From Chryseolinea lacunae (GTDB taxonomy: Bacteria; Bacteroidota; Bacteroidia; Cytophagales; Cyclobacteriaceae): 64,000 nt of DNA. The stretch is from positions 62,001 through 126,000 of the forward strand of contig NZ_JAERRB010000015.1 in assembly GCF_016735595.1 (NCBI RefSeq), in the 5' to 3' direction. The position numbers and the translations under genes are program-made. The notes beneath the pieces are model-generated. The model ran no database searches. It was not told the DNA's origin and saw only the letters and a program-made list of their open reading frames with translations. This document shows, piece after piece, positions 1 through 64,000 of this stretch (position 1 is the stretch's first letter; every line of letters starts with the position of its first letter).

Positions 1-84
1 CAGAAACATTGCGCACCGAATAGAAAATAGTGAACAAAGACATCGGCATTAATAAGCATTAGAAACGATTAATCTCTTCTGGAT
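1..84. other. Left-edge intergenic sequence
   Basis: The first 84 bases precede the ABC permease gene. No coding frame, hairpin or recognisable promoter element can be supported here. The upstream neighbour lies outside the window. Confidence 0.5.
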
Positions 85-2523
85 ATGTTGAAAAATTATT
101 TCAAAACCGCGCTTCGAAACATACTTCGCGAACGCCAGTATGCCCTCATCAAAATCGGCGGCCTGGCGTTGGGACTGGGCACAAGCCTTGCGTTGTTTTT
201 GTATGTAAGAAATCAGTTGTCCTACGACGAGATGCACCCCGATGTAGATCGGTTGTATCGGGTGAATCAAACCAACATCTGGGACACGAGCGGTGGATAC
301 TTTGGGTCCACTGGCCCTGCCGTGGCATCGGCACTGATGGCGGAATATCCCGAGATTGAAAGCGTGGTGCGCGTGAACACTCCCGGTGCGCAGACCGTGC
401 GCTACACAAAGCCCAACAAGCAGGTGGTGGCATTCAACGAAGACAAAGTGATGGCCGCAGACTCCATGTTCTTTTCGTTTTTTGCCTTCACGCTGAAAGA
501 GGGCGATCCTCAAACGGCTTTGCAGGGAAAAAACAAAGTGGTGCTTTCCGACAAAGCCGCAAAGCGCCTTTTTGGCGACGAGCCTGCCCTGGGAAAAATC
601 ATTCAGGTGGGTGACAGCCGCCAGGCCGTGGAAGTGACTGGCGTGACGACCGAGCAACCCGTGAACATGCATTTTCAATTTGATTATATGTTGTCCATCT
701 ACACCAACCCCGCCATCAAAAACATGGAGTGGAGCTGGATCTGGACACAGGTGGTGACCTATGTGAAGTTGAAACCCAACACCGATTTGACCGCCCTCAA
801 CGCAAAGCTAAAAACGTTACCCTCGCGCTATGCGCCCGCCACGTTTAAAAATCTGGGCATCGACTTCGACGAGTTCCTGAAGGAGCGCGGCCACTGGGAA
901 GTATACCTGCAGCCGGTGCGCGACATTCGTCTGTATTCTGCAAAGCTGGGCAACCGTCTGGGCGCGGTGGGCGACATCACCTATGTGTATGTGTTCAGCA
1001 TTGTGGCGGCGTTTATTCTGCTCATCGCTGTGGTGAACTTTATCAACCTCTCCACAGCACGCGGCGCCAATCGTGCCAAGGAAGTGGGTGTGAAAAAAAC
1101 GCTCGGGCTTTCCCGGCTTTCACTGATCGCCCAATTCCAGGTTGAACACATCATGGTGACGCTGGTGGCCATGCTGTTGGGGCTTGGTGTGATGGAGTTG
1201 TTACGCCTGGTCATACAGCCGTTGACGGGGCTGGAAATTCCTGTCGCGACGTGGAACAATGGAACGTTTTTCGCCATCGTGTTGCTGTTGCCGTTGGTGA
1301 TCGGTTTTTTGGGTGGACTTTATCCGGCATTCTATCTCACATCGTTCCGGCCCGCACAAGTGCTGAAAGGAAAAACAGTGTCGGGGTTGCGCACGTCGCA
1401 GCTTCGGAATGCCCTGGTGATTTTGCAGTTCACCATTTCCATCACACTCATGGTGGCCACGCTGGTGGTGTTTGATCAGCTGGATTATTTTCAGTCGACA
1501 AGCCTGGGCTATGAACACGACAACATTCTGATTTTGAACAACGCCGAAAAACTGGGCGATCAGTTGAAGTCTTTCCGCGATGAGGTGTCGGGCTATCCCG
1601 GCGTGCAAGAAGCTTCGGCGTCTATGGACATGCGGACAAGTTATGAAGACATCTTCATGCGCGAGGGCGACAACCTGAAGCTGCCCATCACGCAAATGAA
1701 AATTGATGAACATTTTTTTGCGACCACAAAGCTCCAACTCGCCGCCGGTCGCACCTTTGAAGAAAACCGTCCGTCGGATGTAAATGCTGTCATCATCAAT
1801 GAAACCACAGCGAAGCTCTATGGCTGGACGCCCGAAGAGGCCGTGGGGAAACGCATTATTTATCTGGGCGACGACCTTGACAAGCAGGAAGTGATTGGTG
1901 TGGTGAAAGATTTTCATTTTCAATCGCTCTATCAGAACATCGCACCGTTTATGTTCTTCAACATGCGGTCGCACATGTATGGTCAGCAAAAGATGGTGAT
2001 GTTAAAATTCAACGCCCACGACTTGCCTGCGTTGCTGAGCAGCCTTGAAAAACGCTGGGGCCAGCTGGTTGAAGACACGCCGTTTGACTACACGTTTCTG
2101 GACGATCGTTTGAAGATGCAATATCAGGAACAGCAACGTTTGGGCGCCTTGTTTTCCATCTTCACGCTGCTGTCCATTTCCATCGCCATCATTGGCCTGG
2201 TGGGATTGGTGGCCTACTCGGCCGAGCAACGCAAAAAGGAAATCGGCATCCGTAAAGTCTTTGGTGCATCGCTGTCGCGGATCTATATCATGATGAACAC
2301 GCAGTATGTGAAACTGCTGCTGGTGGCGCTGGTGTTGGCCACACCGTTGTCGTGGTGGATGATGCAGCAGTGGCTCGACACGTTTAAGAACAAGGTAACC
2401 ATCAACCCCTGGCTGTTTCTGTGTGCGGGAGGCGCGGAGCTGTTCCTGGCCATGGTGTGTGTGGGCTACCTGGCATTGCGCGCAGCGTCGCTTAACCCGG
2501 CCGTGGTGCTTAAGGATGAATAG
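85..2523 (+). CDS. FtsX-like ABC transporter permease (MacB type)
   Basis: An 812-residue inner-membrane permease of the MacB/FtsX class. The N-terminus (NYFKTALRNI) followed by a hydrophobic segment at about residues 20-43 is the usual opening of Bacteroidota members. A large periplasmic MacB_PCD-type domain follows, then FtsX segments near 303-325, 350-370, 395-420 and 445-470. A second periplasmic domain and three more membrane segments in the last 130 residues give eight helices in all. A cytoplasmic motif before the last helices (EQRKKEIGIRKVFGAS) is typical. These proteins pair with a MacB/LolD-type ATPase, which is not present here and may lie to the left. Export of peptides, lipids or drugs is possible; the substrate cannot be told. 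The stop overlaps the end of the convergent reductase gene by 14 bp. Confidence 0.9.
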   Translation: MLKNYFKTALRNILRERQYALIKIGGLALGLGTSLALFLYVRNQLSYDEMHPDVDRLYRVNQTNIWDTSGGYFGSTGPAVASALMAEYPEIESVVRVNTPGAQTVRYTKPNKQVVAFNEDKVMAADSMFFSFFAFTLKEGDPQTALQGKNKVVLSDKAAKRLFGDEPALGKIIQVGDSRQAVEVTGVTTEQPVNMHFQFDYMLSIYTNPAIKNMEWSWIWTQVVTYVKLKPNTDLTALNAKLKTLPSRYAPATFKNLGIDFDEFLKERGHWEVYLQPVRDIRLYSAKLGNRLGAVGDITYVYVFSIVAAFILLIAVVNFINLSTARGANRAKEVGVKKTLGLSRLSLIAQFQVEHIMVTLVAMLLGLGVMELLRLVIQPLTGLEIPVATWNNGTFFAIVLLLPLVIGFLGGLYPAFYLTSFRPAQVLKGKTVSGLRTSQLRNALVILQFTISITLMVATLVVFDQLDYFQSTSLGYEHDNILILNNAEKLGDQLKSFRDEVSGYPGVQEASASMDMRTSYEDIFMREGDNLKLPITQMKIDEHFFATTKLQLAAGRTFEENRPSDVNAVIINETTAKLYGWTPEEAVGKRIIYLGDDLDKQEVIGVVKDFHFQSLYQNIAPFMFFNMRSHMYGQQKMVMLKFNAHDLPALLSSLEKRWGQLVEDTPFDYTFLDDRLKMQYQEQQRLGALFSIFTLLSISIAIIGLVGLVAYSAEQRKKEIGIRKVFGASLSRIYIMMNTQYVKLLLVALVLATPLSWWMMQQWLDTFKNKVTINPWLFLCAGGAELFLAMVCVGYLALRAASLNPAVVLKDE

Positions 2524-3049
2524 TTGACGGCGGCGTCTGGTGTGCCGGGTGCCTCAGTTTCTCCACAACATCGTGCAGTGCCAGCAACGTGGCCTCATCC
2601 GAAACCTCTCCATTCTTGAGTTTCGCCCTCACGAACGGGATGAGCAGTGTGGCCACCACGTTGGCCGAAATGGCCGACAGCGTGAGCAGGAGCGAAGCGT
2701 GGGCCTTGTCGCCGCCGGTAGAGGCCGTGATGAGGCCCACGGGTTTGTCCATGAAGTCGGCTGTGGACACGGTCCAGTCGAGGGCGTTCTTTAAAGAGCC
2801 CGGCACCCCAAACGCATATTCAGGTGTGCAGATCAGCACGGCGTCGGCCTCGCGTATTTTGGTGCGGAAGTGTTGAACTGTTTCCGGAGCCACTTCGCTG
2901 TCGTCGAAGTGTGGAAGCGTGCCCAGGCCGTCATAGATATCGAACACGACGTCCGCAGGCAACGTGCGCGACACATGCCGGATGATGGTGTGGTTGGACG
3001 ATGTGGCACGCAGGCTGCCAATGATGACGAAGATATTAGTGGGTTGCAT
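2510..3049 (-). CDS. NAD(P)H-dependent FMN reductase family protein
   Basis: A flavodoxin-fold quinone/azo/chromate-type reductase of about 179 residues. The N-terminal IFVIIGSLRATSSN segment is the FMN-phosphate loop (GSLRxxSxN). A central PEYAFGVPGSLKNALDW motif is the flavin-contacting signature of the NADPH_dep_FMN_red family. The ATG at 3049 is chosen because it places the first strand directly before the GSLR loop; an ATG 17 codons upstream would add a Cys-rich stretch unlike the family. It is cytoplasmic and probably a single-gene unit. Its 3' end overlaps the convergent permease gene. The physiological substrate is unknown. Confidence 0.88.
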   Translation of the reverse strand: MQPTNIFVIIGSLRATSSNHTIIRHVSRTLPADVVFDIYDGLGTLPHFDDSEVAPETVQHFRTKIREADAVLICTPEYAFGVPGSLKNALDWTVSTADFMDKPVGLITASTGGDKAHASLLLTLSAISANVVATLLIPFVRAKLKNGEVSDEATLLALHDVVEKLRHPAHQTPPSTIHP

Positions 3050-3322
3050 GGCGGTGCAAAAGGGTTTGAATCGATTGCAGTTGAACCCCTGTGTCTTCAC
3101 AAAAGTTCAACAGGCATCTGCAAGTTACAGTTTCTGCTGCGATCAAAATGCCCTAGCGCTTTGATGAGTCTGTGGAGGGCAACTTGAACTTCAGCTAACG
3201 TCCGCCAGTGAACACTGAACTATTTTTTGCGTTCGCCACGCTCCATTCTTTAAAACCAACCATATAAGTTGTAGTTTGCATTGTGGGCTGTTATGACAAT
3301 CATAGCAGACGATTTGGAGCCT
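3050..3322. other. Divergent intergenic region
   Basis: This 273-bp gap separates the divergent reductase and S51 peptidase genes, so it must carry promoters for both. A short inverted repeat CAGTG-aa-CACTG lies at 3206-3217. No convincing Bacteroidota promoter (TTTG, about 20 bases, TAnnTTTG) was found by eye. A TTG-initiated upstream extension of the S51 gene from 3281 is possible but would place non-signal-like residues before the signal peptide. Confidence 0.4.
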
Positions 3323-5338
3323 ATGATAAAATTTTACAGCGTAGCGTGGCTATTGCTGATCGCCACGGTATCGCTAGGGCAAGGCAAGCTTGTGCTGGTG
3401 GGTGGCGGATCAGAAGAGGAGGGAGGATGGAGCGACACGCCCTATGCCTGGATTGTGTCGGAAGCGGCCAACAAAAAGGTGGCCGTCATCAGCTACACCG
3501 ACGAAGACAATTTCATTCCCGACTATTTCATTTCGCTGGGTGCCGCAGAAGCCCGGAATATAAAAATTGATACCCGTGCCGTTGCCGATCTCCAGGCTAC
3601 GTACGACGCGCTGATGACCTACGATGCCTTCTTCTTTAAAGGCGGCGACCAATCTCAATACTATACTTTATATAAGGACACGAAGACGATGCAGGCTGTC
3701 ATCGACAAATTCGGCGCCGGTGGCGTAATGTCGGGCACGTCGGCGGGTATGGCAATTCTGTCGAAAGTTTTTTATACGGCCGTGAAAGGATCGGTCTATC
3801 CCGACGAGGCGTTACAGGATGTGTTTGGCAAAGACATGACACTGGCCGATGATTTTCTGCCGCTGTTTCCCGGTTTTCTCTTCGACACACATTTCACAGA
3901 GCGCGGGCGCATGGGCAGGCTGATGCCGCTCATGGCACGCTGGTTTCTGGATCATGGCGAACTGCTGACCGGGATTGGGGTGGACGATCGCACGGCCATG
4001 TGCATCGACGCCGCGAAGACCGGCGAGGTGTTTGGCACGGGAACGGTCTCTATCTTTAACAGTCAGACGTTTTCTGTCGATCAAAAAGACAAGCCAGGTG
4101 CGGACTCCGTGCACGTTGTTCAGCTTCTTCACGGCCACCGCATCGATTTAAGCTCGGGCCAGATTGTGAAAGGACCCACCGATCTGTTGCCACCCCAACC
4201 CCGCCGCGAAACCGGCAACTATCAGGTGGCCCTGAGCGGCAGCGAAGGCGTTTCGACCAACACCGAACTGCTCCAATACCTCGTGAAAGAAACCGGGCTG
4301 GTGGCCGACACCGTGGTGGTGGTGACCGCGCCGGGCAAAGCAAAACCCTTTATACAAAAGATTCAGGATTTGGGTGGACGAACCTTGCTGGTTGAAACCT
4401 CGGCTCCATTTAACGACACAGAACAACGCGACCTGCGAAACGCGATCCGCCGCGCCAGGAAAATTCTTTTTGTAGAAAACGACGACGATGCCCTGTTCAA
4501 CTTCCTGGCCAACGGACCCACCGGATTGCTTCTTAGCAGCCACATGCGCAGGAATGGGATGATCACTGCCTTTGCGGGAGAAGACAGCCGCTATGCGGGC
4601 AAATCGTTTGTGACCAATCATCTCACCGATCAGTATGCGGCATACTATGGCCGGCTTAACTTCCGTAAAGGTCTTCGACTGTTGCCATCCTCTATCGTGA
4701 TGTCGAACACGTTCGATCTTAATACATCTGATTATTATGAGAACACCACCGCCTCGGTGTCTTATGCCATGGTGGCCGACAGCACGGCGTTTGGCATCTA
4801 TCTGAACCGGAACGGCTGTCTGAAATTTTCACAGACTGCCGGGCGCAATGTGTTTAAAGCAAAAGGAGACTTGTCAGCTATCATTCTCGTGAACCGGGGC
4901 ACTACGGCTGCTTTGGCTTCGCAGCCCGTGTCGGCAGGCAAGGCGGCACGCAACTATGCGGGCTTTACGTCTATGCGACTGGTGATGTTGAATAACAACA
5001 ACACGTTCGACGCGGGTGTGCCCATGCCAACGGTGGATGCACCCTACGTATTCGAAAATCTGGTGGTGGGCACAGCGCCCGATTTGAACCGGCCATCCTT
5101 AAAAGTATTTCCAAATCCGTCGGCGAATGGTATCTTTAGTTTGTTGTGGAATGTCGCACCCCCCGGAAAAGTGGAGCTTTCTGTGGTGGATGCCATGGGC
5201 AGGACACTCGTGCAGGAGAAGCGTTTGATGGAAGATGAAAACGTCGTGAATGTGTCGGCGTTGCCGGATGGTGTCTACCTGCTGCGCGTGAACACCGGCA
5301 CCGGCATTGTCACACACAAAGTTATGAAGCAACCTTGA
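3323..5338 (+). CDS. Secreted S51 cyanophycinase-like peptidase with T9SS sorting domain
   Basis: A 671-residue protein. A signal peptide (residues about 1-18, ending ATVSLGQG) is followed by a peptidase S51 domain. A GGDQ motif is at 107-110, and the nucleophile elbow GTSAG has Ser140. The segment DTHFTERGRMGR (188-199) keeps the Asp and three Arg residues that bind the beta-Asp-Arg dipeptide in cyanophycinases, but the Gln after the Asp is Thr. A long middle region follows. The last ~80 residues (from LKVFPNPS) form a type A sorting domain of type IX secretion, which implies export to the cell surface or medium. In the family, S51 enzymes cleave cyanophycin or N-terminal Asp bonds. The ATG at 3323 is chosen because it directly starts the signal peptide. 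It heads a locus with SusC/SusD and a second S51 gene. Confidence 0.85.
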   Translation: MIKFYSVAWLLLIATVSLGQGKLVLVGGGSEEEGGWSDTPYAWIVSEAANKKVAVISYTDEDNFIPDYFISLGAAEARNIKIDTRAVADLQATYDALMTYDAFFFKGGDQSQYYTLYKDTKTMQAVIDKFGAGGVMSGTSAGMAILSKVFYTAVKGSVYPDEALQDVFGKDMTLADDFLPLFPGFLFDTHFTERGRMGRLMPLMARWFLDHGELLTGIGVDDRTAMCIDAAKTGEVFGTGTVSIFNSQTFSVDQKDKPGADSVHVVQLLHGHRIDLSSGQIVKGPTDLLPPQPRRETGNYQVALSGSEGVSTNTELLQYLVKETGLVADTVVVVTAPGKAKPFIQKIQDLGGRTLLVETSAPFNDTEQRDLRNAIRRARKILFVENDDDALFNFLANGPTGLLLSSHMRRNGMITAFAGEDSRYAGKSFVTNHLTDQYAAYYGRLNFRKGLRLLPSSIVMSNTFDLNTSDYYENTTASVSYAMVADSTAFGIYLNRNGCLKFSQTAGRNVFKAKGDLSAIILVNRGTTAALASQPVSAGKAARNYAGFTSMRLVMLNNNNTFDAGVPMPTVDAPYVFENLVVGTAPDLNRPSLKVFPNPSANGIFSLLWNVAPPGKVELSVVDAMGRTLVQEKRLMEDENVVNVSALPDGVYLLRVNTGTGIVTHKVMKQP

Positions 5339-5409
5339 CCCAGAATTCAAAGGCGCCGGCAAATTCCGGTGCATAACCCAGTAAAAACAACCAAACCAAC
5401 TATCTGCTT

Positions 5410-8364
5410 ATGAGGAAAACGCTACTGTTTTTAATTTTTTCATTTTTATCCTGGTGCTCGCTGGCCCAAGAGCGAATGGTTCGCGGAAAGGTGACCAGCG
5501 CCGAAGACGGTTCGGAACAGCCAGGTGTGAATGTGGTGGTGAAAGGTACTGCGAAAGGTACTGTCACGGATCAGGATGGTCAGTATTCGCTGCAAATCAC
5601 CGCGGCCGACGAAGTCCTGGTGTTCACGTTTATCGGCATGCAACCCCAGGAGGTAGTGGTGAACAACCGCGACCGGATTGACGTGGTGATGCAAGCCGAC
5701 ACAAAACAACTGGCAGAAGTGGTTGTGGTTGGCTATGGCACAGAACAGCGGCGACTGATGACCGGCTCGGTGGGTGTGGTGAAAGCCGACGCCATCAAAG
5801 ATTTGCCCGTGCCCACCATAGACGGTGTGTTGCAGGGACAAACCACCGGCGTGCAGGTGAGTCAGAACTCGGGCACACCCGGCGGCGCCATGTCGGTGCG
5901 CGTGCGCGGAACAACGTCGCTGAGCGGTTCAGGCCAGCCGTTATATGTCATTGATGGCATTCCGTTGATTACGGGCGACTTTGGACAAATTGGATATGAA
6001 GGGCAGGGCATCAACGCCTTATCGGATCTTAATCCCAGCGAAATAGAATCGATCAGCGTTTTGAAAGATGGCGCCGCGGCCGCCGTGTATGGTGCGCGTG
6101 CATCAAACGGTATTGTGCTCATCACAACCAAACGCGGCAAAAGCGGCAACTCGGTGGTGAACGTGAATATGTATCAGGGTTTTCAACAGGTCTGGAACAA
6201 ACTCGATATGCTCAACACACAACAGTGGATGGAATATCGCAACGACCTGGCCGGAACCACGGTGTTTACAGAAGCGCAGATAAATGATCCCAACAAGGTT
6301 AACACCGACTGGCAAAAAGAAATTTTTCGCACCTCGCCGATACGCAACTATGAAGTGTCGACACAGGGCGGAAATGACAAGACCAAGTTTTTTATATCAG
6401 GAGGGTATTTCGATCAGAAGGGCATTCTTATCGGCACGGGCTTCAAGCGTGTGAACGCACGCATGAACGTGGATCATAAAATCAACGACCGCCTGAACAT
6501 CGGTGCCAGTGTGGGGCTCACGTATTCCACCAGCGATCGTGTGGAAAGCGACCAGTCATTGCACGGACCACTGCCCAACGGCATCTCTACACCTTCCATC
6601 ATTTCTGTTTACAATGCAGACGGCTCGTATAACCAGAGCGGTCCATACTCCAACGCGGTTTCCATCGCCAACGAAGCCACGAATAAAAACTTTACCTATC
6701 GCACACTGGGCAACGTGTTTGGTGAATACAAAATTCTGCCGGGGTTGAGTGTGGTATCGAAGTGGGGTGCCGACTTTTACAACCTTCGCGAGCATGCGTT
6801 TGAATTTAACACCGTGCAGGGGCAGAAGTATAACGGTCTTGGATTTGAAGCCTATACCAACGTGCTCAACATTGTGAGCAACAACATGCTGAAGTATGAC
6901 GGATCCATTGGCAAACATAATTTTGATGTTGTGCTGGGCTACAGCTTTGAAAAATATCAGTCGCGCGATTCCTATATGCGTGGCCAGGACTATGCCGACG
7001 AAAACCTGCAATACATCAACTCGGCAGCCACCAAGGTTGATGTGACGGCAAGCGCACTCGACCGGGGCATTCGCTCATACTTTACCCGGATCAACTACAA
7101 CTTTGATGGCAAGTATATCCTATCGCTTTCCGGCCGTGTGGATGCATCCACAAACTTTGGTCCCAACAACCGGAACGGATTTTTCCCGGCAGCATCGGCT
7201 GCGTGGCGTGTGAGCCAGGAAGATTTTTTCCGCGACAACGTGACCGCCGTGTCGGAGTTTAAGATCAGGGCGAGCTATGGCTTGCTGGGGAACGACAACA
7301 TTCCGTCGTTTTCGTATCAGGCGTTGTATAGCAACGGTTCGTACAATGGAAAACCGGCCATCTATCCCCGCAGTATCCCCAACCCAGACCTGAAGTGGGA
7401 AACCACCGCACAGCTGGACATTGGTGTGGATGTTGGCTTCTTTGCCGACCGTCTCACACTGGCGGTTGACTACTACAACAAACAAACACGCGACCTCTTG
7501 CTGAGCCGTCCGCTGCCTCCCAACTCAGGATTTTCCAGCATCACCGAAAATGTGGGTGAACTTCAAAACAAGGGTGTAGAAGTGACGCTTGGCTACAACG
7601 GCCCGTTGGGTCCTGTGAAATGGAGTTCTTCACTGAACCTGTCGGCCAACCGAAACAAAGTGATCAAACTCTACAACGGTCAGGTCATTGACGATGGTCG
7701 TGGTGGAAACCGCATCATGGAAGGTGAGCCTGTGGGCGTTTTCTATAACTTCAAATCGTTGGGCGTTGATCCTTCAACAGGCGACATTGTTTTTGAAGAC
7801 ACCAACCACGATGGCGAAATCACAACCGACGATCGCACCATCATTGGCAATCCCAATCCCAAATTTATTGGCGGGTTCACCAACACCTTCAACTACAAAG
7901 GTTTTGACCTGAGCGTGTTCCTGCAATTCTCCTATGGCAACGACGTGTTCAACGGCTCGCGACTGTATCTTGAATCGTTGCAGGGTGGCGACAACCAGAT
8001 TGAAGCTGTGACCCGTCGCTGGCGCAAGCCCGGCGACATCACCGACATTCCGCGTGCCACGTCCGATCCGGTGAAAGCCGCAGAGAACAAGCGCGCATCG
8101 TCGCGGTTCATTGAGGATGGATCGTATATGCGGGTGAAGAACCTCACGTTGGGCTACACCTTCAACAAGATCTTCACCAGCAAGGTGATGCTGTCGAGCC
8201 TGCGTGTTTATGCCAGCGCCCAGAACCTGTTCACGTTCACGAACTATACGGGCCTTGACCCTGAAGTGAATTACAGCGGCAACGACATCCGGGTGGCCGG
8301 AACAGACTTCTTCACGTTTCCGCAAGCACGTGCCATCACTTTTGGTGTTAATCTTAAATTCTGA
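5410..8364 (+). CDS. SusC/RagA-family TonB-linked outer-membrane transporter
   Basis: A 984-residue TonB-dependent transporter. The signal peptide ends near SLAQ (residue ~19). A carboxypeptidase-regulatory-like beta-sandwich follows (RGKVTSAEDG to about residue 95). The VVVGYGTEQRR segment marks the start of the plug, and the PLYVIDGIP motif near residue 180 is characteristic of SusC plugs. The remainder is a 22-strand barrel with repeated aromatic strands, ending in FGVNLKF with a terminal Phe. There is no STN domain, so sigma/anti-sigma signalling through this receptor is not indicated. The SusD partner starts 5 bp downstream. Given the flanking cyanophycinases, the import cargo may be a peptide rather than a glycan; this is inference. 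Confidence 0.95.
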   Translation: MRKTLLFLIFSFLSWCSLAQERMVRGKVTSAEDGSEQPGVNVVVKGTAKGTVTDQDGQYSLQITAADEVLVFTFIGMQPQEVVVNNRDRIDVVMQADTKQLAEVVVVGYGTEQRRLMTGSVGVVKADAIKDLPVPTIDGVLQGQTTGVQVSQNSGTPGGAMSVRVRGTTSLSGSGQPLYVIDGIPLITGDFGQIGYEGQGINALSDLNPSEIESISVLKDGAAAAVYGARASNGIVLITTKRGKSGNSVVNVNMYQGFQQVWNKLDMLNTQQWMEYRNDLAGTTVFTEAQINDPNKVNTDWQKEIFRTSPIRNYEVSTQGGNDKTKFFISGGYFDQKGILIGTGFKRVNARMNVDHKINDRLNIGASVGLTYSTSDRVESDQSLHGPLPNGISTPSIISVYNADGSYNQSGPYSNAVSIANEATNKNFTYRTLGNVFGEYKILPGLSVVSKWGADFYNLREHAFEFNTVQGQKYNGLGFEAYTNVLNIVSNNMLKYDGSIGKHNFDVVLGYSFEKYQSRDSYMRGQDYADENLQYINSAATKVDVTASALDRGIRSYFTRINYNFDGKYILSLSGRVDASTNFGPNNRNGFFPAASAAWRVSQEDFFRDNVTAVSEFKIRASYGLLGNDNIPSFSYQALYSNGSYNGKPAIYPRSIPNPDLKWETTAQLDIGVDVGFFADRLTLAVDYYNKQTRDLLLSRPLPPNSGFSSITENVGELQNKGVEVTLGYNGPLGPVKWSSSLNLSANRNKVIKLYNGQVIDDGRGGNRIMEGEPVGVFYNFKSLGVDPSTGDIVFEDTNHDGEITTDDRTIIGNPNPKFIGGFTNTFNYKGFDLSVFLQFSYGNDVFNGSRLYLESLQGGDNQIEAVTRRWRKPGDITDIPRATSDPVKAAENKRASSRFIEDGSYMRVKNLTLGYTFNKIFTSKVMLSSLRVYASAQNLFTFTNYTGLDPEVNYSGNDIRVAGTDFFTFPQARAITFGVNLKF

Positions 8365-8369
8365 CACAC

Positions 8370-9689
8370 ATGAAAAAGTTATCGATATTACTACTCGCCC
8401 TGTTGCCCCTCGCGTCGTGCGATGTGCTGAATGTTGAATCGCAATCGGCAGTGGAAGAAGAACAGGCCATAAAAGACAAGACGGGAATCGAGAAAGGAAT
8501 TCTCGGAGCCTACACCTCGTTTCAGGCGCTGAGCTACTACGGACGCAGCTACCTGATTTTTTCTGACCTCGCCGCCGACAACCTCGATCACCCGGCCGAT
8601 GCTACTGCACTTGAATATGCACAGATTGACAACGACGTGATTCTGCCCGAGAACGGATCGGTGGACGGCATGTGGTCTTCGGCCTACGAAGGCATCAACA
8701 TCGCCAACAACATCATCGCGAAGGTGCCCGACATGGCCGACATGACGCCAGCCGAAAAGAACGCGGCGCTGGGAGAACTGTATTTTATTCGCGCATTGAA
8801 TCATTTCAACCTGCTGAACTATTGGGGATCGGTGCCGGTGAAAACATCGCCCACCATCGGAACCAGTGGTTTGGATGTGCCCCGCGATCCTGTGGCCAAA
8901 GTATATGAACAGATTATTGCCGACCTCACGTTTGCCGAAGCAAACCTCGGAGCCGGATCCACAAAAGTGCGCGCGTCGAAAGATGCAGCCACCGCGTTGC
9001 TGGCCCGCGTGAACCTCTACAAAGGCGACTATGCACAGGCAAAAGCAAAAGCCACAGCAGTGATTGAAAGCGAAAACTATGATTTGATTGCCTACGCCGA
9101 TGTGTTTGCCGATGGCTCTGACGAATCTATCTTCGAGATCGATTTCACAGACCTGAACCGGAACCGCATTGCCGAATACAACTTTCCGAAAACATTGAAC
9201 GGAAGACGTGAAGTGGCACCTTCGCCCACATTGCTAACGGCCTATGAAGTGGGCGATGCCCGCTATCCAGTGTCGGTGGCGTTTGCCGGAGCGTTGCCCT
9301 ATGCAAACAAGTATAACGACCTGAGCGTGGGAGCCGACAATGTGATTGTGTTGCGTCTGGCCGAAATGTATCTTATCCGCGCCGAAGCCGAAGCCAAATT
9401 GCAAGGCGATGTGGATGCCATCCGGCAAGACATCAACGCGGTGCGCACCCGCGCCAAACTTCCCGACACAAACCTGAGCAGCTACGACGGCTTGCTGAAT
9501 TTTATCGAGAAGGAACGACGTGTGGAGTTTGCCTTCGAAGGACACCGCTGGTTCGACCTTGTGAGAACAAACCGCGCCGTGGATGTGCTTCCCAATGTGA
9601 ACAACGTCAATCAAACGCTGTTCCCCATTCCCTTAACGGAGATTGTCACCAATCAGAATCCGGGCATGAAACAAAATCCTGGCTATTAA
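8370..9689 (+). CDS. SusD/RagB-family surface lipoprotein
   Basis: A 439-residue SusD-type binding protein. The lipobox LASC puts the lipidated Cys near residue 17. The N-terminal helical TPR-like region contains the family pattern around GELYFIRALNHFNLLNYWG and the C-terminal part contains RRVEFAFEGHRWFDLVR, both diagnostic of RagB/SusD. It ends with NQNPGMKQNPGY, a common SusD terminus. It sits on the outer membrane as a lid over the SusC barrel encoded immediately upstream. At 439 residues it is shorter than many glycan-binding SusD proteins, which fits a small or non-glycan ligand but does not prove it. Confidence 0.95.
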   Translation: MKKLSILLLALLPLASCDVLNVESQSAVEEEQAIKDKTGIEKGILGAYTSFQALSYYGRSYLIFSDLAADNLDHPADATALEYAQIDNDVILPENGSVDGMWSSAYEGINIANNIIAKVPDMADMTPAEKNAALGELYFIRALNHFNLLNYWGSVPVKTSPTIGTSGLDVPRDPVAKVYEQIIADLTFAEANLGAGSTKVRASKDAATALLARVNLYKGDYAQAKAKATAVIESENYDLIAYADVFADGSDESIFEIDFTDLNRNRIAEYNFPKTLNGRREVAPSPTLLTAYEVGDARYPVSVAFAGALPYANKYNDLSVGADNVIVLRLAEMYLIRAEAEAKLQGDVDAIRQDINAVRTRAKLPDTNLSSYDGLLNFIEKERRVEFAFEGHRWFDLVRTNRAVDVLPNVNNVNQTLFPIPLTEIVTNQNPGMKQNPGY

Positions 9690-9713
9690 CCGACCTGAAC
9701 CTGAAAAAATAAA

Positions 9714-11069
9714 ATGCATATGAAATCAAAGTTATATTCATACCTCATACTCTTCCTGATGTTTGCCTGCGTGGTGTCGTGTAAAGAAGACGACGATGTG
9801 GCTCCTCAGGCCGCTGCCACCTTCACCGTCGACAAGCAGACTGCTAAAGTGGGAGAGGACATCCAGTTCACCAACACCTCTCAGAATGCCACGGCGTTCA
9901 AATGGAGCTTTGGCGATGGCACAACTTCGAAAGATTTGTCGCCCAAAAAATCGTATGAATCATCCGGAACGTTTGTGGTGAGCTTGCTCTCTTCGGGAGC
10001 GGGTGGCGCTACCATTTCGAGCCTCACCATCACAGTGGTTCCCAATCCGTCGTTTACGGTGGAAGGCGATGACAACCTGGTGGCCCTGACACCGATCAAA
10101 TTTACCAACGCATCCAAAGGAGCTACATCGTATCTCTGGTCATTCGGCAACGAAGCCGCATCCACCTCGACCGATCCGAGTCCAACCTTTACCTATCTGA
10201 AAGCCGGTAGCTATAAGGTGACCTTGAAGGCTATCAGCGCATCGGGTGAAAGCACGTTTGAAAAACAGATCACTGTGAAAGCAGCGACACCGGATGTCTA
10301 TTTTATCGAGAACGGATCGGAGTTGATGAAAAAACTTTCGCTTGATGGCAGCGGAACTGTTTCAAATTTTCTTGACCTCGCCGGTAAAATCGGTGTTGGT
10401 CTTGCCTATGATGATGTGCACGGAAAGATTTATTTCAGTGATTTTAACGAGGCGGACGCAGGCAAAATCTGGCGCGTAAACCTGGATGGCACTGAACTTG
10501 AAGCTGTTGTTTCTGATCTGGTCGATCCTTATGGCATAGCCCTCGATGTAGCGAGCGGGAAAGTCTACTGGTGTGACGGCGCCGACGCTAATGGAATAGG
10601 ACATATCTCACGAGCAAACCTTGACGGTTCCGGCAAAGAAGATGTGGTGTCGGTGGATGGCGCCGGATTTCGTGCCATTGCGCTGGATTTGAAAAACGAC
10701 AAAATGTATTTCTACGAAGTGGAAAACGAAGATCTATACATCGCCAATCTGGATGGAAGCAATGCTACTCCCATTATTTCGGGAGTATACGGCTATGCGA
10801 TTCTGGTAGACAGCGAACACGACAAGATATACTTCGACGAGCAAAATGATGAGTTGTTGAAGCGCGCTAATCTCGACGGAAGCGGCATTGAAACCGTGGA
10901 CGACAACGGCACGCGTATCTACGGAATGTCGATTGATTCGGAGACCGATAAACTCTATTGGTCGGGCAGAGACTCGGGTACCATTTTTGAAGCGGACCTA
11001 GATGGATCAAACAAGATCACATTGAAATCAGGTTTGGCGAGTCCACGTGGAATGTTCTTAAGAAAATAA
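9714..11069 (+). CDS. Lipoprotein with two PKD domains and a YWTD-type beta-propeller
   Basis: A 451-residue lipoprotein. The signal peptide ends in VVSC, with an acidic KEDDD stretch after the Cys as in surface-exposed Bacteroidota lipoproteins. Two PKD domains follow (about residues 35-105, WSFGDGTTS; 110-185, WSFGNEAAS). The C-terminal ~260 residues are repeated blades of the LDL-receptor class B type (KIYFSDFNEADAGKIWRVNL, KVYWCDG, KLYWSGRD; recurring ANLDGS). The fold is a six-bladed propeller used for protein or ligand binding. Translation may begin at 9714 or at the ATG two codons later. It follows SusD by 24 bp and is probably the surface accessory protein of this SusCD unit. Confidence 0.85.
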   Translation: MHMKSKLYSYLILFLMFACVVSCKEDDDVAPQAAATFTVDKQTAKVGEDIQFTNTSQNATAFKWSFGDGTTSKDLSPKKSYESSGTFVVSLLSSGAGGATISSLTITVVPNPSFTVEGDDNLVALTPIKFTNASKGATSYLWSFGNEAASTSTDPSPTFTYLKAGSYKVTLKAISASGESTFEKQITVKAATPDVYFIENGSELMKKLSLDGSGTVSNFLDLAGKIGVGLAYDDVHGKIYFSDFNEADAGKIWRVNLDGTELEAVVSDLVDPYGIALDVASGKVYWCDGADANGIGHISRANLDGSGKEDVVSVDGAGFRAIALDLKNDKMYFYEVENEDLYIANLDGSNATPIISGVYGYAILVDSEHDKIYFDEQNDELLKRANLDGSGIETVDDNGTRIYGMSIDSETDKLYWSGRDSGTIFEADLDGSNKITLKSGLASPRGMFLRK

Positions 11070-11079
11070 GCCGTATCGT

Positions 11080-12210
11080 ATGAAATACATACTCTTTATA
11101 TTATTCGTGGGAATAACAACTTTTTCCCTGCACAGTTGCTCCGACGACGGCTTCCCTGTGCCGCCTGCCAGCACAGTGCCCAAGTTTACGAGCACGGTCA
11201 ACAACGAGTCGTTTGCACCGGCCACGGCCACCTTTAAAAACGAATCGATCATTCCCGAGCGCGCCGGCGACGTGGTGTATACCTGGAGCTTTGGCGATGG
11301 CACATCGTCGTCTGAAGCCAGTCCGACGCACGAATACACAGAGCCAGGAAGCTATAAGGTGAACCTGGTTGTGGTGACCACGAAGTCGCAGGAGATCAAT
11401 GACTATAGTGTGACGTTGGTGATCAAGGACCCGAATGCGGTAGGTATACCGGTGTTTTTTTCGGATAAGAAATTGATCTATTCGTCAATCATTAACGACC
11501 AAGCTCCCGTGGCTTCGCAGTTAAATATTCCCGCACTTCAGGAATGTTATGGAATGGTGGTAGACACGGTGAATAGCAAATTGTATATGGCCGACTACGG
11601 AAGATTGAAGATTTTGGTTTCTGACCTTGATGGCAAAAATCAGCAGGACTTCAGAACCAACATCGGAGCGCCTACATCATTGGCTATCGACTATAAAGAC
11701 GGTCTGATTTATTGGGACACAGGCAGCGCCATCAGAAGAGCCAAATTGAATGATGCTTCGGTTGGTCAATATGAAGATGTGGCAACCGGACAGGCCGATC
11801 CCGAAGGCGTGGCCATTGATCCGGCGAACCGTGTGGTATATTGGAATTGCTATGATGGTGGCGTGTGGAAAAAAGGCATGGATCAGGCGGGCGGTGAACA
11901 ACAGATTATAACAACAGAAGGCGGCGGAAGCATTTTCGTGGTGAAGGATAGAATTTATTTCGATGCTTATTTTGCGGCATCAGATGATTCGTCCATTAAA
12001 TCTGCCAAGCTTGACGGAAGCGATGTTTCGACAATCGCTTCGGGCCTTGGAAGTGTTGTCTATGGTATAGCCTATGATCGTGTAGATAACAAATTGTACT
12101 GGGTGGACCGATATGAAGAGAAAATCATGCGGGCTACACTCACCGGTGAGAATACAGAAACATGGCTCGATGCCTATGCTACCGGTCTGACCTTCGGTAA
12201 ACGTAAATAA
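11080..12210 (+). CDS. Lipoprotein with one PKD domain and a YWTD-type beta-propeller
   Basis: A 376-residue paralogue of the preceding gene with one PKD domain instead of two (WSFGDGTSSSE near residue 70). The lipobox is LHSC at about residue 20. The propeller shows blades such as GLIYWDTGSAIRRAKL, RVVYWNCYDGG and KLYWVDRYEEKIMRATL, the Y-W-x-D signature of LDL-receptor class B repeats. It lies 10 bp after its paralogue and is followed by a rho-independent terminator. The pair looks like a tandem duplication that diverged. The ligand is unknown; no catalytic motif is visible. Confidence 0.83.
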   Translation: MKYILFILFVGITTFSLHSCSDDGFPVPPASTVPKFTSTVNNESFAPATATFKNESIIPERAGDVVYTWSFGDGTSSSEASPTHEYTEPGSYKVNLVVVTTKSQEINDYSVTLVIKDPNAVGIPVFFSDKKLIYSSIINDQAPVASQLNIPALQECYGMVVDTVNSKLYMADYGRLKILVSDLDGKNQQDFRTNIGAPTSLAIDYKDGLIYWDTGSAIRRAKLNDASVGQYEDVATGQADPEGVAIDPANRVVYWNCYDGGVWKKGMDQAGGEQQIITTEGGGSIFVVKDRIYFDAYFAASDDSSIKSAKLDGSDVSTIASGLGSVVYGIAYDRVDNKLYWVDRYEEKIMRATLTGENTETWLDAYATGLTFGKRK

Positions 12211-12222
12211 TGAATTCACTTT

Positions 12223-12269
12223 AAATGTTCATGCCCGGAGAACGTATCCTTCGTGGCATGAACATTTTT
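12223..12269 (+). terminator. Rho-independent terminator
   Basis: A perfect 13-bp stem (AAATGTTCATGCC at 12223-12235 with GGCATGAACATTT at 12255-12267) with a 19-nt loop runs into a T-rich tract. It lies 12 bp after the second propeller gene and before the next S51 gene, so that gene is either read by leakage or has its own promoter. Confidence 0.8.
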
Positions 12270-12287
12270 ATTTATTTCTAAAATCTT

Positions 12288-13127
12288 ATGAAGAAAATAC
12301 TGTTTTGCTTTTCGCTTCTCGTCGCGTTTCATTTTTCAAGTGCACAAAAAACAACGCCCAAAGGCAAACTCGTCATCATTGGCGGTGGCTCGCGGCCCGA
12401 TGCCATGGTGGATCGCATCATTGCCGAGGCAGGCTTGAAGCAGGGGGGCTACGGCATCATTCTCCCCATGTCAAGCGCCGACCCTGATTCAGCGGTCTAT
12501 TATGCGAGTCAGCAGTTTGTGAAAAAAGGAATCAACTCGATCTATGGTGTGATCTTCAAAAAAGGAGAGACCCTGACCCCGCAAAAAGTGGACTCCGTTC
12601 GCAATGCAAAACTGATCTACATTTCCGGTGGCGACCAGACCCGTTTCATGGGTGTGGTGCAAGGCACAGACATTGAGAAGGCCATTCGCGACGCGTACAT
12701 GAAGGGAAGCATTGTTGGGGGAACCAGTGCCGGTGCTGCCGTGATGAGCAAGATCATGATTACGGGCGACGAATTGAAGCATCCCGAATATTCATCTACG
12801 TTTCGAAACATTGAAGAGGCAAACATCGAAACAAAACCCGGGCTGGGTTTGGTTGAGGGAGTCATCATCGATCAGCATTTTGTGAAACGAAGCCGCTACA
12901 ACCGGCTCATCAGCGCGATCATAGAATATCCGCTGGAAAAAGGAATTGGTATTGATGAAGCCACGGCCATCATTGTGTCGGGCAACACGGCCGAGGTGAT
13001 CGGCGATTCGCAGGTGATCGTGTTTGAGAATCCCAAGCGATCTAAAGTGGTCACCAACGGCAAGCTCAGCGCGAAAGGATTGACGTTGAACATCTATGTG
13101 TCGGGAGAGAAGTTCAGCCTTAAATAG
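12288..13127 (+). CDS. Periplasmic cyanophycinase (peptidase S51)
   Basis: A 279-residue enzyme with a signal peptide (ending FSSAQ, residue ~20) and a complete S51 domain. The motifs are GGDQ with Gln117, GGTSAGA with nucleophile Ser147, and DQHFVKRSRYNR starting at Asp195. The spacing Asp, Gln, then Arg at +6, +8 and +11 equals that of the substrate-binding residues I recall for Synechocystis CphB (Asp172, Gln173, Arg178, Arg180, Arg183). Cyanophycinase is an exopeptidase that releases beta-Asp-Arg dipeptides from cyanophycin. The length is close to CphB. It has no sorting domain, so it should stay periplasmic, unlike the larger S51 protein at 3323-5338. Confidence 0.87.
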   Translation: MKKILFCFSLLVAFHFSSAQKTTPKGKLVIIGGGSRPDAMVDRIIAEAGLKQGGYGIILPMSSADPDSAVYYASQQFVKKGINSIYGVIFKKGETLTPQKVDSVRNAKLIYISGGDQTRFMGVVQGTDIEKAIRDAYMKGSIVGGTSAGAAVMSKIMITGDELKHPEYSSTFRNIEEANIETKPGLGLVEGVIIDQHFVKRSRYNRLISAIIEYPLEKGIGIDEATAIIVSGNTAEVIGDSQVIVFENPKRSKVVTNGKLSAKGLTLNIYVSGEKFSLK

Positions 13128-13250
13128 ATTCAGAAGGTCCATTGGCACACAAAACTGTCCCGGCGTGTAAAGTGAGAACCCGCGTTATGCATTTCAGGCA
13201 AAGAAGCAGTATCTTCATCCTGTAGACGACCCACTAAAATCTTTGCTGCT

Positions 13251-13772
13251 ATGAAAAACCGGATATTGTTTTTTGTCATCACCCTCATGACCGCCTTTAC
13301 CATGCAAACATTCGCACAAGCCAAATTGAAAGTCGGCGACAAAGCTCCCGACTTCACCGCCACCGATCAGGATGGCAAATCCATCAGCCTCTCGTCGTAT
13401 AGCGGGAAGAAGGTGGTGCTCTATTTTTATCCCAAAGATCAGACTCCGGGCTGTACGGAAGAAGCGTGCAACCTGCGCGACAACATCACGCAACTGGGAG
13501 ATGCGGGCTGGGTGGTGTTGGGCGTGAGCACTGACGATGAGCTTTCTCACAAAGAGTTTCAGAAGAAATACAATCTTCCCTTCTCACTGGTGGCCGACAA
13601 AGACAAAACCATCAACCAGAAATATGGCGTGTGGGTAGAGAAGGAACGCGACGGCAAGAAGTATATGGGCACAGCCCGCACCACGTTCCTTATCGATGAA
13701 AAAGGTGTGATCACCAGTGTGATCGACAAAGTGGACACGAAACAACACGCGTCGCAGATTCTGACCTATTGA
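13251..13772 (+). CDS. bcp: Exported BCP/PrxQ-type peroxiredoxin
   Basis: A 173-residue thiol peroxidase. The thioredoxin-fold domain starts at KVGDKAPDF. TPGCTEEAC gives peroxidatic Cys68 and a resolving Cys73 five residues later, the atypical 2-Cys BCP arrangement. It reduces peroxides using thioredoxin. Most BCP proteins are about 150 residues and cytoplasmic; this one has an N-terminal hydrophobic stretch ending MQTFAQA (about residue 24) that reads as a signal peptide, so a periplasmic location is likely. It is a single-gene unit with a terminator shared with the convergent arsR-type gene. Confidence 0.9.
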   Translation: MKNRILFFVITLMTAFTMQTFAQAKLKVGDKAPDFTATDQDGKSISLSSYSGKKVVLYFYPKDQTPGCTEEACNLRDNITQLGDAGWVVLGVSTDDELSHKEFQKKYNLPFSLVADKDKTINQKYGVWVEKERDGKKYMGTARTTFLIDEKGVITSVIDKVDTKQHASQILTY

Positions 13773-13804
13773 GAGCGCGTACTATAATTAAAGAATAGGA
13801 TAGT

Positions 13805-13835
13805 GGCCCTGACTTGTCGGGGCCTTTATTTTTTT
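13805..13835 (+). terminator. Rho-independent terminator after the peroxiredoxin gene
   Basis: An 8-bp stem, GGCCCTGA (13805-13812) with TCGGGGCC (13817-13824), has one T-G wobble and a CTTG loop, followed by TTTATTTTTTT. It ends the peroxiredoxin transcript; its T-tract overlaps the stop of the convergent regulator gene. Confidence 0.8.
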
Positions 13836-14101
13836 AGGCCTTCCAGGAAGGTGATGAACTCGTCAATCACTTCGTCGTTGAGGGAGTATTTGAGGTTGCG
13901 GCCTTCCTTTTCGGAATGGATGAGGTCGGTGTCGAGGAGTTGCTTCACGTGGTGGCAGATGGACGGTTGGGCGAGGTTCACCACGTCGGGGATGTCGGCG
14001 CAGTATAGACAATCTTTCTGCTTTTTGATTTCCCGAAGAATCAACAACCGGTTTGGGTCCGCCAGGGCTTTGGCGACCTTCTCTGCCTTCTTTGCGTTCA
14101 T
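13826..14101 (-). CDS. ArsR/SmtB-family transcriptional repressor
   Basis: A 91-residue winged-helix repressor. ADPNRLLILREI is helix 1-2 of the ArsR fold, and VNLAQPSICHHVKQLLDTDLI is the recognition region with the SxxxHHVKxLxxxGLI-like pattern. Cys31 and Cys34 (CLYC) lie where classical ArsR proteins carry the metal-binding ELCVCDL motif, and Cys49-His50-His51 lie in the recognition helix, so thiol, metal or oxidant sensing is plausible. It is divergent from the efflux operon. A 10-bp core (TATTTAAATG at 14136-14145) upstream of its start recurs in reverse orientation in the palindrome at 14307-14338, suggesting that it controls both directions. Confidence 0.88.
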   Translation of the reverse strand: MNAKKAEKVAKALADPNRLLILREIKKQKDCLYCADIPDVVNLAQPSICHHVKQLLDTDLIHSEKEGRNLKYSLNDEVIDEFITFLEGLKK

Positions 14102-14135
14102 AAGACCTTCATTTCACTCAAAATTAATATTTATT

Positions 14136-14202
14136 TATTTAAATGTTTCAATTCAATTAAACAAGTTGATCGTCTGCTGTTTACCTATTGTTGTCTAGAC
14201 AA
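14136..14202. promoter_or_regulatory. Candidate autoregulatory elements upstream of the ArsR-type gene
   Basis: TATTTAAATG at 14136-14145 is the reverse complement of the centre of the large palindrome at 14307-14338. A perfect 12-bp palindrome TTGTCTAGACAA lies at 14191-14202. Both are within about 100 bp of the repressor start. Assignment as binding sites is inference. Confidence 0.35.
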
Positions 14203-14306
14203 TCTTCTACGCTTGAAATCGATTGTGGTAGTCCCTTTTGACCACTCATCCTCCTAAAAATCTTTGAAAAAAACATAACCGTGGAACTAAACCTTACGTA
14301 CTAACG

Positions 14307-14338
14307 ATTTATAGATACATTTAAATATATCTATAAAT
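14307..14338. promoter_or_regulatory. 32-bp near-perfect palindrome, candidate ArsR operator
   Basis: Half-sites ATTTATAGATA (14307-14317) and TATCTATAAAT (14328-14338) are exact inverted repeats around CATTTAAATA, whose centre is itself symmetric. Only the two bases at the edges of the spacer fail to pair, so 15 of 16 positions match. It lies 34 bp before the small Cys-rich ORF and about 170 bp before the efflux adaptor gene. The size and symmetry fit a dimeric winged-helix repressor such as the divergent ArsR-type protein. A further 10-bp palindrome GAAATATTTC is at 14481-14490. Confidence 0.6.
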
Positions 14339-14372
14339 GATTTTTCCCTACTCACCTAAAAACAAGTTTGCC

Positions 14373-14459
14373 ATGAAAGAGAGAGACACCCCCCGAAAAG
14401 AACAGACACATCAGGAGAACAGAACAGGTTGCAGCTGCGAAGAGACATTTTGCTGCTGA
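14373..14459 (+). CDS. Possible 28-residue Cys-rich peptide
   Basis: A short ATG-initiated frame between the candidate operator and the efflux adaptor gene. The N-terminal part is charged and hydrophilic, and the C-terminus is GCSCEETFCC with four Cys in the last ten residues. The C-x-C and C-C pairs could bind a soft metal or take part in thiol chemistry. It begins 34 bp after the palindrome and stops 52 bp before the adaptor start, so it would be the first gene of the operon. I recognise no family. It could equally be a leader peptide or chance; the Cys clustering and placement argue for a real product. Confidence 0.4.
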   Translation: MKERDTPRKEQTHQENRTGCSCEETFCC

Positions 14460-14511
14460 TTTTATTTGCCCTTAAATATCGAAATATTTCAATAAATCAA
14501 TAAACAAATCC

Positions 14512-15597
14512 ATGAAAATTAATTTTGAACATACTACTTACGCCGGTGTATCATCGCTGCTGGGGGCTCTCGTTGTCGGAGCTATTCTGGCGGGATGCAC
14601 ATCGCAGGCGGCCGAAAATAAGACTGAAACAAAAGCTGCCACCTTACCTGCACCGGTAGGAACACCCGTTGACGCTGTGGTGGTGCAACCTGGTGTTGTG
14701 AACGAAGAACTGGAAGTGACCGGCACGCTCATCGCCAACCAGCAAGTGGACCTGGTGAGCGAACTCACCCGCCGGTTGGTTCGTGTGAATGTGAAAGAAG
14801 GAAGCTTTGTGAAGCAAGGCGCCCTGTTGTTTCAACTTGACGACGCCGACCTGCAAGCGCAACTGGAGCGCCTGCGTCAACAGGAAAAACTCGCGGTGTT
14901 GAATGAGAAACGTCTGAAAGATCTGATTGATCACGACGCCGTGATTCAACAAGACTACGACGAAGCCCTCACAAACCTCCGTGTGCTGGAAGCGCAGATC
15001 ACCGAGCTGCAAGTGGCCATCGCGAAGACCCGCATCCAAGCGCCGTTCGACGGTCAGATTGGGATGATCAATGTGCACCCCGGTGCCGTGGTTTCCGTGA
15101 ACACGTTGCTCACCAACATCGAAGACAACAGCGTGGTGAAAGTTGAATTTTCCGTTCCTGAAAAATACAGCCACATCATCACGCCCGGTAGCGAGCAATC
15201 GTTCACCATCGCCTCCGACGACAAACGCTATAAGGCCCGTGTGGTAGCACGCGAGTCCAGCCTCGACGAAGATACACGCACCTTGCGGGTGAGGGCGGTT
15301 GCCGCCAATCCCGGTCATGTCTTGTTGCCCGGACAAAGCGCACGCATCACGCTTTCGCTTAACACTTCGGGTGCGGCGCTGGCCGTGTCATCACAAGCGT
15401 TGCTGCCTTCATCGCAGGGCTACAACCTCTATGTTTCGCGTCACAACACCGTTGCCATCGTGCCCGTCCAGATCGGACAGCGCAGTGCCGCATCGGTCGA
15501 AATTCTCTCGGGTCTTCACCAGGGCGACACGGTCATTGTCAGCAACCTGCTGCGCCTGGCCCCCGGTGTGCCTGTTCATTTTGTGACGCTGAAATAA
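14512..15597 (+). CDS. RND efflux periplasmic adaptor (membrane fusion protein)
   Basis: A 361-residue HlyD/AcrA-type adaptor. The lipobox ILAGC (Cys near residue 29) makes it an inner-membrane lipoprotein facing the periplasm. The lipoyl/barrel-sandwich half-motif VKEGSFVKQGALLFQLDDADL is near residue 100, followed by a helical hairpin (RLRQQEKLAVLNEKRL). The second lipoyl half (IQAPFDGQIGMINVHPGAVV) and a beta-barrel domain follow. It bridges the pump and TolC encoded directly downstream (39-bp gap to the pump). Expression is probably under the palindromic operator upstream. Confidence 0.93.
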   Translation: MKINFEHTTYAGVSSLLGALVVGAILAGCTSQAAENKTETKAATLPAPVGTPVDAVVVQPGVVNEELEVTGTLIANQQVDLVSELTRRLVRVNVKEGSFVKQGALLFQLDDADLQAQLERLRQQEKLAVLNEKRLKDLIDHDAVIQQDYDEALTNLRVLEAQITELQVAIAKTRIQAPFDGQIGMINVHPGAVVSVNTLLTNIEDNSVVKVEFSVPEKYSHIITPGSEQSFTIASDDKRYKARVVARESSLDEDTRTLRVRAVAANPGHVLLPGQSARITLSLNTSGAALAVSSQALLPSSQGYNLYVSRHNTVAIVPVQIGQRSAASVEILSGLHQGDTVIVSNLLRLAPGVPVHFVTLK

Positions 15598-15636
15598 TTA
15601 CCCCATCATTTTCCCTACTGTAACACTACAAATTTC

Positions 15637-18600
15637 ATGAGTGCAATTTCTCAAATAAGTATATCCCGGCCCGTGCTGGCCGGCGTTATGTCGGTGCTGC
15701 TGATTCTGTTCGGCATCGTCGGCTACACCTTTCTCGGCACGCGCGAATATCCCGTCACCGACTCACCGCTTGTTACGGTGACCACCGTGTATCCGGGTGC
15801 CAGCGCCGACATCATTGCGTCGCAGGTAACCAAACCGTTGGAAGAAGCCATCGCCGAAGCCAACGGCATCCGCGCCCTGTCGTCTACCTCGCGCGAGCAG
15901 GTGAGTATCATCACCGTAGAGTTTAACCTCGACGCCGACCTCGAAGCCGCAGCCAACGATGTGCGCGACAAAGTTTCGAAGTCACGTCAGCAACTGCCCG
16001 CCGACATTGAACCCACCATTGTTGAAAAGATGGGACCTCCGGATTTCCTCGTGTTCCTGACCGTGCAAAGCGACACGAAGAGCCTCGAGGATGTTACGGA
16101 TTTTGTGAACATCAACATTAAAGAACGGCTGCAGTCTATCCCCGGCGTTCGCCTCGTAGATTCGTATGCCGGCCGCAAGCGCGCCATGCGTCTGCGAATG
16201 GACCCGGTTAAGTTGGCATCGTATAAGTTGACCCCCGCCGATGTGCAAAACGCTCTGCAACGCGAGAATGTGGATTTGCCCAGCGGACGCATCGAAGGCC
16301 AGAACACAGAAGTGACCCTGCGCACCTCGGGCCGCCTCGTTACCGAAGAAGACTTCAACAACATGATCATCGTTGAAAAAGGTGGTGCTATTGTGCGCTT
16401 CAAAGACATCGGCTCGGCCATCATGTCGTCGCAAAACGAACGCACGGCCATGATTGTGGGCGAAGGCAACACCGCGCGCTATGGCGTGGGAACGGGTGTT
16501 CAGCCACAACGCGGCGCAAACTCGCTCGCCATCGTGGAAGAATTCAAAACTCGCTTCGACGACATCGTGAAGACCGCTCCTAAAGACTACATCATTTCGT
16601 TGGGAAAAGATTTCACCGTGCCGGTTCGTAACTCTTTGTCGGAAGTGGAGGAAACCCTGCTGCTGGCGTTTGGCCTGGTGGCGTTAATCATCTTCATCTT
16701 CCTTCGCGACTGGCGAAGCACCATCATTCCCTTGGTTGCCATTCCGGTATCCATCATCGCCGCCTTCTTCATCATGTACATCGGCAACTTCTCCATCAAC
16801 GTGTTGACGTTGCTTGGGCTTGTGCTGGCCATTGGCCTGGTGGTGGACGACGCGATTGTGGTGTTGGAAAATATTTATAGTAAGATAGAGCAGGGGATGA
16901 GCCCCATTGAAGCCGCACGCAAAGGTTCGGATGAAATTTACTTCGCCGTAATTTCCACGACCGTGACACTGGCTGCTGTGTTTTTACCGATCCTCTTTTT
17001 GGGAGGCATCACGGGCAAGTTGTTTAAAGAATTTGCTGTGGTCGTGGCCGGATCGGTGCTGGTGTCGGCCTTTGTGGCCCTCACACTGTCGCCGATGATG
17101 AGCGCCTACTTGCTGAAGCGCGATGCTTCGCAAGGTTGGTTCTATCGCAAAACCGAACCGTGGTTTGTGGCCCTGAACCGTGGCTATGAAAAATCGCTGC
17201 ACGCCTTTTTCAAAGTGCGCTGGCTTGGGTTTGTGATCCTGGTGGCGTCGTTTGGTGTGGCCTGGTATCTGTTGCCCATATTGCCCTCTGAGCTTGCGCC
17301 GCTGGAAGATCGTTCTATGATTGGCCTCGCCGTGATTGCGCCCGAAGGCACATCGTATGAAAGCATGGAAGAGACCATGAAAGAAATCAACATGTATGTT
17401 TCAGACTCCGTGCCGGACCTGAACGGCAACCGCACCTACGCGGGCATCGCGGCATCGATCGGCACGCTGGTGCAGCCGGTGAACGGCGGCTTCCAATGGG
17501 TGTTCTTAAAAGATCCGAAAGATCGCAAGAGCGGTCTCACGCAGCAGCAGGTCTATGAGAAGCTTGTGGCGGCCTCGGCTAAATTCAGAAACGTGATCAT
17601 CATCCCGATACAGATTCCAACAATTGGTGGTTTCTCCAGCTCGCAGCCGTTGCAGTATGTTGTGCAGGCGCCCGACCTGAAAAGCCTCATCGATGTGATG
17701 CCGAAGATTATGGGTGAAGTATATCAAAGCAAGAAGCTGAGCTTCCAGGATCCAGACTTCAAAATCAACCGTCCTGAAATTGGTATCACCATCGATCGTC
17801 AGCGCGCGGCACAGGCCGGCATCTCTACACAAGAGATTGGCCGCACATTGCAGCTGGCGTTGAGCGGAAGACGCTATGGATACTTTATCTACAACGACCG
17901 TCAATACGAAGTGATCGGTCAACTGGACCGCGAAGAACGTTCGGCCCCTGCCGACCTGCGCTCGCTGTTCCTGAAAGCCGGCAACGGTGAAATGGTGTCG
18001 CTCGACAACCTCGTGAAATTGACAGAGAGCGTGAGCCCTCCGGCCATCTATCGCTACAACCAATCGTATAGCGCCACCATCTCTGCGACACCCGCACCCG
18101 GCGTGAGCCTCGGAGAAGCCATTGCTGAAATGGATGGCATTACACAAAAAGTGTTGCCGAAAGGATTCAGAACAGCATTGGCCGGACAAAGCCGCGACTA
18201 TGCAGAAAGCAGCTCGAGTCTCGTGTTTGCCTTCATCTTCGCCATCATCCTCATCTATCTGGTGTTGGCTGCTCAGTTTGAAAGCCTCATCGATCCGTTC
18301 ATCATCTTGCTCACGGTGCCGATGGCCTTGACCGGTGCGCTGCTGAGTTTGTGGATCACAAACCAGTCTGTCAACATCTTTAGCGAGATCGGTATCATCA
18401 TGCTCATTGGGTTGATCACCAAAAACGGTATCCTCATTGTGGAATTTGCTAACCAGCGTAAAGAAGAAGGAGAGTCGGTTAGTGAAGCTGTGCTCAGTGC
18501 AGCCACGTCGCGCTTCCGTCCCATCCTGATGACGACGCTGGCCATGATCTTCGGCACGTTGCCCATCGCGTTGTCGCTGGGCACGTCGTCGGGCAGCCGC

Positions 18601-18765
18601 ACGTCGCTGGGCATAGCCGTGGTTGGCGGGCTGGTGTTTGCCGGCTTGCTCACGCTCTATGTGATCCCTTCGGTATACTCTTATTTCTCACGCCCCTATG
18701 CCAAGAAGGCACATGCCAACACGTTGCCCACCCAACCCGGTGCGGAAAATGTTGTTGTGGCCTGA
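15637..18765 (+). CDS. RND efflux pump, HAE1 family
   Basis: A 1042-residue AcrB-like inner-membrane proton antiporter. The N-terminus ISRPVLAGVMSVLLILFGIVGY is the first of twelve helices. Large periplasmic porter loops follow TM1 and TM7. The helix-4 signature GLVLAIGLVVDDAIVVLENI contains the adjacent Asp pair of the proton relay, near residues 404-405. A second cluster of helices is near 870-1020 (PILMTTLAMIFGTLPIAL). HAE1 pumps export hydrophobic or amphiphilic compounds, not metal ions; CusA-type Met residues were not sought in detail. It is the middle gene of an adaptor-pump-TolC operon. Confidence 0.95.
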   Translation: MSAISQISISRPVLAGVMSVLLILFGIVGYTFLGTREYPVTDSPLVTVTTVYPGASADIIASQVTKPLEEAIAEANGIRALSSTSREQVSIITVEFNLDADLEAAANDVRDKVSKSRQQLPADIEPTIVEKMGPPDFLVFLTVQSDTKSLEDVTDFVNINIKERLQSIPGVRLVDSYAGRKRAMRLRMDPVKLASYKLTPADVQNALQRENVDLPSGRIEGQNTEVTLRTSGRLVTEEDFNNMIIVEKGGAIVRFKDIGSAIMSSQNERTAMIVGEGNTARYGVGTGVQPQRGANSLAIVEEFKTRFDDIVKTAPKDYIISLGKDFTVPVRNSLSEVEETLLLAFGLVALIIFIFLRDWRSTIIPLVAIPVSIIAAFFIMYIGNFSINVLTLLGLVLAIGLVVDDAIVVLENIYSKIEQGMSPIEAARKGSDEIYFAVISTTVTLAAVFLPILFLGGITGKLFKEFAVVVAGSVLVSAFVALTLSPMMSAYLLKRDASQGWFYRKTEPWFVALNRGYEKSLHAFFKVRWLGFVILVASFGVAWYLLPILPSELAPLEDRSMIGLAVIAPEGTSYESMEETMKEINMYVSDSVPDLNGNRTYAGIAASIGTLVQPVNGGFQWVFLKDPKDRKSGLTQQQVYEKLVAASAKFRNVIIIPIQIPTIGGFSSSQPLQYVVQAPDLKSLIDVMPKIMGEVYQSKKLSFQDPDFKINRPEIGITIDRQRAAQAGISTQEIGRTLQLALSGRRYGYFIYNDRQYEVIGQLDREERSAPADLRSLFLKAGNGEMVSLDNLVKLTESVSPPAIYRYNQSYSATISATPAPGVSLGEAIAEMDGITQKVLPKGFRTALAGQSRDYAESSSSLVFAFIFAIILIYLVLAAQFESLIDPFIILLTVPMALTGALLSLWITNQSVNIFSEIGIIMLIGLITKNGILIVEFANQRKEEGESVSEAVLSAATSRFRPILMTTLAMIFGTLPIALSLGTSSGSRTSLGIAVVGGLVFAGLLTLYVIPSVYSYFSRPYAKKAHANTLPTQPGAENVVVA

Positions 18766-18791
18766 CCTGCATTCACACATCATCCAATTTT

Positions 18792-20129
18792 ATGAAACGA
18801 ACTACATTTTCTTTTTATAGTATACTTCTTCTGGCGCTCACGGCTTTCACAGCCGTGGCGCAGGAGCAGAAGTTGTCCCTGCAAGAAGCAGTCTCGCAGG
18901 CCATGGCCGACAACCCCGAGTTGAAAGCCAGTAAACTTGACATCGACAAATCGCAGCAGCAATTCATTGTGTCGCGCGCATTGTTCCTGCCGTCGGTGAA
19001 TGCCACAGCAGGGGTGAACCACTACTTTCAGTTGCCGCCCTTCTTTGGTTTCGGGGGCAATGATCCCGACAGCAAGAAAATAGGCTATGGTCGTTTTGGT
19101 GGTGAAGACCAGGGCACCGCGGCAATCACAGCGATACAGCCGTTGTTCAACCCGCTTGCCTATCCGTCGCTGCAACGCGCACGCCTGCAGGAACGCGAGA
19201 GCGGCATTGCCCTGAACGGCAAACAAACAGAAGTGATCTCGCAGGTGAAACAAACCTACTTGCAGTTGCTGGTGGTGAACGAACGGCTGCGCTTGCAGAA
19301 AGAAAGCATCAGCCGGAACGAACGCGCGCTGAAAGATTCGCGCTCGTTGTTGTTGCAAGGCAAAGCCCTTCGCGTGGACACGCTGCGTGCCTACACCTCG
19401 GTGAAAAATCTGGAACCGGAGTTGTTGAAACTGAACTATGCGCTCGAAACCGGCAAGCTTCAATTGAAAGCCCTGCTGGGCCTGGACTCGACCAAGCAAA
19501 TTGCGTTAACCGATTCGCTTGTGGTGCCTTCGCCCGGTTCGCTTCCCGACGAGGAAGAAGTCTATAACGCGGCGCGTAACAACAATGCATCCTATCGCCT
19601 GTTGGAAGTGCAACAGCTCATGCAGGAACAACAAGTCAAGATCGCATCGGCGGCCCGTAAGCCAACCGTTGCAGCTATTGGTCAGTATCAGGTGCAAACC
19701 CAAACCAACAGTTTTGAATATGGCAACGCATACTATCCGACGAGCTCATTTGTAGGGCTTCAGGTGTCGGTGCCGCTGTTTAATGGTTTCAGCAACGCGG
19801 CCAAAGTGAAACAGGCATCGTTGACCAAATCGCAATCGGCATTGCGACTGAACGATGCCTATGAACAACTGCGCGCCCAAGTGCACAAGGCTGTGGCCGA
19901 CTGCGACGCGTCGGTGGACCGGATTCGCACCGCCGTGGTGGTGAACGAAACGGCCAAGCTCAGCTATGACATGATTCAGTTTCGCTACTCACGCGGCGTG
20001 TCGTCGCGGCTCGAGCTGACGGACGCAGAACTGGCGTTGACGGTATCGCAATCAAATTACCTGGAAGCGGTCTACGACTACTTGTCGGCCCGCATCGCCC
20101 TGTTCAAACTGATGGGTCAGGTGGAATAA
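18792..20129 (+). CDS. TolC-family outer-membrane efflux channel
   Basis: A 445-residue outer-membrane factor with a signal peptide ending AVAQE (about residue 22). It shows the two-fold internal repeat of helical coiled-coil hairpins typical of TolC. LSLQEAVSQAMADNPELKASK opens the first repeat, and LEVQQLMQEQQVKIASAARKP with FVGLQVSVPLFNGF opens the second. It completes the tripartite efflux system 26 bp after the pump gene. It is followed by a strong terminator, so the transcript should end here. Confidence 0.93.
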   Translation: MKRTTFSFYSILLLALTAFTAVAQEQKLSLQEAVSQAMADNPELKASKLDIDKSQQQFIVSRALFLPSVNATAGVNHYFQLPPFFGFGGNDPDSKKIGYGRFGGEDQGTAAITAIQPLFNPLAYPSLQRARLQERESGIALNGKQTEVISQVKQTYLQLLVVNERLRLQKESISRNERALKDSRSLLLQGKALRVDTLRAYTSVKNLEPELLKLNYALETGKLQLKALLGLDSTKQIALTDSLVVPSPGSLPDEEEVYNAARNNNASYRLLEVQQLMQEQQVKIASAARKPTVAAIGQYQVQTQTNSFEYGNAYYPTSSFVGLQVSVPLFNGFSNAAKVKQASLTKSQSALRLNDAYEQLRAQVHKAVADCDASVDRIRTAVVVNETAKLSYDMIQFRYSRGVSSRLELTDAELALTVSQSNYLEAVYDYLSARIALFKLMGQVE

Positions 20130-20135
20130 TATCAA

Positions 20136-20153
20136 CCAAAGGACTCTCTTTGG
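20136..20153 (+). other. Short hairpin after the TolC gene
   Basis: CCAAAG (20136-20141) pairs with CTTTGG (20148-20153) around a 6-nt loop, six bases after the stop codon. No T-tract follows, so it may protect the 3' end or back up the terminator just downstream. Confidence 0.4.
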
Positions 20154-20157
20154 CTGG

Positions 20158-20192
20158 AAGGCTGCCCAATGCAAAAAGGGCGGCCTTTTTTT
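20158..20192 (+). terminator. Rho-independent terminator of the efflux operon
   Basis: A 10-bp stem, AAGGCTGCCC (20158-20167) with GGGCGGCCTT (20178-20187), has one G-T wobble and is followed by a run of T. It ends the adaptor-pump-TolC transcript. Confidence 0.88.
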
Positions 20193-20291
20193 GTGGGTGG
20201 AAAGTGTTTCCTATTTGGAATCTCGATGTGCGGCAAAAAAGTGATGTTGGCCGGTGCAAACCCGGAGGGTGTTATTGGGTTGGGATGGCCG

Positions 20292-20325
20292 TTTGCAGAA
20301 GTTACGCAGGGAGTTAGTATCTTTA
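20292..20325 (+). promoter_or_regulatory. Possible promoter of the TPR kinase gene
   Basis: TTTG at 20292-20295 is followed 22 bases later by TATCTTTA (20318-20325), one base from the Bacteroidota -7 consensus TAnnTTTG. It lies 22 bp before the kinase start and downstream of the efflux terminator. This is a pattern match by eye. Confidence 0.35.
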
Positions 20326-20347
20326 CTTTTCTACTTTCTTCAACGGC

Positions 20348-23053
20348 ATGCAACCTCACCGGAACGCGCAGCTCATCTTCAGTTTCCTGATTGTCTTCAC
20401 GGCTGTTTTGCATACACCCGGCCTTGCCCAAACCCGCGCCATCGCACGTTGGAAACTGGCGTTGGAGGCGGCGCAACAACCCGAAGAAAAAGCCGACTAT
20501 TGTTATCAGCTGGCCGAGGCGTTATACAGTCACAACCTGGAAGACGGCTTGGCCTATGCGCAGCAATCGCTTCAGTGGGCTCAGGATGGGGACTATAAAA
20601 AGGGAGAGGCACAGGCGTTAACATCCTTGGGAAAATATTATTTCTTCCGGGGCGACATGGTTGCGGCCGGGCAGCACTACCGAAAGGCACTGGCGCTTGC
20701 CGCGGGAAAGAATTGGGATGAGTATCCAGCCAAGACCTACCTCCGCCTCAACACCCTGCACCGCGTGATGGCGAATTTTGATTCTGCCCGTTTCTATCTC
20801 GACAAAACCGAACCCCTGCTGGCGCAACGCGCACCCGATGCGTTGGTGTCCAGTCTGTGGGAAAACCGGGGCTTGCTGGCCAACGCGTTTGCTCACAACG
20901 ACGAAGCCCTAGTGTGGCTGAAACGCGCCGCCCGTCTCAACCAAAGCCTGCGCGACAGCGTGAGGCTGGCCGATGTGTGGCGGGCGATCGGTGCTGTGTT
21001 CAAAGACATGTCGTCAAACGATTCTTCGTTTTATTATTACGACAAGGCCGAAGCCCTGGCCGTGAAAGTGAACGATCCGGTCATCCTCATGCTGCTGAAC
21101 CTGAACCGTGGCGAGACTAATTTTTCTACGGGCGCGTTCGAAAAGTCGATTCAAAACTATACGACCGCCGTCAACCTGTTGAAGGATCACAACTATAGCC
21201 TGTATTATGGCATCGCCTTGTTCAAGATCGGAGAGGTTCACGAAAACGAGGGCTCCTATCACACGGCCTATGAATATTTCTACAATGCGATCAAGGAATA
21301 CGAACGCATCAATGCCCGCCAGGAAATTCAGCGGACCTACACACAAATCGGGTGGTGTTATGTGTACCAGGACAATTTCAGCCAGGCCATGGAAAATGCG
21401 CAACATTCGCTGGCCATCGCGCAACAAATCGGCGACTCGGCCAGCATTGGGCAGAACCAGAACCTGGTGGGCTACATTCACTACAAGACCAAAAAATATG
21501 ACGACGCCCTCGCGTCATTCGAGCAAGCCATTACCATTCGCAAGAAAATAAAAGACTGGTATGGCTATGGGTTTTCACTATACAACTCTGCGCTCACCTA
21601 TCTCGAATTGCATCAATACCCCAAAGCACACGCATTGTTTCTGGAATCCATAGAAGTGGATAAGCGAGTGGGCAAGAAGATCGGTATTTTGTTCACCAGC
21701 AACACATTGGGGTTGCAATATGCCAAGGAGAGAAACTTCGCCTTGTCGGCCCACTATCTGGCGGAAGCCAATGCGCTGGCAAAATCAATTCCGGTAACCA
21801 CACAGTTGCTCAGCAACTATCAGAATTATATCTACCTCTATGAGGCAAAAAACGATCAGCGCAATGTCATTGTTTATTACAAGCTTTTTACGAAACTGAA
21901 AGACAGCCTGAACAATGAAATCAACGCCGGTCGCATAGCCAAAGCCGACGCGTTGTTCCAATTGCAAAAGAAGGCGAACGAAATTTTGCTGATGAACAAA
22001 GAGAGCGAATTGCAGCAGGACAGGATACGCATTCAACAGCGCGAGATCGTGTTTCAGCGGATGGTGATCGGTCTGGGCATCGTGGGCATTCTCATTCTTG
22101 GGATAGTGATCTTTGTTATCTACAGGTTGTTCCGCGCCAACAAAAAGTCGAAGGAACAACTGCACAAACAAAACTCCGAAATCATAGAACAGAAAGAAGA
22201 GATACAGGCACAGTCGGAAGAGCTTCAGGAGTCGAATGAAAAACTGTATGCGCTCAATGCAACGTTGAGCGAGAAGAACGAGGAAATCGAGATGCAGTCG
22301 GAAAAATTGAAAGTGGCCAACGACGCCCTCGAAGACGTGAACAACTCATTGGAAAAAAGGGTTGACGACCGCACCAGGGAACTGAACAAGGCCTATCACG
22401 AACTGGAAACATTTTTCTATCACACCTCGCACGACTTCCGCAGACCACTCACTACCTATCTGGGTTTGGTAGAACTGGCCAACGCGACGCTCACCGACCA
22501 ACAAGCGCTGTATTTATTCGACAAGATAAAACAAACCACCATCGGGCTGGACAGCATGTTGATGAAACTGCAATCTATCAGCAATGTGAACTATCATGAC
22601 CTGGAGGCCGCGGTTGACCTGGAGCCGTTGCTGAAAGCCTGCGTTGCCAAGTTTGGCGACGACATCGACTGCAAGCAGATCGCAGTGTCGGTGAGCACCA
22701 CGGCGAAACACGTGCAGTCCAACCCATTCCTGCTCACGGTTATTGTGGAAAACCTGGTGGACAATGCCATCCAGTTCAGCCATCCCCAAAATCCACAACT
22801 CACGGTGCTTGCCCGGGCCGTGAGCGATGGCGTGGAAATTTTGGTGAGCGACAACGGGCAGGGAATCGATGATCGGTTGAAGCCCCGTATCTTTGAAATG
22901 TACTACCGCGCCAACGCGTCGTCAAAGGGCAACGGGTTGGGGCTGTACATTGTGAAGCGGGCGGTAGAAAAGATCGGGGGCACCATTTCGTTCACCAGTG
23001 TGCTGCATCAGGGCTCGTGCTTCACCGTGAAGGTGCCGTCGAAAAAGGGTTAG
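20348..23053 (+). CDS. TPR-containing sensor histidine kinase
   Basis: A 901-residue membrane kinase. The signal segment ends near GLAQ. About 480 residues of tetratricopeptide repeats follow (for example SIGQNQNLVGYIHYKTKKYDD), giving a periplasmic protein-interaction sensor. One membrane helix is at about 572-595 and a long coiled coil runs to about residue 680. The catalytic core has phospho-acceptor His695 (HTSHDFRRPL), an N-box (ENLVDNAIQF), a G1 box (DNGQGID) and a G2 box (GNGLGLYIV). No receiver domain or response-regulator gene is adjacent, so it is an orphan kinase. The gene ends 4 bp into the convergent isomerase gene. Confidence 0.92.
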   Translation: MQPHRNAQLIFSFLIVFTAVLHTPGLAQTRAIARWKLALEAAQQPEEKADYCYQLAEALYSHNLEDGLAYAQQSLQWAQDGDYKKGEAQALTSLGKYYFFRGDMVAAGQHYRKALALAAGKNWDEYPAKTYLRLNTLHRVMANFDSARFYLDKTEPLLAQRAPDALVSSLWENRGLLANAFAHNDEALVWLKRAARLNQSLRDSVRLADVWRAIGAVFKDMSSNDSSFYYYDKAEALAVKVNDPVILMLLNLNRGETNFSTGAFEKSIQNYTTAVNLLKDHNYSLYYGIALFKIGEVHENEGSYHTAYEYFYNAIKEYERINARQEIQRTYTQIGWCYVYQDNFSQAMENAQHSLAIAQQIGDSASIGQNQNLVGYIHYKTKKYDDALASFEQAITIRKKIKDWYGYGFSLYNSALTYLELHQYPKAHALFLESIEVDKRVGKKIGILFTSNTLGLQYAKERNFALSAHYLAEANALAKSIPVTTQLLSNYQNYIYLYEAKNDQRNVIVYYKLFTKLKDSLNNEINAGRIAKADALFQLQKKANEILLMNKESELQQDRIRIQQREIVFQRMVIGLGIVGILILGIVIFVIYRLFRANKKSKEQLHKQNSEIIEQKEEIQAQSEELQESNEKLYALNATLSEKNEEIEMQSEKLKVANDALEDVNNSLEKRVDDRTRELNKAYHELETFFYHTSHDFRRPLTTYLGLVELANATLTDQQALYLFDKIKQTTIGLDSMLMKLQSISNVNYHDLEAAVDLEPLLKACVAKFGDDIDCKQIAVSVSTTAKHVQSNPFLLTVIVENLVDNAIQFSHPQNPQLTVLARAVSDGVEILVSDNGQGIDDRLKPRIFEMYYRANASSKGNGLGLYIVKRAVEKIGGTISFTSVLHQGSCFTVKVPSKKG

Positions 23054-24021
23054 GCCTCCTGTATCATCTTGCGAAACAGGGCCAGGTCTTTCTTCATGGC
23101 GGCGATCACTTCTTCTTTGGGTTTTGTCAGTGTCGTCCCGCCATTCTCAGCGCCTCCCAAATCATATTCATAGTGAAGCGATGCCGGCACGCGCACACCG
23201 TAGCGTTTCAGCAATGCAAAATATTTTTTGAAATCGATCAGGCCTTCGCCAACCGGGGTGGTTTGGGATGCCCACTTGCCGTCTTTCTTTGTCCACTGAA
23301 AATCTTTGAGGTCTATGGACCGGATGTAGGGCGCGATCAGCTTCAGGCCCGTAGACCAGGCGTTAAACCCTTCCACGCTGGCGTGCATGATGTCATACTG
23401 CGACCCGAGCCATGCAGAGTTCACCTCGGCCAGCACGCGCTGCAAATCCCAGATGGCGGCACCGAAGTATGTGCCGGAGTGGTTTTGATATTCTCCTGAG
23501 ATGCCATACTTCTCATTGAGTTGTGCCAACGCTTTGAGTGTGTCGCGTTTTGTTTTCAGATCGTCGTCGATGGTTTTTTTGTCGTCGTAGCTGAGCCAAC
23601 CCATGCGGTAGTGGCGGATGCCCAGCGCGCTGGCGGTCTTCAGGATCTTTTCGGTGTGCGGTTCGTCGGCGGCCCCGATGGCCGTTGTCATCATATAAAC
23701 TTTCAGGCCGGCTTTCTGGACGGCTTCTACAGCCTTGGGCAAGTCGGTTTCCACATTTTCAGGAAGCACGTGACCCAGCGGGCGAACGGTGAGATCAACA
23801 CCATCGAAACCTATTTCAGCAGCGGTCTTTGCCATGGCCGTATAGTCGAGCCATTGAAGATTCTTTGAGAAGATGCTTATCTTAAATGCTTCGTCTGCTT
23901 TTGGCACAGGCCGTGCGGGTGAGCTGTGTTTTTCCGGTGCAGCGGTTGCTTGCAGGGTGGACGTGATGCCGGCCGTGGCCATGAGCGATTGTGCGATGAA
24001 GTTTCGTCGTGCTATTTTCAT
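23050..24021 (-). CDS. Exported sugar phosphate isomerase/epimerase-like TIM-barrel protein
   Basis: A 323-residue xylose-isomerase-like (AP_endonuc_2) TIM barrel. A twin-arginine type N-terminus (ARRNFIAQSLMATAG) suggests Tat export of a folded, metal-loaded enzyme. Barrel signatures include AAEIGFDGVDLTV, KYGISGEYQNH with a likely metal or substrate Glu, SQYDIMHA and IRSIDLKDF. Such proteins isomerise or epimerise sugars, inositols or keto-sugars; the substrate cannot be read. The stop overlaps the convergent kinase stop. It is divergent from the GH20 gene, so it may serve the same pathway. Confidence 0.83.
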   Translation of the reverse strand: MKIARRNFIAQSLMATAGITSTLQATAAPEKHSSPARPVPKADEAFKISIFSKNLQWLDYTAMAKTAAEIGFDGVDLTVRPLGHVLPENVETDLPKAVEAVQKAGLKVYMMTTAIGAADEPHTEKILKTASALGIRHYRMGWLSYDDKKTIDDDLKTKRDTLKALAQLNEKYGISGEYQNHSGTYFGAAIWDLQRVLAEVNSAWLGSQYDIMHASVEGFNAWSTGLKLIAPYIRSIDLKDFQWTKKDGKWASQTTPVGEGLIDFKKYFALLKRYGVRVPASLHYEYDLGGAENGGTTLTKPKEEVIAAMKKDLALFRKMIQEA

Positions 24022-24262
24022 GTGATGAAAATAGCAAGTTTAAAATGAAATGCGAAAGGTGTCGGGATGACGCGGTGTAAAGTTTTTTGTGATGACAGGA
24101 GAATTTGCTGCCGGTGACCACTCAACCTTTGTATTGACTGATGAAATAAAATAATCCACCGTCCCGGCTTCGTTGAAGATTTTTTGATGAGAAACACTGG
24201 GCGACTGTCTCCTGAGAACGAAGACGGGTCTGTGACGTAGCGATCAACCTAATCCAGAATAC
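24022..24262. other. Divergent promoter region between isomerase and GH20 genes
   Basis: This 241-bp gap must hold divergent promoters. No hairpin terminator, small gene or clear TTTG/TAnnTTTG pair was recognised. Confidence 0.4.
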
Positions 24263-26353
24263 ATGAAACCGGGCATCAAGCTTTGTATTGCACTAGTGTT
24301 AGTCACCCTCCATGCGGCCGCCGGCGACCTTGCTGATTTTCAAAAGCATTTCAGAATTTTGCCACACCCCCAGAAGATCGAACTGCTGACGGGTGCAGGC
24401 CTGAGCGCTACAACGCTCCGGGGATTTTACCTGGCCAACGGTGGCGAACGCCCCATCCTGCCAACGGCGCTGGCGGGCCTGCCGTTGCGAAAAACGGGAG
24501 GGGCAGGCATGTTGACATTGAAACTGCAACCCGACCTGGCGCTGCCCTCGGATGAAGGGTATGTGCTGGAAATTTCCGGCGGGCAAGCAACCATCCTGGG
24601 TCGGCAAAATGTGGGATTGTTCTATGGCCTCCAAACGCTAGGACAACTGCTGGAAGATGCCCGCGATCAGCAACTGGAAATTCCTGCGTGCCGCATCACC
24701 GACTATCCCGAGATCGCCTACCGCGCCATTCACCTCGACATGAAACACCACCTGGAAGCAGGACATTATTATTATAGTATCATCGACCGCCTGGCCAGCA
24801 TAAAAGTGAATGCCATCATCATCGAATTTGAAGACAAGCTTCGTTACCGGAAAGCACCGCTGGTCGGCGCCGCCAACGCCATCTCTATTGAAGAGTTTGC
24901 CGCCATCAGTCAGTATGCACACGAGCGGCATGTAGAGATCAGTCCGTTGGTGCAAGGACTTGGTCATGCGTCGTTCATTTTGAAACATGAGGCTTATGCA
25001 AAGCTGCGTGACGACCCCGCATCCGACTGGGTGTTTGATCCGCTGAACCCCGAAACCTACGATGTACAGTTTGCTTTATACGAAGATGCCATGAAGGCAA
25101 CACCCTATGGAAAATACCTGCACGTGGGAGGCGATGAAGTGGGATCGTTGGGAAAATCAGAACGCAACAAACAGTCGGGCATGAAGCCGTTGGAGCTTCA
25201 AATGTTGTGGCTGAAAAAAGTAACAGACTTTGCCGTGGCACACAATCGTATTCCCATTTTTTGGGACGACATGGTGTTCAAGCTCGCCGACCTTTATGAA
25301 ACCACATATGACGCCAGCATCCCGGTGGAGCAGGTAAATGCGCGGTGGCAAAACAATCAATCGTTGCTGGAAAAGAACATAGCCTTGTTTCCAAAAACCT
25401 GTGTTTACATGCGTTGGAACTACGACGACCCGACGCTTCCCGGAAACCAACGGGCCATCGACTGGTATAACGCGCATGCGTTGAAAGCCATGGCGGCCAC
25501 CTCAGCCCAACCCATCTACCCGATGCTGCCGCGGAACCAATCAAACTTCAAACCCATCAAAGACTATTGTCGGCTCACATCCGAAAAAAAGATGGCGGGC
25601 ATTCTCTGCACAGCGTGGGACGATTGCGCTGTGCACTTCGAAACCATCTGGCGCGGTCTCTACGACTTTGGGTTGTTCAGCTGGAACTATGAAGACGTGC
25701 CCATGGCCGAAGCGCATGCCGACTTCCGTCAACGTTTCTATTCGCCGGCGCTGGCAGAGCCATCTGCCGATTTTCAGGATGCTTTGGAAGACGCGCTGAA
25801 GTTTTGGGAAACAGCTTTGTTGAAAGAGGGCGATCGCGACAACTATCACAAAGATTTTAAACTGGTGGATCTTCCGGACGCAAAGAAGCCGGGCGCGTGG
25901 AGTGCGGCCTACAAAACAAAACTGGACGGTGCCCGGCAGGCGGTTCAGAAATACACCGTTATCCAGGACAAAATCAGGAAGGCGCAGGAAGTGACCAACC
26001 GAAACCAATATGCGCTCGACGTGATGGAACAGATCAACACTCTGCAGATCTTTTCGGCGCGGCAATTGATTTTGCTGGAACAGCTTGACAAAGCCCCGGC
26101 CAACCAACGCAAAGCCGTCGCGGCGCAATTGATGGCCTACACAAAAAGTTTTGAAGCGGTGCGGAAGCAGTTCGAGAAGGTGTATGGTGAAACCCGCATA
26201 CTCGGCAATCCGGAAGGTTATCAGCTCGATTCCAATTTTCACCATCACCTGGCCAACGGTACCAACAACACCGACTGGATGTATGTGTATGAGTTGGCTA
26301 TGAATAAGAAAGTGGAAGAGTGGCTTTCACGTCAGGCGTTGACAAACGACTAA
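24263..26353 (+). CDS. GH20 beta-N-acetylhexosaminidase
   Basis: A 696-residue secreted glycosidase. The signal peptide ends near LHAAAG. An N-terminal GH20b-like domain (residues about 25-145, GYVLEISGGQATILG, GLFYGLQTLGQLL) precedes the TIM barrel. HVGGDEVG carries the catalytic Asp291-Glu292 pair of GH20, which uses substrate-assisted catalysis through the N-acetyl group. The enzyme removes terminal beta-GlcNAc or beta-GalNAc. The C-terminal ~170 residues are helical and of unknown role. The next gene starts 14 bp downstream, so these glycosidases are probably co-transcribed. Confidence 0.9.
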   Translation: MKPGIKLCIALVLVTLHAAAGDLADFQKHFRILPHPQKIELLTGAGLSATTLRGFYLANGGERPILPTALAGLPLRKTGGAGMLTLKLQPDLALPSDEGYVLEISGGQATILGRQNVGLFYGLQTLGQLLEDARDQQLEIPACRITDYPEIAYRAIHLDMKHHLEAGHYYYSIIDRLASIKVNAIIIEFEDKLRYRKAPLVGAANAISIEEFAAISQYAHERHVEISPLVQGLGHASFILKHEAYAKLRDDPASDWVFDPLNPETYDVQFALYEDAMKATPYGKYLHVGGDEVGSLGKSERNKQSGMKPLELQMLWLKKVTDFAVAHNRIPIFWDDMVFKLADLYETTYDASIPVEQVNARWQNNQSLLEKNIALFPKTCVYMRWNYDDPTLPGNQRAIDWYNAHALKAMAATSAQPIYPMLPRNQSNFKPIKDYCRLTSEKKMAGILCTAWDDCAVHFETIWRGLYDFGLFSWNYEDVPMAEAHADFRQRFYSPALAEPSADFQDALEDALKFWETALLKEGDRDNYHKDFKLVDLPDAKKPGAWSAAYKTKLDGARQAVQKYTVIQDKIRKAQEVTNRNQYALDVMEQINTLQIFSARQLILLEQLDKAPANQRKAVAAQLMAYTKSFEAVRKQFEKVYGETRILGNPEGYQLDSNFHHHLANGTNNTDWMYVYELAMNKKVEEWLSRQALTND

Positions 26354-26367
26354 ACCCCAGGTCTATC

Positions 26368-28764
26368 ATGATTCGTATTTTTTTATTGCTTGTTGTGTTG
26401 TCGGTAGGGCTGCACGCATGCCGTCCTGTAGAGAAAGCCGCTCCCCAAAGCGAAACACCGGCGTGGACAAAACTTGGTCCCGGCGGTGGCGGCGCAACCT
26501 ATATCCCTACCTTTTCATACGACACGCCGGAACATTTCCTGGTGCGCTGCGACATGACCGGTTCCTACCTGACACGCGATGGTGGCGCGTCGTATGCACA
26601 ATTCAACTATCCCAACGGCGCCTCATCCTATGCCTACGATCCCAACAACCCGAACACGATCTACATCGGCGCATCGGCGTTGCATCGTTCCACCGACGGG
26701 GGCACGACCTGGGAACAGATCTTTCCCGCGAAAGCGGATGTGGTTCGCGAAACGTTCATGGACGACCATGCCAACTATACCCTGGAAGCAAAAGACACTA
26801 CGCTCTACAATAAGAAGTATGGAAGAATCAACGCCATCCACGTTGACCCGCGAAACTCGGCAGCACTCTATTTCAGCATGGGCCCGCGTTTCTATTATTC
26901 GAAAGACGGTGGCAAAACACTGAAGCAAAAAGACCTTGGTGAGCGCATCACCTATATCTATGCCCCAACCGGCGAAGGTGAAAACGATATTCTCATTTTT
27001 ACAGCAAACACCTCGCACACCTTCACACCTTCGAACGAAGCCTTTCAAAAAACAGACTTACCGGTGGCGATGGTGCCCGCGTTTTCTTTCACCGGAGGCG
27101 CAACGGCAAAAGACAAACACACCATTCTGTATGCGTTGCACCACGACGTTCACCAGAAGATTGAGGAAGAGTTTGGGCACAGCGAAGTGTGGCGCTCCGA
27201 CGACCTTGGCAAAAACTGGAAGCCGATGCTGAATCCCGAATTGATGAACAAGGCGGTCGGTATCAAACCAAGCTACTCCATGATTGCTTGCGCAGAGCGC
27301 GATGCCGAAACAACCTACCTCGTGACCAACCGCTATGAAGAAAAGCAGGGCAAGGGAATGATCTATTGGTACGGTGCGCTGAAAACATCTGACGCAGGGA
27401 AACATTGGGATTGGGTTTGGAAGGGCGGCGGAGGCTCGGGGCAGTATGGCGTGAAAGATGGAAAGGGTGTGACCAACCTGAAGGATGCGTGGGCCGAAGA
27501 AGCGTTTGGAGGAGAATACATCCGCCTGATGGATGTGGGGGTGTATCCAAACGATGGCAACGTGGCCATTGTCACAGACTGGTATCGCACGATGAAAACG
27601 GTTGACGGAGGCAAATCGTGGAATGAAATTTACAGCGTCGCGCAGCCCGATGGAACATTCATCAGTCGCGGCATGAACGTGACCACAACCTATGGCGTTC
27701 ATTTCGATCCCTTCGACAGCAGCCACCTGGCCATCAGCTATACCGACATCGGCTATCATCATTCTTACAACGGTGGCAAAAGCTGGAAACGATCCACGGC
27801 AGGGGTACCTGTCGAGTGGATAAACACGTGCTACTGGATGGTGTTTGATCCGGAAGTGAAAGACAAAGTGTGGTCTGTGTGGTCGGGGCTTCATGATTTT
27901 CCCAGAGGCAAAATGACGCGTAATCCCAAATGGAAAACCTATGGCAAAGGCGGCGTTTGTGTGTCGCACGACGGAGGCAAAACCTGGACACCCAGCAACG
28001 AAGGCATGGGGTTCGATTCGCCCACCACAAGCATTGTGCTCGATCCCACCACTGCGGCCAACCACCGGACACTCTATGCAAGTGTGTATGGCAAAGGCGT
28101 TTTTAAATCGACCGACGACGGAAAAACATGGACACTGAAAAACAAGGGCATCGGTGAAAACACCTGCGCATTTGAGTTGACACTTGCAGGCGATGGAACA
28201 CTATACCTCACCGTGAGCCTGACGCCGATGCACAAGGATGGCAAGAGCGGAAGAGGCTACTACTCCGGCGAAGTCTATCGCTCCACCGACGGCGCCGAAA
28301 GCTGGACCAGGTTGCACGTTGCCGACGGCATTTTGTTTCCCAATGGCCTGGACTATGATCGGCAGAATCCAAAGCGACTCTACCTGGCCGGATGGGCAAG
28401 CATTGACCTTGCCGATCTGGTGGGCGGTGATGTGGCGCGCGCCACCGGTGGCAACGAAGTGTTGAAGATACCCGGAGGAATTTTTATGTCGGAAGACGGA
28501 GGAGATTCATGGATATCGGTTTTTGACAAAGACCAATATGTCTATGATGTCACCGTGGACCCGCATCATCCGGGTCGGCTCTATGCCAACACGTTTAACC
28601 AGGCTGCCTATCGCAGCGACGATGCAGGGAAGACCTGGAAGAAAATAAAAGGTTATGATTTTCATTGGGGACAGCGCGCGGTGGTAGACGAAAACAATCC
28701 TGAAAAAATTTACCTCACCACGTTTGGCTCCAGTGTGTGGCACGGAATGCCGGTGACGGAATAG
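26368..28764 (+). CDS. GH74-like double beta-propeller glycosidase (BNR/Asp-box protein)
   Basis: A 798-residue lipoprotein (lipobox GLHAC, Cys near residue 14). It opens with GPGGGGATYIPTFSYD and carries about ten Asp-box turns (SxDxGxxW; for example STDGGTTW, SDDLGKNW, SHDGGKTW, STDDGKTW), typical of tandem seven-bladed propellers. Asp62 in RCDMTG and Asp460 in YTDIG sit where GH74 enzymes have their two catalytic Asp residues (about 35 and 465 in a known GH74 cellobiohydrolase, from memory). GH74 proteins act on xyloglucan-type glucans, but relatives with other targets are common. The ATG at 26368 is chosen because it directly precedes the lipoprotein signal; an in-frame ATG would overlap the GH20 gene. 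Confidence 0.72.
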   Translation: MIRIFLLLVVLSVGLHACRPVEKAAPQSETPAWTKLGPGGGGATYIPTFSYDTPEHFLVRCDMTGSYLTRDGGASYAQFNYPNGASSYAYDPNNPNTIYIGASALHRSTDGGTTWEQIFPAKADVVRETFMDDHANYTLEAKDTTLYNKKYGRINAIHVDPRNSAALYFSMGPRFYYSKDGGKTLKQKDLGERITYIYAPTGEGENDILIFTANTSHTFTPSNEAFQKTDLPVAMVPAFSFTGGATAKDKHTILYALHHDVHQKIEEEFGHSEVWRSDDLGKNWKPMLNPELMNKAVGIKPSYSMIACAERDAETTYLVTNRYEEKQGKGMIYWYGALKTSDAGKHWDWVWKGGGGSGQYGVKDGKGVTNLKDAWAEEAFGGEYIRLMDVGVYPNDGNVAIVTDWYRTMKTVDGGKSWNEIYSVAQPDGTFISRGMNVTTTYGVHFDPFDSSHLAISYTDIGYHHSYNGGKSWKRSTAGVPVEWINTCYWMVFDPEVKDKVWSVWSGLHDFPRGKMTRNPKWKTYGKGGVCVSHDGGKTWTPSNEGMGFDSPTTSIVLDPTTAANHRTLYASVYGKGVFKSTDDGKTWTLKNKGIGENTCAFELTLAGDGTLYLTVSLTPMHKDGKSGRGYYSGEVYRSTDGAESWTRLHVADGILFPNGLDYDRQNPKRLYLAGWASIDLADLVGGDVARATGGNEVLKIPGGIFMSEDGGDSWISVFDKDQYVYDVTVDPHHPGRLYANTFNQAAYRSDDAGKTWKKIKGYDFHWGQRAVVDENNPEKIYLTTFGSSVWHGMPVTE

Positions 28765-28804
28765 ATAAACCCGAACATCAACCCTAAAAGCAATCCCATT
28801 GGCA

Positions 28805-31210
28805 ATGCGCAACACCTTGCAAACGACCGGATTTATAATGTTGCTGTGCGCTCTCATGGCATGCAGTCGCGACAAGCATACGGTCGAGGTAAAAAATGAT
28901 ACAACAACAAATCCGAATGGACGCAACGACGCCTGGGGATTTGCAGGCTATGGGGGAGGGGGAGCCATGTTCTATCCGGCGGTGAGTCCGTTCAACCCAA
29001 ACCAGGCACTGGTGGCGTGCGACATGACGGGCTCATTCATCACCCTCAATGGCGGGAAGACGTGGCGCATGTTTAACCTTCGTGGCCCTGTGCATTATTT
29101 TGTTTATGACCCGTTGGACTCGAACACGATGTATGCAAACTCCATCGGCCTGTTCAAGAGCAGCGATGGTGGCACCACCTGGAGTTTGCTCTATCCAAAC
29201 CCCGCAGCGGTGACCGCCTTGATTTCCAAAGGCGACCACGCATCCGAAGAACTTGTGACAAACGACAGCACCCAACGCCATGTGCCTGCCTTTGCCGTTG
29301 ATCCGGAAGATTCAAAAAAACTCTATGCCGCGATTTCCATTGATAAAGCCATTGGCTTTTACGCTTCGCGTGACGGTGGTTTGCAATGGACAAAGGAAAC
29401 CGATCTGCCCATCGATGTTAAAAATATCTATGTGGTGCCTGGCACACCACGCAATAGCAGGACGATCTATGTGGCCACCAGTCAGTCTGTTGTTGTGCGG
29501 CAGAACGGACACTGGAAGACCAACCCAAGCCCGCAAGGTGTACATGGCCTCACCACATTTTCGGGTGGCTTTGACAAGGCTACTGAAAAATTCGTGCTCT
29601 ATGCCATTGCCGGAAAATCGTACTTCGATGCAGAAGGCACGGGCTCCGGAATATTCTACACCGACGACGGAGGCGCCACATGGCAAAACCGCGAGTCGGG
29701 GTTGTTGAAGTATCAGGTGTCGGCAGCGCCCTTGCCTGAATATAGAACCGTGGCCACAAGTGCTGCACATCCAGAAACTGTATACATTTCCTACAACAGC
29801 CTGAAGGTTCACGCCGACACCACCTGCATCGGTGTGGCCCGAAGCGATGACTTTGGAAAGACGTGGACGTTGGCCTGGAAAGACAAACTCACCAAGGGTG
29901 GCAACATCGTGTCCGCAAATTTTGAGGAAGAGTGGATCAACAAAAGGTTTGGCCCCACCTGGGGAGAGAATCCATTTTCCATCGGCGTTTCACCCGCTGA
30001 TCCGTCGGTTTGCTACGCCACTGATTTTGGTCGGACGGTGCGCACCACCGACAAAGGCCGCACATGGCAACAAGTTTACACCAACGAACAACCTAGTGGT
30101 GGCTGGACATCGCGCGGGCTTGAAGTGACCACGGGTTATGCCGTGGTGTTTGATCCTTTAGATATGCGCCATGCCTTCATTGCCAACACCGATGTGGGCC
30201 TGATGGAAAGTGGCGATGGTGGTGCGAGCTGGCAAAGCGCCACACAAAACAACGGTGTGCCCAAGCGTTGGGCAAACAGCACCTATTGGCTGGCGTTTGA
30301 TCCGGAGGTGAAGGGGCGCGCGTGGAGTGTGATGAGTTCGACACACGATTTGCCACGACCAAAGATGTGGCGAAGAAACGGCGTGACCGGCTATGAAGGC
30401 GGCGTGCTGGTGACGGACGATGCCGGCAAAACATGGCAGCCCGTGAGCCACGACATTGGCGAAGCCGCCATGACACACGTACTCATCGATCCTTCCACCC
30501 CGAAAGATTCGCGGACGCTGTATGCCTGCGCGTTTGGAAAGGGCGTGTATAAATCAAAGGACGGCGGCAAACACTGGGAACAGAAAAATGATGGCATCGA
30601 AGGCAAAGAACCGTTTGCCTGGCGCATTACACGCCGGGACTCGGATGGCGTCTTATTCCTGGTGGTCTGTCGCAGGGGCGAGAGCGAAACTGTGGGAGGC
30701 GAACTGGATGGCGCCCTCTATCGTTCGGACGACGGTGCGGAACATTGGAAAAGAGTTTCGATGCCCGAAGGAACCAATGGCCCCATGAGTCTGACGACGG
30801 TGGCGGGCCAACCGCATCGGCTCCTGCTTTCGGCCTGGGGAAGAAACCTGAAAGCACGTTTTGCGGGCGACGAAGGCGGCGGCATTTTCCGCTCCGACGA
30901 CGATGGCCAGCACTGGACTGCCGTGTTGCCACGCGACCAGCACATCCACGACATCACGTTCGACGCGCGCACCAACATTCACTATGCCTGCGGCTTCAAC
31001 GGGTCGGCTTATCGATCAGGTGATGAAGGAGCAACCTGGACCCGCATTAAAGGCTACAATTTCAAATGGGGCAAACGCGTAGACCCCGACCCCGCGGACA
31101 CCTCGCGCATCTACATCGTCACCTTTGGCGGTGGTGTGTGGCACGGCCCCGCGCGTGGCGACACAGACGCCGTGGAAGACATCACGACACCCTTGTTCGG
31201 ACGGCACTAG
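28805..31210 (+). CDS. GH74-like double beta-propeller glycosidase (paralogue)
   Basis: An 801-residue paralogue of the upstream gene, with lipobox LMAC (Cys near residue 18). The same architecture is seen: GYGGGGAMFYPAVSPF at the start, then Asp-box repeats such as SSDGGTTW, SRDGGLQW, TDDGGATW and SKDGGKHW. The equivalents of the two GH74 catalytic acids are Asp73 (ACDMTG) and Asp463 (NTDVG). The ATG at 28805 is preferred over a TTG two codons earlier. It lies 40 bp after its paralogue and is the last enzyme before the SusC/SusD part of this locus. The tandem pair suggests two linkages or chain ends of one substrate. Confidence 0.7.
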   Translation: MRNTLQTTGFIMLLCALMACSRDKHTVEVKNDTTTNPNGRNDAWGFAGYGGGGAMFYPAVSPFNPNQALVACDMTGSFITLNGGKTWRMFNLRGPVHYFVYDPLDSNTMYANSIGLFKSSDGGTTWSLLYPNPAAVTALISKGDHASEELVTNDSTQRHVPAFAVDPEDSKKLYAAISIDKAIGFYASRDGGLQWTKETDLPIDVKNIYVVPGTPRNSRTIYVATSQSVVVRQNGHWKTNPSPQGVHGLTTFSGGFDKATEKFVLYAIAGKSYFDAEGTGSGIFYTDDGGATWQNRESGLLKYQVSAAPLPEYRTVATSAAHPETVYISYNSLKVHADTTCIGVARSDDFGKTWTLAWKDKLTKGGNIVSANFEEEWINKRFGPTWGENPFSIGVSPADPSVCYATDFGRTVRTTDKGRTWQQVYTNEQPSGGWTSRGLEVTTGYAVVFDPLDMRHAFIANTDVGLMESGDGGASWQSATQNNGVPKRWANSTYWLAFDPEVKGRAWSVMSSTHDLPRPKMWRRNGVTGYEGGVLVTDDAGKTWQPVSHDIGEAAMTHVLIDPSTPKDSRTLYACAFGKGVYKSKDGGKHWEQKNDGIEGKEPFAWRITRRDSDGVLFLVVCRRGESETVGGELDGALYRSDDGAEHWKRVSMPEGTNGPMSLTTVAGQPHRLLLSAWGRNLKARFAGDEGGGIFRSDDDGQHWTAVLPRDQHIHDITFDARTNIHYACGFNGSAYRSGDEGATWTRIKGYNFKWGKRVDPDPADTSRIYIVTFGGGVWHGPARGDTDAVEDITTPLFGRH

Positions 31211-31260
31211 TATCATCTTCCGGCCAGAGCCAATCTTTTCTATTCTAATGAAGCCGCGAC

Positions 31261-31330
31261 CCGCGTCCGAAAAAAAAACGGACACGGCGATGAGATTGGT
31301 TGTGCCGTAGTCTCTTTTCACTAGAGAGAC
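31261..31330 (+). other. Two hairpins in the leader of the FecR-like gene
   Basis: CCGCGTCCG (31261-31269) pairs with CGGACACGG (31279-31287), with one mismatch, around a loop of nine A. GTCTCT (31310-31315) pairs with AGAGAC (31325-31330). No T-run follows either, so simple termination on this strand is unlikely. They lie in the 137-bp gap before the small FecR-like gene. Confidence 0.35.
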
Positions 31331-31347
31331 GCCAACCCAAACGCAGC

Positions 31348-31641
31348 ATGGAACTGTTCAACAACACTGTCAAAGACTATTTGCTGGACGAATCTTTCCA
31401 GCGCTGGGTGCTTCATCCGGATGTGGACCGGGAGTCGGTTTGGGATGTGCGGCAGCGCGATCATCCGGAATGTTTTGATGCCATGGAAGAAGCCCGGCTG
31501 CTGCTGTTGCAGTGGCACACGTGTGTAGAACAAACCGTAGAGGAAGATGAACAGCAAGTGTGGAGCAAGCTTGCCGCACACCTGGATGAAGACGAGGAAG
31601 AAACCTTGTCGTTTTCGAAGCAACCCGAACACAAATCATAA
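31348..31641 (+). CDS. Small stand-alone FecR N-terminal-like protein
   Basis: A 97-residue soluble acidic protein. Its first 60 residues (VKDYLLDESFQRWVLHPD, then a Trp, then MEEARLLLLQW) resemble the cytoplasmic N-terminal sigma-binding region of Bacteroidota FecR anti-sigma factors, which typically have the pattern DFLxDDSFxxWV followed by a helix with EAR. The membrane helix and periplasmic FecR domain that should follow are absent; the chain ends in a Glu/Asp-rich tail. The ATG at 31348 is chosen because residues from there match; an upstream ATG would add a basic non-homologous stretch. It lies 26 bp before a SusC gene, the normal place of fecR in such loci. It may be a degenerated or a minimal functional regulator. 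Confidence 0.6.
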   Translation: MELFNNTVKDYLLDESFQRWVLHPDVDRESVWDVRQRDHPECFDAMEEARLLLLQWHTCVEQTVEEDEQQVWSKLAAHLDEDEEETLSFSKQPEHKS

Positions 31642-31667
31642 CTACCAACAAACCAAAACACAGAACT

Positions 31668-34600
31668 ATGATGGAACGACTACAAAAGACGGGCACCGCA
31701 TTCCTCCTGGGAATGTTATGCCTGACCGGCTTCACGGCGCAGGCGCACGAACCGCCGCTCGCGAACGCAGGTCGAAGCACGGTGCTGCTCACCTTGGAAA
31801 AGCAGATCAGTGGCAAAGTGACTTCCGACGATGGAGAAGCATTGCCCGGCGCCAGCGTGGTGGTGAAAGGAACAGCCATTGGCGTGACCACCGACACCGA
31901 AGGTGCATTTCGTTTATCGGTTCCCGACGATGCCGCCGTGCTGGTCGTGTCTTATATCGGCTACGCACCGCAGGAAATTTCCATCGATAACAAAACCGTT
32001 ATCAACGTTGTGCTTCAGCCCGATGTGGCCACGCTCAACGACGTTGTGGTGGTGGGCTATGGCATTCAACGAAAGAGTGACCTCACCGGTGCCATTGCCA
32101 CAGTGAAGGGCGACGAACTGGCGCAACTACCTTCGCAGCGTGTGGACCAGGCGTTGCAAGGCCGTGCAGCGGGCGTGATGGTGTTGAACCAGAGCGGTGC
32201 CCCCGGCGGAAACACCACCATACGCATTCGCGGCTCAAGCTCCATTCTTGGTGGCAACCAGCCTTTGGTGGTGATCGACGGTTTGCAGGGCGGCGATCTG
32301 AATTCACTGAATCCAAACGACGTGGAATCGATGGAGGTGTTGAAAGACGCATCGGCCACGGCCATCTATGGTTCACAAGGCGCGAACGGCGTCATTATCG
32401 TGACCACGAAAAAAGGGAAGAAGGGCAGACCCATCATCAACTATAGCTACAACCTGGGGGTTCAAAAACTCCGGAACAAACTTGACCTCATGAACGCCGG
32501 TGACTTTGCACGCACCATCAACGATTTCAAAGCCACGCAAAACCAACCCGGCAATGTAGTGATCACCCCAACCCCGGTGTTCAGCCAGAGCGACATTGCG
32601 GGCTACGACAAAAACGGCGGCACCGACTGGCAGAACGAAGTTTATCGTTCAGCCCCCATGCAGAATCACCAGTTGTCGGTGAGCGGTGGTGCCGAGAACA
32701 TTCAATACCTCGTGTCGGGTGGATTTTTAAATCAGAAAGGTATCCTGATCAACTCCGCGTTTCAACGCTTCAGCCTTCGTGCCAACGTGAATGTTGACAT
32801 CACCAAATGGGCAAGCTTTGGTTTGAGCTGGGCGGGCATCAAGGAAAAAGGAAACACGCCACCGTTTGGTGAAGGATCGGGCATCATCGATCCCCTGGGA
32901 CAAGTGGTGAGCCTCGCGCCGCGTTGGAGTGCAACGATACCTGTCTATGACGAAATGGGAAATTACAGCAAGCACCCTTCGGGATTTGGAGAACCTAATT
33001 CGTGGAACCCGGTGGCCAGCGGTCTGGAACCCCTCGTGGAAAACAACACCATTCGCAACAACATCAATGCCTACCTGGATTTTAAGATCGCAGAAGGCCT
33101 AACGTTCCGCGTCACGGGCGGTGCCATCACACGCAACATCGACAACTTCCGCTATCTGAATAAGAACACCTATGCCGGTTATCAGAAAAACGGATTGGGC
33201 ACGGTGGAGAACAGCATGTACACACGCTATCAGAATTCCAACATTCTCACGTACAATAAGGTGATCGCGCGTCATCACTTCAACATCACGGCGGTGGCAG
33301 AACAACAGATCGAACAAACCAAAGGGTCGGTCATCAATGCCAACGATTTCCTGGTGGACCGCTCGGGTGTTTACGATCTTGGTGGTGCAGGCACCGTCAC
33401 ATCAACATCGTATAATACAAAGCGTGTCATCAACTCCTTTCTTGGCCGGGTGAATTATTCCTATGCGGATAAATATCTGTTCACCGCCAGCTACCGTGCC
33501 GATGGTTCGTCGGTGTTCGGAGCCAATAACAAATGGGGATATTTTCCGTCGGCATCTGTGGCCTGGAGAATTTCTGAAGAATCATTTCTGCAACCGGTCG
33601 ATGCCATCACCGACCTGAAGCTGCGCGTCAGCTGGGGTGTGACGGGCAACCAGGCCATTTCGCCTTATGCGTCTCTGTCGCAGATTGTATCGAACACAAA
33701 CTATCCCTATGCGGGGGGGGATGCAACCAACATCGGCTATGACATTGCGCGTGCAGCCAATCCCAACCTGAAGTGGGAGAGCACTACGCAAACCGATATC
33801 GGCCTCGACCTCGGGTTGTTTAATGGTCGCCTCAACCTGAGCGCCGACTACTATGTGAAAACAACCGACGACCTGTTGCTGAGCCGCCAGCTTCCTACCT
33901 ACACTGGTTTCCCAAACATCATAGACAACGTTGGTTCTACACGCAACAAGGGTATTGAACTGTCGCTGGGTGGCGACCCCCTGGTGGGACCGCTTCGCTG
34001 GAACACCAGCATCAACATTTCGGGCAACCGCAGCAAGGTGATCACGTTGTCGGATGCCAACAAGTTGCCTTTCCGTACCACACCCGGCGCGGGCTACGGC
34101 ATCAGCTCCAACAACAACACGGCCTTGCTCTACCTGCAGGAAGGACAACCTTTCGGACAAATGACCGGCTGGATCACGGAAGGCACCTGGAGCACCGACG
34201 AAAAAGACAAAGCCGCAGCGTTCGGTCAACTTCCCGGCGACATCAAATACAAAGACATGAACAACGACGGCTTCATCAACAACCAGGACCTCACCGTGAT
34301 CGGCAATGCCTTTCCGAAGTTCATCTTTGGCTGGAACAACCGGTTGTCGTTCAAAAACTTTGACCTGAGTTTCCTCATCCAGGGTGTGCAGGGCAACGAC
34401 CTGTTCAACCTGGGCAGGGTTAGGTTGGAACGTCCGGGCGAAGGCACCAGCACCGCGCTGCTGAATCGCTGGACACCCACAAATCAAAACACCGACGTAC
34501 CGGCCTTCACGCTGCAAAGCGAACGCAAAGCTGCGGGCCTCGTGAACAAAGTAACAGTGGGCGACAGTCGCGTGAGCCGTTGGCTGGAAGATGCGTCGTA

Positions 34601-34838
34601 TGTGCGGTTGAAGAACATCATGCTGGCCTACAACGTGCCACAGGCTTTGACACAAAAGGTGGGCATGACCCGACTGCGTACCTATGTGTCGGCGCAAAAC
34701 GTCTTCACCATCACACACTACACCGGCTATGACCCGGAGGTGAGTTCCTTCAATTCGAACGATGCCAACATCGGCGTGGACTTCGGAAGCTATCCAACAT
34801 CGCGCACGTTTACAGTCGGCATTGATTTAACATTCTAA
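31668..34838 (+). CDS. SusC/RagA-family TonB-linked outer-membrane transporter
   Basis: A 1056-residue SusC protein. The signal peptide ends around FTAQAHE. The carboxypeptidase-regulatory-like domain follows (ISGKVTSDDGEALPGASVVV), then VVVGYGIQRKSDLTGAI at the start of the plug and PLVVIDGLQGGDL in the plug signature. The barrel ends in GIDLTF. No STN domain is present even though a FecR-like protein is encoded directly upstream, so classical STN-FecR contact is not available. The SusD partner starts 4 bp downstream. A run of eight G at 33713-33720 lies inside the gene. The likely cargo is an oligosaccharide released by the GH20 and GH74-like enzymes encoded upstream. Confidence 0.95.
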   Translation: MMERLQKTGTAFLLGMLCLTGFTAQAHEPPLANAGRSTVLLTLEKQISGKVTSDDGEALPGASVVVKGTAIGVTTDTEGAFRLSVPDDAAVLVVSYIGYAPQEISIDNKTVINVVLQPDVATLNDVVVVGYGIQRKSDLTGAIATVKGDELAQLPSQRVDQALQGRAAGVMVLNQSGAPGGNTTIRIRGSSSILGGNQPLVVIDGLQGGDLNSLNPNDVESMEVLKDASATAIYGSQGANGVIIVTTKKGKKGRPIINYSYNLGVQKLRNKLDLMNAGDFARTINDFKATQNQPGNVVITPTPVFSQSDIAGYDKNGGTDWQNEVYRSAPMQNHQLSVSGGAENIQYLVSGGFLNQKGILINSAFQRFSLRANVNVDITKWASFGLSWAGIKEKGNTPPFGEGSGIIDPLGQVVSLAPRWSATIPVYDEMGNYSKHPSGFGEPNSWNPVASGLEPLVENNTIRNNINAYLDFKIAEGLTFRVTGGAITRNIDNFRYLNKNTYAGYQKNGLGTVENSMYTRYQNSNILTYNKVIARHHFNITAVAEQQIEQTKGSVINANDFLVDRSGVYDLGGAGTVTSTSYNTKRVINSFLGRVNYSYADKYLFTASYRADGSSVFGANNKWGYFPSASVAWRISEESFLQPVDAITDLKLRVSWGVTGNQAISPYASLSQIVSNTNYPYAGGDATNIGYDIARAANPNLKWESTTQTDIGLDLGLFNGRLNLSADYYVKTTDDLLLSRQLPTYTGFPNIIDNVGSTRNKGIELSLGGDPLVGPLRWNTSINISGNRSKVITLSDANKLPFRTTPGAGYGISSNNNTALLYLQEGQPFGQMTGWITEGTWSTDEKDKAAAFGQLPGDIKYKDMNNDGFINNQDLTVIGNAFPKFIFGWNNRLSFKNFDLSFLIQGVQGNDLFNLGRVRLERPGEGTSTALLNRWTPTNQNTDVPAFTLQSERKAAGLVNKVTVGDSRVSRWLEDASYVRLKNIMLAYNVPQALTQKVGMTRLRTYVSAQNVFTITHYTGYDPEVSSFNSNDANIGVDFGSYPTSRTFTVGIDLTF
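33713..33720 (+). repeat. Homopolymer run of eight G in susC
   Basis: Eight consecutive G lie within codons 682-685 of the second SusC gene. The reading frame is intact here. Such tracts can slip during replication in some bacteria; a functional role is unproven. Confidence 0.6.
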
Positions 34839-34842
34839 CGGT

Positions 34843-36300
34843 ATGAACATGAAGAAGAAATTCAGTTTCAAAAGATACATCGCGCCGCTGGCGCTGGTGG
34901 GTGCACTGGCCTGCCAGGACCTTGAAGAGAAACCTCAGGGGTTTGTGAGCACCGACAATTTCTACGCCACCATCGAACAAGGCGAAGCAGCGCTCACGGC
35001 GTCTATGAATGCGCTGTGGGAAGCATGGGCGCCGGGCTATTCGTATGGCTACGGAAATTTTATTTACGACGATCAATTGCTCGATGGCGATATGGTGATC
35101 CCCAGTGATTTTGGTGGCTCGCTGTGGGACCAGCACTACAAGGCACTCAATAACGTGAACGGCGTGCTGCGCGCCATCAAGCGCGGCAACTTCGAGGGCA
35201 TTGCCCAGGATGAGATCGATGGCCTGGAGGCGCAGGCAAGATTCCTGAGAGCCTACAACTACTTCGCTCTTGTGCGATTGTTTGGCGACCTGCCGCTGAT
35301 CACCGAAGACACCCCAGATCCAGTAATCAGCCCAATCCGGCAGCGAACACCCATTGCCGACGTCTACGAACTTATTGTCAGCGATTTTCAGTATGCGGTG
35401 GAAACGCTTCCCCAAAGCTGGCCCGGTGCCCCCGGCAAACCGGCAAAGGCGGCTGCAAAAGGATTGCTCGCGAAAGTGTATCTGACTATGGCCACCTCGC
35501 CTCTGAACAAGACCGAGAACTACGCCAAGGCGAGAGACATGGCGGCCGATCTGATGGACGATGGCACAAACTCGCTCATCGAAAATGTGGGCGATGTGTT
35601 CAAGCCTGAAAATAAATACGGTCCCGAAGTGATGTGGGGTTTCAACTCAACCTCCGACGATCCCGCCACCGATGCACACATCTGGACACCCGAGATCATG
35701 GACGGCTGGGGCGACGCGAGCATCGACCCTACATGGTCGGACGAATGGTTGAAGACACCCGAGCCGCGTCAGGATGCGTATTTGATTCTGGAGTTTGATG
35801 GAACGCCCTACACCGAGTTTGACGAGCAACGGCCCTTTGTGAGAAAATTCACAGTGCCCTACATTTCGCAAGACGAATACGAGAACGGCCAGACCACGGC
35901 CAACCTCCCCATCATTCGCTACGCCGATGTGTTGCTCATCTATGCAGAAGCAGCCAACATGGCCAACGGTAGCCCTACCCCCGAAGCCTACGAGGCCATC
36001 AACCAAGTTCGTCGCCGCGCGCACAACCTTCCGATCAACACACCCGATGCGTCGGTCGACCTCAGTGGTTTGTCGAAAGATCAATTTGATGATGCTGTGA
36101 TACAGGAAAGAAACGTTGAACTGTCGTTTGAATACGACCGCTGGTTCGACATTATAAGGAAGCGCCTGCTGGTGAAAATAAACACGTTGCCGCATCCCGA
36201 CTACTTGCCCAATATTACCGACGACGACTACCTGTATCCCATTCCGACCTATGATGCCAGAATCTTAGGCAGTCAGAATCCGGGTTACACAAGCGAATAG
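34843..36300 (+). CDS. SusD/RagB-family surface lipoprotein
   Basis: A 485-residue SusD homologue with lipobox GALAC (Cys near residue 23). Family patterns include AQARFLRAYNYFALVRLFGDLPL in the helical core and RNVELSFEYDRWFDIIR near the C-terminus, followed by a terminal NPGY motif (SQNPGYTSE). It is the outer-leaflet lid of the SusC encoded 4 bp upstream. The start may be at 34843 or two codons later. It is the last gene of the locus and is followed by a strong terminator. Confidence 0.95.
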   Translation: MNMKKKFSFKRYIAPLALVGALACQDLEEKPQGFVSTDNFYATIEQGEAALTASMNALWEAWAPGYSYGYGNFIYDDQLLDGDMVIPSDFGGSLWDQHYKALNNVNGVLRAIKRGNFEGIAQDEIDGLEAQARFLRAYNYFALVRLFGDLPLITEDTPDPVISPIRQRTPIADVYELIVSDFQYAVETLPQSWPGAPGKPAKAAAKGLLAKVYLTMATSPLNKTENYAKARDMAADLMDDGTNSLIENVGDVFKPENKYGPEVMWGFNSTSDDPATDAHIWTPEIMDGWGDASIDPTWSDEWLKTPEPRQDAYLILEFDGTPYTEFDEQRPFVRKFTVPYISQDEYENGQTTANLPIIRYADVLLIYAEAANMANGSPTPEAYEAINQVRRRAHNLPINTPDASVDLSGLSKDQFDDAVIQERNVELSFEYDRWFDIIRKRLLVKINTLPHPDYLPNITDDDYLYPIPTYDARILGSQNPGYTSE

Positions 36301-36326
36301 TTCTTCAGTAGTGTAGTTTTCAGTTC

Positions 36327-36375
36327 CCTCTCTGAAAGCCGGCCTTCGCGCTGGTTTTTCAGAGAGGTTTTTTTT
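36327..36375 (+). terminator. Strong rho-independent terminator after susD
   Basis: CCTCTCTGAAA (36327-36337) pairs perfectly with TTTCAGAGAGG (36357-36367), with further partial pairing inside, and is followed by eight T. It ends the plus-strand SusCD transcript. On the minus strand the hairpin has no T-tract. Confidence 0.92.
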
Positions 36376-36416
36376 GAACATGTTGCAGGCAGCGAAAAGG
36401 AATTTGATCGAATGGG

Positions 36417-37346
36417 TCAAACAAACAAGAACGGATTGCCGGAAGGCACATGCTGTACCTTGATGCCCGGCACCTTGGGTTGAAGAAAGGTGACCAGCCA
36501 TTCGAGGCCGGGTTCTTCACTGACGGCATGTCCAAGAACAAGTAGCGAAATGGTGTCGCCTTTCAAACGGGCGTCGCGGATGTATTCAGCGGTTTCCCAT
36601 TCGCTCAGTTCGCCGATGATAAGCAGATCGGGTTTTTCATTTTCAATGCCCTGAATGTGGCTGCGTCCGCCACTGGCCCCGGGGAGGAGCAGGATGCGGC
36701 GACAGCTCTGATTGAGATCGCCGATGATTCTCACGGTAGGGATGCCGAGTTTTTGTTTCGCGGTGGCCGCGATGTTTTTCAGCGACAGCCCGGGCAACGT
36801 GAACACGTGTGGATTTTTGTCGTCGTAATATTTCTCCCAGCCCAGCGCCGTCATCACCCCCATGCGCACGCCGTCGGGTTGGTGACTGTGGATGTAGTCG
36901 TGAAAGCGCCACACGGCGATGTTGTGTTTTTTCAGTAGCGCACTTTTATATTGATAAACCGCGTCGTTCTCCAGCCAGTTGGTTTCGTCGAGGTGGTTAT
37001 AGAAGGTGGGCTCGTGGGCGATAATAAAATTGGCGCCGGTGGCTACCGCTTTGTTGATCACCTCGATGGTGGCAAACATGGTGGTGACGATGCCCGTCAC
37101 CTTTTGGTCGGCGCTTCCCGATTTCAGCGTGTCAACGGTCTTGGGGAATGGTGCGCCGGGAATGGTTTTCAGAATCAGGTTCATCACATCGCCAACGGTA
37201 AATCCCTCGGGCACCACGGCGGGAAGTCCAGGTGTGGTGGAGTGTCCAGCCAAAGCCTGCGTGCTCACACTGCCGGCCAGTGCAGAAGCACCCAACACCT
37301 GAGACACCGTCATTAAAAACTCCCGTCGTCCGGATTGCTTTTTCAT
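36417..37346 (-). CDS. Exported Nif3-like dinuclear metal protein
   Basis: A 309-residue protein with a twin-arginine N-terminus (GRREFLMTVSQVLG, then alanine-rich to about residue 33). The mature part matches the Nif3/DUF34 fold: VTGIVTTMFATIEVINKAVATG, then IIAHEPTFYNH with His111 and His118 in the metal-binding region. LLLPGASGGRSHIQ and LLIIGELSEWE lie in the second half. Nif3 proteins are hexamers that bind two metal ions and have been linked to GTP cyclohydrolase I type 2-like or phosphatase roles, generally in the cytoplasm. A Tat-exported member next to GH109 suggests a periplasmic metal-dependent hydrolase. It is the last gene of the deoR-transporter-GH109 run. Confidence 0.8.
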   Translation of the reverse strand: MKKQSGRREFLMTVSQVLGASALAGSVSTQALAGHSTTPGLPAVVPEGFTVGDVMNLILKTIPGAPFPKTVDTLKSGSADQKVTGIVTTMFATIEVINKAVATGANFIIAHEPTFYNHLDETNWLENDAVYQYKSALLKKHNIAVWRFHDYIHSHQPDGVRMGVMTALGWEKYYDDKNPHVFTLPGLSLKNIAATAKQKLGIPTVRIIGDLNQSCRRILLLPGASGGRSHIQGIENEKPDLLIIGELSEWETAEYIRDARLKGDTISLLVLGHAVSEEPGLEWLVTFLQPKVPGIKVQHVPSGNPFLFV

Positions 37347-37454
37347 AAGTCAAGAATTTTAGAGTGGTTTGAGATAGGCAACCATGGGTCGCCTTCACCA
37401 AACTACAAAAAAAATCCCAGCCCGAAAGAAGTGTTTAACCGTGGGCCTCCGGTT

Positions 37455-38831
<1,377 letters not shown>

Positions 38832-38866
38832 TTATAGGTTTGTAGTAAATGATTTTATAAGAAAAA

Positions 38867-39727
38867 TTAATCCGACAAGAGGTAGATGCCAATCATGGCC
38901 AGCACCATTCCCATGGAAAGTACCGTGCCGGGCACAACGCCATATAATACTAAAGAAAGCACCACGGTGATCAGGGGCGATAGTCCCGTCATGGGCACCA
39001 CAATGATGGCTTTGCCATAGCGAAGGGCATACACCAGCGTTAGGGCACCAACCGCATTCAACACATGAATCAGGGCCGCGAGGTAAGGACCTTTAAATCC
39101 CCAGTTAACGGGTTTAGAAAAGTCCGTCATCAGCAACGCCACCGGGATGAGCAACACCGCCGTGATCATCATGTAGAAGAAGATGCTTTCTGCTTTCATC
39201 GTCTCATTCGAAAACTTCATCACATACGCCTGCAATCCCCACAGCACAAATACAATCACGGAGAGGATGAGCCAAGTATAGGTAGACGTGCCTTGTCCTG
39301 AGGCCGGTTGGTAGGAGAGGAGAAGGATGGCCACCAGCGAAACAACAATGCCCATCCAATGCTTCCGCGACGCGCGCTCTTTTAATAATGTCATCGACAG
39401 AAAAATGGTGAGGATGGGAAACAGGGAAATGAGCGGAAACACAATGTAGGCAGGTCCCTCGCGCAAAGCCTGAAACAAGATTAACTGACCACCCGCACCC
39501 AGCAGTCCGATGGCCGAACCAAGAAAAATGGAGCGACCGTCGTGTTCAAGTTTCCAACGGATGAGGTAGAGCGCGACCAGCGAACATGGGATCATGGTCA
39601 GTGCCCAGACCGAATACCCCAACGTAGCGGGGAAGCCCACCTTTTCGGGGAGTTCAATAAGCGCACCCCAGATTCCCCAGAACAGCGTGGTGATGAGGGC
39701 ATAGATCAGCCAGGTCTTCTTTAGCAT
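38867..39727 (-). CDS. EamA/DMT-superfamily transporter
   Basis: A 286-residue inner-membrane protein with about ten hydrophobic helices in two repeats (IYALITTLFWGIWGALIEL opens the first; LLSVIV-type helices and ITVVLSLVLYGVVPGTVLSMG close the second). It belongs to the drug/metabolite transporter superfamily, near the glucose/ribose-porter type. Location between a DeoR-type regulator and a GH109 gene suggests uptake of the released sugar or amino sugar. The ATG at 39727 is chosen because an upstream ATG would add a basic stretch before the first helix. Confidence 0.82.
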   Translation of the reverse strand: MLKKTWLIYALITTLFWGIWGALIELPEKVGFPATLGYSVWALTMIPCSLVALYLIRWKLEHDGRSIFLGSAIGLLGAGGQLILFQALREGPAYIVFPLISLFPILTIFLSMTLLKERASRKHWMGIVVSLVAILLLSYQPASGQGTSTYTWLILSVIVFVLWGLQAYVMKFSNETMKAESIFFYMMITAVLLIPVALLMTDFSKPVNWGFKGPYLAALIHVLNAVGALTLVYALRYGKAIIVVPMTGLSPLITVVLSLVLYGVVPGTVLSMGMVLAMIGIYLLSD

Positions 39728-39825
39728 AAGTAAAACAATGATACGAAAGTATATTGTTTGTTTATGCTTACGAAATAAGAAAAACAAGGAAAAAAGCGCC
39801 CTGAAATCAGACGGCAACCGGGTTT

Positions 39826-40605
39826 TTACACGGTGATCACTTCTACGCCGGCATCCTGAAGCCGCTTTTTGTCTTCGGCCGAGATGTTGGTGTCGGTAAT
39901 CACTTTGTCGATGTCGGCGATGGAACAGATGAACGCCAAGCTTCGCTTTTTGAATTTGCTGGAGTCCACCAGCAGGATTACTTCTTTGGAAATCTCGATC
40001 ATGATTTCGTTGAGGCGCGCTTCTTCCACGTTGGGCGTGAATACACCCTGACGTGTATCAAAACCGTCTACACCAAGAAATGCTTTGTCAACATTGAAGT
40101 TGCGCAGGCTTTTTTCGGCCAGGGGCCCCACAAGCGAAAGCGAATTTTTGCGCAGGTATCCACCGGGCATAATCATGTTGATGTTGGGCTTGGTGATGAG
40201 CTGGTTGGCAATGTTCAACGCATTGGTAATCACCGTAAGGTCTTGAAAGTCAGGCAGATTTCTGACCAACTCCGACGTTGTGGAGCCGGAGTCGATAATG
40301 ATGGTGTCCGACTCGGTGATGAGCTGCGCGGCCATCTTTCCGATGCGTGCTTTTTCCTGGAAGTTGATGCGACTCTTGTCGGCAAGTCGTTGATCGTTGG
40401 CCACACCCGTCTCAAATTTAAGCGCTCCGCCGCGGGCGCGTATGAGTGTGTTTTTTTGTTCGAGCTGATCGAGGTCGTTGCGAATGGTCACCTCACTCAC
40501 CTTAAAGATCTTGCTCAGCTCTTCTACAAATACTTCACCCTTTTCGGAGAGCATATGAAGAATGTCTTTTCGCCTGCCAACGGTACTGTCTCTTTTTTTG
40601 GCCAT
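39826..40605 (-). CDS. DeoR/GlpR-family transcriptional regulator
   Basis: A 259-residue repressor. The N-terminal helix-turn-helix is at about 12-63 (RRKDILHMLSEKGEVFVEEL, SEVTIRNDLDQLE, RARGGAL), the standard DeoR signature. The C-terminal domain has the sugar-phosphate sensor fold (DTIIIDSGSTTSELVRNL, MPGGYLRKNSLSLVGP, FLGVDGFD, VDSSKF). AgaR, which controls N-acetylgalactosamine genes in enterobacteria, is in this family, so an AgaR-like role is likely given agaS nearby. It heads the minus-strand run with the transporter, GH109 and Nif3-like genes. Possible operators are described at 40748-40848 and 44992-45064. Confidence 0.9.
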   Translation of the reverse strand: MAKKRDSTVGRRKDILHMLSEKGEVFVEELSKIFKVSEVTIRNDLDQLEQKNTLIRARGGALKFETGVANDQRLADKSRINFQEKARIGKMAAQLITESDTIIIDSGSTTSELVRNLPDFQDLTVITNALNIANQLITKPNINMIMPGGYLRKNSLSLVGPLAEKSLRNFNVDKAFLGVDGFDTRQGVFTPNVEEARLNEIMIEISKEVILLVDSSKFKKRSLAFICSIADIDKVITDTNISAEDKKRLQDAGVEVITV

Positions 40606-40932
40606 GGGGTATGGTTTAGCGCTTCGTAAAGATAATAATATGGATAACTTATTTTAAAAGCTCGTCCATACCGATATCCTTTCAGTGACGGCTTCTGGTG
40701 TCTTCAAAAACCGGGTTCTATTTCGATTGTTGTCGTAATCACTTTGTTTATGTTTCATTTCCTTATTTTTTATTGAAAATTGTTTTCGATTTGTGATCGA
40801 AATGAAAAATAAAATTTTATTTTTGTTTAGAAAGCAAACGAAACATAAGATAGGGGCTTTTTGATTGCCTGCCATGGAATGTTTGGTGTTTGCGCTCTTG
40901 CTAAAGGATTTGAAAGCCTCTAACCCTGACCT
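40606..40932. promoter_or_regulatory. Divergent control region of deoR-type and ECF sigma genes
   Basis: This 327-bp AT-rich region holds several symmetric elements. TTATGTTTC (40748-40756) and GAAACATAA (40840-40848) are exact inverted repeats. TTTCGAT-ttgtg-ATCGAAA is at 40784-40802. A perfect 20-bp A/T palindrome lies at 40805-40824. AAACGAAA at 40836-40843 also occurs at 45030-45037 in front of agaS. DeoR-family regulators often bind TTTC-rich repeats, so autoregulation is plausible. No gene is supported here. Confidence 0.45.
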
Positions 40933-41529
40933 ATGAAACCAAAGCCTGTGCAAACTGCTGACTACGATCAGGAATGTGATGAAGCCATCTGGAGCACATT
41001 TCAACTGGGAAACCGCGACGCCTTTGCGGCACTCTATCATCGCTACTTCAAGATCCTCGTGAAAAATGGTCTTCGCATTTCCAGCGACAAGGACCTGGTG
41101 AAGGATTGCATTCACGACCTCTTCATGGAGATCTGGAAAAACAAACTAAACCTCGCCACACCGGCATCGGTGAAAGCTTACCTGATCAGTTCCATTCATC
41201 GCAAAGTGATCCGCCAGGTAAAACGCATGCGGACGCGCGAGAAAGAAATTCACCACTTGTCGGTGCACGAGTTTGCGCATTCCAAAGAAGACCAGATCAT
41301 CTCGCAGCAACGACAGGAGGAACAACAACATAAAATCAACAAAGCCTTGTGCGCACTCACAAAACGTCAGAAGGAGGTGGTCTACCTGAAATTTTACGCT
41401 AACCTCAGCTACGCCGAGATTGCCAACCTGATGGCGATCAGCACAGAGTCGATCTACAATCTCGTGTCAAAAGCCATCGACAATTTGCAAGGCGAGCTCA
41501 CAAAAATGCCGGAACATAAATTTCAATAA
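40933..41529 (+). CDS. ECF-type RNA polymerase sigma factor
   Basis: A 198-residue sigma-70 family protein with region 2 (FAALYHRYFKILVKNG, DCIHDLFMEIWKNK) and region 4 (LTKRQKEVVYLKFYANLSYAEIANLM, ESIYNLVSKAIDNLQ), and no region 1 or 3. In Bacteroidota these act with FecR anti-sigma factors to control SusCD genes. No fecR or susC follows; the next event is a hairpin terminator and a convergent gene. The nearest FecR-like sequence is the 97-residue protein at 31348-31641. It is divergent from the deoR-type regulator, with which it shares a control region. Confidence 0.92.
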   Translation: MKPKPVQTADYDQECDEAIWSTFQLGNRDAFAALYHRYFKILVKNGLRISSDKDLVKDCIHDLFMEIWKNKLNLATPASVKAYLISSIHRKVIRQVKRMRTREKEIHHLSVHEFAHSKEDQIISQQRQEEQQHKINKALCALTKRQKEVVYLKFYANLSYAEIANLMAISTESIYNLVSKAIDNLQGELTKMPEHKFQ

Positions 41530-41550
41530 CGACAGTTTGGGTTGACAGAT

Positions 41551-41596
41551 ACCCGGCGGTACGAACGCAACGTGCATCGTTGCGTTCACCGCGGGT
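41551..41596 (+). other. Extended hairpin 3' of the sigma gene
   Basis: GAACGCAACG (41563-41572) pairs exactly with CGTTGCGTTC (41578-41587) around a 5-nt loop. Outward, ACCCGGCGGT (41551-41560) nearly matches ACCGCGGGT (41588-41596) with a bulge. No T-tract follows. It stands just before the terminator at 41607-41654. Confidence 0.5.
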
Positions 41597-41606
41597 TCTG
41601 CAAAAG

Positions 41607-41654
41607 AAACGATCCATCCCAACCCCGCATGCAGGGTTAGGATGGATCGTTTTT
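41607..41654. terminator. Bidirectional terminator between convergent genes
   Basis: AAACGATCCATCC (41607-41619) pairs with GGATGGATCGTTT (41641-41653), extended inward by AACCC/GGGTT after one mismatch. T-rich sequence follows on the plus strand and the A-rich stretch before the stem gives a T-tract on the minus strand. It separates the sigma gene from the DUF5107 gene. Confidence 0.85.
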
Positions 41655-41657
41655 GTT

Positions 41658-44600
41658 TTAGAACACCAGGTGTTGCAGTTTTTGTATGATGGTGAAGTAG
41701 GGATTGCTTTCCAGCGATTTTGCCAACGTGTCGCGTGCCGATGTGTCGTTTGTTGCGCTGGCCACCACCCAGCGGTGGGGTGGACGTTGGGAGCCATAGG
41801 CTGCCAGTTTTTCTTTCCAGGCGTCGGCTGCAGCCGCGTCGTGGCGCTGGGTGAATATCCAAAGCGGCAGAATGTTGTTGAAGTTTGGTTCCAGCGGTTG
41901 TTGCTGTGAATAGTCGAGCACAGCTTTTAACAACGCTTCGGCTTCGGCCAGCTTGTTCAGCTTTTTCAAACAATAGGCTTTGGCATAGTCCTGCATGCGC
42001 GTGTCAGCGTCATAGGGTTTGCCTACACCGAGGCTTTCGGGCCACGCTTTTGATTTTTCGATTTTCACGATGGCGTCTGCAAATTTCTTTTTGTCCATGA
42101 GTTCCAGCGCCCACAGCATGTAGGCTTGCTCGTAAACTGTTTTGCCATCGCTCGAACCTTCGAAGGGAAGAATAATCATGCCCTCGAGCACCTTCACACT
42201 GTTTGCATAGTTGCCGGTGTGTAACAGGGCTTTGGCATATGAGAGTCCCAGCGAAGAGTTGCCTTTAAATTTCTTCGTCGCGTCCAGCGAGAGCGACAGC
42301 ATTTTAGGATAGTCGTGGGTTTGTTCGTAGTGTTCGATCAATGCGGCCCAGTTTCGCCAGTCGGTGGGGGCGAGTTGTTGCGCCCGTTCAAGGTCAGCCT
42401 TCGCCTGTGCACTGTTGGTTCGTTTCAGCAGGAAGGCACGCGAGGCATAGAAGGGAGCGAAGTCCGGTTGCTGGCCACACGATTGAAAAAGGGCGATGGC
42501 ATCTTTGTCGCGTTGAATGCCCCAGTAGTTCAGCGCCAGGTAGTAGGTGAATTTCCAGTGTGCATGCTGCTCTTTGGCCCACAGCAGCACGTCCACGGTC
42601 TCGGAGCGGAATGGAAACACGAATGCAGCCGATTCAGCGGCAATGCCCGCCAGTGCTCCAGTGTCTTTCTTCAGGTAGGCTTGCCACAGGTGAACCAACG
42701 AATGGGCTGGTGATTTTTCCAGTACACGCAAGGCATCGGCGGTCCGTCCCAACGAATTGTAGTGTATGGCGATTTCCAGAAAGGTCTGATAGGGAAACTC
42801 ATTTTTGATGGAAGCGGCAAAGGCATCGTATCGCGCAGGTGTTTCCTGCAACAGATATCCTTCGAACGCCGCGAGGTGATTAAGCGGATCGAACGACAAC
42901 ATGGTGTCGACAATCTTTCCCGCTTCGGCGGCTTGTCCTTTGATGCGATAGACCGCTGACAACACACTCAGTGCGCTAAAGTTGTAGCGGTTAAAATCCA
43001 GAGATTGTTGTGCATATTTTTCAGCCAGGGTCAGGTCGTTGCGTTGCACTTCGATGGCGGCCATTTGGGCAAGCGCGGCCGAGCGATATTCCGGTGAGCG
43101 CGCAGCCCATCCGAAAGTTTCCAGCGCATTGAGCAGGTCGCCTTGTGCACGATAGGACACGCCGGCGAAATAGTTTATCGAGGGATCGTAGGCATCAAGT
43201 TGCAGCCCCAGGGTTGCATAGTGCAATGCCGAATCATAGCGATGGCTACGGTAGTGCAATTCGGTTAATGCCGCAAGCGCATCAATGTATTGTGGGTCTT
43301 TCGCAAGACATTTGAGGAAGCTGGTTTTGGCTCCGCTGTAATTGCGGGATTCCTTTTCTTCCATGCCTTCATAATACAAATAGGCCGCGCTCGTGGGATC
43401 CGCTTTGAACGTTGACGCGAAAGGCCGCTTGATTAGGTTTTTATTTTCTGAACTGTATCGCAAATCCATTCCTTCCACTAAAACGTCGAAGGGTGCATCA
43501 GCTGGCAGCGTAACGGTGGTTTGAAAAACCTCCATCGGCTTTAAAGCTTTGGTTTCCGTATGAATCGTTTTTCCGCCCGACAACACAACAAGTTTCGCTT
43601 GTGCGTTGGAAAGCGCATTGATGCCGATCGTCAACGTGCTCTTGTCGCGCGTCACGTGCAGCACACCGGAAGGAGAGACATCGCTCAGTCCCCCGATTGT
43701 TTTCACAGGAAACCACAATTCGCTCCAGCGGTCGGTGAGGTTTGGCGCGAAAGGTACTTGCGTGATGGGCGTACGCAGCGAGGATGCCTGAAACTGGTTG
43801 AACATGCGGCCCGCCTGAAACTCCATATATTGTCCGTCGCTGTCGGTGAGCAGGTCTTCCCAGATGCCGCCGTTACGCGACAAGGCCCACAACCAAAGTT
43901 TGTGTCCGGGCATATCGTTGTAGAGTGCCCAGTGACCAAAACCGAAATTCGATTTGTGATAGTAGCCGCCCATGAAGTCGGTGTATTCGCCCACGATGTG
44001 CGAGGAGCGATGTGATCCGAAATTGCTGTTCACATATTTTGAGATGTCACGTCCCGCAGGATCAACGGGCCAGGGGCCGTTGGCTCCGTCGTGGCCAAGT
44101 TCCTGGTTGCCAGGATAGAAAAATTCAAGATCGTCCGATACCACGGCTGCGCCCGTCATCCAGTTGTAGTAGGATTGGGGGAGCGGGGTTGGGTTGCTCC
44201 ACGTGGCATGGGTTTCGAAGAAGGCCTTGTCTTTGGGCAACCGAATCTCCACGCGCCACTGTGTGCGCGAAGGCAGATCGATGTTTCCCACAAAACAGCT
44301 CACGCTGCCGTCGGCATTTTTTTGTGTAGTATAATCAACCGGGGTGGACGTGGCCGGGCTGTGACCGATGTATCCAAAATTAAACTCAATGCCACCCGAA
44401 GTCCACGGCCCGCGCATGGCGATGTTTCTGAATTTCATCACTTCATTGCGATAGATAAATTCTTTACCGGTCGACTTCTCAATAGCACCCCACACTTTGC
44501 CACCTGCTTGCGGGAGAATGTATACCTCAATAAACTCGTTCTCAAGCTTCACCACGTTCCACTTTTGTTTTTTTGCTTCGGTAGCATAGCCATCGAATGT

Positions 44601-44921
44601 GTGGTAGGGATAGATGCGATTGTTTCGTTCGGTGAGAATGGGCACCGGGTTTGGTTCGCTGAACGCGTAGGTCAGCAATTCCATTTCTGTTTCGGTGACT
44701 GTGGCCTGCTGTGCATTTGCGGCGAAGGCCAGCAGCAGCAATCCATGTAGCAGTAGGATGCTCCTGCGTGTATGCAGGCTTAGGATGGATGTGAAATGGT
44801 CTGCGGTCTGTTTGCCGAGGTGGCGAAGGTGTGCAAGAAAATAGAGGATGAAGTGTTGTCGCTCCCGGAATACTGTAAATTGATAGCGCGGGTGGCCGTT
44901 TTGGGTTAGGTGTCTATTCAT
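41658..44921 (-). CDS. DUF5107-TPR secreted protein
   Basis: A 1087-residue protein. A basic n-region and hydrophobic stretch (about residues 52-70, ending AANAQQ) look like a signal peptide preceded by about 50 unusual residues; no later ATG gives a shorter signal, so the start at 44921 is provisional. The next ~350 residues (AGGKVWGAIEKSTGKEF, RGPWTSGGIEFNFGYIGHSP, YYNWMTGAAV) match the DUF5107 galactose-mutarotase-like beta-sandwich. The C-terminal half has about ten TPR units (ALHYATLGLQLDAYDPSINY). Such proteins recur beside glycan loci in Bacteroidota; a carbohydrate-binding role is inferred. It is divergent from agaS and may share its AT-rich control region. Confidence 0.75.
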   Translation of the reverse strand: MNRHLTQNGHPRYQFTVFRERQHFILYFLAHLRHLGKQTADHFTSILSLHTRRSILLLHGLLLLAFAANAQQATVTETEMELLTYAFSEPNPVPILTERNNRIYPYHTFDGYATEAKKQKWNVVKLENEFIEVYILPQAGGKVWGAIEKSTGKEFIYRNEVMKFRNIAMRGPWTSGGIEFNFGYIGHSPATSTPVDYTTQKNADGSVSCFVGNIDLPSRTQWRVEIRLPKDKAFFETHATWSNPTPLPQSYYNWMTGAAVVSDDLEFFYPGNQELGHDGANGPWPVDPAGRDISKYVNSNFGSHRSSHIVGEYTDFMGGYYHKSNFGFGHWALYNDMPGHKLWLWALSRNGGIWEDLLTDSDGQYMEFQAGRMFNQFQASSLRTPITQVPFAPNLTDRWSELWFPVKTIGGLSDVSPSGVLHVTRDKSTLTIGINALSNAQAKLVVLSGGKTIHTETKALKPMEVFQTTVTLPADAPFDVLVEGMDLRYSSENKNLIKRPFASTFKADPTSAAYLYYEGMEEKESRNYSGAKTSFLKCLAKDPQYIDALAALTELHYRSHRYDSALHYATLGLQLDAYDPSINYFAGVSYRAQGDLLNALETFGWAARSPEYRSAALAQMAAIEVQRNDLTLAEKYAQQSLDFNRYNFSALSVLSAVYRIKGQAAEAGKIVDTMLSFDPLNHLAAFEGYLLQETPARYDAFAASIKNEFPYQTFLEIAIHYNSLGRTADALRVLEKSPAHSLVHLWQAYLKKDTGALAGIAAESAAFVFPFRSETVDVLLWAKEQHAHWKFTYYLALNYWGIQRDKDAIALFQSCGQQPDFAPFYASRAFLLKRTNSAQAKADLERAQQLAPTDWRNWAALIEHYEQTHDYPKMLSLSLDATKKFKGNSSLGLSYAKALLHTGNYANSVKVLEGMIILPFEGSSDGKTVYEQAYMLWALELMDKKKFADAIVKIEKSKAWPESLGVGKPYDADTRMQDYAKAYCLKKLNKLAEAEALLKAVLDYSQQQPLEPNFNNILPLWIFTQRHDAAAADAWKEKLAAYGSQRPPHRWVVASATNDTSARDTLAKSLESNPYFTIIQKLQHLVF

Positions 44922-44991
44922 TCCTTTAAAGTAAGATTTTGTAAGATATAATGTGATTAAACTATTATTTACTGGTGAATTTTAGTTAATA

Positions 44992-45065
44992 GTAAATAAA
45001 AGAAAGTAAAAAACAATAAAAAAGTAATAAAACGAAAGTGTGATTTAGTTTTATTATTACTTTTG
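44992..45065 (+). promoter_or_regulatory. Candidate promoter and operator of the amino-sugar operon
   Basis: TACTTTTG at 45058-45065 matches the Bacteroidota -7 element TAnnTTTG, 29 bp before the agaS start; no clear -33 element is seen. Two 16-bp direct repeats, GTAAATAAAAGAAAGT (44992-45007) and GTAATAAAACGAAAGT (45024-45039), agree at 13 positions and are 32 bp apart, about three helical turns. An inverted repeat (45020-45033 with 45048-45064) overlaps the -7 element. The reverse complement is TTTC-rich, as reported for AgaR and other DeoR-family operators. Confidence 0.55.
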
Positions 45066-45094
45066 CCTGACTACCAGCTAAACGAAAACAGACT

Positions 45095-46255
45095 ATGAAA
45101 TACTTGGGGATAGAGTCATCTGACCTCGTGAAACTAGGAGGCATTCACACCGCCCGTGAAATTTGCCAGCAGCCGGAACTGTGGCGCAGGGCTTGGGAGG
45201 ACGTCAACCAGCAGGAACCAGCGTTACTGAAATTTATGGACGAAGCCCTGGCCAACACACGTCGTATCATTCTGGCCGGTGCAGGCACCAGTGCCTTCAT
45301 TGGTTTGTCGCTGCGCGGTGTTTTTCAACGCGCTACCGGCCTGCCTACTGATTCGGTGGCCACCACCGACATTGTGTCGCACCCCAAAGACTATCTTCAT
45401 CCCGATATTCCCACGCTGCTCATTTCGTTTGCGCGCTCCGGCAACAGTCCCGAAAGTGTGGCATCCATTGCGCTGGCCGACGAGATTTGCAAAACATGCT
45501 ATCACCTCATAATCACCTGCAACCCCGACGGCAAGCTGGCACACTACTCGTCAAAATCGCGGCACTACATCTTTAATCTTCCACCCGAAGCCAACGACCA
45601 AAGCCTGGCCATGACCAGCAGCTATTCCACCATGCTGCTCGTTGGGTTGCTCATCGCCAAGGTGCGCCAGTTGAAATCGCTCGCGCCCGATGTAGACACT
45701 CTTATTCAATATGGTCGCAAACTGATTGAGCTTTATGCCGGCGACTTTCGCGAGATCGCGCAGAAGAACTTTAACCGCGCCGTGTTCCTGGGGTCCGGAC
45801 CGTTTTTCGGAACGGCCACTGAGTCGCACCTGAAGTTGCAGGAGTTCACCGATGGCAAAGTGATTTGCAAAAACGATTCATACCTCGGCTTCCGCCATGG
45901 CCCCAAAGCCGTGGTAGACGAAAGCACGCTGGTGGTCTACCTGCTCACCAACAACACCTATGCGCTGCACTACGAAAAAGATCTGATTGAAGCCATGAAG
46001 AAGGGCCGCCCTCCGTTGCTGGAGATCGGTATTTCAGAATCGGCTATAAAAGACCTGACCCTGCAGCACGCGTTTCAATTGTCGGAGAATGGAAAGAAGA
46101 TCGAAGAAGAACTGCTGACCGTGTGCTACATTCTGCCGGCGCAATTGCTCGGCTTCTACAAGTCGATTGCCCTGGGGTTGATGCCCGATGCGCCGTCGGC
46201 CACAGGGGCCATCACCCGCGTGGTAGAAGGCGTGAACATCTATTCACTCACATAA
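45095..46255 (+). CDS. agaS: AgaS-type SIS-domain aminosugar-phosphate deaminase/isomerase
   Basis: A 386-residue cytoplasmic protein with two SIS domains. GGIHTAREICQQPELWRRAW is the family N-terminus. ILAGAGTSAFIGL and LLISFARSGNSPESVA form the first phosphosugar site, and ANDQSLAMTSSYSTMLL follows. The second SIS domain has FLGSGPFFGTATESHLKLQEFTDGK and FRHGPKAVVDE. AgaS deaminates galactosamine-6-phosphate to tagatose-6-phosphate plus ammonia. It heads an 11-gene run on the plus strand that includes kinase and aldolase genes for the next steps, behind a DeoR-type operator candidate. Confidence 0.9.
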   Translation: MKYLGIESSDLVKLGGIHTAREICQQPELWRRAWEDVNQQEPALLKFMDEALANTRRIILAGAGTSAFIGLSLRGVFQRATGLPTDSVATTDIVSHPKDYLHPDIPTLLISFARSGNSPESVASIALADEICKTCYHLIITCNPDGKLAHYSSKSRHYIFNLPPEANDQSLAMTSSYSTMLLVGLLIAKVRQLKSLAPDVDTLIQYGRKLIELYAGDFREIAQKNFNRAVFLGSGPFFGTATESHLKLQEFTDGKVICKNDSYLGFRHGPKAVVDESTLVVYLLTNNTYALHYEKDLIEAMKKGRPPLLEIGISESAIKDLTLQHAFQLSENGKKIEEELLTVCYILPAQLLGFYKSIALGLMPDAPSATGAITRVVEGVNIYSLT

Positions 46256-46316
46256 TAGTGCTTTACAATTTGAAGTTGTCTTTCTATACTGGGCATTAAT
46301 CCCCCTGAAAAGAATT

Positions 46317-47264
46317 ATGGAGAAGCGTTTCGATGTATTGGTCGTTGGAGAATTGAATGTTGATCTCATTCTGAACACGATCGATAAATTTCCGGAAATG
46401 GGCAAAGAAGTGCTGGCGCAGCAAATGACCCTCACGTTGGGGAGCAGCTCGGCCATTTTTGCCAGCAACCTCAGCACGCTGGGCGCGTCCGTGACCTATG
46501 CCGGAAAACTTGGCTACGACAATTTTGGCGAACACATTCTTTCAAGCCTGAAAGCAAAAGGCGTAGACACGGGCAATATCATGCACACCACAACGCACAG
46601 CACAGGCGCCACCATTATTCTCAACTTTTCGGAAGACCGTGCCATGGTCACTTATCCCGGGGCTATGAGCGCATTGGCGCTGGTCGATGTGCCAGAAGCG
46701 AAAATGAAACAGGCGCGTCACCTGCACGTGAGCTCCGTGTTTTTGCAACCCGGCATACGCAAAGATATCGTCGCGCTTTTTCAACGCGCCAAGGCGCTGG
46801 GGCTAACCACGTCCATCGACCCGCAATGGGATCCATCCGAAACCTGGGACCTTGACCTGAAGGCGTTGTTGCCGTTTGTGGATGTGTTTCTTCCCAACGC
46901 CGTAGAGTTGAAAGCCCTGGCCCGCGTGAACAACTTGCCGGAGGCACTTGAATACGTGCGTCAATTCGATGGAGCCTTTGTGGTAAAGAACGGGAGCGAG
47001 GGCGCCTACTTGTGGGATGGCAAATCGATGCATCATCAACGCGCATTTCTCAACACACAGGTAGTGGACAGCATCGGTGCGGGCGACAGCTTCGACGCCG
47101 GGTTCATTTATAAATTTCTGCAACACAAGTCATGGCAGGAGTGCCTGGAGTTTGGTGCGCTCACCGGCGCGGTCAACACCACACGTCATGGGGGCACGGG
47201 CGCTTTCGAAGACCTTAACCTTGTCAAAACCATTGCAGCGTCAACCTTTAACTACACATTCTGA
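46317..47264 (+). CDS. PfkB-family sugar kinase
   Basis: A 315-residue ribokinase-fold kinase. The N-terminal VVGELNVDLI and GSSSAIFASNLSTLGASVTYAGKLG segments match PfkB signature 1. VDSIGAGDSFDAGF is signature 2, with catalytic base Asp257 and the GAGD anion hole. Placed 2 bp before the aldolase gene and after agaS, it is likely a tagatose-6-phosphate kinase, but PfkB specificity cannot be read from sequence, and N-acetylgalactosamine kinase is possible because a second PfkB gene occurs downstream. Confidence 0.88.
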   Translation: MEKRFDVLVVGELNVDLILNTIDKFPEMGKEVLAQQMTLTLGSSSAIFASNLSTLGASVTYAGKLGYDNFGEHILSSLKAKGVDTGNIMHTTTHSTGATIILNFSEDRAMVTYPGAMSALALVDVPEAKMKQARHLHVSSVFLQPGIRKDIVALFQRAKALGLTTSIDPQWDPSETWDLDLKALLPFVDVFLPNAVELKALARVNNLPEALEYVRQFDGAFVVKNGSEGAYLWDGKSMHHQRAFLNTQVVDSIGAGDSFDAGFIYKFLQHKSWQECLEFGALTGAVNTTRHGGTGAFEDLNLVKTIAASTFNYTF

Positions 47265-47266
47265 AC

Positions 47267-48088
47267 ATGCGGCTACAGCATAAACTGAAAACATTAGGAC
47301 AAACTGGCAAGGCATTGCTGGCCACAAATTTCTATAACTTCGAAACGTTGTCGGGTGTGTTGCAGGCTGCCAAAGCCAACAACCAGGCAGTGATTCTTCA
47401 ACTTTCGGAAAGCTCCATTCAATACCTAGGTTTGCCAATAGCCACGGCGTTGGCAAAGCAAGGCCTAGCCGAATATGGCGTGGAAGGCTGGCTTCACCTT
47501 GACCACGGCAGCTCGCCGGAGATGGCGCACCGTTGTCTTGATGCGGGCTTTGATTCGGTAATGATTGACGCCAGTGAAAAACCTTTCGACGAAAATGTGA
47601 AGATCACGTCGTCGGTGGTGAAACTGGCAGAGCGTTATGATGCCAACGTGGAAGCGGAACTGGGATACGTGGCAAAGTTGGGACAGGTGCAAAAGGTGAG
47701 TCAATACACACAACCCGAAGAAGCGAAGCGTTTTGTGGAAGAAACCGGCGCACACGCACTCGCCATTGCTATCGGATCGGCACACGGATTTTATAAAGAG
47801 ACACCACAGCTTCAGTTGGAATTGCTCTCGGCCATTCACGCGGCCACACCGGCAGCACTGGTGTTGCATGGCTCATCGGGCATCCCCGACAATCAGATAC
47901 GCGACGCCGTGAGCCGTGGCATCACCAAAGTGAACCTCGCCACCGAAACAAAAAACATGTTCATGAAAACGTTGCAGCAAGTGCTGCGCGACAACGATGA
48001 GATCGATTTGCGAAAAGTGTTTCCGCAAGCCACCCAGTCGGTGGTGAAGTTGATCCGCGAAAAACTGGAAGTGGTTTCACCTCACTAA
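47267..48088 (+). CDS. Class II ketose-bisphosphate aldolase (KbaY/GatY-like)
   Basis: A 273-residue zinc-dependent aldolase. HLDH (His77 to His80) holds catalytic Asp79 and a zinc ligand. EAELGYVAKLG follows, then IGSAHGFYK with another zinc His, and VLHGSSGIPDNQIRDAVSRGITKVNLAT with the third His and the phosphate loop. The length and motifs fit tagatose-1,6-bisphosphate or fructose-1,6-bisphosphate aldolases. It would split the product of the upstream kinase to dihydroxyacetone phosphate and glyceraldehyde 3-phosphate. It is translationally tight with the kinase gene (2-bp gap). Confidence 0.9.
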   Translation: MRLQHKLKTLGQTGKALLATNFYNFETLSGVLQAAKANNQAVILQLSESSIQYLGLPIATALAKQGLAEYGVEGWLHLDHGSSPEMAHRCLDAGFDSVMIDASEKPFDENVKITSSVVKLAERYDANVEAELGYVAKLGQVQKVSQYTQPEEAKRFVEETGAHALAIAIGSAHGFYKETPQLQLELLSAIHAATPAALVLHGSSGIPDNQIRDAVSRGITKVNLATETKNMFMKTLQQVLRDNDEIDLRKVFPQATQSVVKLIREKLEVVSPH

Positions 48089-48100
48089 ACCCTATACGCC

Positions 48101-49180
48101 ATGTTCGATATGAAAAAGACATTCACAATTCTATTGATGTGGCTTGCCACGGGGGCACTGGCCCAGACTCCGGACCAGCTGTTGCTCAAAAATTATCGCC
48201 CCAAGTCCATATACAACATTCCCGTCACCAAAATAGAGAAAGCGAAATATCCGGTCATCGACATGCACTCGCATCCCTATGGCAAAACAAACGAAGACCT
48301 GAAGCAGTGGATAAAAACCATGGACAAGATGGGTATCGAAAAAACGCTCATCCTGTCGTATGCCACAGGCGCGAAGTTTGACTCGATCTATCAGGTCTAT
48401 TCCAAATTTGGCGATCGATTTGAGGTGTGGTGTGGGTTCGATCACACCGGCTTCAAGGAACCGGGATGGATCGATCGCGCGGTGAAAGAACTGGAGCGTT
48501 GTGCGCGCGTAGGAGCCAAAGGCGTGGGCGAGCTTGGCGACAAAGGCCTCGGTGAATTCTATTCTTCGCCAACACCAGCCTGGGGTATGCACATCGACGA
48601 TCCACGCATGCGCCCGTTGTGGAAAAAATGCGCGGAGCTGAGACTGCCTGTCAACGTGCATGTGGCCGAGCCGATGTGGATGTATGAAAAGATGGACTCC
48701 ACCAACGACGGCCTCATGAATGCGTACATCTGGCGCGTCGACCAGACGAAACCAGGCTTGTTAACGCACGCTCAATTGATCGGTACGCTGGAGAAAGCCG
48801 TGCGCGAAAATCCCGCTACCACGTTTGTGGCGTGTCACTACGCCAACTGCGAATACGACCTTAGCATCCTCGGCAACCTGCTTGGCAAATACCCGAATCT
48901 CTATGCCGACATCTCTGCGCGCTATGCGGAGACGGCCACGATACCACGCTACATGAACACCTTCCTTGAAAAACACCAGGACAAGATTGTGTATGGCACC
49001 GACATGGGCGCAGATCCCGAAATGTATGCCTTCACCTTTCGTATACTCGAATCAAAAGACGAACACTTCTACGCCACGGAAATGACCGGCTATCACTGGC
49101 CCCTTCACGGGTTTGGGTTGAGCGATGCCGTGCTGAAAAAAGTGTATCAAACCAATGCCAAGAAAATATTGAAGCGATAG
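48101..49180 (+). CDS. Exported amidohydrolase-family protein
   Basis: A 359-residue TIM-barrel metal hydrolase of the amidohydrolase-2 type. A signal peptide (residues about 4-22, ending GALAQ) puts it in the periplasm. VIDMHSHP has the paired metal His56 and His58. Later, VNVHVAEP, FVACHYANCEYD and YGTDMGADP supply the further His and Asp ligands of the barrel. Members hydrolyse or decarboxylate cyclic and aromatic compounds or lactones. In this operon a lactonase acting after the PQQ dehydrogenase is one option; this is speculation. The start could also be at the ATG three codons downstream. Confidence 0.8.
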   Translation: MFDMKKTFTILLMWLATGALAQTPDQLLLKNYRPKSIYNIPVTKIEKAKYPVIDMHSHPYGKTNEDLKQWIKTMDKMGIEKTLILSYATGAKFDSIYQVYSKFGDRFEVWCGFDHTGFKEPGWIDRAVKELERCARVGAKGVGELGDKGLGEFYSSPTPAWGMHIDDPRMRPLWKKCAELRLPVNVHVAEPMWMYEKMDSTNDGLMNAYIWRVDQTKPGLLTHAQLIGTLEKAVRENPATTFVACHYANCEYDLSILGNLLGKYPNLYADISARYAETATIPRYMNTFLEKHQDKIVYGTDMGADPEMYAFTFRILESKDEHFYATEMTGYHWPLHGFGLSDAVLKKVYQTNAKKILKR

Positions 49181-49223
49181 ACCGTCGCGGTTAAAAGACA
49201 TTACCATGAATTTGTGACAAACG

Positions 49224-50711
49224 ATGGAGTGGAACAGTTTTAAGAAAATCATTTTTCCCCGCGGCTTCGCGGTGGCCATCGACGACCTGGGTTGGAACGA
49301 GGGCAGCAATCTTTCGAAGGGCACACCACCGGGACCACACCGGGCGGGCGTGAAGCGCATATTCGACCTGAACGACTACAAACACGTGGTGGCCGTTGGC
49401 AAAGCAGTGGGGGCTCGCATTCAGAGTCTTTTTATCCTCAGCGAAATGGACCGTGAAAATGTGCTCGCGAAATATCCCACCACCACCTATCAACGTTCGC
49501 GCTGGAACAACGCACCCCGCGTGAGCAACAAGGAGTTTGTGATCATGGACTATGTGAAGCAACAAGCCGCGTTCATGGAATTCGGCTTTCACGGCACCGG
49601 TCATGAGTATTGGGCCGACGATGGCATTCAGCGCCGTGCCGAATGGTATAACCTCATCGATCGGAAACCCTGGCCCGAACATGAACTGCGCAATCATATT
49701 CAGGGCTTCATCGAGATCATGGCGCAGTATGACATCACGTCTGCAAAAGGACATTCTTTTCCGGAAAGCTTTGTGCCGTGTGCGTACAGCTATTACTGGA
49801 ACCCGAATGGAGACTATAGCCTTGGAAAATTATTGTCGGAAGTGGGCGTGAAATATGCCAACACCGATTTTGCACAAATTCCCGAGCTGTGTCCTCCATC
49901 CGAAACCAACGGCGGCGGTTTCGATCATGGCACGCATGTGATCAACCGCATGAACTACGGCAACCTCTGGTACGAGCTACAGTCCTTGCCCAAAGTGCTC
50001 ATCGACATGCAAAGCACCGACATGGTGGAAAGTCACTGGGTGAACTGGCTTGCCCCCGACGATTTTGTGCAAGCCGATGTGACCCAGCAGTGGGTTCAAT
50101 ATTACAAGCGGTTTCAGCGAGAGGAAGACCGCTATATTGCCAAGAACACAGAACAGCTTCACTCGCAATGGCTCTATCGCCGCCACACCCGTGTGCAGGA
50201 AGTCACCGAAGGCACCGTGGAAATCGACAACACCGCCATGCCGGACGATGCATACGCGCGCGACATACTCGGCAACATGGTGTTGAAAATCAAATTGCAA
50301 AAAGACCAGCACGTGTCGTCGGCCACGGTGAATGGAGAGTTGATGCCGGCCTATTTTGAAGACGAGGGCTTTGGCTTTTTATATCTGCCGCCCTTGGAAC
50401 AACAACAGTATACGCTCCGGTATTCATTGGGCACGTCATCCCAGCCGGTTCATGTTTTCAACGACGGCACCTACAACATCTACAGCCTGCGTAAAGAGCA
50501 GAATCAGATTTCCATCGTGTTAAAAATGTACGGGCAACAGGTCGTGAAGATAAAATGCCCCAAACCCGACAACGTAATTTCGCTGGAGCCGGGTCTTTCC
50601 GTTCTCAGCATTGGATACGAAGGCGACATGCTTCACGTCACACTGGAAGCATCCGACATGCAGGGGAAGCGGGGAGAGATTCGGATCGCGTATGCCACAC
50701 TTCAACCTTAA
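49224..50711 (+). CDS. Unrecognised protein with NodB-like deacetylase motifs
   Basis: A 495-residue protein I cannot place in a named family. The N-terminal ~230 residues show a polysaccharide-deacetylase-like order. FAVAIDDLGW has Asp20-Asp21 like motif 1. GFHGTGHEYW has His123 and His127 in the HxxxH arrangement of motif 2. FVPCAYSYYW followed by LLSEVGVKYANTDFA resembles the FRPPYG...LxxxGY...D region of NodB proteins. The C-terminal ~200 residues look like beta-sandwich. There is no signal peptide, so it should be cytoplasmic. An N-acetyl amino-sugar deacetylase role would supply AgaS with deacetylated substrate, and no NagA/AgaA-type gene is seen in the window. Spacing to the next gene is 13 bp. 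Confidence 0.55.
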   Translation: MEWNSFKKIIFPRGFAVAIDDLGWNEGSNLSKGTPPGPHRAGVKRIFDLNDYKHVVAVGKAVGARIQSLFILSEMDRENVLAKYPTTTYQRSRWNNAPRVSNKEFVIMDYVKQQAAFMEFGFHGTGHEYWADDGIQRRAEWYNLIDRKPWPEHELRNHIQGFIEIMAQYDITSAKGHSFPESFVPCAYSYYWNPNGDYSLGKLLSEVGVKYANTDFAQIPELCPPSETNGGGFDHGTHVINRMNYGNLWYELQSLPKVLIDMQSTDMVESHWVNWLAPDDFVQADVTQQWVQYYKRFQREEDRYIAKNTEQLHSQWLYRRHTRVQEVTEGTVEIDNTAMPDDAYARDILGNMVLKIKLQKDQHVSSATVNGELMPAYFEDEGFGFLYLPPLEQQQYTLRYSLGTSSQPVHVFNDGTYNIYSLRKEQNQISIVLKMYGQQVVKIKCPKPDNVISLEPGLSVLSIGYEGDMLHVTLEASDMQGKRGEIRIAYATLQP

Positions 50712-50724
50712 TTTTTTTTTACAG

Positions 50725-52629
50725 ATGAGATTCCTGCTCCTGCTTTTTGCATTCACGTCGACCGTTGCGTCGGCACAATCCTTTAAAACTGCGGGTATCT
50801 TTGGTAACAACATGGTTGTTCAGCAGAAGATCAACGCACCCGTGTGGGGTCTGGCTGCACCCGGCGAGAAAATAGAGATCGAATTTGCCGGCACGCACAG
50901 CGCCGGACATGCCGACGGCTCCGGTAAATGGATGATACGGTTGCCACAGCTTGAAGCCGGTGGTCCGTATATCATGATCATTAAAGGAGGCCGCGAGACG
51001 CTGACATTTTCCAACGTGATGGTGGGTGAAGTATGGCTGGCATCGGGGCAATCCAACATGAGCTTTTCGGTGGATGGAGTAGTGAACAAGGACGCTACAG
51101 TGTCGTCTGCTGATTTTCCCAACATTCGGGAAGTACACGTTCCCGAGCAGGTGAGCGGCACACCCTTGCGGGATTTGGATGGGCTGCAATGGAACGTGTG
51201 CACACCTCAAACCGTCGGCAACTTTTCGGCAGTGGCATTTTTTTTCGCGCGGGCGTTGCAAAAGGAAAAGAACATTGCCGTAGGCATCATCAACTCTTCC
51301 AACAGCGGCACGCCTGCCGAGGCATGGACCAGCGCCGACATGCTGTTCACACATCCCGATTTCAAAACAAGAATATTAGACCTGCGACACCACCCGGAAG
51401 ATTGGGCCGCGTTGGACAAAGAAGGGCTTGTCATACAAAAGGAATATCGCCGCATCATCGAGACCACAAAGGCAGGGCAGGAGATGGGCGTGCACAAGCT
51501 AAAATACAATGACGCGGCATGGCCGCAGGCAAACTATCCTATCGTTGTTTCGAAGCTCGGTTTGGGTGGATACCGCCTGCTGTGGTTTCGTAAAAACATC
51601 ACCCTGCCCTCAAAACCAAAAGGCGATCTTGTGTTGTCGCTGGGCAAAGTCATTCAACAGGACATCACCTATGTGAATGGCATAGAAGTGGGACGCACCA
51701 ACCACCAGGGAGAAAGAACCTACACGGTGCCCGCAAAAGTGTTGAAAGCAGGAGTGAATGTGATTGCGATTCGTTTGTTGTCGGAATGGGGTTATGGCCG
51801 CATTGGCAACCCCGCAGATGTGCCGCGACTGCATTCGTTAGATAAAAAAACAGACATCAATCTGAGCGGCGCATGGTCCTACAACAGCAATCTCGAACCA
51901 GACTTGCCCGTGGCGAAGGATTATTCACTGGAACCATCGTCGTTGTTCAACGCCATGATATCACCCATCATTCCCTATGGCATTCGTGGCGCGTTGTGGT
52001 ATCAGGGCGAGGGTAACTCAGGCAAGCCTGCACAGTATGAAACATTGCTCCCACTGCTCTTCACCGATTGGCGCACCCGCTGGCAACTTGGCAATTTTCC
52101 GTTCCTCATCGTACAACTCCCAAACTACGCGCCGGGAGGAAACAATTGGGTTAGGATGCGCGACGTGCAGGCAAAAGCCTTGCAGTATCCCAACACTGGC
52201 CTGGCGGTGACCATCGACCTCGGCGATCCAAACGACGTGCACCCCCGCGATAAGGAACCGGTGGGCGAACGCCTGCACGCCGTGGCAGAACATGTGGCAT
52301 ACGGTGAAGACCGGGTTTATACAGGGCCGATATTTTCGGCTGCGAAGCGATACGGAAACAAACTTCGTATAACGTTTGATCAGACTGGAAGTGGTCTGGT
52401 ATTGAAGAGGAATACGCCCTCGGTGTTTCTTGTTTGTGGTGAAGACCGTAAATTTCATGAGGCAACAATGGTCGCGATCGAAGGCAACACGGTGGTGGTA
52501 ACCTGCGATGCCGTGCCAGACCCCATCGCGATTCGTTATGCATGGAGCGGCAATCCCGACGCATCCCTCCACAACAATGAAGGATTCCCCGCAGCGCCGT
52601 TCCGCAGCGACACGTTCGAACTCAACTGA
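50725..52629 (+). CDS. SASA-type sialate O-acetylesterase-like esterase
   Basis: A 634-residue exported esterase. The signal peptide ends at ASAQS (about residue 18). An N-terminal beta domain (GNNMVVQQKINAPVWG) precedes LASGQSNMSF with nucleophile Ser110. A galactose-binding-like insert comes next, then GALWYQGEGNSG and NDVHPRDK with the Asp504/His506 pair of the SGNH triad. Family members remove O-acetyl groups from sialic acids and other glycans. The ATG at 50725 is chosen because it begins the signal peptide; it stands 13 bp after the previous stop, behind a nine-T run without a Shine-Dalgarno sequence. Confidence 0.87.
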   Translation: MRFLLLLFAFTSTVASAQSFKTAGIFGNNMVVQQKINAPVWGLAAPGEKIEIEFAGTHSAGHADGSGKWMIRLPQLEAGGPYIMIIKGGRETLTFSNVMVGEVWLASGQSNMSFSVDGVVNKDATVSSADFPNIREVHVPEQVSGTPLRDLDGLQWNVCTPQTVGNFSAVAFFFARALQKEKNIAVGIINSSNSGTPAEAWTSADMLFTHPDFKTRILDLRHHPEDWAALDKEGLVIQKEYRRIIETTKAGQEMGVHKLKYNDAAWPQANYPIVVSKLGLGGYRLLWFRKNITLPSKPKGDLVLSLGKVIQQDITYVNGIEVGRTNHQGERTYTVPAKVLKAGVNVIAIRLLSEWGYGRIGNPADVPRLHSLDKKTDINLSGAWSYNSNLEPDLPVAKDYSLEPSSLFNAMISPIIPYGIRGALWYQGEGNSGKPAQYETLLPLLFTDWRTRWQLGNFPFLIVQLPNYAPGGNNWVRMRDVQAKALQYPNTGLAVTIDLGDPNDVHPRDKEPVGERLHAVAEHVAYGEDRVYTGPIFSAAKRYGNKLRITFDQTGSGLVLKRNTPSVFLVCGEDRKFHEATMVAIEGNTVVVTCDAVPDPIAIRYAWSGNPDASLHNNEGFPAAPFRSDTFELN

Positions 52630-52638
52630 CATTTTTCG

Positions 52639-54780
52639 ATGAACAGAATTTCATCCTCTTTCCAACGCGCAACAGCCATGATGCTTCTCTGCGCGGCACT
52701 GCTTTCGTGTCGCCGCGCGGAACCGCCTTTTACCACATGGTCGGTCTATCGCGGCGACGCGGGCAGCACAGGCTATTCGGCGTTGCATCAGATCGACGCC
52801 GCTTCGGTGAAACACCTGGAGGTGGTGTGGACCTATCACACAAAAGATGCACGGGAAGAAAATCGGTCGACCATGCAATGCAATCCCATCATCGTGAACG
52901 GGAAGATGTATGTCACGTCCCCACGGTTGAAACTGATGGCGCTCGACCCCAAGTCGGGTCAGGAGCTTTGGAAGTTCGATCCTTTTGCCAACGCGGAAGC
53001 CACCGGCGTGAATCGCGGTGTCACCTATTGGCAGAAGGGCAACGACAAACGCATCTTCTTTTCGGCAGGGCCATACCTCTATGCGCTCAACGCCGACAAT
53101 GGATCACTAATTTCCACGTTCGGCACAGCAGGCAGAATTGATTTGCGTGTTGGATTAGGTCGGGACCCTTCCGCCCTGGCCGTGTGGGCAACTTCGCCTG
53201 GCATGATCTTCGGCGACTTGCTCATACAAGGCACGGCCCTTGGTGAAGGTTATGATGCCGCGCCGGGATTTGTACGCGCCTATGATGTGCTCACCGGAAA
53301 AATAGCGTGGACCTTTCACACCATTCCACAGCCCGGAGAATTTGGCTACGACACCTGGGCAACCAACGCATACAAGGAAGTGGGCGGCACTAACGCCTGG
53401 GCTGGGATGAGCCTGGACGAAAAACGCGGACTGGTGTTTATTCCAACCGGATCGCCCGCATTTGATTTTTATGGCGGAAACCGGAAAGGTGAAAATCTCT
53501 TTGGCAACTGCCTCATCGCACTCGATGCGAAAACCGGTGCGCGCAAGTGGCATCATCAACTGGTGCACCACGACTTGTGGGACTATGACCTGCCCGCCCC
53601 GCCAACACTGGTGACATTGCATAAGGATGGAAAGACAATTGACGCCGTTGCCCAGGTGACAAAGATGGGCATGGTGTTCGTGTTCGAGCGCGAAACTGGA
53701 ACACCGGTGTTTCCCATAGAAGAACGCGCCGTGCCTTCATCGGATTTGATGGCCGAAGAAACCTGGCCCACGCAACCCTTCCCCGTGAAGCCACTTCCCT
53801 TTGTGCGTCATCGTTTTTCGGACGACGACATCACCGACATTTCTCCGGAAGCACATGCTTTTGTGAAAGCGAAAATTGAAGGAGCACGCAAGGGCACCAT
53901 TTATACACCACCAAGCATCGACGGTGTGGTGCAATTTCCCGGAACCCGCGGCGGCGCGGAGTGGGGAGGAGCATCGTTTGACCCGGAGACCGGCTTGCTC
54001 TACGTGAACGCGAATGAAATTCCGTTGCTCATCAAAATGAAAGCCGTGGAGATGGCCGGGGGACAACAACTTCTTTCTCCCGGCGAAAAGGTATATACGT
54101 TGAATAACTGCACCATGTGCCACGGCGCCGATCGTGCCGGCACAGGCGTGTTCCCGTCGTTGCAAAATTTAGCAAAGCGTCTTCGCGAAAGCGATGTCAG
54201 CCAGATTTTGAAAAACGGCAAAGGACAAATGCCGGCGTTCCCGAACCTTTCTGTGCAAGACAAGGAAGCACTCCTGGCGTTTTTGTTTGACAAACAGCAA
54301 CAGCAAACAACATCCACCAATCAAACACCGGCCCAACCCACCACGTACCGCTATGTGCACGACGGCTGGAAGACGCTTACTGATGCTGATGGCTATCCCG
54401 GTGTGAAACCTCCCTGGGGAACACTCAATGCGATCGACCTCAACACGGGCGACAGGGTTTGGCAAGTGCCACTGGGTGAATATCCGGAGCTTACGGCTAA
54501 GGGTATTCCCATCACCGGCACACAAAATCTGGGAGGCTCTCTCGTCACCGCGGGTGGCCTTGTGTTTGTTGCCGCTACGCGCGACGAAAAGCTCCGTGCG
54601 TTCGACAAGCAAACGGGCAAGTTGTTGTGGGAATATAAACTACCTGCCGGGGGCTATGCCACACCCGCCACCTATGTTGTAGACGGCAAACAATACATCG
54701 TGATTGCAGCGGGAGGAGGAGGAAAGGTAGGCTCTCCATCCGGCGATGCCTACGTGGCGTTTGCCTTGAAAGAACGGTAG
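52639..54780 (+). CDS. PQQ-dependent dehydrogenase with an inserted cytochrome c domain
   Basis: A 713-residue periplasmic quinoprotein. A lipobox-like LLSCRR (Cys near residue 24) suggests a lipoprotein. The eight-bladed propeller has W-motifs (SGQELWKFDP, TGKIAWTFHT, TGARKWHHQLVHHDLWDYD). A cytochrome c unit is inserted before the last blades, with heme site Cys491, Cys494 and His495 and probable axial Met531 in GQMPAFP. The propeller then resumes (TGDRVWQVPLGEYPELTAKG). It oxidises a sugar or alcohol and passes electrons through the heme. Membership of an amino-sugar operon suggests oxidation of a hexose or hexosamine. The substrate is unknown. Confidence 0.87.
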   Translation: MNRISSSFQRATAMMLLCAALLSCRRAEPPFTTWSVYRGDAGSTGYSALHQIDAASVKHLEVVWTYHTKDAREENRSTMQCNPIIVNGKMYVTSPRLKLMALDPKSGQELWKFDPFANAEATGVNRGVTYWQKGNDKRIFFSAGPYLYALNADNGSLISTFGTAGRIDLRVGLGRDPSALAVWATSPGMIFGDLLIQGTALGEGYDAAPGFVRAYDVLTGKIAWTFHTIPQPGEFGYDTWATNAYKEVGGTNAWAGMSLDEKRGLVFIPTGSPAFDFYGGNRKGENLFGNCLIALDAKTGARKWHHQLVHHDLWDYDLPAPPTLVTLHKDGKTIDAVAQVTKMGMVFVFERETGTPVFPIEERAVPSSDLMAEETWPTQPFPVKPLPFVRHRFSDDDITDISPEAHAFVKAKIEGARKGTIYTPPSIDGVVQFPGTRGGAEWGGASFDPETGLLYVNANEIPLLIKMKAVEMAGGQQLLSPGEKVYTLNNCTMCHGADRAGTGVFPSLQNLAKRLRESDVSQILKNGKGQMPAFPNLSVQDKEALLAFLFDKQQQQTTSTNQTPAQPTTYRYVHDGWKTLTDADGYPGVKPPWGTLNAIDLNTGDRVWQVPLGEYPELTAKGIPITGTQNLGGSLVTAGGLVFVAATRDEKLRAFDKQTGKLLWEYKLPAGGYATPATYVVDGKQYIVIAAGGGGKVGSPSGDAYVAFALKER

Positions 54781-54892
54781 TGTCTGCGTAGTGCGTCAAC
54801 CCAACCCAGCACTAAAAATCTCACCGGCTTTTCATGAGATATGCAGGCCGTCGTGCTCTTCAGTATAGACGACAACCTATTGTGACAGACGC
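54781..54892. other. 112-bp gap inside the amino-sugar run
   Basis: This is the longest internal gap between agaS and the GH43 gene. ATCTCA (54818-54823) pairs with TGAGAT (54835-54840), a weak hairpin without T-tract. It may hold an internal promoter for the NagB-like sub-unit, but none was recognised. Confidence 0.3.
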
Positions 54893-55786
54893 ATGGCACG
54901 TACGATTACGCCTCAAGAACTTTACGCATGGTGCAGCATTCCCTGCGACCAGCTGCTCGCACATCCGCAGCGAAAAATTCCGTTTCGCCTCGCACACGAT
55001 TCGGCCCATATGGGAATGCTCATGGCGCGCGAGCTCGTGGACGAGATAAAACAAAACAACGCTAACCATCGCCAAACCCGCGCGATCATTCCTTGCGGAC
55101 CCGCGTGTTGGTATGCACCGTTCACCACGCTGGTGAACAAAGAAAAGGTTTCACTAAAGAATGTGGTGGTGTTTCATATGGACGAATGCCTGGATTGGCA
55201 GGGAAACGAATTGCCAAAAAAACATCCTTATAATTTCCGGGGATTCATGGAAAAATACTTTTATGATCCGGTTCATGCCGATTTAACGGTACCCCTGGAG
55301 AACCGTAACTGGCTCAACGCGTATAACATTCCTGATGTAAAAGAAAAAATCGCCGTCGCGCCCATCGACATTACGTATGGCGGTTGGGGACAAGATGGGC
55401 ACATTGCCTACAACCAGGCACGCCGTCATCCATTCAGCGAGGTCTCGCTTGAAGCTTTGCGCAACTCCACTATCCGGGTTCAAGAGAATAATATCGACAC
55501 CATCATTGCGCTGGCGCAGCGAACCTTTGGTGCAGCCTACCAGTTTGTGCCACCCATGTCGGTGACGTTGGGAGTGAAGGAATGCCTGTCTGCAAAAAAG
55601 GTGAGACTCTACAGCGACACGGGCAAGTGGAAGCAAACCGCGTTGCGTGTGGCTTTGTTTGGTCCGTTAACGCCGGAGTATCCCATCACGTTATGCCAGG
55701 AGCATGCAGACGTGGTTATCACCGCCACCGTGAAAACAGCTACACATCCCATCAGCGAAAATCCGGATTGGGAACTGGGACTTTAG
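54893..55786 (+). CDS. NagB-family protein with altered catalytic residue
   Basis: A 297-residue homologue of glucosamine-6-phosphate deaminase. The sugar-phosphate isomerase fold is recognisable: IPCGPACWYAPF (usually GSTP), VVVFHMDEC with Asp97 equivalent to NagB Asp72, and GQDGHIAYNQ with Asp168 and His170 equivalent to Asp141 and His143. The position of catalytic Glu148 is Gln175, and the Tyr after Asp-Glu is Cys99. Members with these changes may isomerise rather than deaminate, or use another substrate. It is 1 bp from the following kinase gene, so the two probably act in one step sequence. It is cytoplasmic. Confidence 0.82.
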   Translation: MARTITPQELYAWCSIPCDQLLAHPQRKIPFRLAHDSAHMGMLMARELVDEIKQNNANHRQTRAIIPCGPACWYAPFTTLVNKEKVSLKNVVVFHMDECLDWQGNELPKKHPYNFRGFMEKYFYDPVHADLTVPLENRNWLNAYNIPDVKEKIAVAPIDITYGGWGQDGHIAYNQARRHPFSEVSLEALRNSTIRVQENNIDTIIALAQRTFGAAYQFVPPMSVTLGVKECLSAKKVRLYSDTGKWKQTALRVALFGPLTPEYPITLCQEHADVVITATVKTATHPISENPDWELGL

Positions 55787-55787
55787 T

Positions 55788-56843
55788 ATGTTGCAAACTA
55801 CTATGAAGCCGCTGCACATTCCTCCCCATGAGCAACAATACGCCGGCATGATCGGCACCGGTGGCCTTGGCACCGGAAAGTTTTTTCATCTCAATGGCAA
55901 TCACACACTCGGCCGTGAAGAAAGCCGCAGCGGCCGGTTTCTCGACGTGGAAGACTATTGCAAACAGCACATCATTCTCCACTATGTGAAGGTGCTTGCC
56001 GGTCCTCAATTTTCCGTAACACCCATCGGCAAGGTGGGGGAGGACGATCTTGGCCACACCCTCTTGCGCGAGATGAACGCAACCGGATTTGTTATGGATC
56101 ACGTGCAGACGCAACACGCCGCTTCGACCTTGTTCTCGTTATGCTTCTACTATCCCGACGGCAGCGGCGGCAACCTCACTACCGACAATTCGGCCAGCGC
56201 ACAGGTAACGGCAGAAGACATTGCCCGGGCCTCATCCGAAATCAACGCGCTTGGTTCACGCGGCATAGTGATGGCAGCGCCTGAGGTGCCACTGGCTGCG
56301 CGTGCGAAATTGCTAATGCTGGGCAAAGCGGCCGGCGCCTGCTGCGCAGCATCGTTTACAGCGGAAGAGCTAAGGCAACCCGAAACGCACACGATGTTGT
56401 CGTCAACGGATTTGTTGTCAATCAATTTGAGTGAAGCGCATGCTTTGATTCCGGGTCACGAACATGCCAACACAAAAGACGTTGTGGAGCGAACCATTCA
56501 AACACTCCGCGAAGCCAACCCGCACATGCTCGTGGCCATCACCGACGGACGGATGGGAAGCTGGTGCTGGGATGGCCACACGTTGAACTTCCGGAAAAGC
56601 ATAGACACAGTTCCCAGGAGCACAGCAGGAGCGGGCGACGCTTTTTTTTCGGGATTGCTTTGTGGACAAATAGCGGGCCTTTCCTTTTTTGAAGCGCAGG
56701 AGCTTGCCACGCTGGTGGCCGCGTTGAGCGTCACGTCGCAGCACACCATTCATAAAACACTTGACCGTTGTGCCCTGAAAGAATTTTATCAACACACGGC
56801 CACGGCATTGTCGTTGGCGGTTAAAAAACTATTGGAGGACTAA
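55788..56843 (+). CDS. PfkB-family carbohydrate kinase
   Basis: A 351-residue ribokinase-fold kinase, distinct from the first PfkB protein. GTGGLGTGKFFHLNG opens the fold. TPIGKVGEDDLGHTLLREM matches signature 1 and STAGAGDAFFSGLL is signature 2, with catalytic Asp284. Translation may start at 55788 or at the ATG five codons later. Tight coupling to the NagB-like gene suggests that it phosphorylates the same sugar. PfkB members include fructokinase, ribokinase, keto-deoxy-gluconate kinase and adenosine kinase, so substrate assignment is open. Confidence 0.85.
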   Translation: MLQTTMKPLHIPPHEQQYAGMIGTGGLGTGKFFHLNGNHTLGREESRSGRFLDVEDYCKQHIILHYVKVLAGPQFSVTPIGKVGEDDLGHTLLREMNATGFVMDHVQTQHAASTLFSLCFYYPDGSGGNLTTDNSASAQVTAEDIARASSEINALGSRGIVMAAPEVPLAARAKLLMLGKAAGACCAASFTAEELRQPETHTMLSSTDLLSINLSEAHALIPGHEHANTKDVVERTIQTLREANPHMLVAITDGRMGSWCWDGHTLNFRKSIDTVPRSTAGAGDAFFSGLLCGQIAGLSFFEAQELATLVAALSVTSQHTIHKTLDRCALKEFYQHTATALSLAVKKLLED

Positions 56844-56848
56844 CAACT

Positions 56849-57160
56849 ATGGGCGTCGTCATGCGCATTATTCAGCAATTTGATCCGTGTCATGAACGCG
56901 ACTTCATGGCGCTGGAGCAGCAATTCGATCAACTGGAAAAGAGCCGTCCCGACTATCCGAAAGGAAAGCGGATGCAGCCCATTTCGGGCGGTGAACCGCT
57001 CAACACGCTGATCTGGCAATATGAATTTCCGGATCTGGAAACGGCCTACAAAACACTGAACTTCTTTAGCGGCGACGACGGCCACGAAGACCTTTACCGG
57101 CAGCAGGTGGCGTTTATCCGCCAGGCAAAGATCGAGTTCTACAAGACGCTGGATTTTTAG
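56849..57160 (+). CDS. Small conserved-looking protein, possible alpha-beta barrel
   Basis: A 103-residue protein without signal peptide. Features resemble a dimeric ferredoxin-like alpha-beta barrel: a first strand (VMRIIQQFDP), a helix (FMALEQQFDQLE), a strand with LIWQYEFPD and a second helix (LETAYKTLNFFSGDDGHEDLY), ending in a helix with Lys and Glu. This layout recalls NIPSNAP or antibiotic-biosynthesis-monooxygenase-like domains, but identity is low by eye. It lies 5 bp after the second kinase gene, so co-expression is likely. Function is not known; a small sugar mutarotase or binding role cannot be excluded. Confidence 0.7.
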   Translation: MGVVMRIIQQFDPCHERDFMALEQQFDQLEKSRPDYPKGKRMQPISGGEPLNTLIWQYEFPDLETAYKTLNFFSGDDGHEDLYRQQVAFIRQAKIEFYKTLDF

Positions 57161-57222
57161 CGCGGACCGCGCCGCCAAAACAAAGGAGTCTGTATATTTA
57201 CTGAAACTAACCCGTTCAGCAC

Positions 57223-58206
57223 ATGATCCGACTCCTCGTCCTATTCCTGCTCACACTGTCCACAACAACCCTCCACGCCCAGGCTACTGCACAGAAAGCA
57301 ACCTCCGGCAATCCCATATTTCCCGGCTGGTATGCCGACCCCGAGGGCGTGATTTTTGGAAAAACATACTGGGTGTATCCCACCTATTCGGATGCCTATA
57401 ACCGGCAGGTGTTCTTCGACGCGTTTTCGTCTACCGACCTGGTGCATTGGACAAAGCACGAACGCATTCTGGACACAACGCGTGTAACGTGGGCCAAACG
57501 CGCCATGTGGGCACCGGCGGCGTTGGAGAAAAACGGGAAGTACTATCTGTTCTTTGGTGCCAACGACATTCAGAGCAATGCCGAAAAAGGCGGGATTGGG
57601 GTGGCCGTAGCCGACCGTCCCCAGGGACCCTTCAAAGATCTGTTGGGTAAACCCCTCATCGATGCCTTTCACAACGGCGCCCAACCCATCGACCAGTTTG
57701 TGTTCAAAGACAAAGACGGCACCTACTATATTATCTATGGCGGCTGGCGACACTGTAACATCGCGAAGTTGAACAGCGACTTCACCGCGGTGTTGTCGTT
57801 TGCCGATGGCAACACATTTAAAGAGATCACACCACAAGGCTATGTGGAAGGTCCCTTCATGTTTATCCGGAACAACAAGTATTATTTCATGTGGTCGGAA
57901 GGCGCTTGGGGTGGCCCCGATTATTGTGTGGCCTACGCCATTGCCGACTCGCCATTTGGTCCCTTCATCCGTATCGGAAAAGTATTGGAGCAGGATGCTG
58001 CAGTGGCGCGGGGCGCTGGTCATCATTCGGTGATGCATACACCGGGAACCGACGCATGGTATATCGTGTATCACCGCAGACCCTTGACCGAGACGGATGC
58101 AAACCATCGCGAAACGTGTATTGAAACGTTAACCTTTGATGCAAAAGGACTCATCGAACCCGTGAAGCTCACAACGCAAGGCGTGTCGCCCCGGAAGATC
58201 AAATGA
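57223..58206 (+). CDS. GH43-family glycoside hydrolase
   Basis: A 327-residue secreted five-bladed-propeller enzyme with a signal peptide ending LHAQ. The three catalytic acids of GH43 can be placed: base Asp39 in YADPEG, Asp157 in PIDQFVF, and proton donor Glu209 in YVEGPFMF. The Trp/Tyr-rich blades (GKYYLFFGANDI, KDGTYYIIYGG, KYYFMWSEGAW) fit. GH43 enzymes act on alpha-arabinofuranosides, beta-xylosides or beta-galactosides. It is the last gene of the plus-strand run and is followed by a terminator-like hairpin. A one-mismatch -7 element (TATATTTA at 57193-57200) may give it a separate promoter. Confidence 0.9.
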   Translation: MIRLLVLFLLTLSTTTLHAQATAQKATSGNPIFPGWYADPEGVIFGKTYWVYPTYSDAYNRQVFFDAFSSTDLVHWTKHERILDTTRVTWAKRAMWAPAALEKNGKYYLFFGANDIQSNAEKGGIGVAVADRPQGPFKDLLGKPLIDAFHNGAQPIDQFVFKDKDGTYYIIYGGWRHCNIAKLNSDFTAVLSFADGNTFKEITPQGYVEGPFMFIRNNKYYFMWSEGAWGGPDYCVAYAIADSPFGPFIRIGKVLEQDAAVARGAGHHSVMHTPGTDAWYIVYHRRPLTETDANHRETCIETLTFDAKGLIEPVKLTTQGVSPRKIK

Positions 58207-58456
58207 GGACACCGGACTGCCGTGTTTGGCGGGGACGTAATTCTAAATAGAATCTTTAAAATCAGCTAACAAACACGATGCCATGCAGCGAGTGTGGAAT
58301 TTTATTCCCACTTTTTTCCCCAACGCATGCCATAGAGCGCTCTGAAATTCCACAGCCAAAATTATCGCGCCGATATCAGGAATTCTTCCTGTAATTTTTA
58401 ATGCAGGATGCATTTTATTTCTCCTTCACACTGTATACTTGTGCACGTCCTGCACT
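58207..58456. other. 250-bp structured intergenic region
   Basis: This gap after the GH43 gene holds a terminator-like hairpin (58292-58317), an AGAGCGCTCT palindrome (58333-58342) and an alternative pairing of TGTGGAATTT (58293-58302) with AAATTCCACA (58345-58354). A TATACTTG sequence (58434-58441), one base from the -7 consensus, lies 15 bp before the receiver-kinase start. No gene is supported. Confidence 0.45.
58292..58317 (+). terminator. Probable rho-independent terminator after the amino-sugar operon
   Basis: GTGTGGAA (58292-58299) pairs with TTCCCAC (58305-58311) with one bulged T, and six T follow. It lies 85 bp after the GH43 stop. The left arm can pair instead with 58345-58354. 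Confidence 0.55.
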
Positions 58457-60034
58457 ATGATATTGATTGTTGACGACAACCAAGAGAATATATACTCCCT
58501 GAAGAAGTTACTGGAGCTTCACAAATTTGTGGTGGACAGTGCGCTGTCGGGCGAGGAAGCGTTGAAGAAGGTGCTGAAGAATTCGTATTCGCTGATCATC
58601 CTCGACGTTCAAATGCCCGACATGGATGGCTTTGAAGTGGCGGAGGCCATCTCGGGCTACAGCAAGTCAAAAGACATTCCCATCCTCTTTCTTTCGGCCG
58701 TGAACACGGAAAAGAAATTTATTACAAAAGGATTTCAATCCGGCGGCGTAGACTACGTCACCAAGCCGTTCGATCCGGACCTGCTGCTGTTGAAGGTAAA
58801 AAGCTTTTACAAAATCTCGGAACAAAACCGGCAGCTCAGCGCCATGGACAAGTTCTTGCGCGAAGAAATTGAATTTCGAAAGAAAGCCGAGAACGAACTG
58901 CAGGAGCGTGTCGAAGAATTGAAGTCCATCCTGGAGTCGATGCCCCAAATGGCATTCACCACAAAACCCGATGGCAACATCGAATTTGTGAACAACCACT
59001 GGGCCATGTACAGTGACGACAACACTGCGTTTCCCACCACGGAGGGCATCACGGTGACGGACTGTATGAAAATGGCCATCCAAACACAGAAGCAATTCAT
59101 CCAGGAGGTGCGCATCAAGGTGCTGAACGGCGACGACTATCGCTTCCACGTGCTCTATCTCACACCGGTGAAGAAGGAAGACCACCTCATCAAATGGGTG
59201 GGCATCTTCACCGACATTCATGAGCAAAAGATGGCGTCTCAAATTCTCGAGAACAAGGTTGAGGAAAGAACGCAGGAGTTGAAACACATCAACCGTAAAC
59301 TTCAGGAAAGCAACAGCGAACTACAGCAATTCGCCTTTGTGGCGTCACACGATTTGCAGGAACCGCTTCGGAAAATTCAGGTGTTCAGCAATATGGTGAT
59401 GGAAAAATATCCACCGCCCCAGAGCGAAGGAAAACGTTTCCTGGAAAAAATCATTTCGTCGGCCGACCGTATGCGCAAGCTCATCACCGACCTGTTGGAC
59501 TATTCGAGGCCTCCCGACAAGGATCTCTTTCAGGAAACCGATCTCAACGCTGTGGTTAACGAAGTGTTGGTGGATCTTGAGTTGAAGGTGAAAGCAAAGA
59601 ATGCCATCGTCGATGTGGGGCCGATACCTCGGGCGGTGGTGATTCCCGGACAGATCAAGCAAGTGTTTCAGAACCTGATCAGCAACGCCCTCAAGTTTTC
59701 GAAGGAAGAAACCTTTCCCGAAATCAGCATTCGGGCAGAACGTGTCGACAGCAAATCCTTAGCCGCGAGCCCGACCCGCGATGGCGACTATTTGCGCATC
59801 ACCTTGCGCGACAATGGCATCGGGTTCCAGCAGCATTATGCCGACAAGGTGTTTGAAATCTTTCAACGCCTGAATCAAAAAGATTCTTATGAGGGAACAG
59901 GCATTGGACTTGCCATAGTGAAGAAAACAATCGATCGTCACAACGGTCTTATCAGCGTGACGAGCGAAGAGAATGTCGGGACAAAATTCACCATCGTGCT
60001 GCCTCTTCGGCCAATTGAAATTTCCGGAGCATGA
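58457..60034 (+). CDS. Receiver-PAS-histidine kinase
   Basis: A 525-residue cytoplasmic kinase with an N-terminal receiver domain (residues 1-120; ILIVDDNQENIYSLKKL, phospho-acceptor Asp50 in LDVQMPDMDGF, a Lys in YVTKPF). A coiled coil and a PAS domain (about 160-280, MAFTTKPDGNIEFVNNHW) follow. HisKA has His298 (ASHDLQEPL). The ATPase has LISNALKFSK, DNGIGFQ and GTGIGLAIV. No membrane helix is seen. It receives phosphate from another kinase and relays it onward. The ATG at 58457 is chosen because it starts the first strand of the receiver; an upstream TTG would add a short CTSC stretch. It is followed by the hybrid kinase gene after 51 bp. Confidence 0.92.
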   Translation: MILIVDDNQENIYSLKKLLELHKFVVDSALSGEEALKKVLKNSYSLIILDVQMPDMDGFEVAEAISGYSKSKDIPILFLSAVNTEKKFITKGFQSGGVDYVTKPFDPDLLLLKVKSFYKISEQNRQLSAMDKFLREEIEFRKKAENELQERVEELKSILESMPQMAFTTKPDGNIEFVNNHWAMYSDDNTAFPTTEGITVTDCMKMAIQTQKQFIQEVRIKVLNGDDYRFHVLYLTPVKKEDHLIKWVGIFTDIHEQKMASQILENKVEERTQELKHINRKLQESNSELQQFAFVASHDLQEPLRKIQVFSNMVMEKYPPPQSEGKRFLEKIISSADRMRKLITDLLDYSRPPDKDLFQETDLNAVVNEVLVDLELKVKAKNAIVDVGPIPRAVVIPGQIKQVFQNLISNALKFSKEETFPEISIRAERVDSKSLAASPTRDGDYLRITLRDNGIGFQQHYADKVFEIFQRLNQKDSYEGTGIGLAIVKKTIDRHNGLISVTSEENVGTKFTIVLPLRPIEISGA

Positions 60035-60085
60035 AAATTAAAATTAGCAGAGCATACTTAACAGAACCTTGTTTTTTATAGTGAA

Positions 60086-63000
60086 ATGAAGACTACGTAT
60101 AAGAGAAACCTCATCATTGGCTTTGGCGTATCGCTATTGATCCTGATGATTAGTTCGGTGGCCTCCTACATCAGCATCCGCAATTTGCTGGACAGTTCAA
60201 ACTGGGTGAATCATACCCATGCGGTTATTCTCGAATTGAACGACGTGATGTCGGCGTTGAAAGATGCCGAGACGGGACAACGCGGCTATTTGCTGACCGG
60301 CGAAAAGGATTATCAAGAACCTTACAAGGCAGCACAGGCCGTGGCGGACAGAGCTCTTGACAACGTGCAGGCGCTCACCCTCGACAATACCGCACAGCAA
60401 AAGGGCATTGAAGATCTTCGCCGCCTCGTGACAAAGCGGTTCACCATTCTGCAACGCGTCATCGACCACCGCGATTCCGTGGGCACGTTGCAGATAAAAG
60501 ACCTTCGCATGGGCAAGGACTATATGGACTCGGTGCGCTCGCTCATGACGTCTATGCGCGAACGCGAAGAAGCACTATTGAAGGAGCGAACCTCGCGCAT
60601 GGAAACATTCTCCAACTTCACGCCGGTGCTCATTGTGACTGCCGCTGTCATCGCCTTGCTCATCACCATCGCGTTCTATGTGCGCGTCCGCAACGACTTC
60701 GAAGAGAAAGCGATCCTGCAACGTGAACTGGAAGCGAAAGAGAAAGACATCAGCACACGCATCGGCATCATACGAGGCATTGCCGACAAGGTCGCGGCGG
60801 GCGACTACGGCATTCGTGTTGACGACCAGCAAAGCGATGCGCTGGGCAATGTGGCGGGGTCACTCAACAAGATGGCATCGTCGCTACAGGAGTCGTTTGT
60901 GCAGCTCTCTGACAAGGAGTGGTTGCAAGCTGGCATCGCCGGACTGAACGATGTGATGATCGGGGAGAAGACGTTGCAGGCCCTCACCAACCAGGTCATC
61001 GAGTTTGTGTCGTCCTACTCGCAAAGCCAGGTGGGCGCCCTCTACATTCTGGAACGCGACGAGCTTCAGGTGTTTGCAGGCTATGCCTATATGCCCGACA
61101 AGTCGCGTGCGCGATTCAAGATTGGCGAAGGCCTCGTAGGGCAGGCCGTGTCGACCGGCAAGCTCATGGAACTGAAAGATGTTCCTGAGGAAAGCATCTA
61201 CATCAGCTTCACCACCGGCCAGGCCCGACCCAGGCACATCGTGGCCATTCCGCTCTACGACGGCTACACCATCAAAGGTGCACTGGAAGTGGCTTCCCTG
61301 CATACATTCACCACCCGTGACCTTGAGTTTTTGAGAACGTCAGCAGCCAACATCGGCGTATCGATCAGCACAGCGCAGAACCGGAAGCGCATGCAGGAAC
61401 TGCTGGAAGAAACACAATCCCAAACCGAAGAACTACAGGCCCAGCACAGCGAGCTGGAACACGTGAACAGCGAGCTGGAAGTGCAAACCGAAAAGCTCCA
61501 GGCTTCCGAAGAAGAATTGAAAGTGCAACAGGAAGAACTGCGCCAGGCCAACCAGGAACTGGAAGAAAGAAGCCGCATGCTCGAAGACCGGAACGAGTTG
61601 ATCACCGAGCGCAACCTCGAAATACAGGCGAAGGCGGAACAGCTCGCGCAGACCACCCGCTATAAATCCGAGTTTCTTGCCAACATGTCGCACGAACTGC
61701 GCACACCACTCAACTCCATCCTGTTGCTATCGCGACTGATGTCCGAAAATCCGGAGAAGAATCTCAACACCGATCAGGTAGAATATGCCCGTGTCATCCA
61801 AAGCTCAGGCAACGGTTTGTTATCGCTCATCGACGAAATATTGGACCTCTCCAAAATTGAGTCCGGAAAAATGCGGCTTGAATATAGCCAGGTGTCGGTG
61901 CAGGAAATTATCGAAGAGATGCAAGGCGTGTTTCATCCCATGGCCAAAGTGAAAGGCATCGAGTTCCTCACAACGGTGGCGAAGGATGTGCCCGAAAAGA
62001 TAGAGACCGACAAACTACGGCTCGTGCAGATCTTGCGCAACCTTTTGTCGAACGCGCTGAAGTTCACCGCGAATGGCTATGTGAGCCTGGATGTGGCCAA
62101 AGAAGGTAAAGACATGTTCATGCTGAGAATTGCTGTGAAGGATACGGGCATAGGTGTGCCGTTGGAAAAACAGCAGCTCATCTTTGAAGCCTTTCAGCAA
62201 GCCGATGGTTCGACGCGCCGTAAATATGGCGGAACCGGGTTGGGCCTTTCCATCAGCCGCGAATTGGCCAAGCTTTTGGGTGGAGAAATCCGCATGAAAA
62301 GTGAAGTGGGTAAAGGCAGTGAATTTATATTAAACATACCCCTGAGCCAGCCGCAGGGAAAACCCGAAACGTTCACCAACAGTCTCTCGGATTTACTCAC
62401 CAGCGATCCGCTGCAATGCAATCGCCCTAAAACAGACGCCAAGTATATTAGCACGTCCATTCCCGAAAACATTCCCGACGACAGGGCTGTGATCAAGACC
62501 GATGACAAGGTGATTCTTATTGTGGAAGACGACACAAACTTTGCCAAGTCGTTGCTGGACTTTACGCGGCGCCGTGGCTACAAGGGCATCGTGGCTGTTC
62601 GCGGTGACGAAGGCATTGCACTGGCCCGCGAATTTTCACCCGTGGGCATATTGCTCGACATTCAACTGCCCGTGAAGAGCGGTTGGGAAGTGATGGACGA
62701 ATTGAAAGCCAATGCCTACACCCGCCACATTCCCGTTCATATCATGTCGTCGCACGAAGGAAAGAGCGAGAGCCTGCACAAAGGCGCCGTGGATTTTATC
62801 AACAAACCGGTGGCCTACGAAAAGATGCAGGAGATCTTTCAAAAGATCGAATACGTGTTGACGCACCATCCCAAGAAAGTGCTCATCGTAGAAGAAAACC
62901 CCCAGCACGCCAAAGCCCTGGGCTACTTCCTCGAAACCTTCGACATCAGTCTCGAGATCCGGAACGATGTGCAGGAAGCCATCGCGCTCCTCAAGTCGAA

Positions 63001-63694
63001 AGATACCGACTGTGTGATACTCGACATGGGCATGCCCGATCAGAAATCGTATGAGACCCTGGAACAGGTGCGCAGCACCCCCGGTCTTGAAAATGTTCCC
63101 GTCATTATTTTTACAGGACAAAATCTGTCGCGCGCCGAAGAGTTGCGTATGAAGCAATATGCCGACTCCATCGTTATCAAAACCGCGCATTCCTACAAAC
63201 GCATTTACGACGAGGTGTCGCTATTCCTTCACCTGATGGAAAAGAAAGAATCTCCCAATGCAAAACCACGCTATCACAAACTTGGCGAACTGGACGAAGT
63301 GCTGAAAGGCAAAACCGTACTCATTGCCGACGACGACGTGCGCAACATCTTCTCGCTCACAAAAGCCATGGAGAACTACATGATGAATGTGATCACCGCG
63401 GTGGATGGTAAAGACGCCTTGAAACAATTGCAAGCCAGTCCCAACGTCGATATCGTGTTGATGGATATGATGATGCCCGAGATGGACGGCTATGAGTCCA
63501 CCACCGCCATTCGAAACGATCCGCGCCTGAAGAACATCCCGGTCATTGCCGTCACGGCCAAAGCCATGGCGGGCGACCGCGCCAAATGCATCAGCGCCGG
63601 AGCCTCCGATTATATTTCAAAACCGGTAGACATAGACCAACTGCTGTCGTTGCTGCGGGTGTGGCTCTATGAACGCGGCACCACTAAACGCTAG
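60086..63694 (+). CDS. CHASE3-GAF hybrid histidine kinase with three receiver domains
   Basis: A 1202-residue membrane kinase. TM1 is near 10-30 and the periplasmic CHASE3 domain contains ALKDAETGQRGYLLTGEKDYQ. TM2 is near 175-195, followed by a HAMP-like segment. A GAF domain (about 310-430, FKIGEGLVGQAVSTGK, HIVAIPLYDGYTIKGAL) precedes a long coiled coil. HisKA has His536 (MSHELRTPLN); the ATPase has LLSNALKF and GTGLGLSIS. Three receivers follow, with phospho-acceptors Asp858, Asp980 and Asp1127. Receiver 2 has an EE acidic pair where DD is usual. The gene after it encodes another receiver, so a phosphorelay is likely. Signal and output are unknown. Confidence 0.93.
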   Translation: MKTTYKRNLIIGFGVSLLILMISSVASYISIRNLLDSSNWVNHTHAVILELNDVMSALKDAETGQRGYLLTGEKDYQEPYKAAQAVADRALDNVQALTLDNTAQQKGIEDLRRLVTKRFTILQRVIDHRDSVGTLQIKDLRMGKDYMDSVRSLMTSMREREEALLKERTSRMETFSNFTPVLIVTAAVIALLITIAFYVRVRNDFEEKAILQRELEAKEKDISTRIGIIRGIADKVAAGDYGIRVDDQQSDALGNVAGSLNKMASSLQESFVQLSDKEWLQAGIAGLNDVMIGEKTLQALTNQVIEFVSSYSQSQVGALYILERDELQVFAGYAYMPDKSRARFKIGEGLVGQAVSTGKLMELKDVPEESIYISFTTGQARPRHIVAIPLYDGYTIKGALEVASLHTFTTRDLEFLRTSAANIGVSISTAQNRKRMQELLEETQSQTEELQAQHSELEHVNSELEVQTEKLQASEEELKVQQEELRQANQELEERSRMLEDRNELITERNLEIQAKAEQLAQTTRYKSEFLANMSHELRTPLNSILLLSRLMSENPEKNLNTDQVEYARVIQSSGNGLLSLIDEILDLSKIESGKMRLEYSQVSVQEIIEEMQGVFHPMAKVKGIEFLTTVAKDVPEKIETDKLRLVQILRNLLSNALKFTANGYVSLDVAKEGKDMFMLRIAVKDTGIGVPLEKQQLIFEAFQQADGSTRRKYGGTGLGLSISRELAKLLGGEIRMKSEVGKGSEFILNIPLSQPQGKPETFTNSLSDLLTSDPLQCNRPKTDAKYISTSIPENIPDDRAVIKTDDKVILIVEDDTNFAKSLLDFTRRRGYKGIVAVRGDEGIALAREFSPVGILLDIQLPVKSGWEVMDELKANAYTRHIPVHIMSSHEGKSESLHKGAVDFINKPVAYEKMQEIFQKIEYVLTHHPKKVLIVEENPQHAKALGYFLETFDISLEIRNDVQEAIALLKSKDTDCVILDMGMPDQKSYETLEQVRSTPGLENVPVIIFTGQNLSRAEELRMKQYADSIVIKTAHSYKRIYDEVSLFLHLMEKKESPNAKPRYHKLGELDEVLKGKTVLIADDDVRNIFSLTKAMENYMMNVITAVDGKDALKQLQASPNVDIVLMDMMMPEMDGYESTTAIRNDPRLKNIPVIAVTAKAMAGDRAKCISAGASDYISKPVDIDQLLSLLRVWLYERGTTKR

Positions 63695-63700
63695 GAAGAA

Positions 63701-64000
63701 ATGACTGCGGTAGGAAAAAAAATACTGATTGTCGACGATGACACGCGCAACATCTTTGCGCTCACGGCTGTGCTGAAATCGCGTGGCTACCCATGCCTCT
63801 CTGCACCCGGCGGCGAAGAAGGTCTGCACCTGCTCTCCACCACCGACGACATTGGCATGGTGTTGCTCGACATGATGATGCCTGAAATGGATGGCTATGA
63901 AGTGATCGCCAAAATCCGCGAGAGCGAACGTAGCCACCTTCCCATCATCGCCGTGACGGCCCAGGCCATGGTGGGCGATCGCGAAAAGTGTCTGGCTGCA
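63701..64000 (+). CDS. Response regulator receiver protein (3' end outside window)
   Basis: The first 100 codons of a receiver domain. KKILIVDDDTRNIFALTAVL holds the acidic pair, Asp57 in LDMMMPEMDGYEV is the phospho-acceptor, and IIAVTAQAM gives the conserved Thr. It starts 6 bp after the hybrid kinase stop and closely resembles receiver 3 of that kinase, suggesting duplication. Any output domain lies beyond the edge, so it may be a single-domain regulator or carry a C-terminal effector. Confidence 0.9.
   Translation, partial: MTAVGKKILIVDDDTRNIFALTAVLKSRGYPCLSAPGGEEGLHLLSTTDDIGMVLLDMMMPEMDGYEVIAKIRESERSHLPIIAVTAQAMVGDREKCLAA

Follow-up and report, generated by a model that had tools for sequence, protein, structure and literature searches.

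A SusCD gene cluster of Chryseolinea lacunae with two S51 (cyanophycinase-family) genes as a probable system for scavenging cyanophycin or a similar beta-aspartyl polymer

A cluster of six genes in Chryseolinea lacunae, at positions 3323-13127 of the window (the whole 64,000-nucleotide stretch that was analysed), is best explained as a SusCD-plan system that scavenges cyanophycin, or else a beta-aspartyl polymer very much like it. We give this reading, drawn from sequence, a probability of about 0.75. Cyanophycin is a microbial nitrogen-storage polymer of cyanobacteria and other bacteria, and the SusCD outer-membrane importer type is best known from sugar uptake. The original prediction had proposed an isoaspartyl polymer as cargo, cut outside, imported and cut again inside by an S51 enzyme that finishes it. 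Both the class of substrate and the scheme of cutting outside, importing and cutting inside find support in conserved gene adjacency and in the partner genes that relatives carry. From these sequences we infer a cargo of cyanophycin and not of some other beta-aspartyl peptide. The role of the inner S51 enzyme as finisher did not stand: cyanophycinase is described in the excerpted text of PMC10206079 as liberating beta-Asp-Arg dipeptides, and a dipeptidase would therefore still be required after it.

Gene content and the two S51 proteins

All six genes lie on the plus strand with open frames throughout, and the intergenic gaps are 71, 5, 24, 10 and 77 bases in cluster order. ORFs and family profiles bear out the predicted content of a T9SS-type S51 protein, SusC, SusD, two propeller lipoproteins and a second S51 protein on one strand with small gaps. 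A promoter and terminator scan gave 15 and 14 sites, respectively, versus 10.8 and 13.6 for shuffled sequence. The signal peptides, and the lipoprotein cysteines in LASC, VVSC and LHSC, were assigned by eye and not by a predictor; the surface and periplasmic locations given below are therefore presumptive.

S51a (3323..5338, 671 aa, ATG at 3323) is a two-lobed S51 (cyanophycinase-like) protein with the features of a T9SS-exported enzyme. Profile scans were run on the frame from 3281, which is 14 residues longer than the form starting at ATG 3323. S51a scored 26.9 bits against Peptidase_S51 (cut-off 23.9) and 101.5 bits against the cyanophycinase model TIGR02069, under the cut-off of 126.6. Its C-terminus carries a T9SS type A sorting domain (5105..5332; TIGR04183, 51.4 bits, cut-off 23), which marks it as predicted T9SS cargo. 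By alignment, lobe 1 (residues 18-265, 3374..4117) has an intact active site with Q110, S140, H190, R194, R196 and R199, and D222 occupies the position of CphB Glu201. The catalytic Ser and His are present in all 75 sequences that were compared, 73 of which have Asp at the Glu201 position. Lobe 2 (residues 294-566, 4202..5020), which was absent from the original prediction, has the same fold as lobe 1 and lacks the catalytic Ser and His. The best nine PDB fold matches, for S51a and for lobe 2 alone, are all structures of cyanophycinases, and three of these nine bear the title 'pseudo-CphB'. Judged by alignment and predicted fold, S51a is an intact cyanophycinase lobe fused to an inert lobe, which probably stands in for the second subunit found in the CphB homodimer, or else aids the grip on the polymer. 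As a first step, the active lobe would shorten the polymer outside the cell.

SusC (5410..8364), a predicted TonB-dependent importer, scored 917 bits against TIGR04056 (cut-off 368). The SusD lipoprotein gene (8370..9689; PF07980 and PF14322 both above cut-off) follows directly, the arrangement expected of a SusCD importer. Two lipoproteins with PKD and Ldl_recept_b domains come next, the first (9714..11069) with two PKD domains and an LDL-receptor-type propeller, the second (11080..12210) with PKD and a propeller; both are presumed surface binding proteins. Together with SusD they would retain the polymer or its fragments at the surface, and SusC, energised by TonB, would take in the fragments.

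The last gene encodes S51b (12288..13127), a cyanophycinase with a signal peptide and presumably periplasmic. It scored 156.5 bits against TIGR02069, above the cut-off. Its site residues Q117, S147, H197, R201, R203, R206 and E224 are equivalent to CphB Gln101, Ser132, His174, Arg178, Arg180, Arg183 and Glu201, with the numbers hand-counted on the 7uqw alignment. His174 and Arg178 of CphB are reported as required for substrate binding (PMC12661447, excerpt). S51b would cleave the imported fragments into beta-Asp-Arg dipeptides in the periplasm.

Partner genes, the host genome and the nature of the cargo

The dipeptides would then have to cross the inner membrane and be split by an isoaspartyl dipeptidase. 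Relatives of S51a anchored 79 loci, 27 of which contain an IadA homologue (21 at less than 200 bases; median distance to S51a 90 bases; 435.6 bits for a representative, cut-off 331.25). An IaaA-type gene is found in nine loci and a YfcC-like carrier gene in 26; 36 loci have one or other dipeptidase gene, and 49 have at least one of the three. The IaaA-type and YfcC-like proteins (324.9 and 376.7 bits) score above the Pfam cut-offs and under the NCBIfam equivalog cut-offs (567 and 500 bits). A few related loci carry genes of the arginine deiminase family (PF02274; 196 bits for the one in L017), which are likewise under the equivalog cut-offs, or of ornithine aminotransferase (635 bits in L021, cut-off 378). 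In the closest relatives with the exact cluster (L064-L068), no YfcC or dipeptidase gene was found in the 20-kb stretches compared. Elsewhere in the genome, an IaaA-type gene is present in Chryseolinea serpens (391 bits) and Pseudochryseolinea flava (377 bits), and none was found in three Cyclobacteriaceae MAGs. The dipeptide-splitting step is termed undiscovered in Bacteroidota in the excerpted text of PMC10206079; candidates for it are the IadA beside S51a, an M14 carboxypeptidase and an AGA-type enzyme of the host.

The best match of the host genome to cyanophycin synthetase (TIGR02068) is 102 bits against a cut-off of 850, and storage of home-made cyanophycin was rejected for the host because the match stays below the cut-off. 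IadA or IaaA-type dipeptidases were searched for elsewhere in the genome and not found. The best match to the IadA model TIGR01975 in the genome profile search was 35.7 bits (cut-off 331), and the only PF01112 match (237 bits, contig C1) is AGA-type with a Tat-like signal as read by eye. The window thus holds no isoaspartyl dipeptidase, as the original prediction had stated, and none adjoins the host cyanophycinase. The YfcC-like carrier search, made with NF008611 alone, gave no host match at E 0.001. A CphZ-like dipeptidase role was considered for the single AstE_AspA protein of the host and tells little, since all eight genomes tested carry such a protein. With no IadA, IaaA-type or YfcC-like match, the last steps in the host are putative.

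These absences, the S51a score under the TIGR02069 cut-off and the Asp in place of Glu201 count against the scavenging reading. They would also suit a locus that imports and degrades some other beta-aspartyl substrate, such as protein fragments rich in isoaspartyl residues, a variant of cyanophycin that contains Lys, or a poly-aspartyl polymer, and IadA and IaaA are described as taking various isoaspartyl dipeptides (PMC10206079, excerpt). We consider such a cargo unlikely, however, given that S51b retains the CphB site residues including the three Arg and that some related clusters include a gene for ornithine aminotransferase or for a member of the arginine deiminase family.

Conservation of the S51-SusCD linkage

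Conserved adjacency of S51 and SusCD genes in Bacteroidota genomes, named in the original prediction as one of its checks, was found. The order S51a-SusC-SusD-PKD-PKD-S51b recurs in C. serpens, P. flava, three Cyclobacteriaceae MAGs, Marinigracilibium pacificum and Mangrovivirga halotolerans, and the six-gene arrangement is therefore not a matter of chance. Flammeovirga has the order S51a-SusC-SusD-PKD-S51b with one PKD protein. In 53 of the S51a loci the sequence extends 5 kb or more to either side, and SusC lies within 5 kb in 42 of them, versus 2 of 20 hand-picked control places and 0 of 20 gyrB loci (control places were scored for SusC and SusD). Within 10 kb, SusC is present in 57 of all 79 anchored loci and not in the other 22, some of which lie at contig ends.

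This linkage bears on whether the cluster is an ordinary glycan- or glycoprotein-SusCD unit with the S51 genes as bystanders. SusC genes number at least 56 in the host, PKD domains are frequent in glycan loci, and sequence comparison of SusC (333 bits against RagA chains) and SusD is not informative on cargo. Bystander S51 genes are nevertheless highly improbable: SusC lies beside S51a far more often than in the controls, and S51 stays with SusCD under differing gene orders in different groups. Moreover, no glycosidase or other glycan-active enzyme was matched by Pfam among the ten proteins scanned, in agreement with the original prediction, and the cluster does not qualify as a polysaccharide utilisation locus. 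S51 peptidases are also reported to confer microcin C resistance (PMC9239234, excerpt), but detoxification of isoaspartyl-nucleotide antibiotics, with SusCD adjacent from other causes, can be dismissed almost entirely, as the toxic compound is intracellular, both S51 proteins of the window look exported (S51a with a T9SS tail) and the partner genes are catabolic.

Some counts go against import of cyanophycin by SusCD. A close S51b (E <= 1e-40) occurs in 24 of 291 genomes of the order, and 11 of the 24 have no SusC beside it. A synthetase above the TIGR02068 cut-off was found in 1 of 13 SusCD-linked and 4 of 11 unlinked genomes; the direction fits scavenging, and the numbers are too small to carry weight (the stretches L048, L051 and L054 are short). 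The one genome with both a SusCD-linked S51b and a synthetase (G224) counts against scavenging. Plasmid relatives comprised 28 records, all at less than 60% identity.

The chances are about even that loci for cyanophycin import by SusCD form a class of non-glycan utilisation locus that is widespread across Bacteroidota and has hardly been recognised, and that Ignavibacteria and Calditrichia have a version without recognisable SusD. Its marker would be a surface pseudo-dimer in which an active cyanophycinase lobe is fused to a dead one, the dead lobe giving a dimer-like shape or polymer grip. If so, cyanophycin feeders could be read from genomes by an import locus with a surface enzyme, the SusCD plan would be known to serve, besides glycans and protein peptides, an isopeptide polymer of non-ribosomal origin, and a source of surface-active cyanophycinases would be at hand.

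Comparison with known systems

Cyanophycin scavenging is known in outline, and the six-gene SusCD architecture seems little described. With SusCD glycan loci and the RagAB peptide importer the window cluster shares SusC and SusD, surface lipoproteins and enzymes outside and inside; it differs in having no glycosidase and S51 proteins as its enzymes. Compared with CphB and CphE of family S51, S51b scores as a full member and lobe 1 of S51a retains the Gln, Ser, His and three Arg, whereas S51a as a whole has two lobes, one of them inert, and a T9SS tail, scores under the cut-off and carries Asp where CphB has Glu201. In Citromicrobium a TonB-dependent transporter lies beside a cyanophycinase, with cyanophycin as the predicted cargo; SusD, a surface enzyme and a propeller protein are not mentioned in the excerpt of PMC3400609. 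The S51 proteins of Cyclonatronum (CYPRO_0608) and Salinivirga combine S51 with a Por secretion domain, as S51a does. The excerpt of PMC6243061 mentions neither a SusCD link nor a second lobe, and the two species reportedly differ in genomic context.

Cyanophycin-scavenging clusters have been published, including that of Flammeovirga pacifica (PMC10206079, excerpt). They consist of cyanophycinase, isoaspartyl dipeptidase and transporter genes in genomes without synthetase. Unlike them, the window cluster has neither a dipeptidase nor an inner-membrane carrier. The term 'cyanophycin utilization locus' is applied, as told in the same excerpt, to strain L21-Spi-D4 (Ben Hania et al. 2017) and F. 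pacifica WPAGA1. The WPAGA1 locus reads S51a-SusC-SusD-PKD-S51b-IaaA-YfcC-S51c, a layout like that of the window cluster.

S51 enzymes of the cluster

The six-gene, one-strand locus of the original prediction was borne out at 3323-13127 on the plus strand, with intergenic gaps of 71, 5, 24, 10 and 77 bases. Family matches agree with the gene identities it had assigned: a T9SS-tailed S51 protein (S51a, ATG start codon at 3323), SusC, SusD, two lipoproteins that combine PKD domains with a propeller of the LDL-receptor type, and a second S51 protein (S51b, 12288-13127). Signal peptides of the cluster proteins were assigned by eye. The cluster is flanked by an FMN reductase gene on the opposite strand and by a peroxiredoxin gene 123 bases downstream; homologs of both (61% and 84% identity) adjoin the same cluster in Chryseolinea serpens (L064). 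With a probability of roughly three in four, we read the cluster as a predicted SusCD-type locus for scavenging cyanophycin, whose surface enzyme is unusual in having two lobes.

The inner enzyme S51b exceeds the curated cyanophycinase cut-off. It matched solved cyanophycinases at 2.8e-27, 3.2e-19 and 7.6e-19 and alpha-aspartyl dipeptidase at just 1.6e-4. Equivalents of CphB Gln101, Ser132, His174, Arg178, Arg180, Arg183 and Glu201 are all present by hand count along the 7uqw alignment, and each is conserved in 44 or 45 of 45 aligned sequences (the window protein and 44 others with ≥39% identity and ≥250 residues).

The outer enzyme S51a falls below the cyanophycinase cut-off (101.5 vs 126.6). 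Of 75 sequences (the window protein and 74 relatives of 600 to 860 residues), all have the Gln, Ser and His of the site and two of its Arg, 74 have the third Arg, and 73 have Asp at the Glu201 position. The middle part of S51a has no family match, yet profile comparison and modelling indicate a second S51 fold there (lobe 2, residues 294-566). Profile comparison of lobe 2 gave a probability of 95.5 (E 1.5e-8) with S51b and 86.5 (E 4.6e-6) with lobe 1 (residues 18-265), both being single-comparison E-values. Modelled alone (38 sequences, mean pLDDT 92.3), lobe 2 had cyanophycinase chains as its best nine PDB matches, with E-values from 2.6e-13 to 9.4e-12 and TM-scores by query length of 0.70-0.76; a protein titled pseudo-CphB accounts for three of these chains. 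No conserved Ser or His was found at the active-site places of lobe 2, and G-x-S-x-G occurs in 1/40 sequences of lobe 2 vs 40/40 of lobe 1. The full S51a model (40 sequences, mean pLDDT 92.6, pTM 0.81) had cyanophycinases as its nine best matches, one with a bound cyanophycin dimer, and T9SS tails lower in the list. Since CphB is taken as a homodimer in a passage of PMC12661447, a fused pseudo-dimer of cyanophycinase lobes is the natural guess for S51a.

Linkage to SusCD and partner genes

Contigs were searched with an alignment of S51a relatives, collected by S51a similarity. The best 80 of 117 relatives were taken as named loci; 79 were anchored on S51a and L100 was not anchorable. SusC lies within 10 kb of S51a in 57/79 loci, and both SusC and SusD in 44/79. 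In 26 loci at least one flank had less than 5 kb of sequence, and the other 53 were used for the counts that follow. The conserved S51-SusCD adjacency sought by the original prediction was recovered in these: SusC within 5 kb in 42 of 53, vs 0/20 at control gyrB loci (20 of 24 found) and 2/20 at hand-picked places in 9 genomes, where SusD was found in 1/20. Of the 53, 34 have SusD no more than 6 kb away and 37 have another S51 gene within 10 kb. The controls come from genomes of Cytophagales and Bacteroidales, without Ignavibacteria. Several of the S51a loci are from Flammeovirga and many from Bacteroidales MAGs, so that they do not count as independent cases.

The arrangement nevertheless varies by group. 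The order S51a-SusC-SusD-PKD-PKD-S51b is found in Chryseolinea and allies, Marinigracilibium and Mangrovivirga; S51a-SusC-SusD-PKD-S51b-IaaA-YfcC in Flammeovirga; a divergent IadA followed by S51a-S51-SusC-SusD-PKD in many Bacteroidales MAGs; and YfcC, RpiR, a SusC-like protein, a 914-aa protein, a PorV-family protein and S51a in Ignavibacteria. The Ignavibacteria/Calditrichia version (L118, L120, L124, L129, L134, L138, L139, L140, L141 and L143) has S51a preceded by a SusC-like TonB transporter, then a conserved ~914-aa protein and a member of the PorV/PorQ family. The probes used found no SusD in these loci; the ~914-aa protein, which had no Pfam match in the single copy scanned, may be a SusD substitute. 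In L056, L057 and L061 a ~350-aa cyanophycinase-like protein (S51a2 type) adjoins SusCD, with no S51a or S51b in the stretch examined, possibly a second kind of locus.

By sequence, the partner enzymes are predicted to serve isoaspartyl dipeptides and arginine, not glycans. In a Flammeovirga-type cluster (L021), the two genes next to S51b on its downstream side encode Asparaginase_2 (PF01112, 340 bits) and a carrier resembling DcuC/YfcC (PF03606, 337 bits), both below NCBIfam equivalog cut-offs (324.9 vs 567 and 376.7 vs 500). After these come a third T9SS-tailed S51 gene, then ornithine aminotransferase (635 bits vs cut-off 378). Besides a YfcC-like carrier and an IaaA-type enzyme, the L017/L094 cluster has one DDAH/ADI-like protein and one member of the arginine deiminase family (PF02274, 196 bits; under the cut-off for NCBIfam arginine deiminase models). 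The divergent Bacteroidales neighbor is IadA (435.6 bits vs cut-off 331.25), with homologs in 27/79 anchored loci at a median 90 bases from S51a (<200 in 21/27). IaaA-type genes occur in 9 loci, YfcC-like genes in 26 and any of the three in 49; the control counts cover SusC and SusD. In 20/79 loci (e.g., L076 4270-5769) S51a has an M14 zinc carboxypeptidase nearby, in Ignavibacteria mostly directly adjoining; this enzyme is a candidate for an unassigned step involving dipeptides or arginine.

Host genome, storage and scavenging

The gene content of the host for the final steps speaks against this reading. No IadA was found there (best 35.7 vs 331 bits), the YfcC model had no match, and the one PF01112 protein is of AGA type (237 bits, L144 8822-9799). 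An AstE_AspA protein is present but common to 8/8 genomes tested. IaaA-type genes lie away from the cluster in C. serpens (391 bits) and P. flava (377 bits); among the three cluster-bearing Cyclobacteriaceae MAGs, two carry the AGA type alone and the third has no match. The 7.9-Mb host genome (window, G000:C7:62001-126000) contains three PF03575 matches and at least 56 SusC genes (56/145 candidates scored). Apart from the S51 cluster, a second SusCD pair (31668-36300) lies near genes for a GH20 hexosaminidase (24263-26353) and, on the minus strand, for a GH109-type protein (37455-38828); 24263-38828 looks like an amino-sugar glycan locus. A 495-aa open frame at 49224-50711 has no Pfam match at E 0.001.

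Cyanophycin synthetase was over cut-off in 3/18 genomes (G025, G056 and G083, the host not among them) and in 2/7 further genomes (G111 and G224). A close S51b is found in 24/291 genomes of the order, 13 of them with SusCD adjoining. The synthetase occurs in 1/13 SusCD-linked genomes (G224) vs 4/11 without the link, a distribution which, in this small sample, fits scavenging. In G224 the run SusC-SusD-S51a2-IaaA-S51b (L053 9097-18406) has a FecR gene upstream, and this genome would combine storage and scavenging.

Comparison with reported systems

Within the passages found that name both cyanophycin and SusD, no link between the two appeared, and those naming cyanophycin and type IX secretion were fish pathogen work alone. 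Excerpts of other papers report S51 proteins with a T9SS tail (PMC6243061), a Citromicrobium TonB-dependent transporter with cyanophycin as predicted cargo (PMC3400609) and cyanophycinase genes in mat Bacteroidota (PMC12590107). In sections of PMC10206079, cyanophycinase-dipeptidase clusters are described in genomes without synthetase, and Flammeovirga pacifica WPAGA1 is named, as is strain L21-Spi-D4 (Ben Hania et al., 2017) with a 'cyanophycin utilization locus' and its transporter. The account of Ben Hania et al. (2017) may include SusCD, and the novelty is thus restricted to a variant of a known system: the locus is already known in kind and its details are new.
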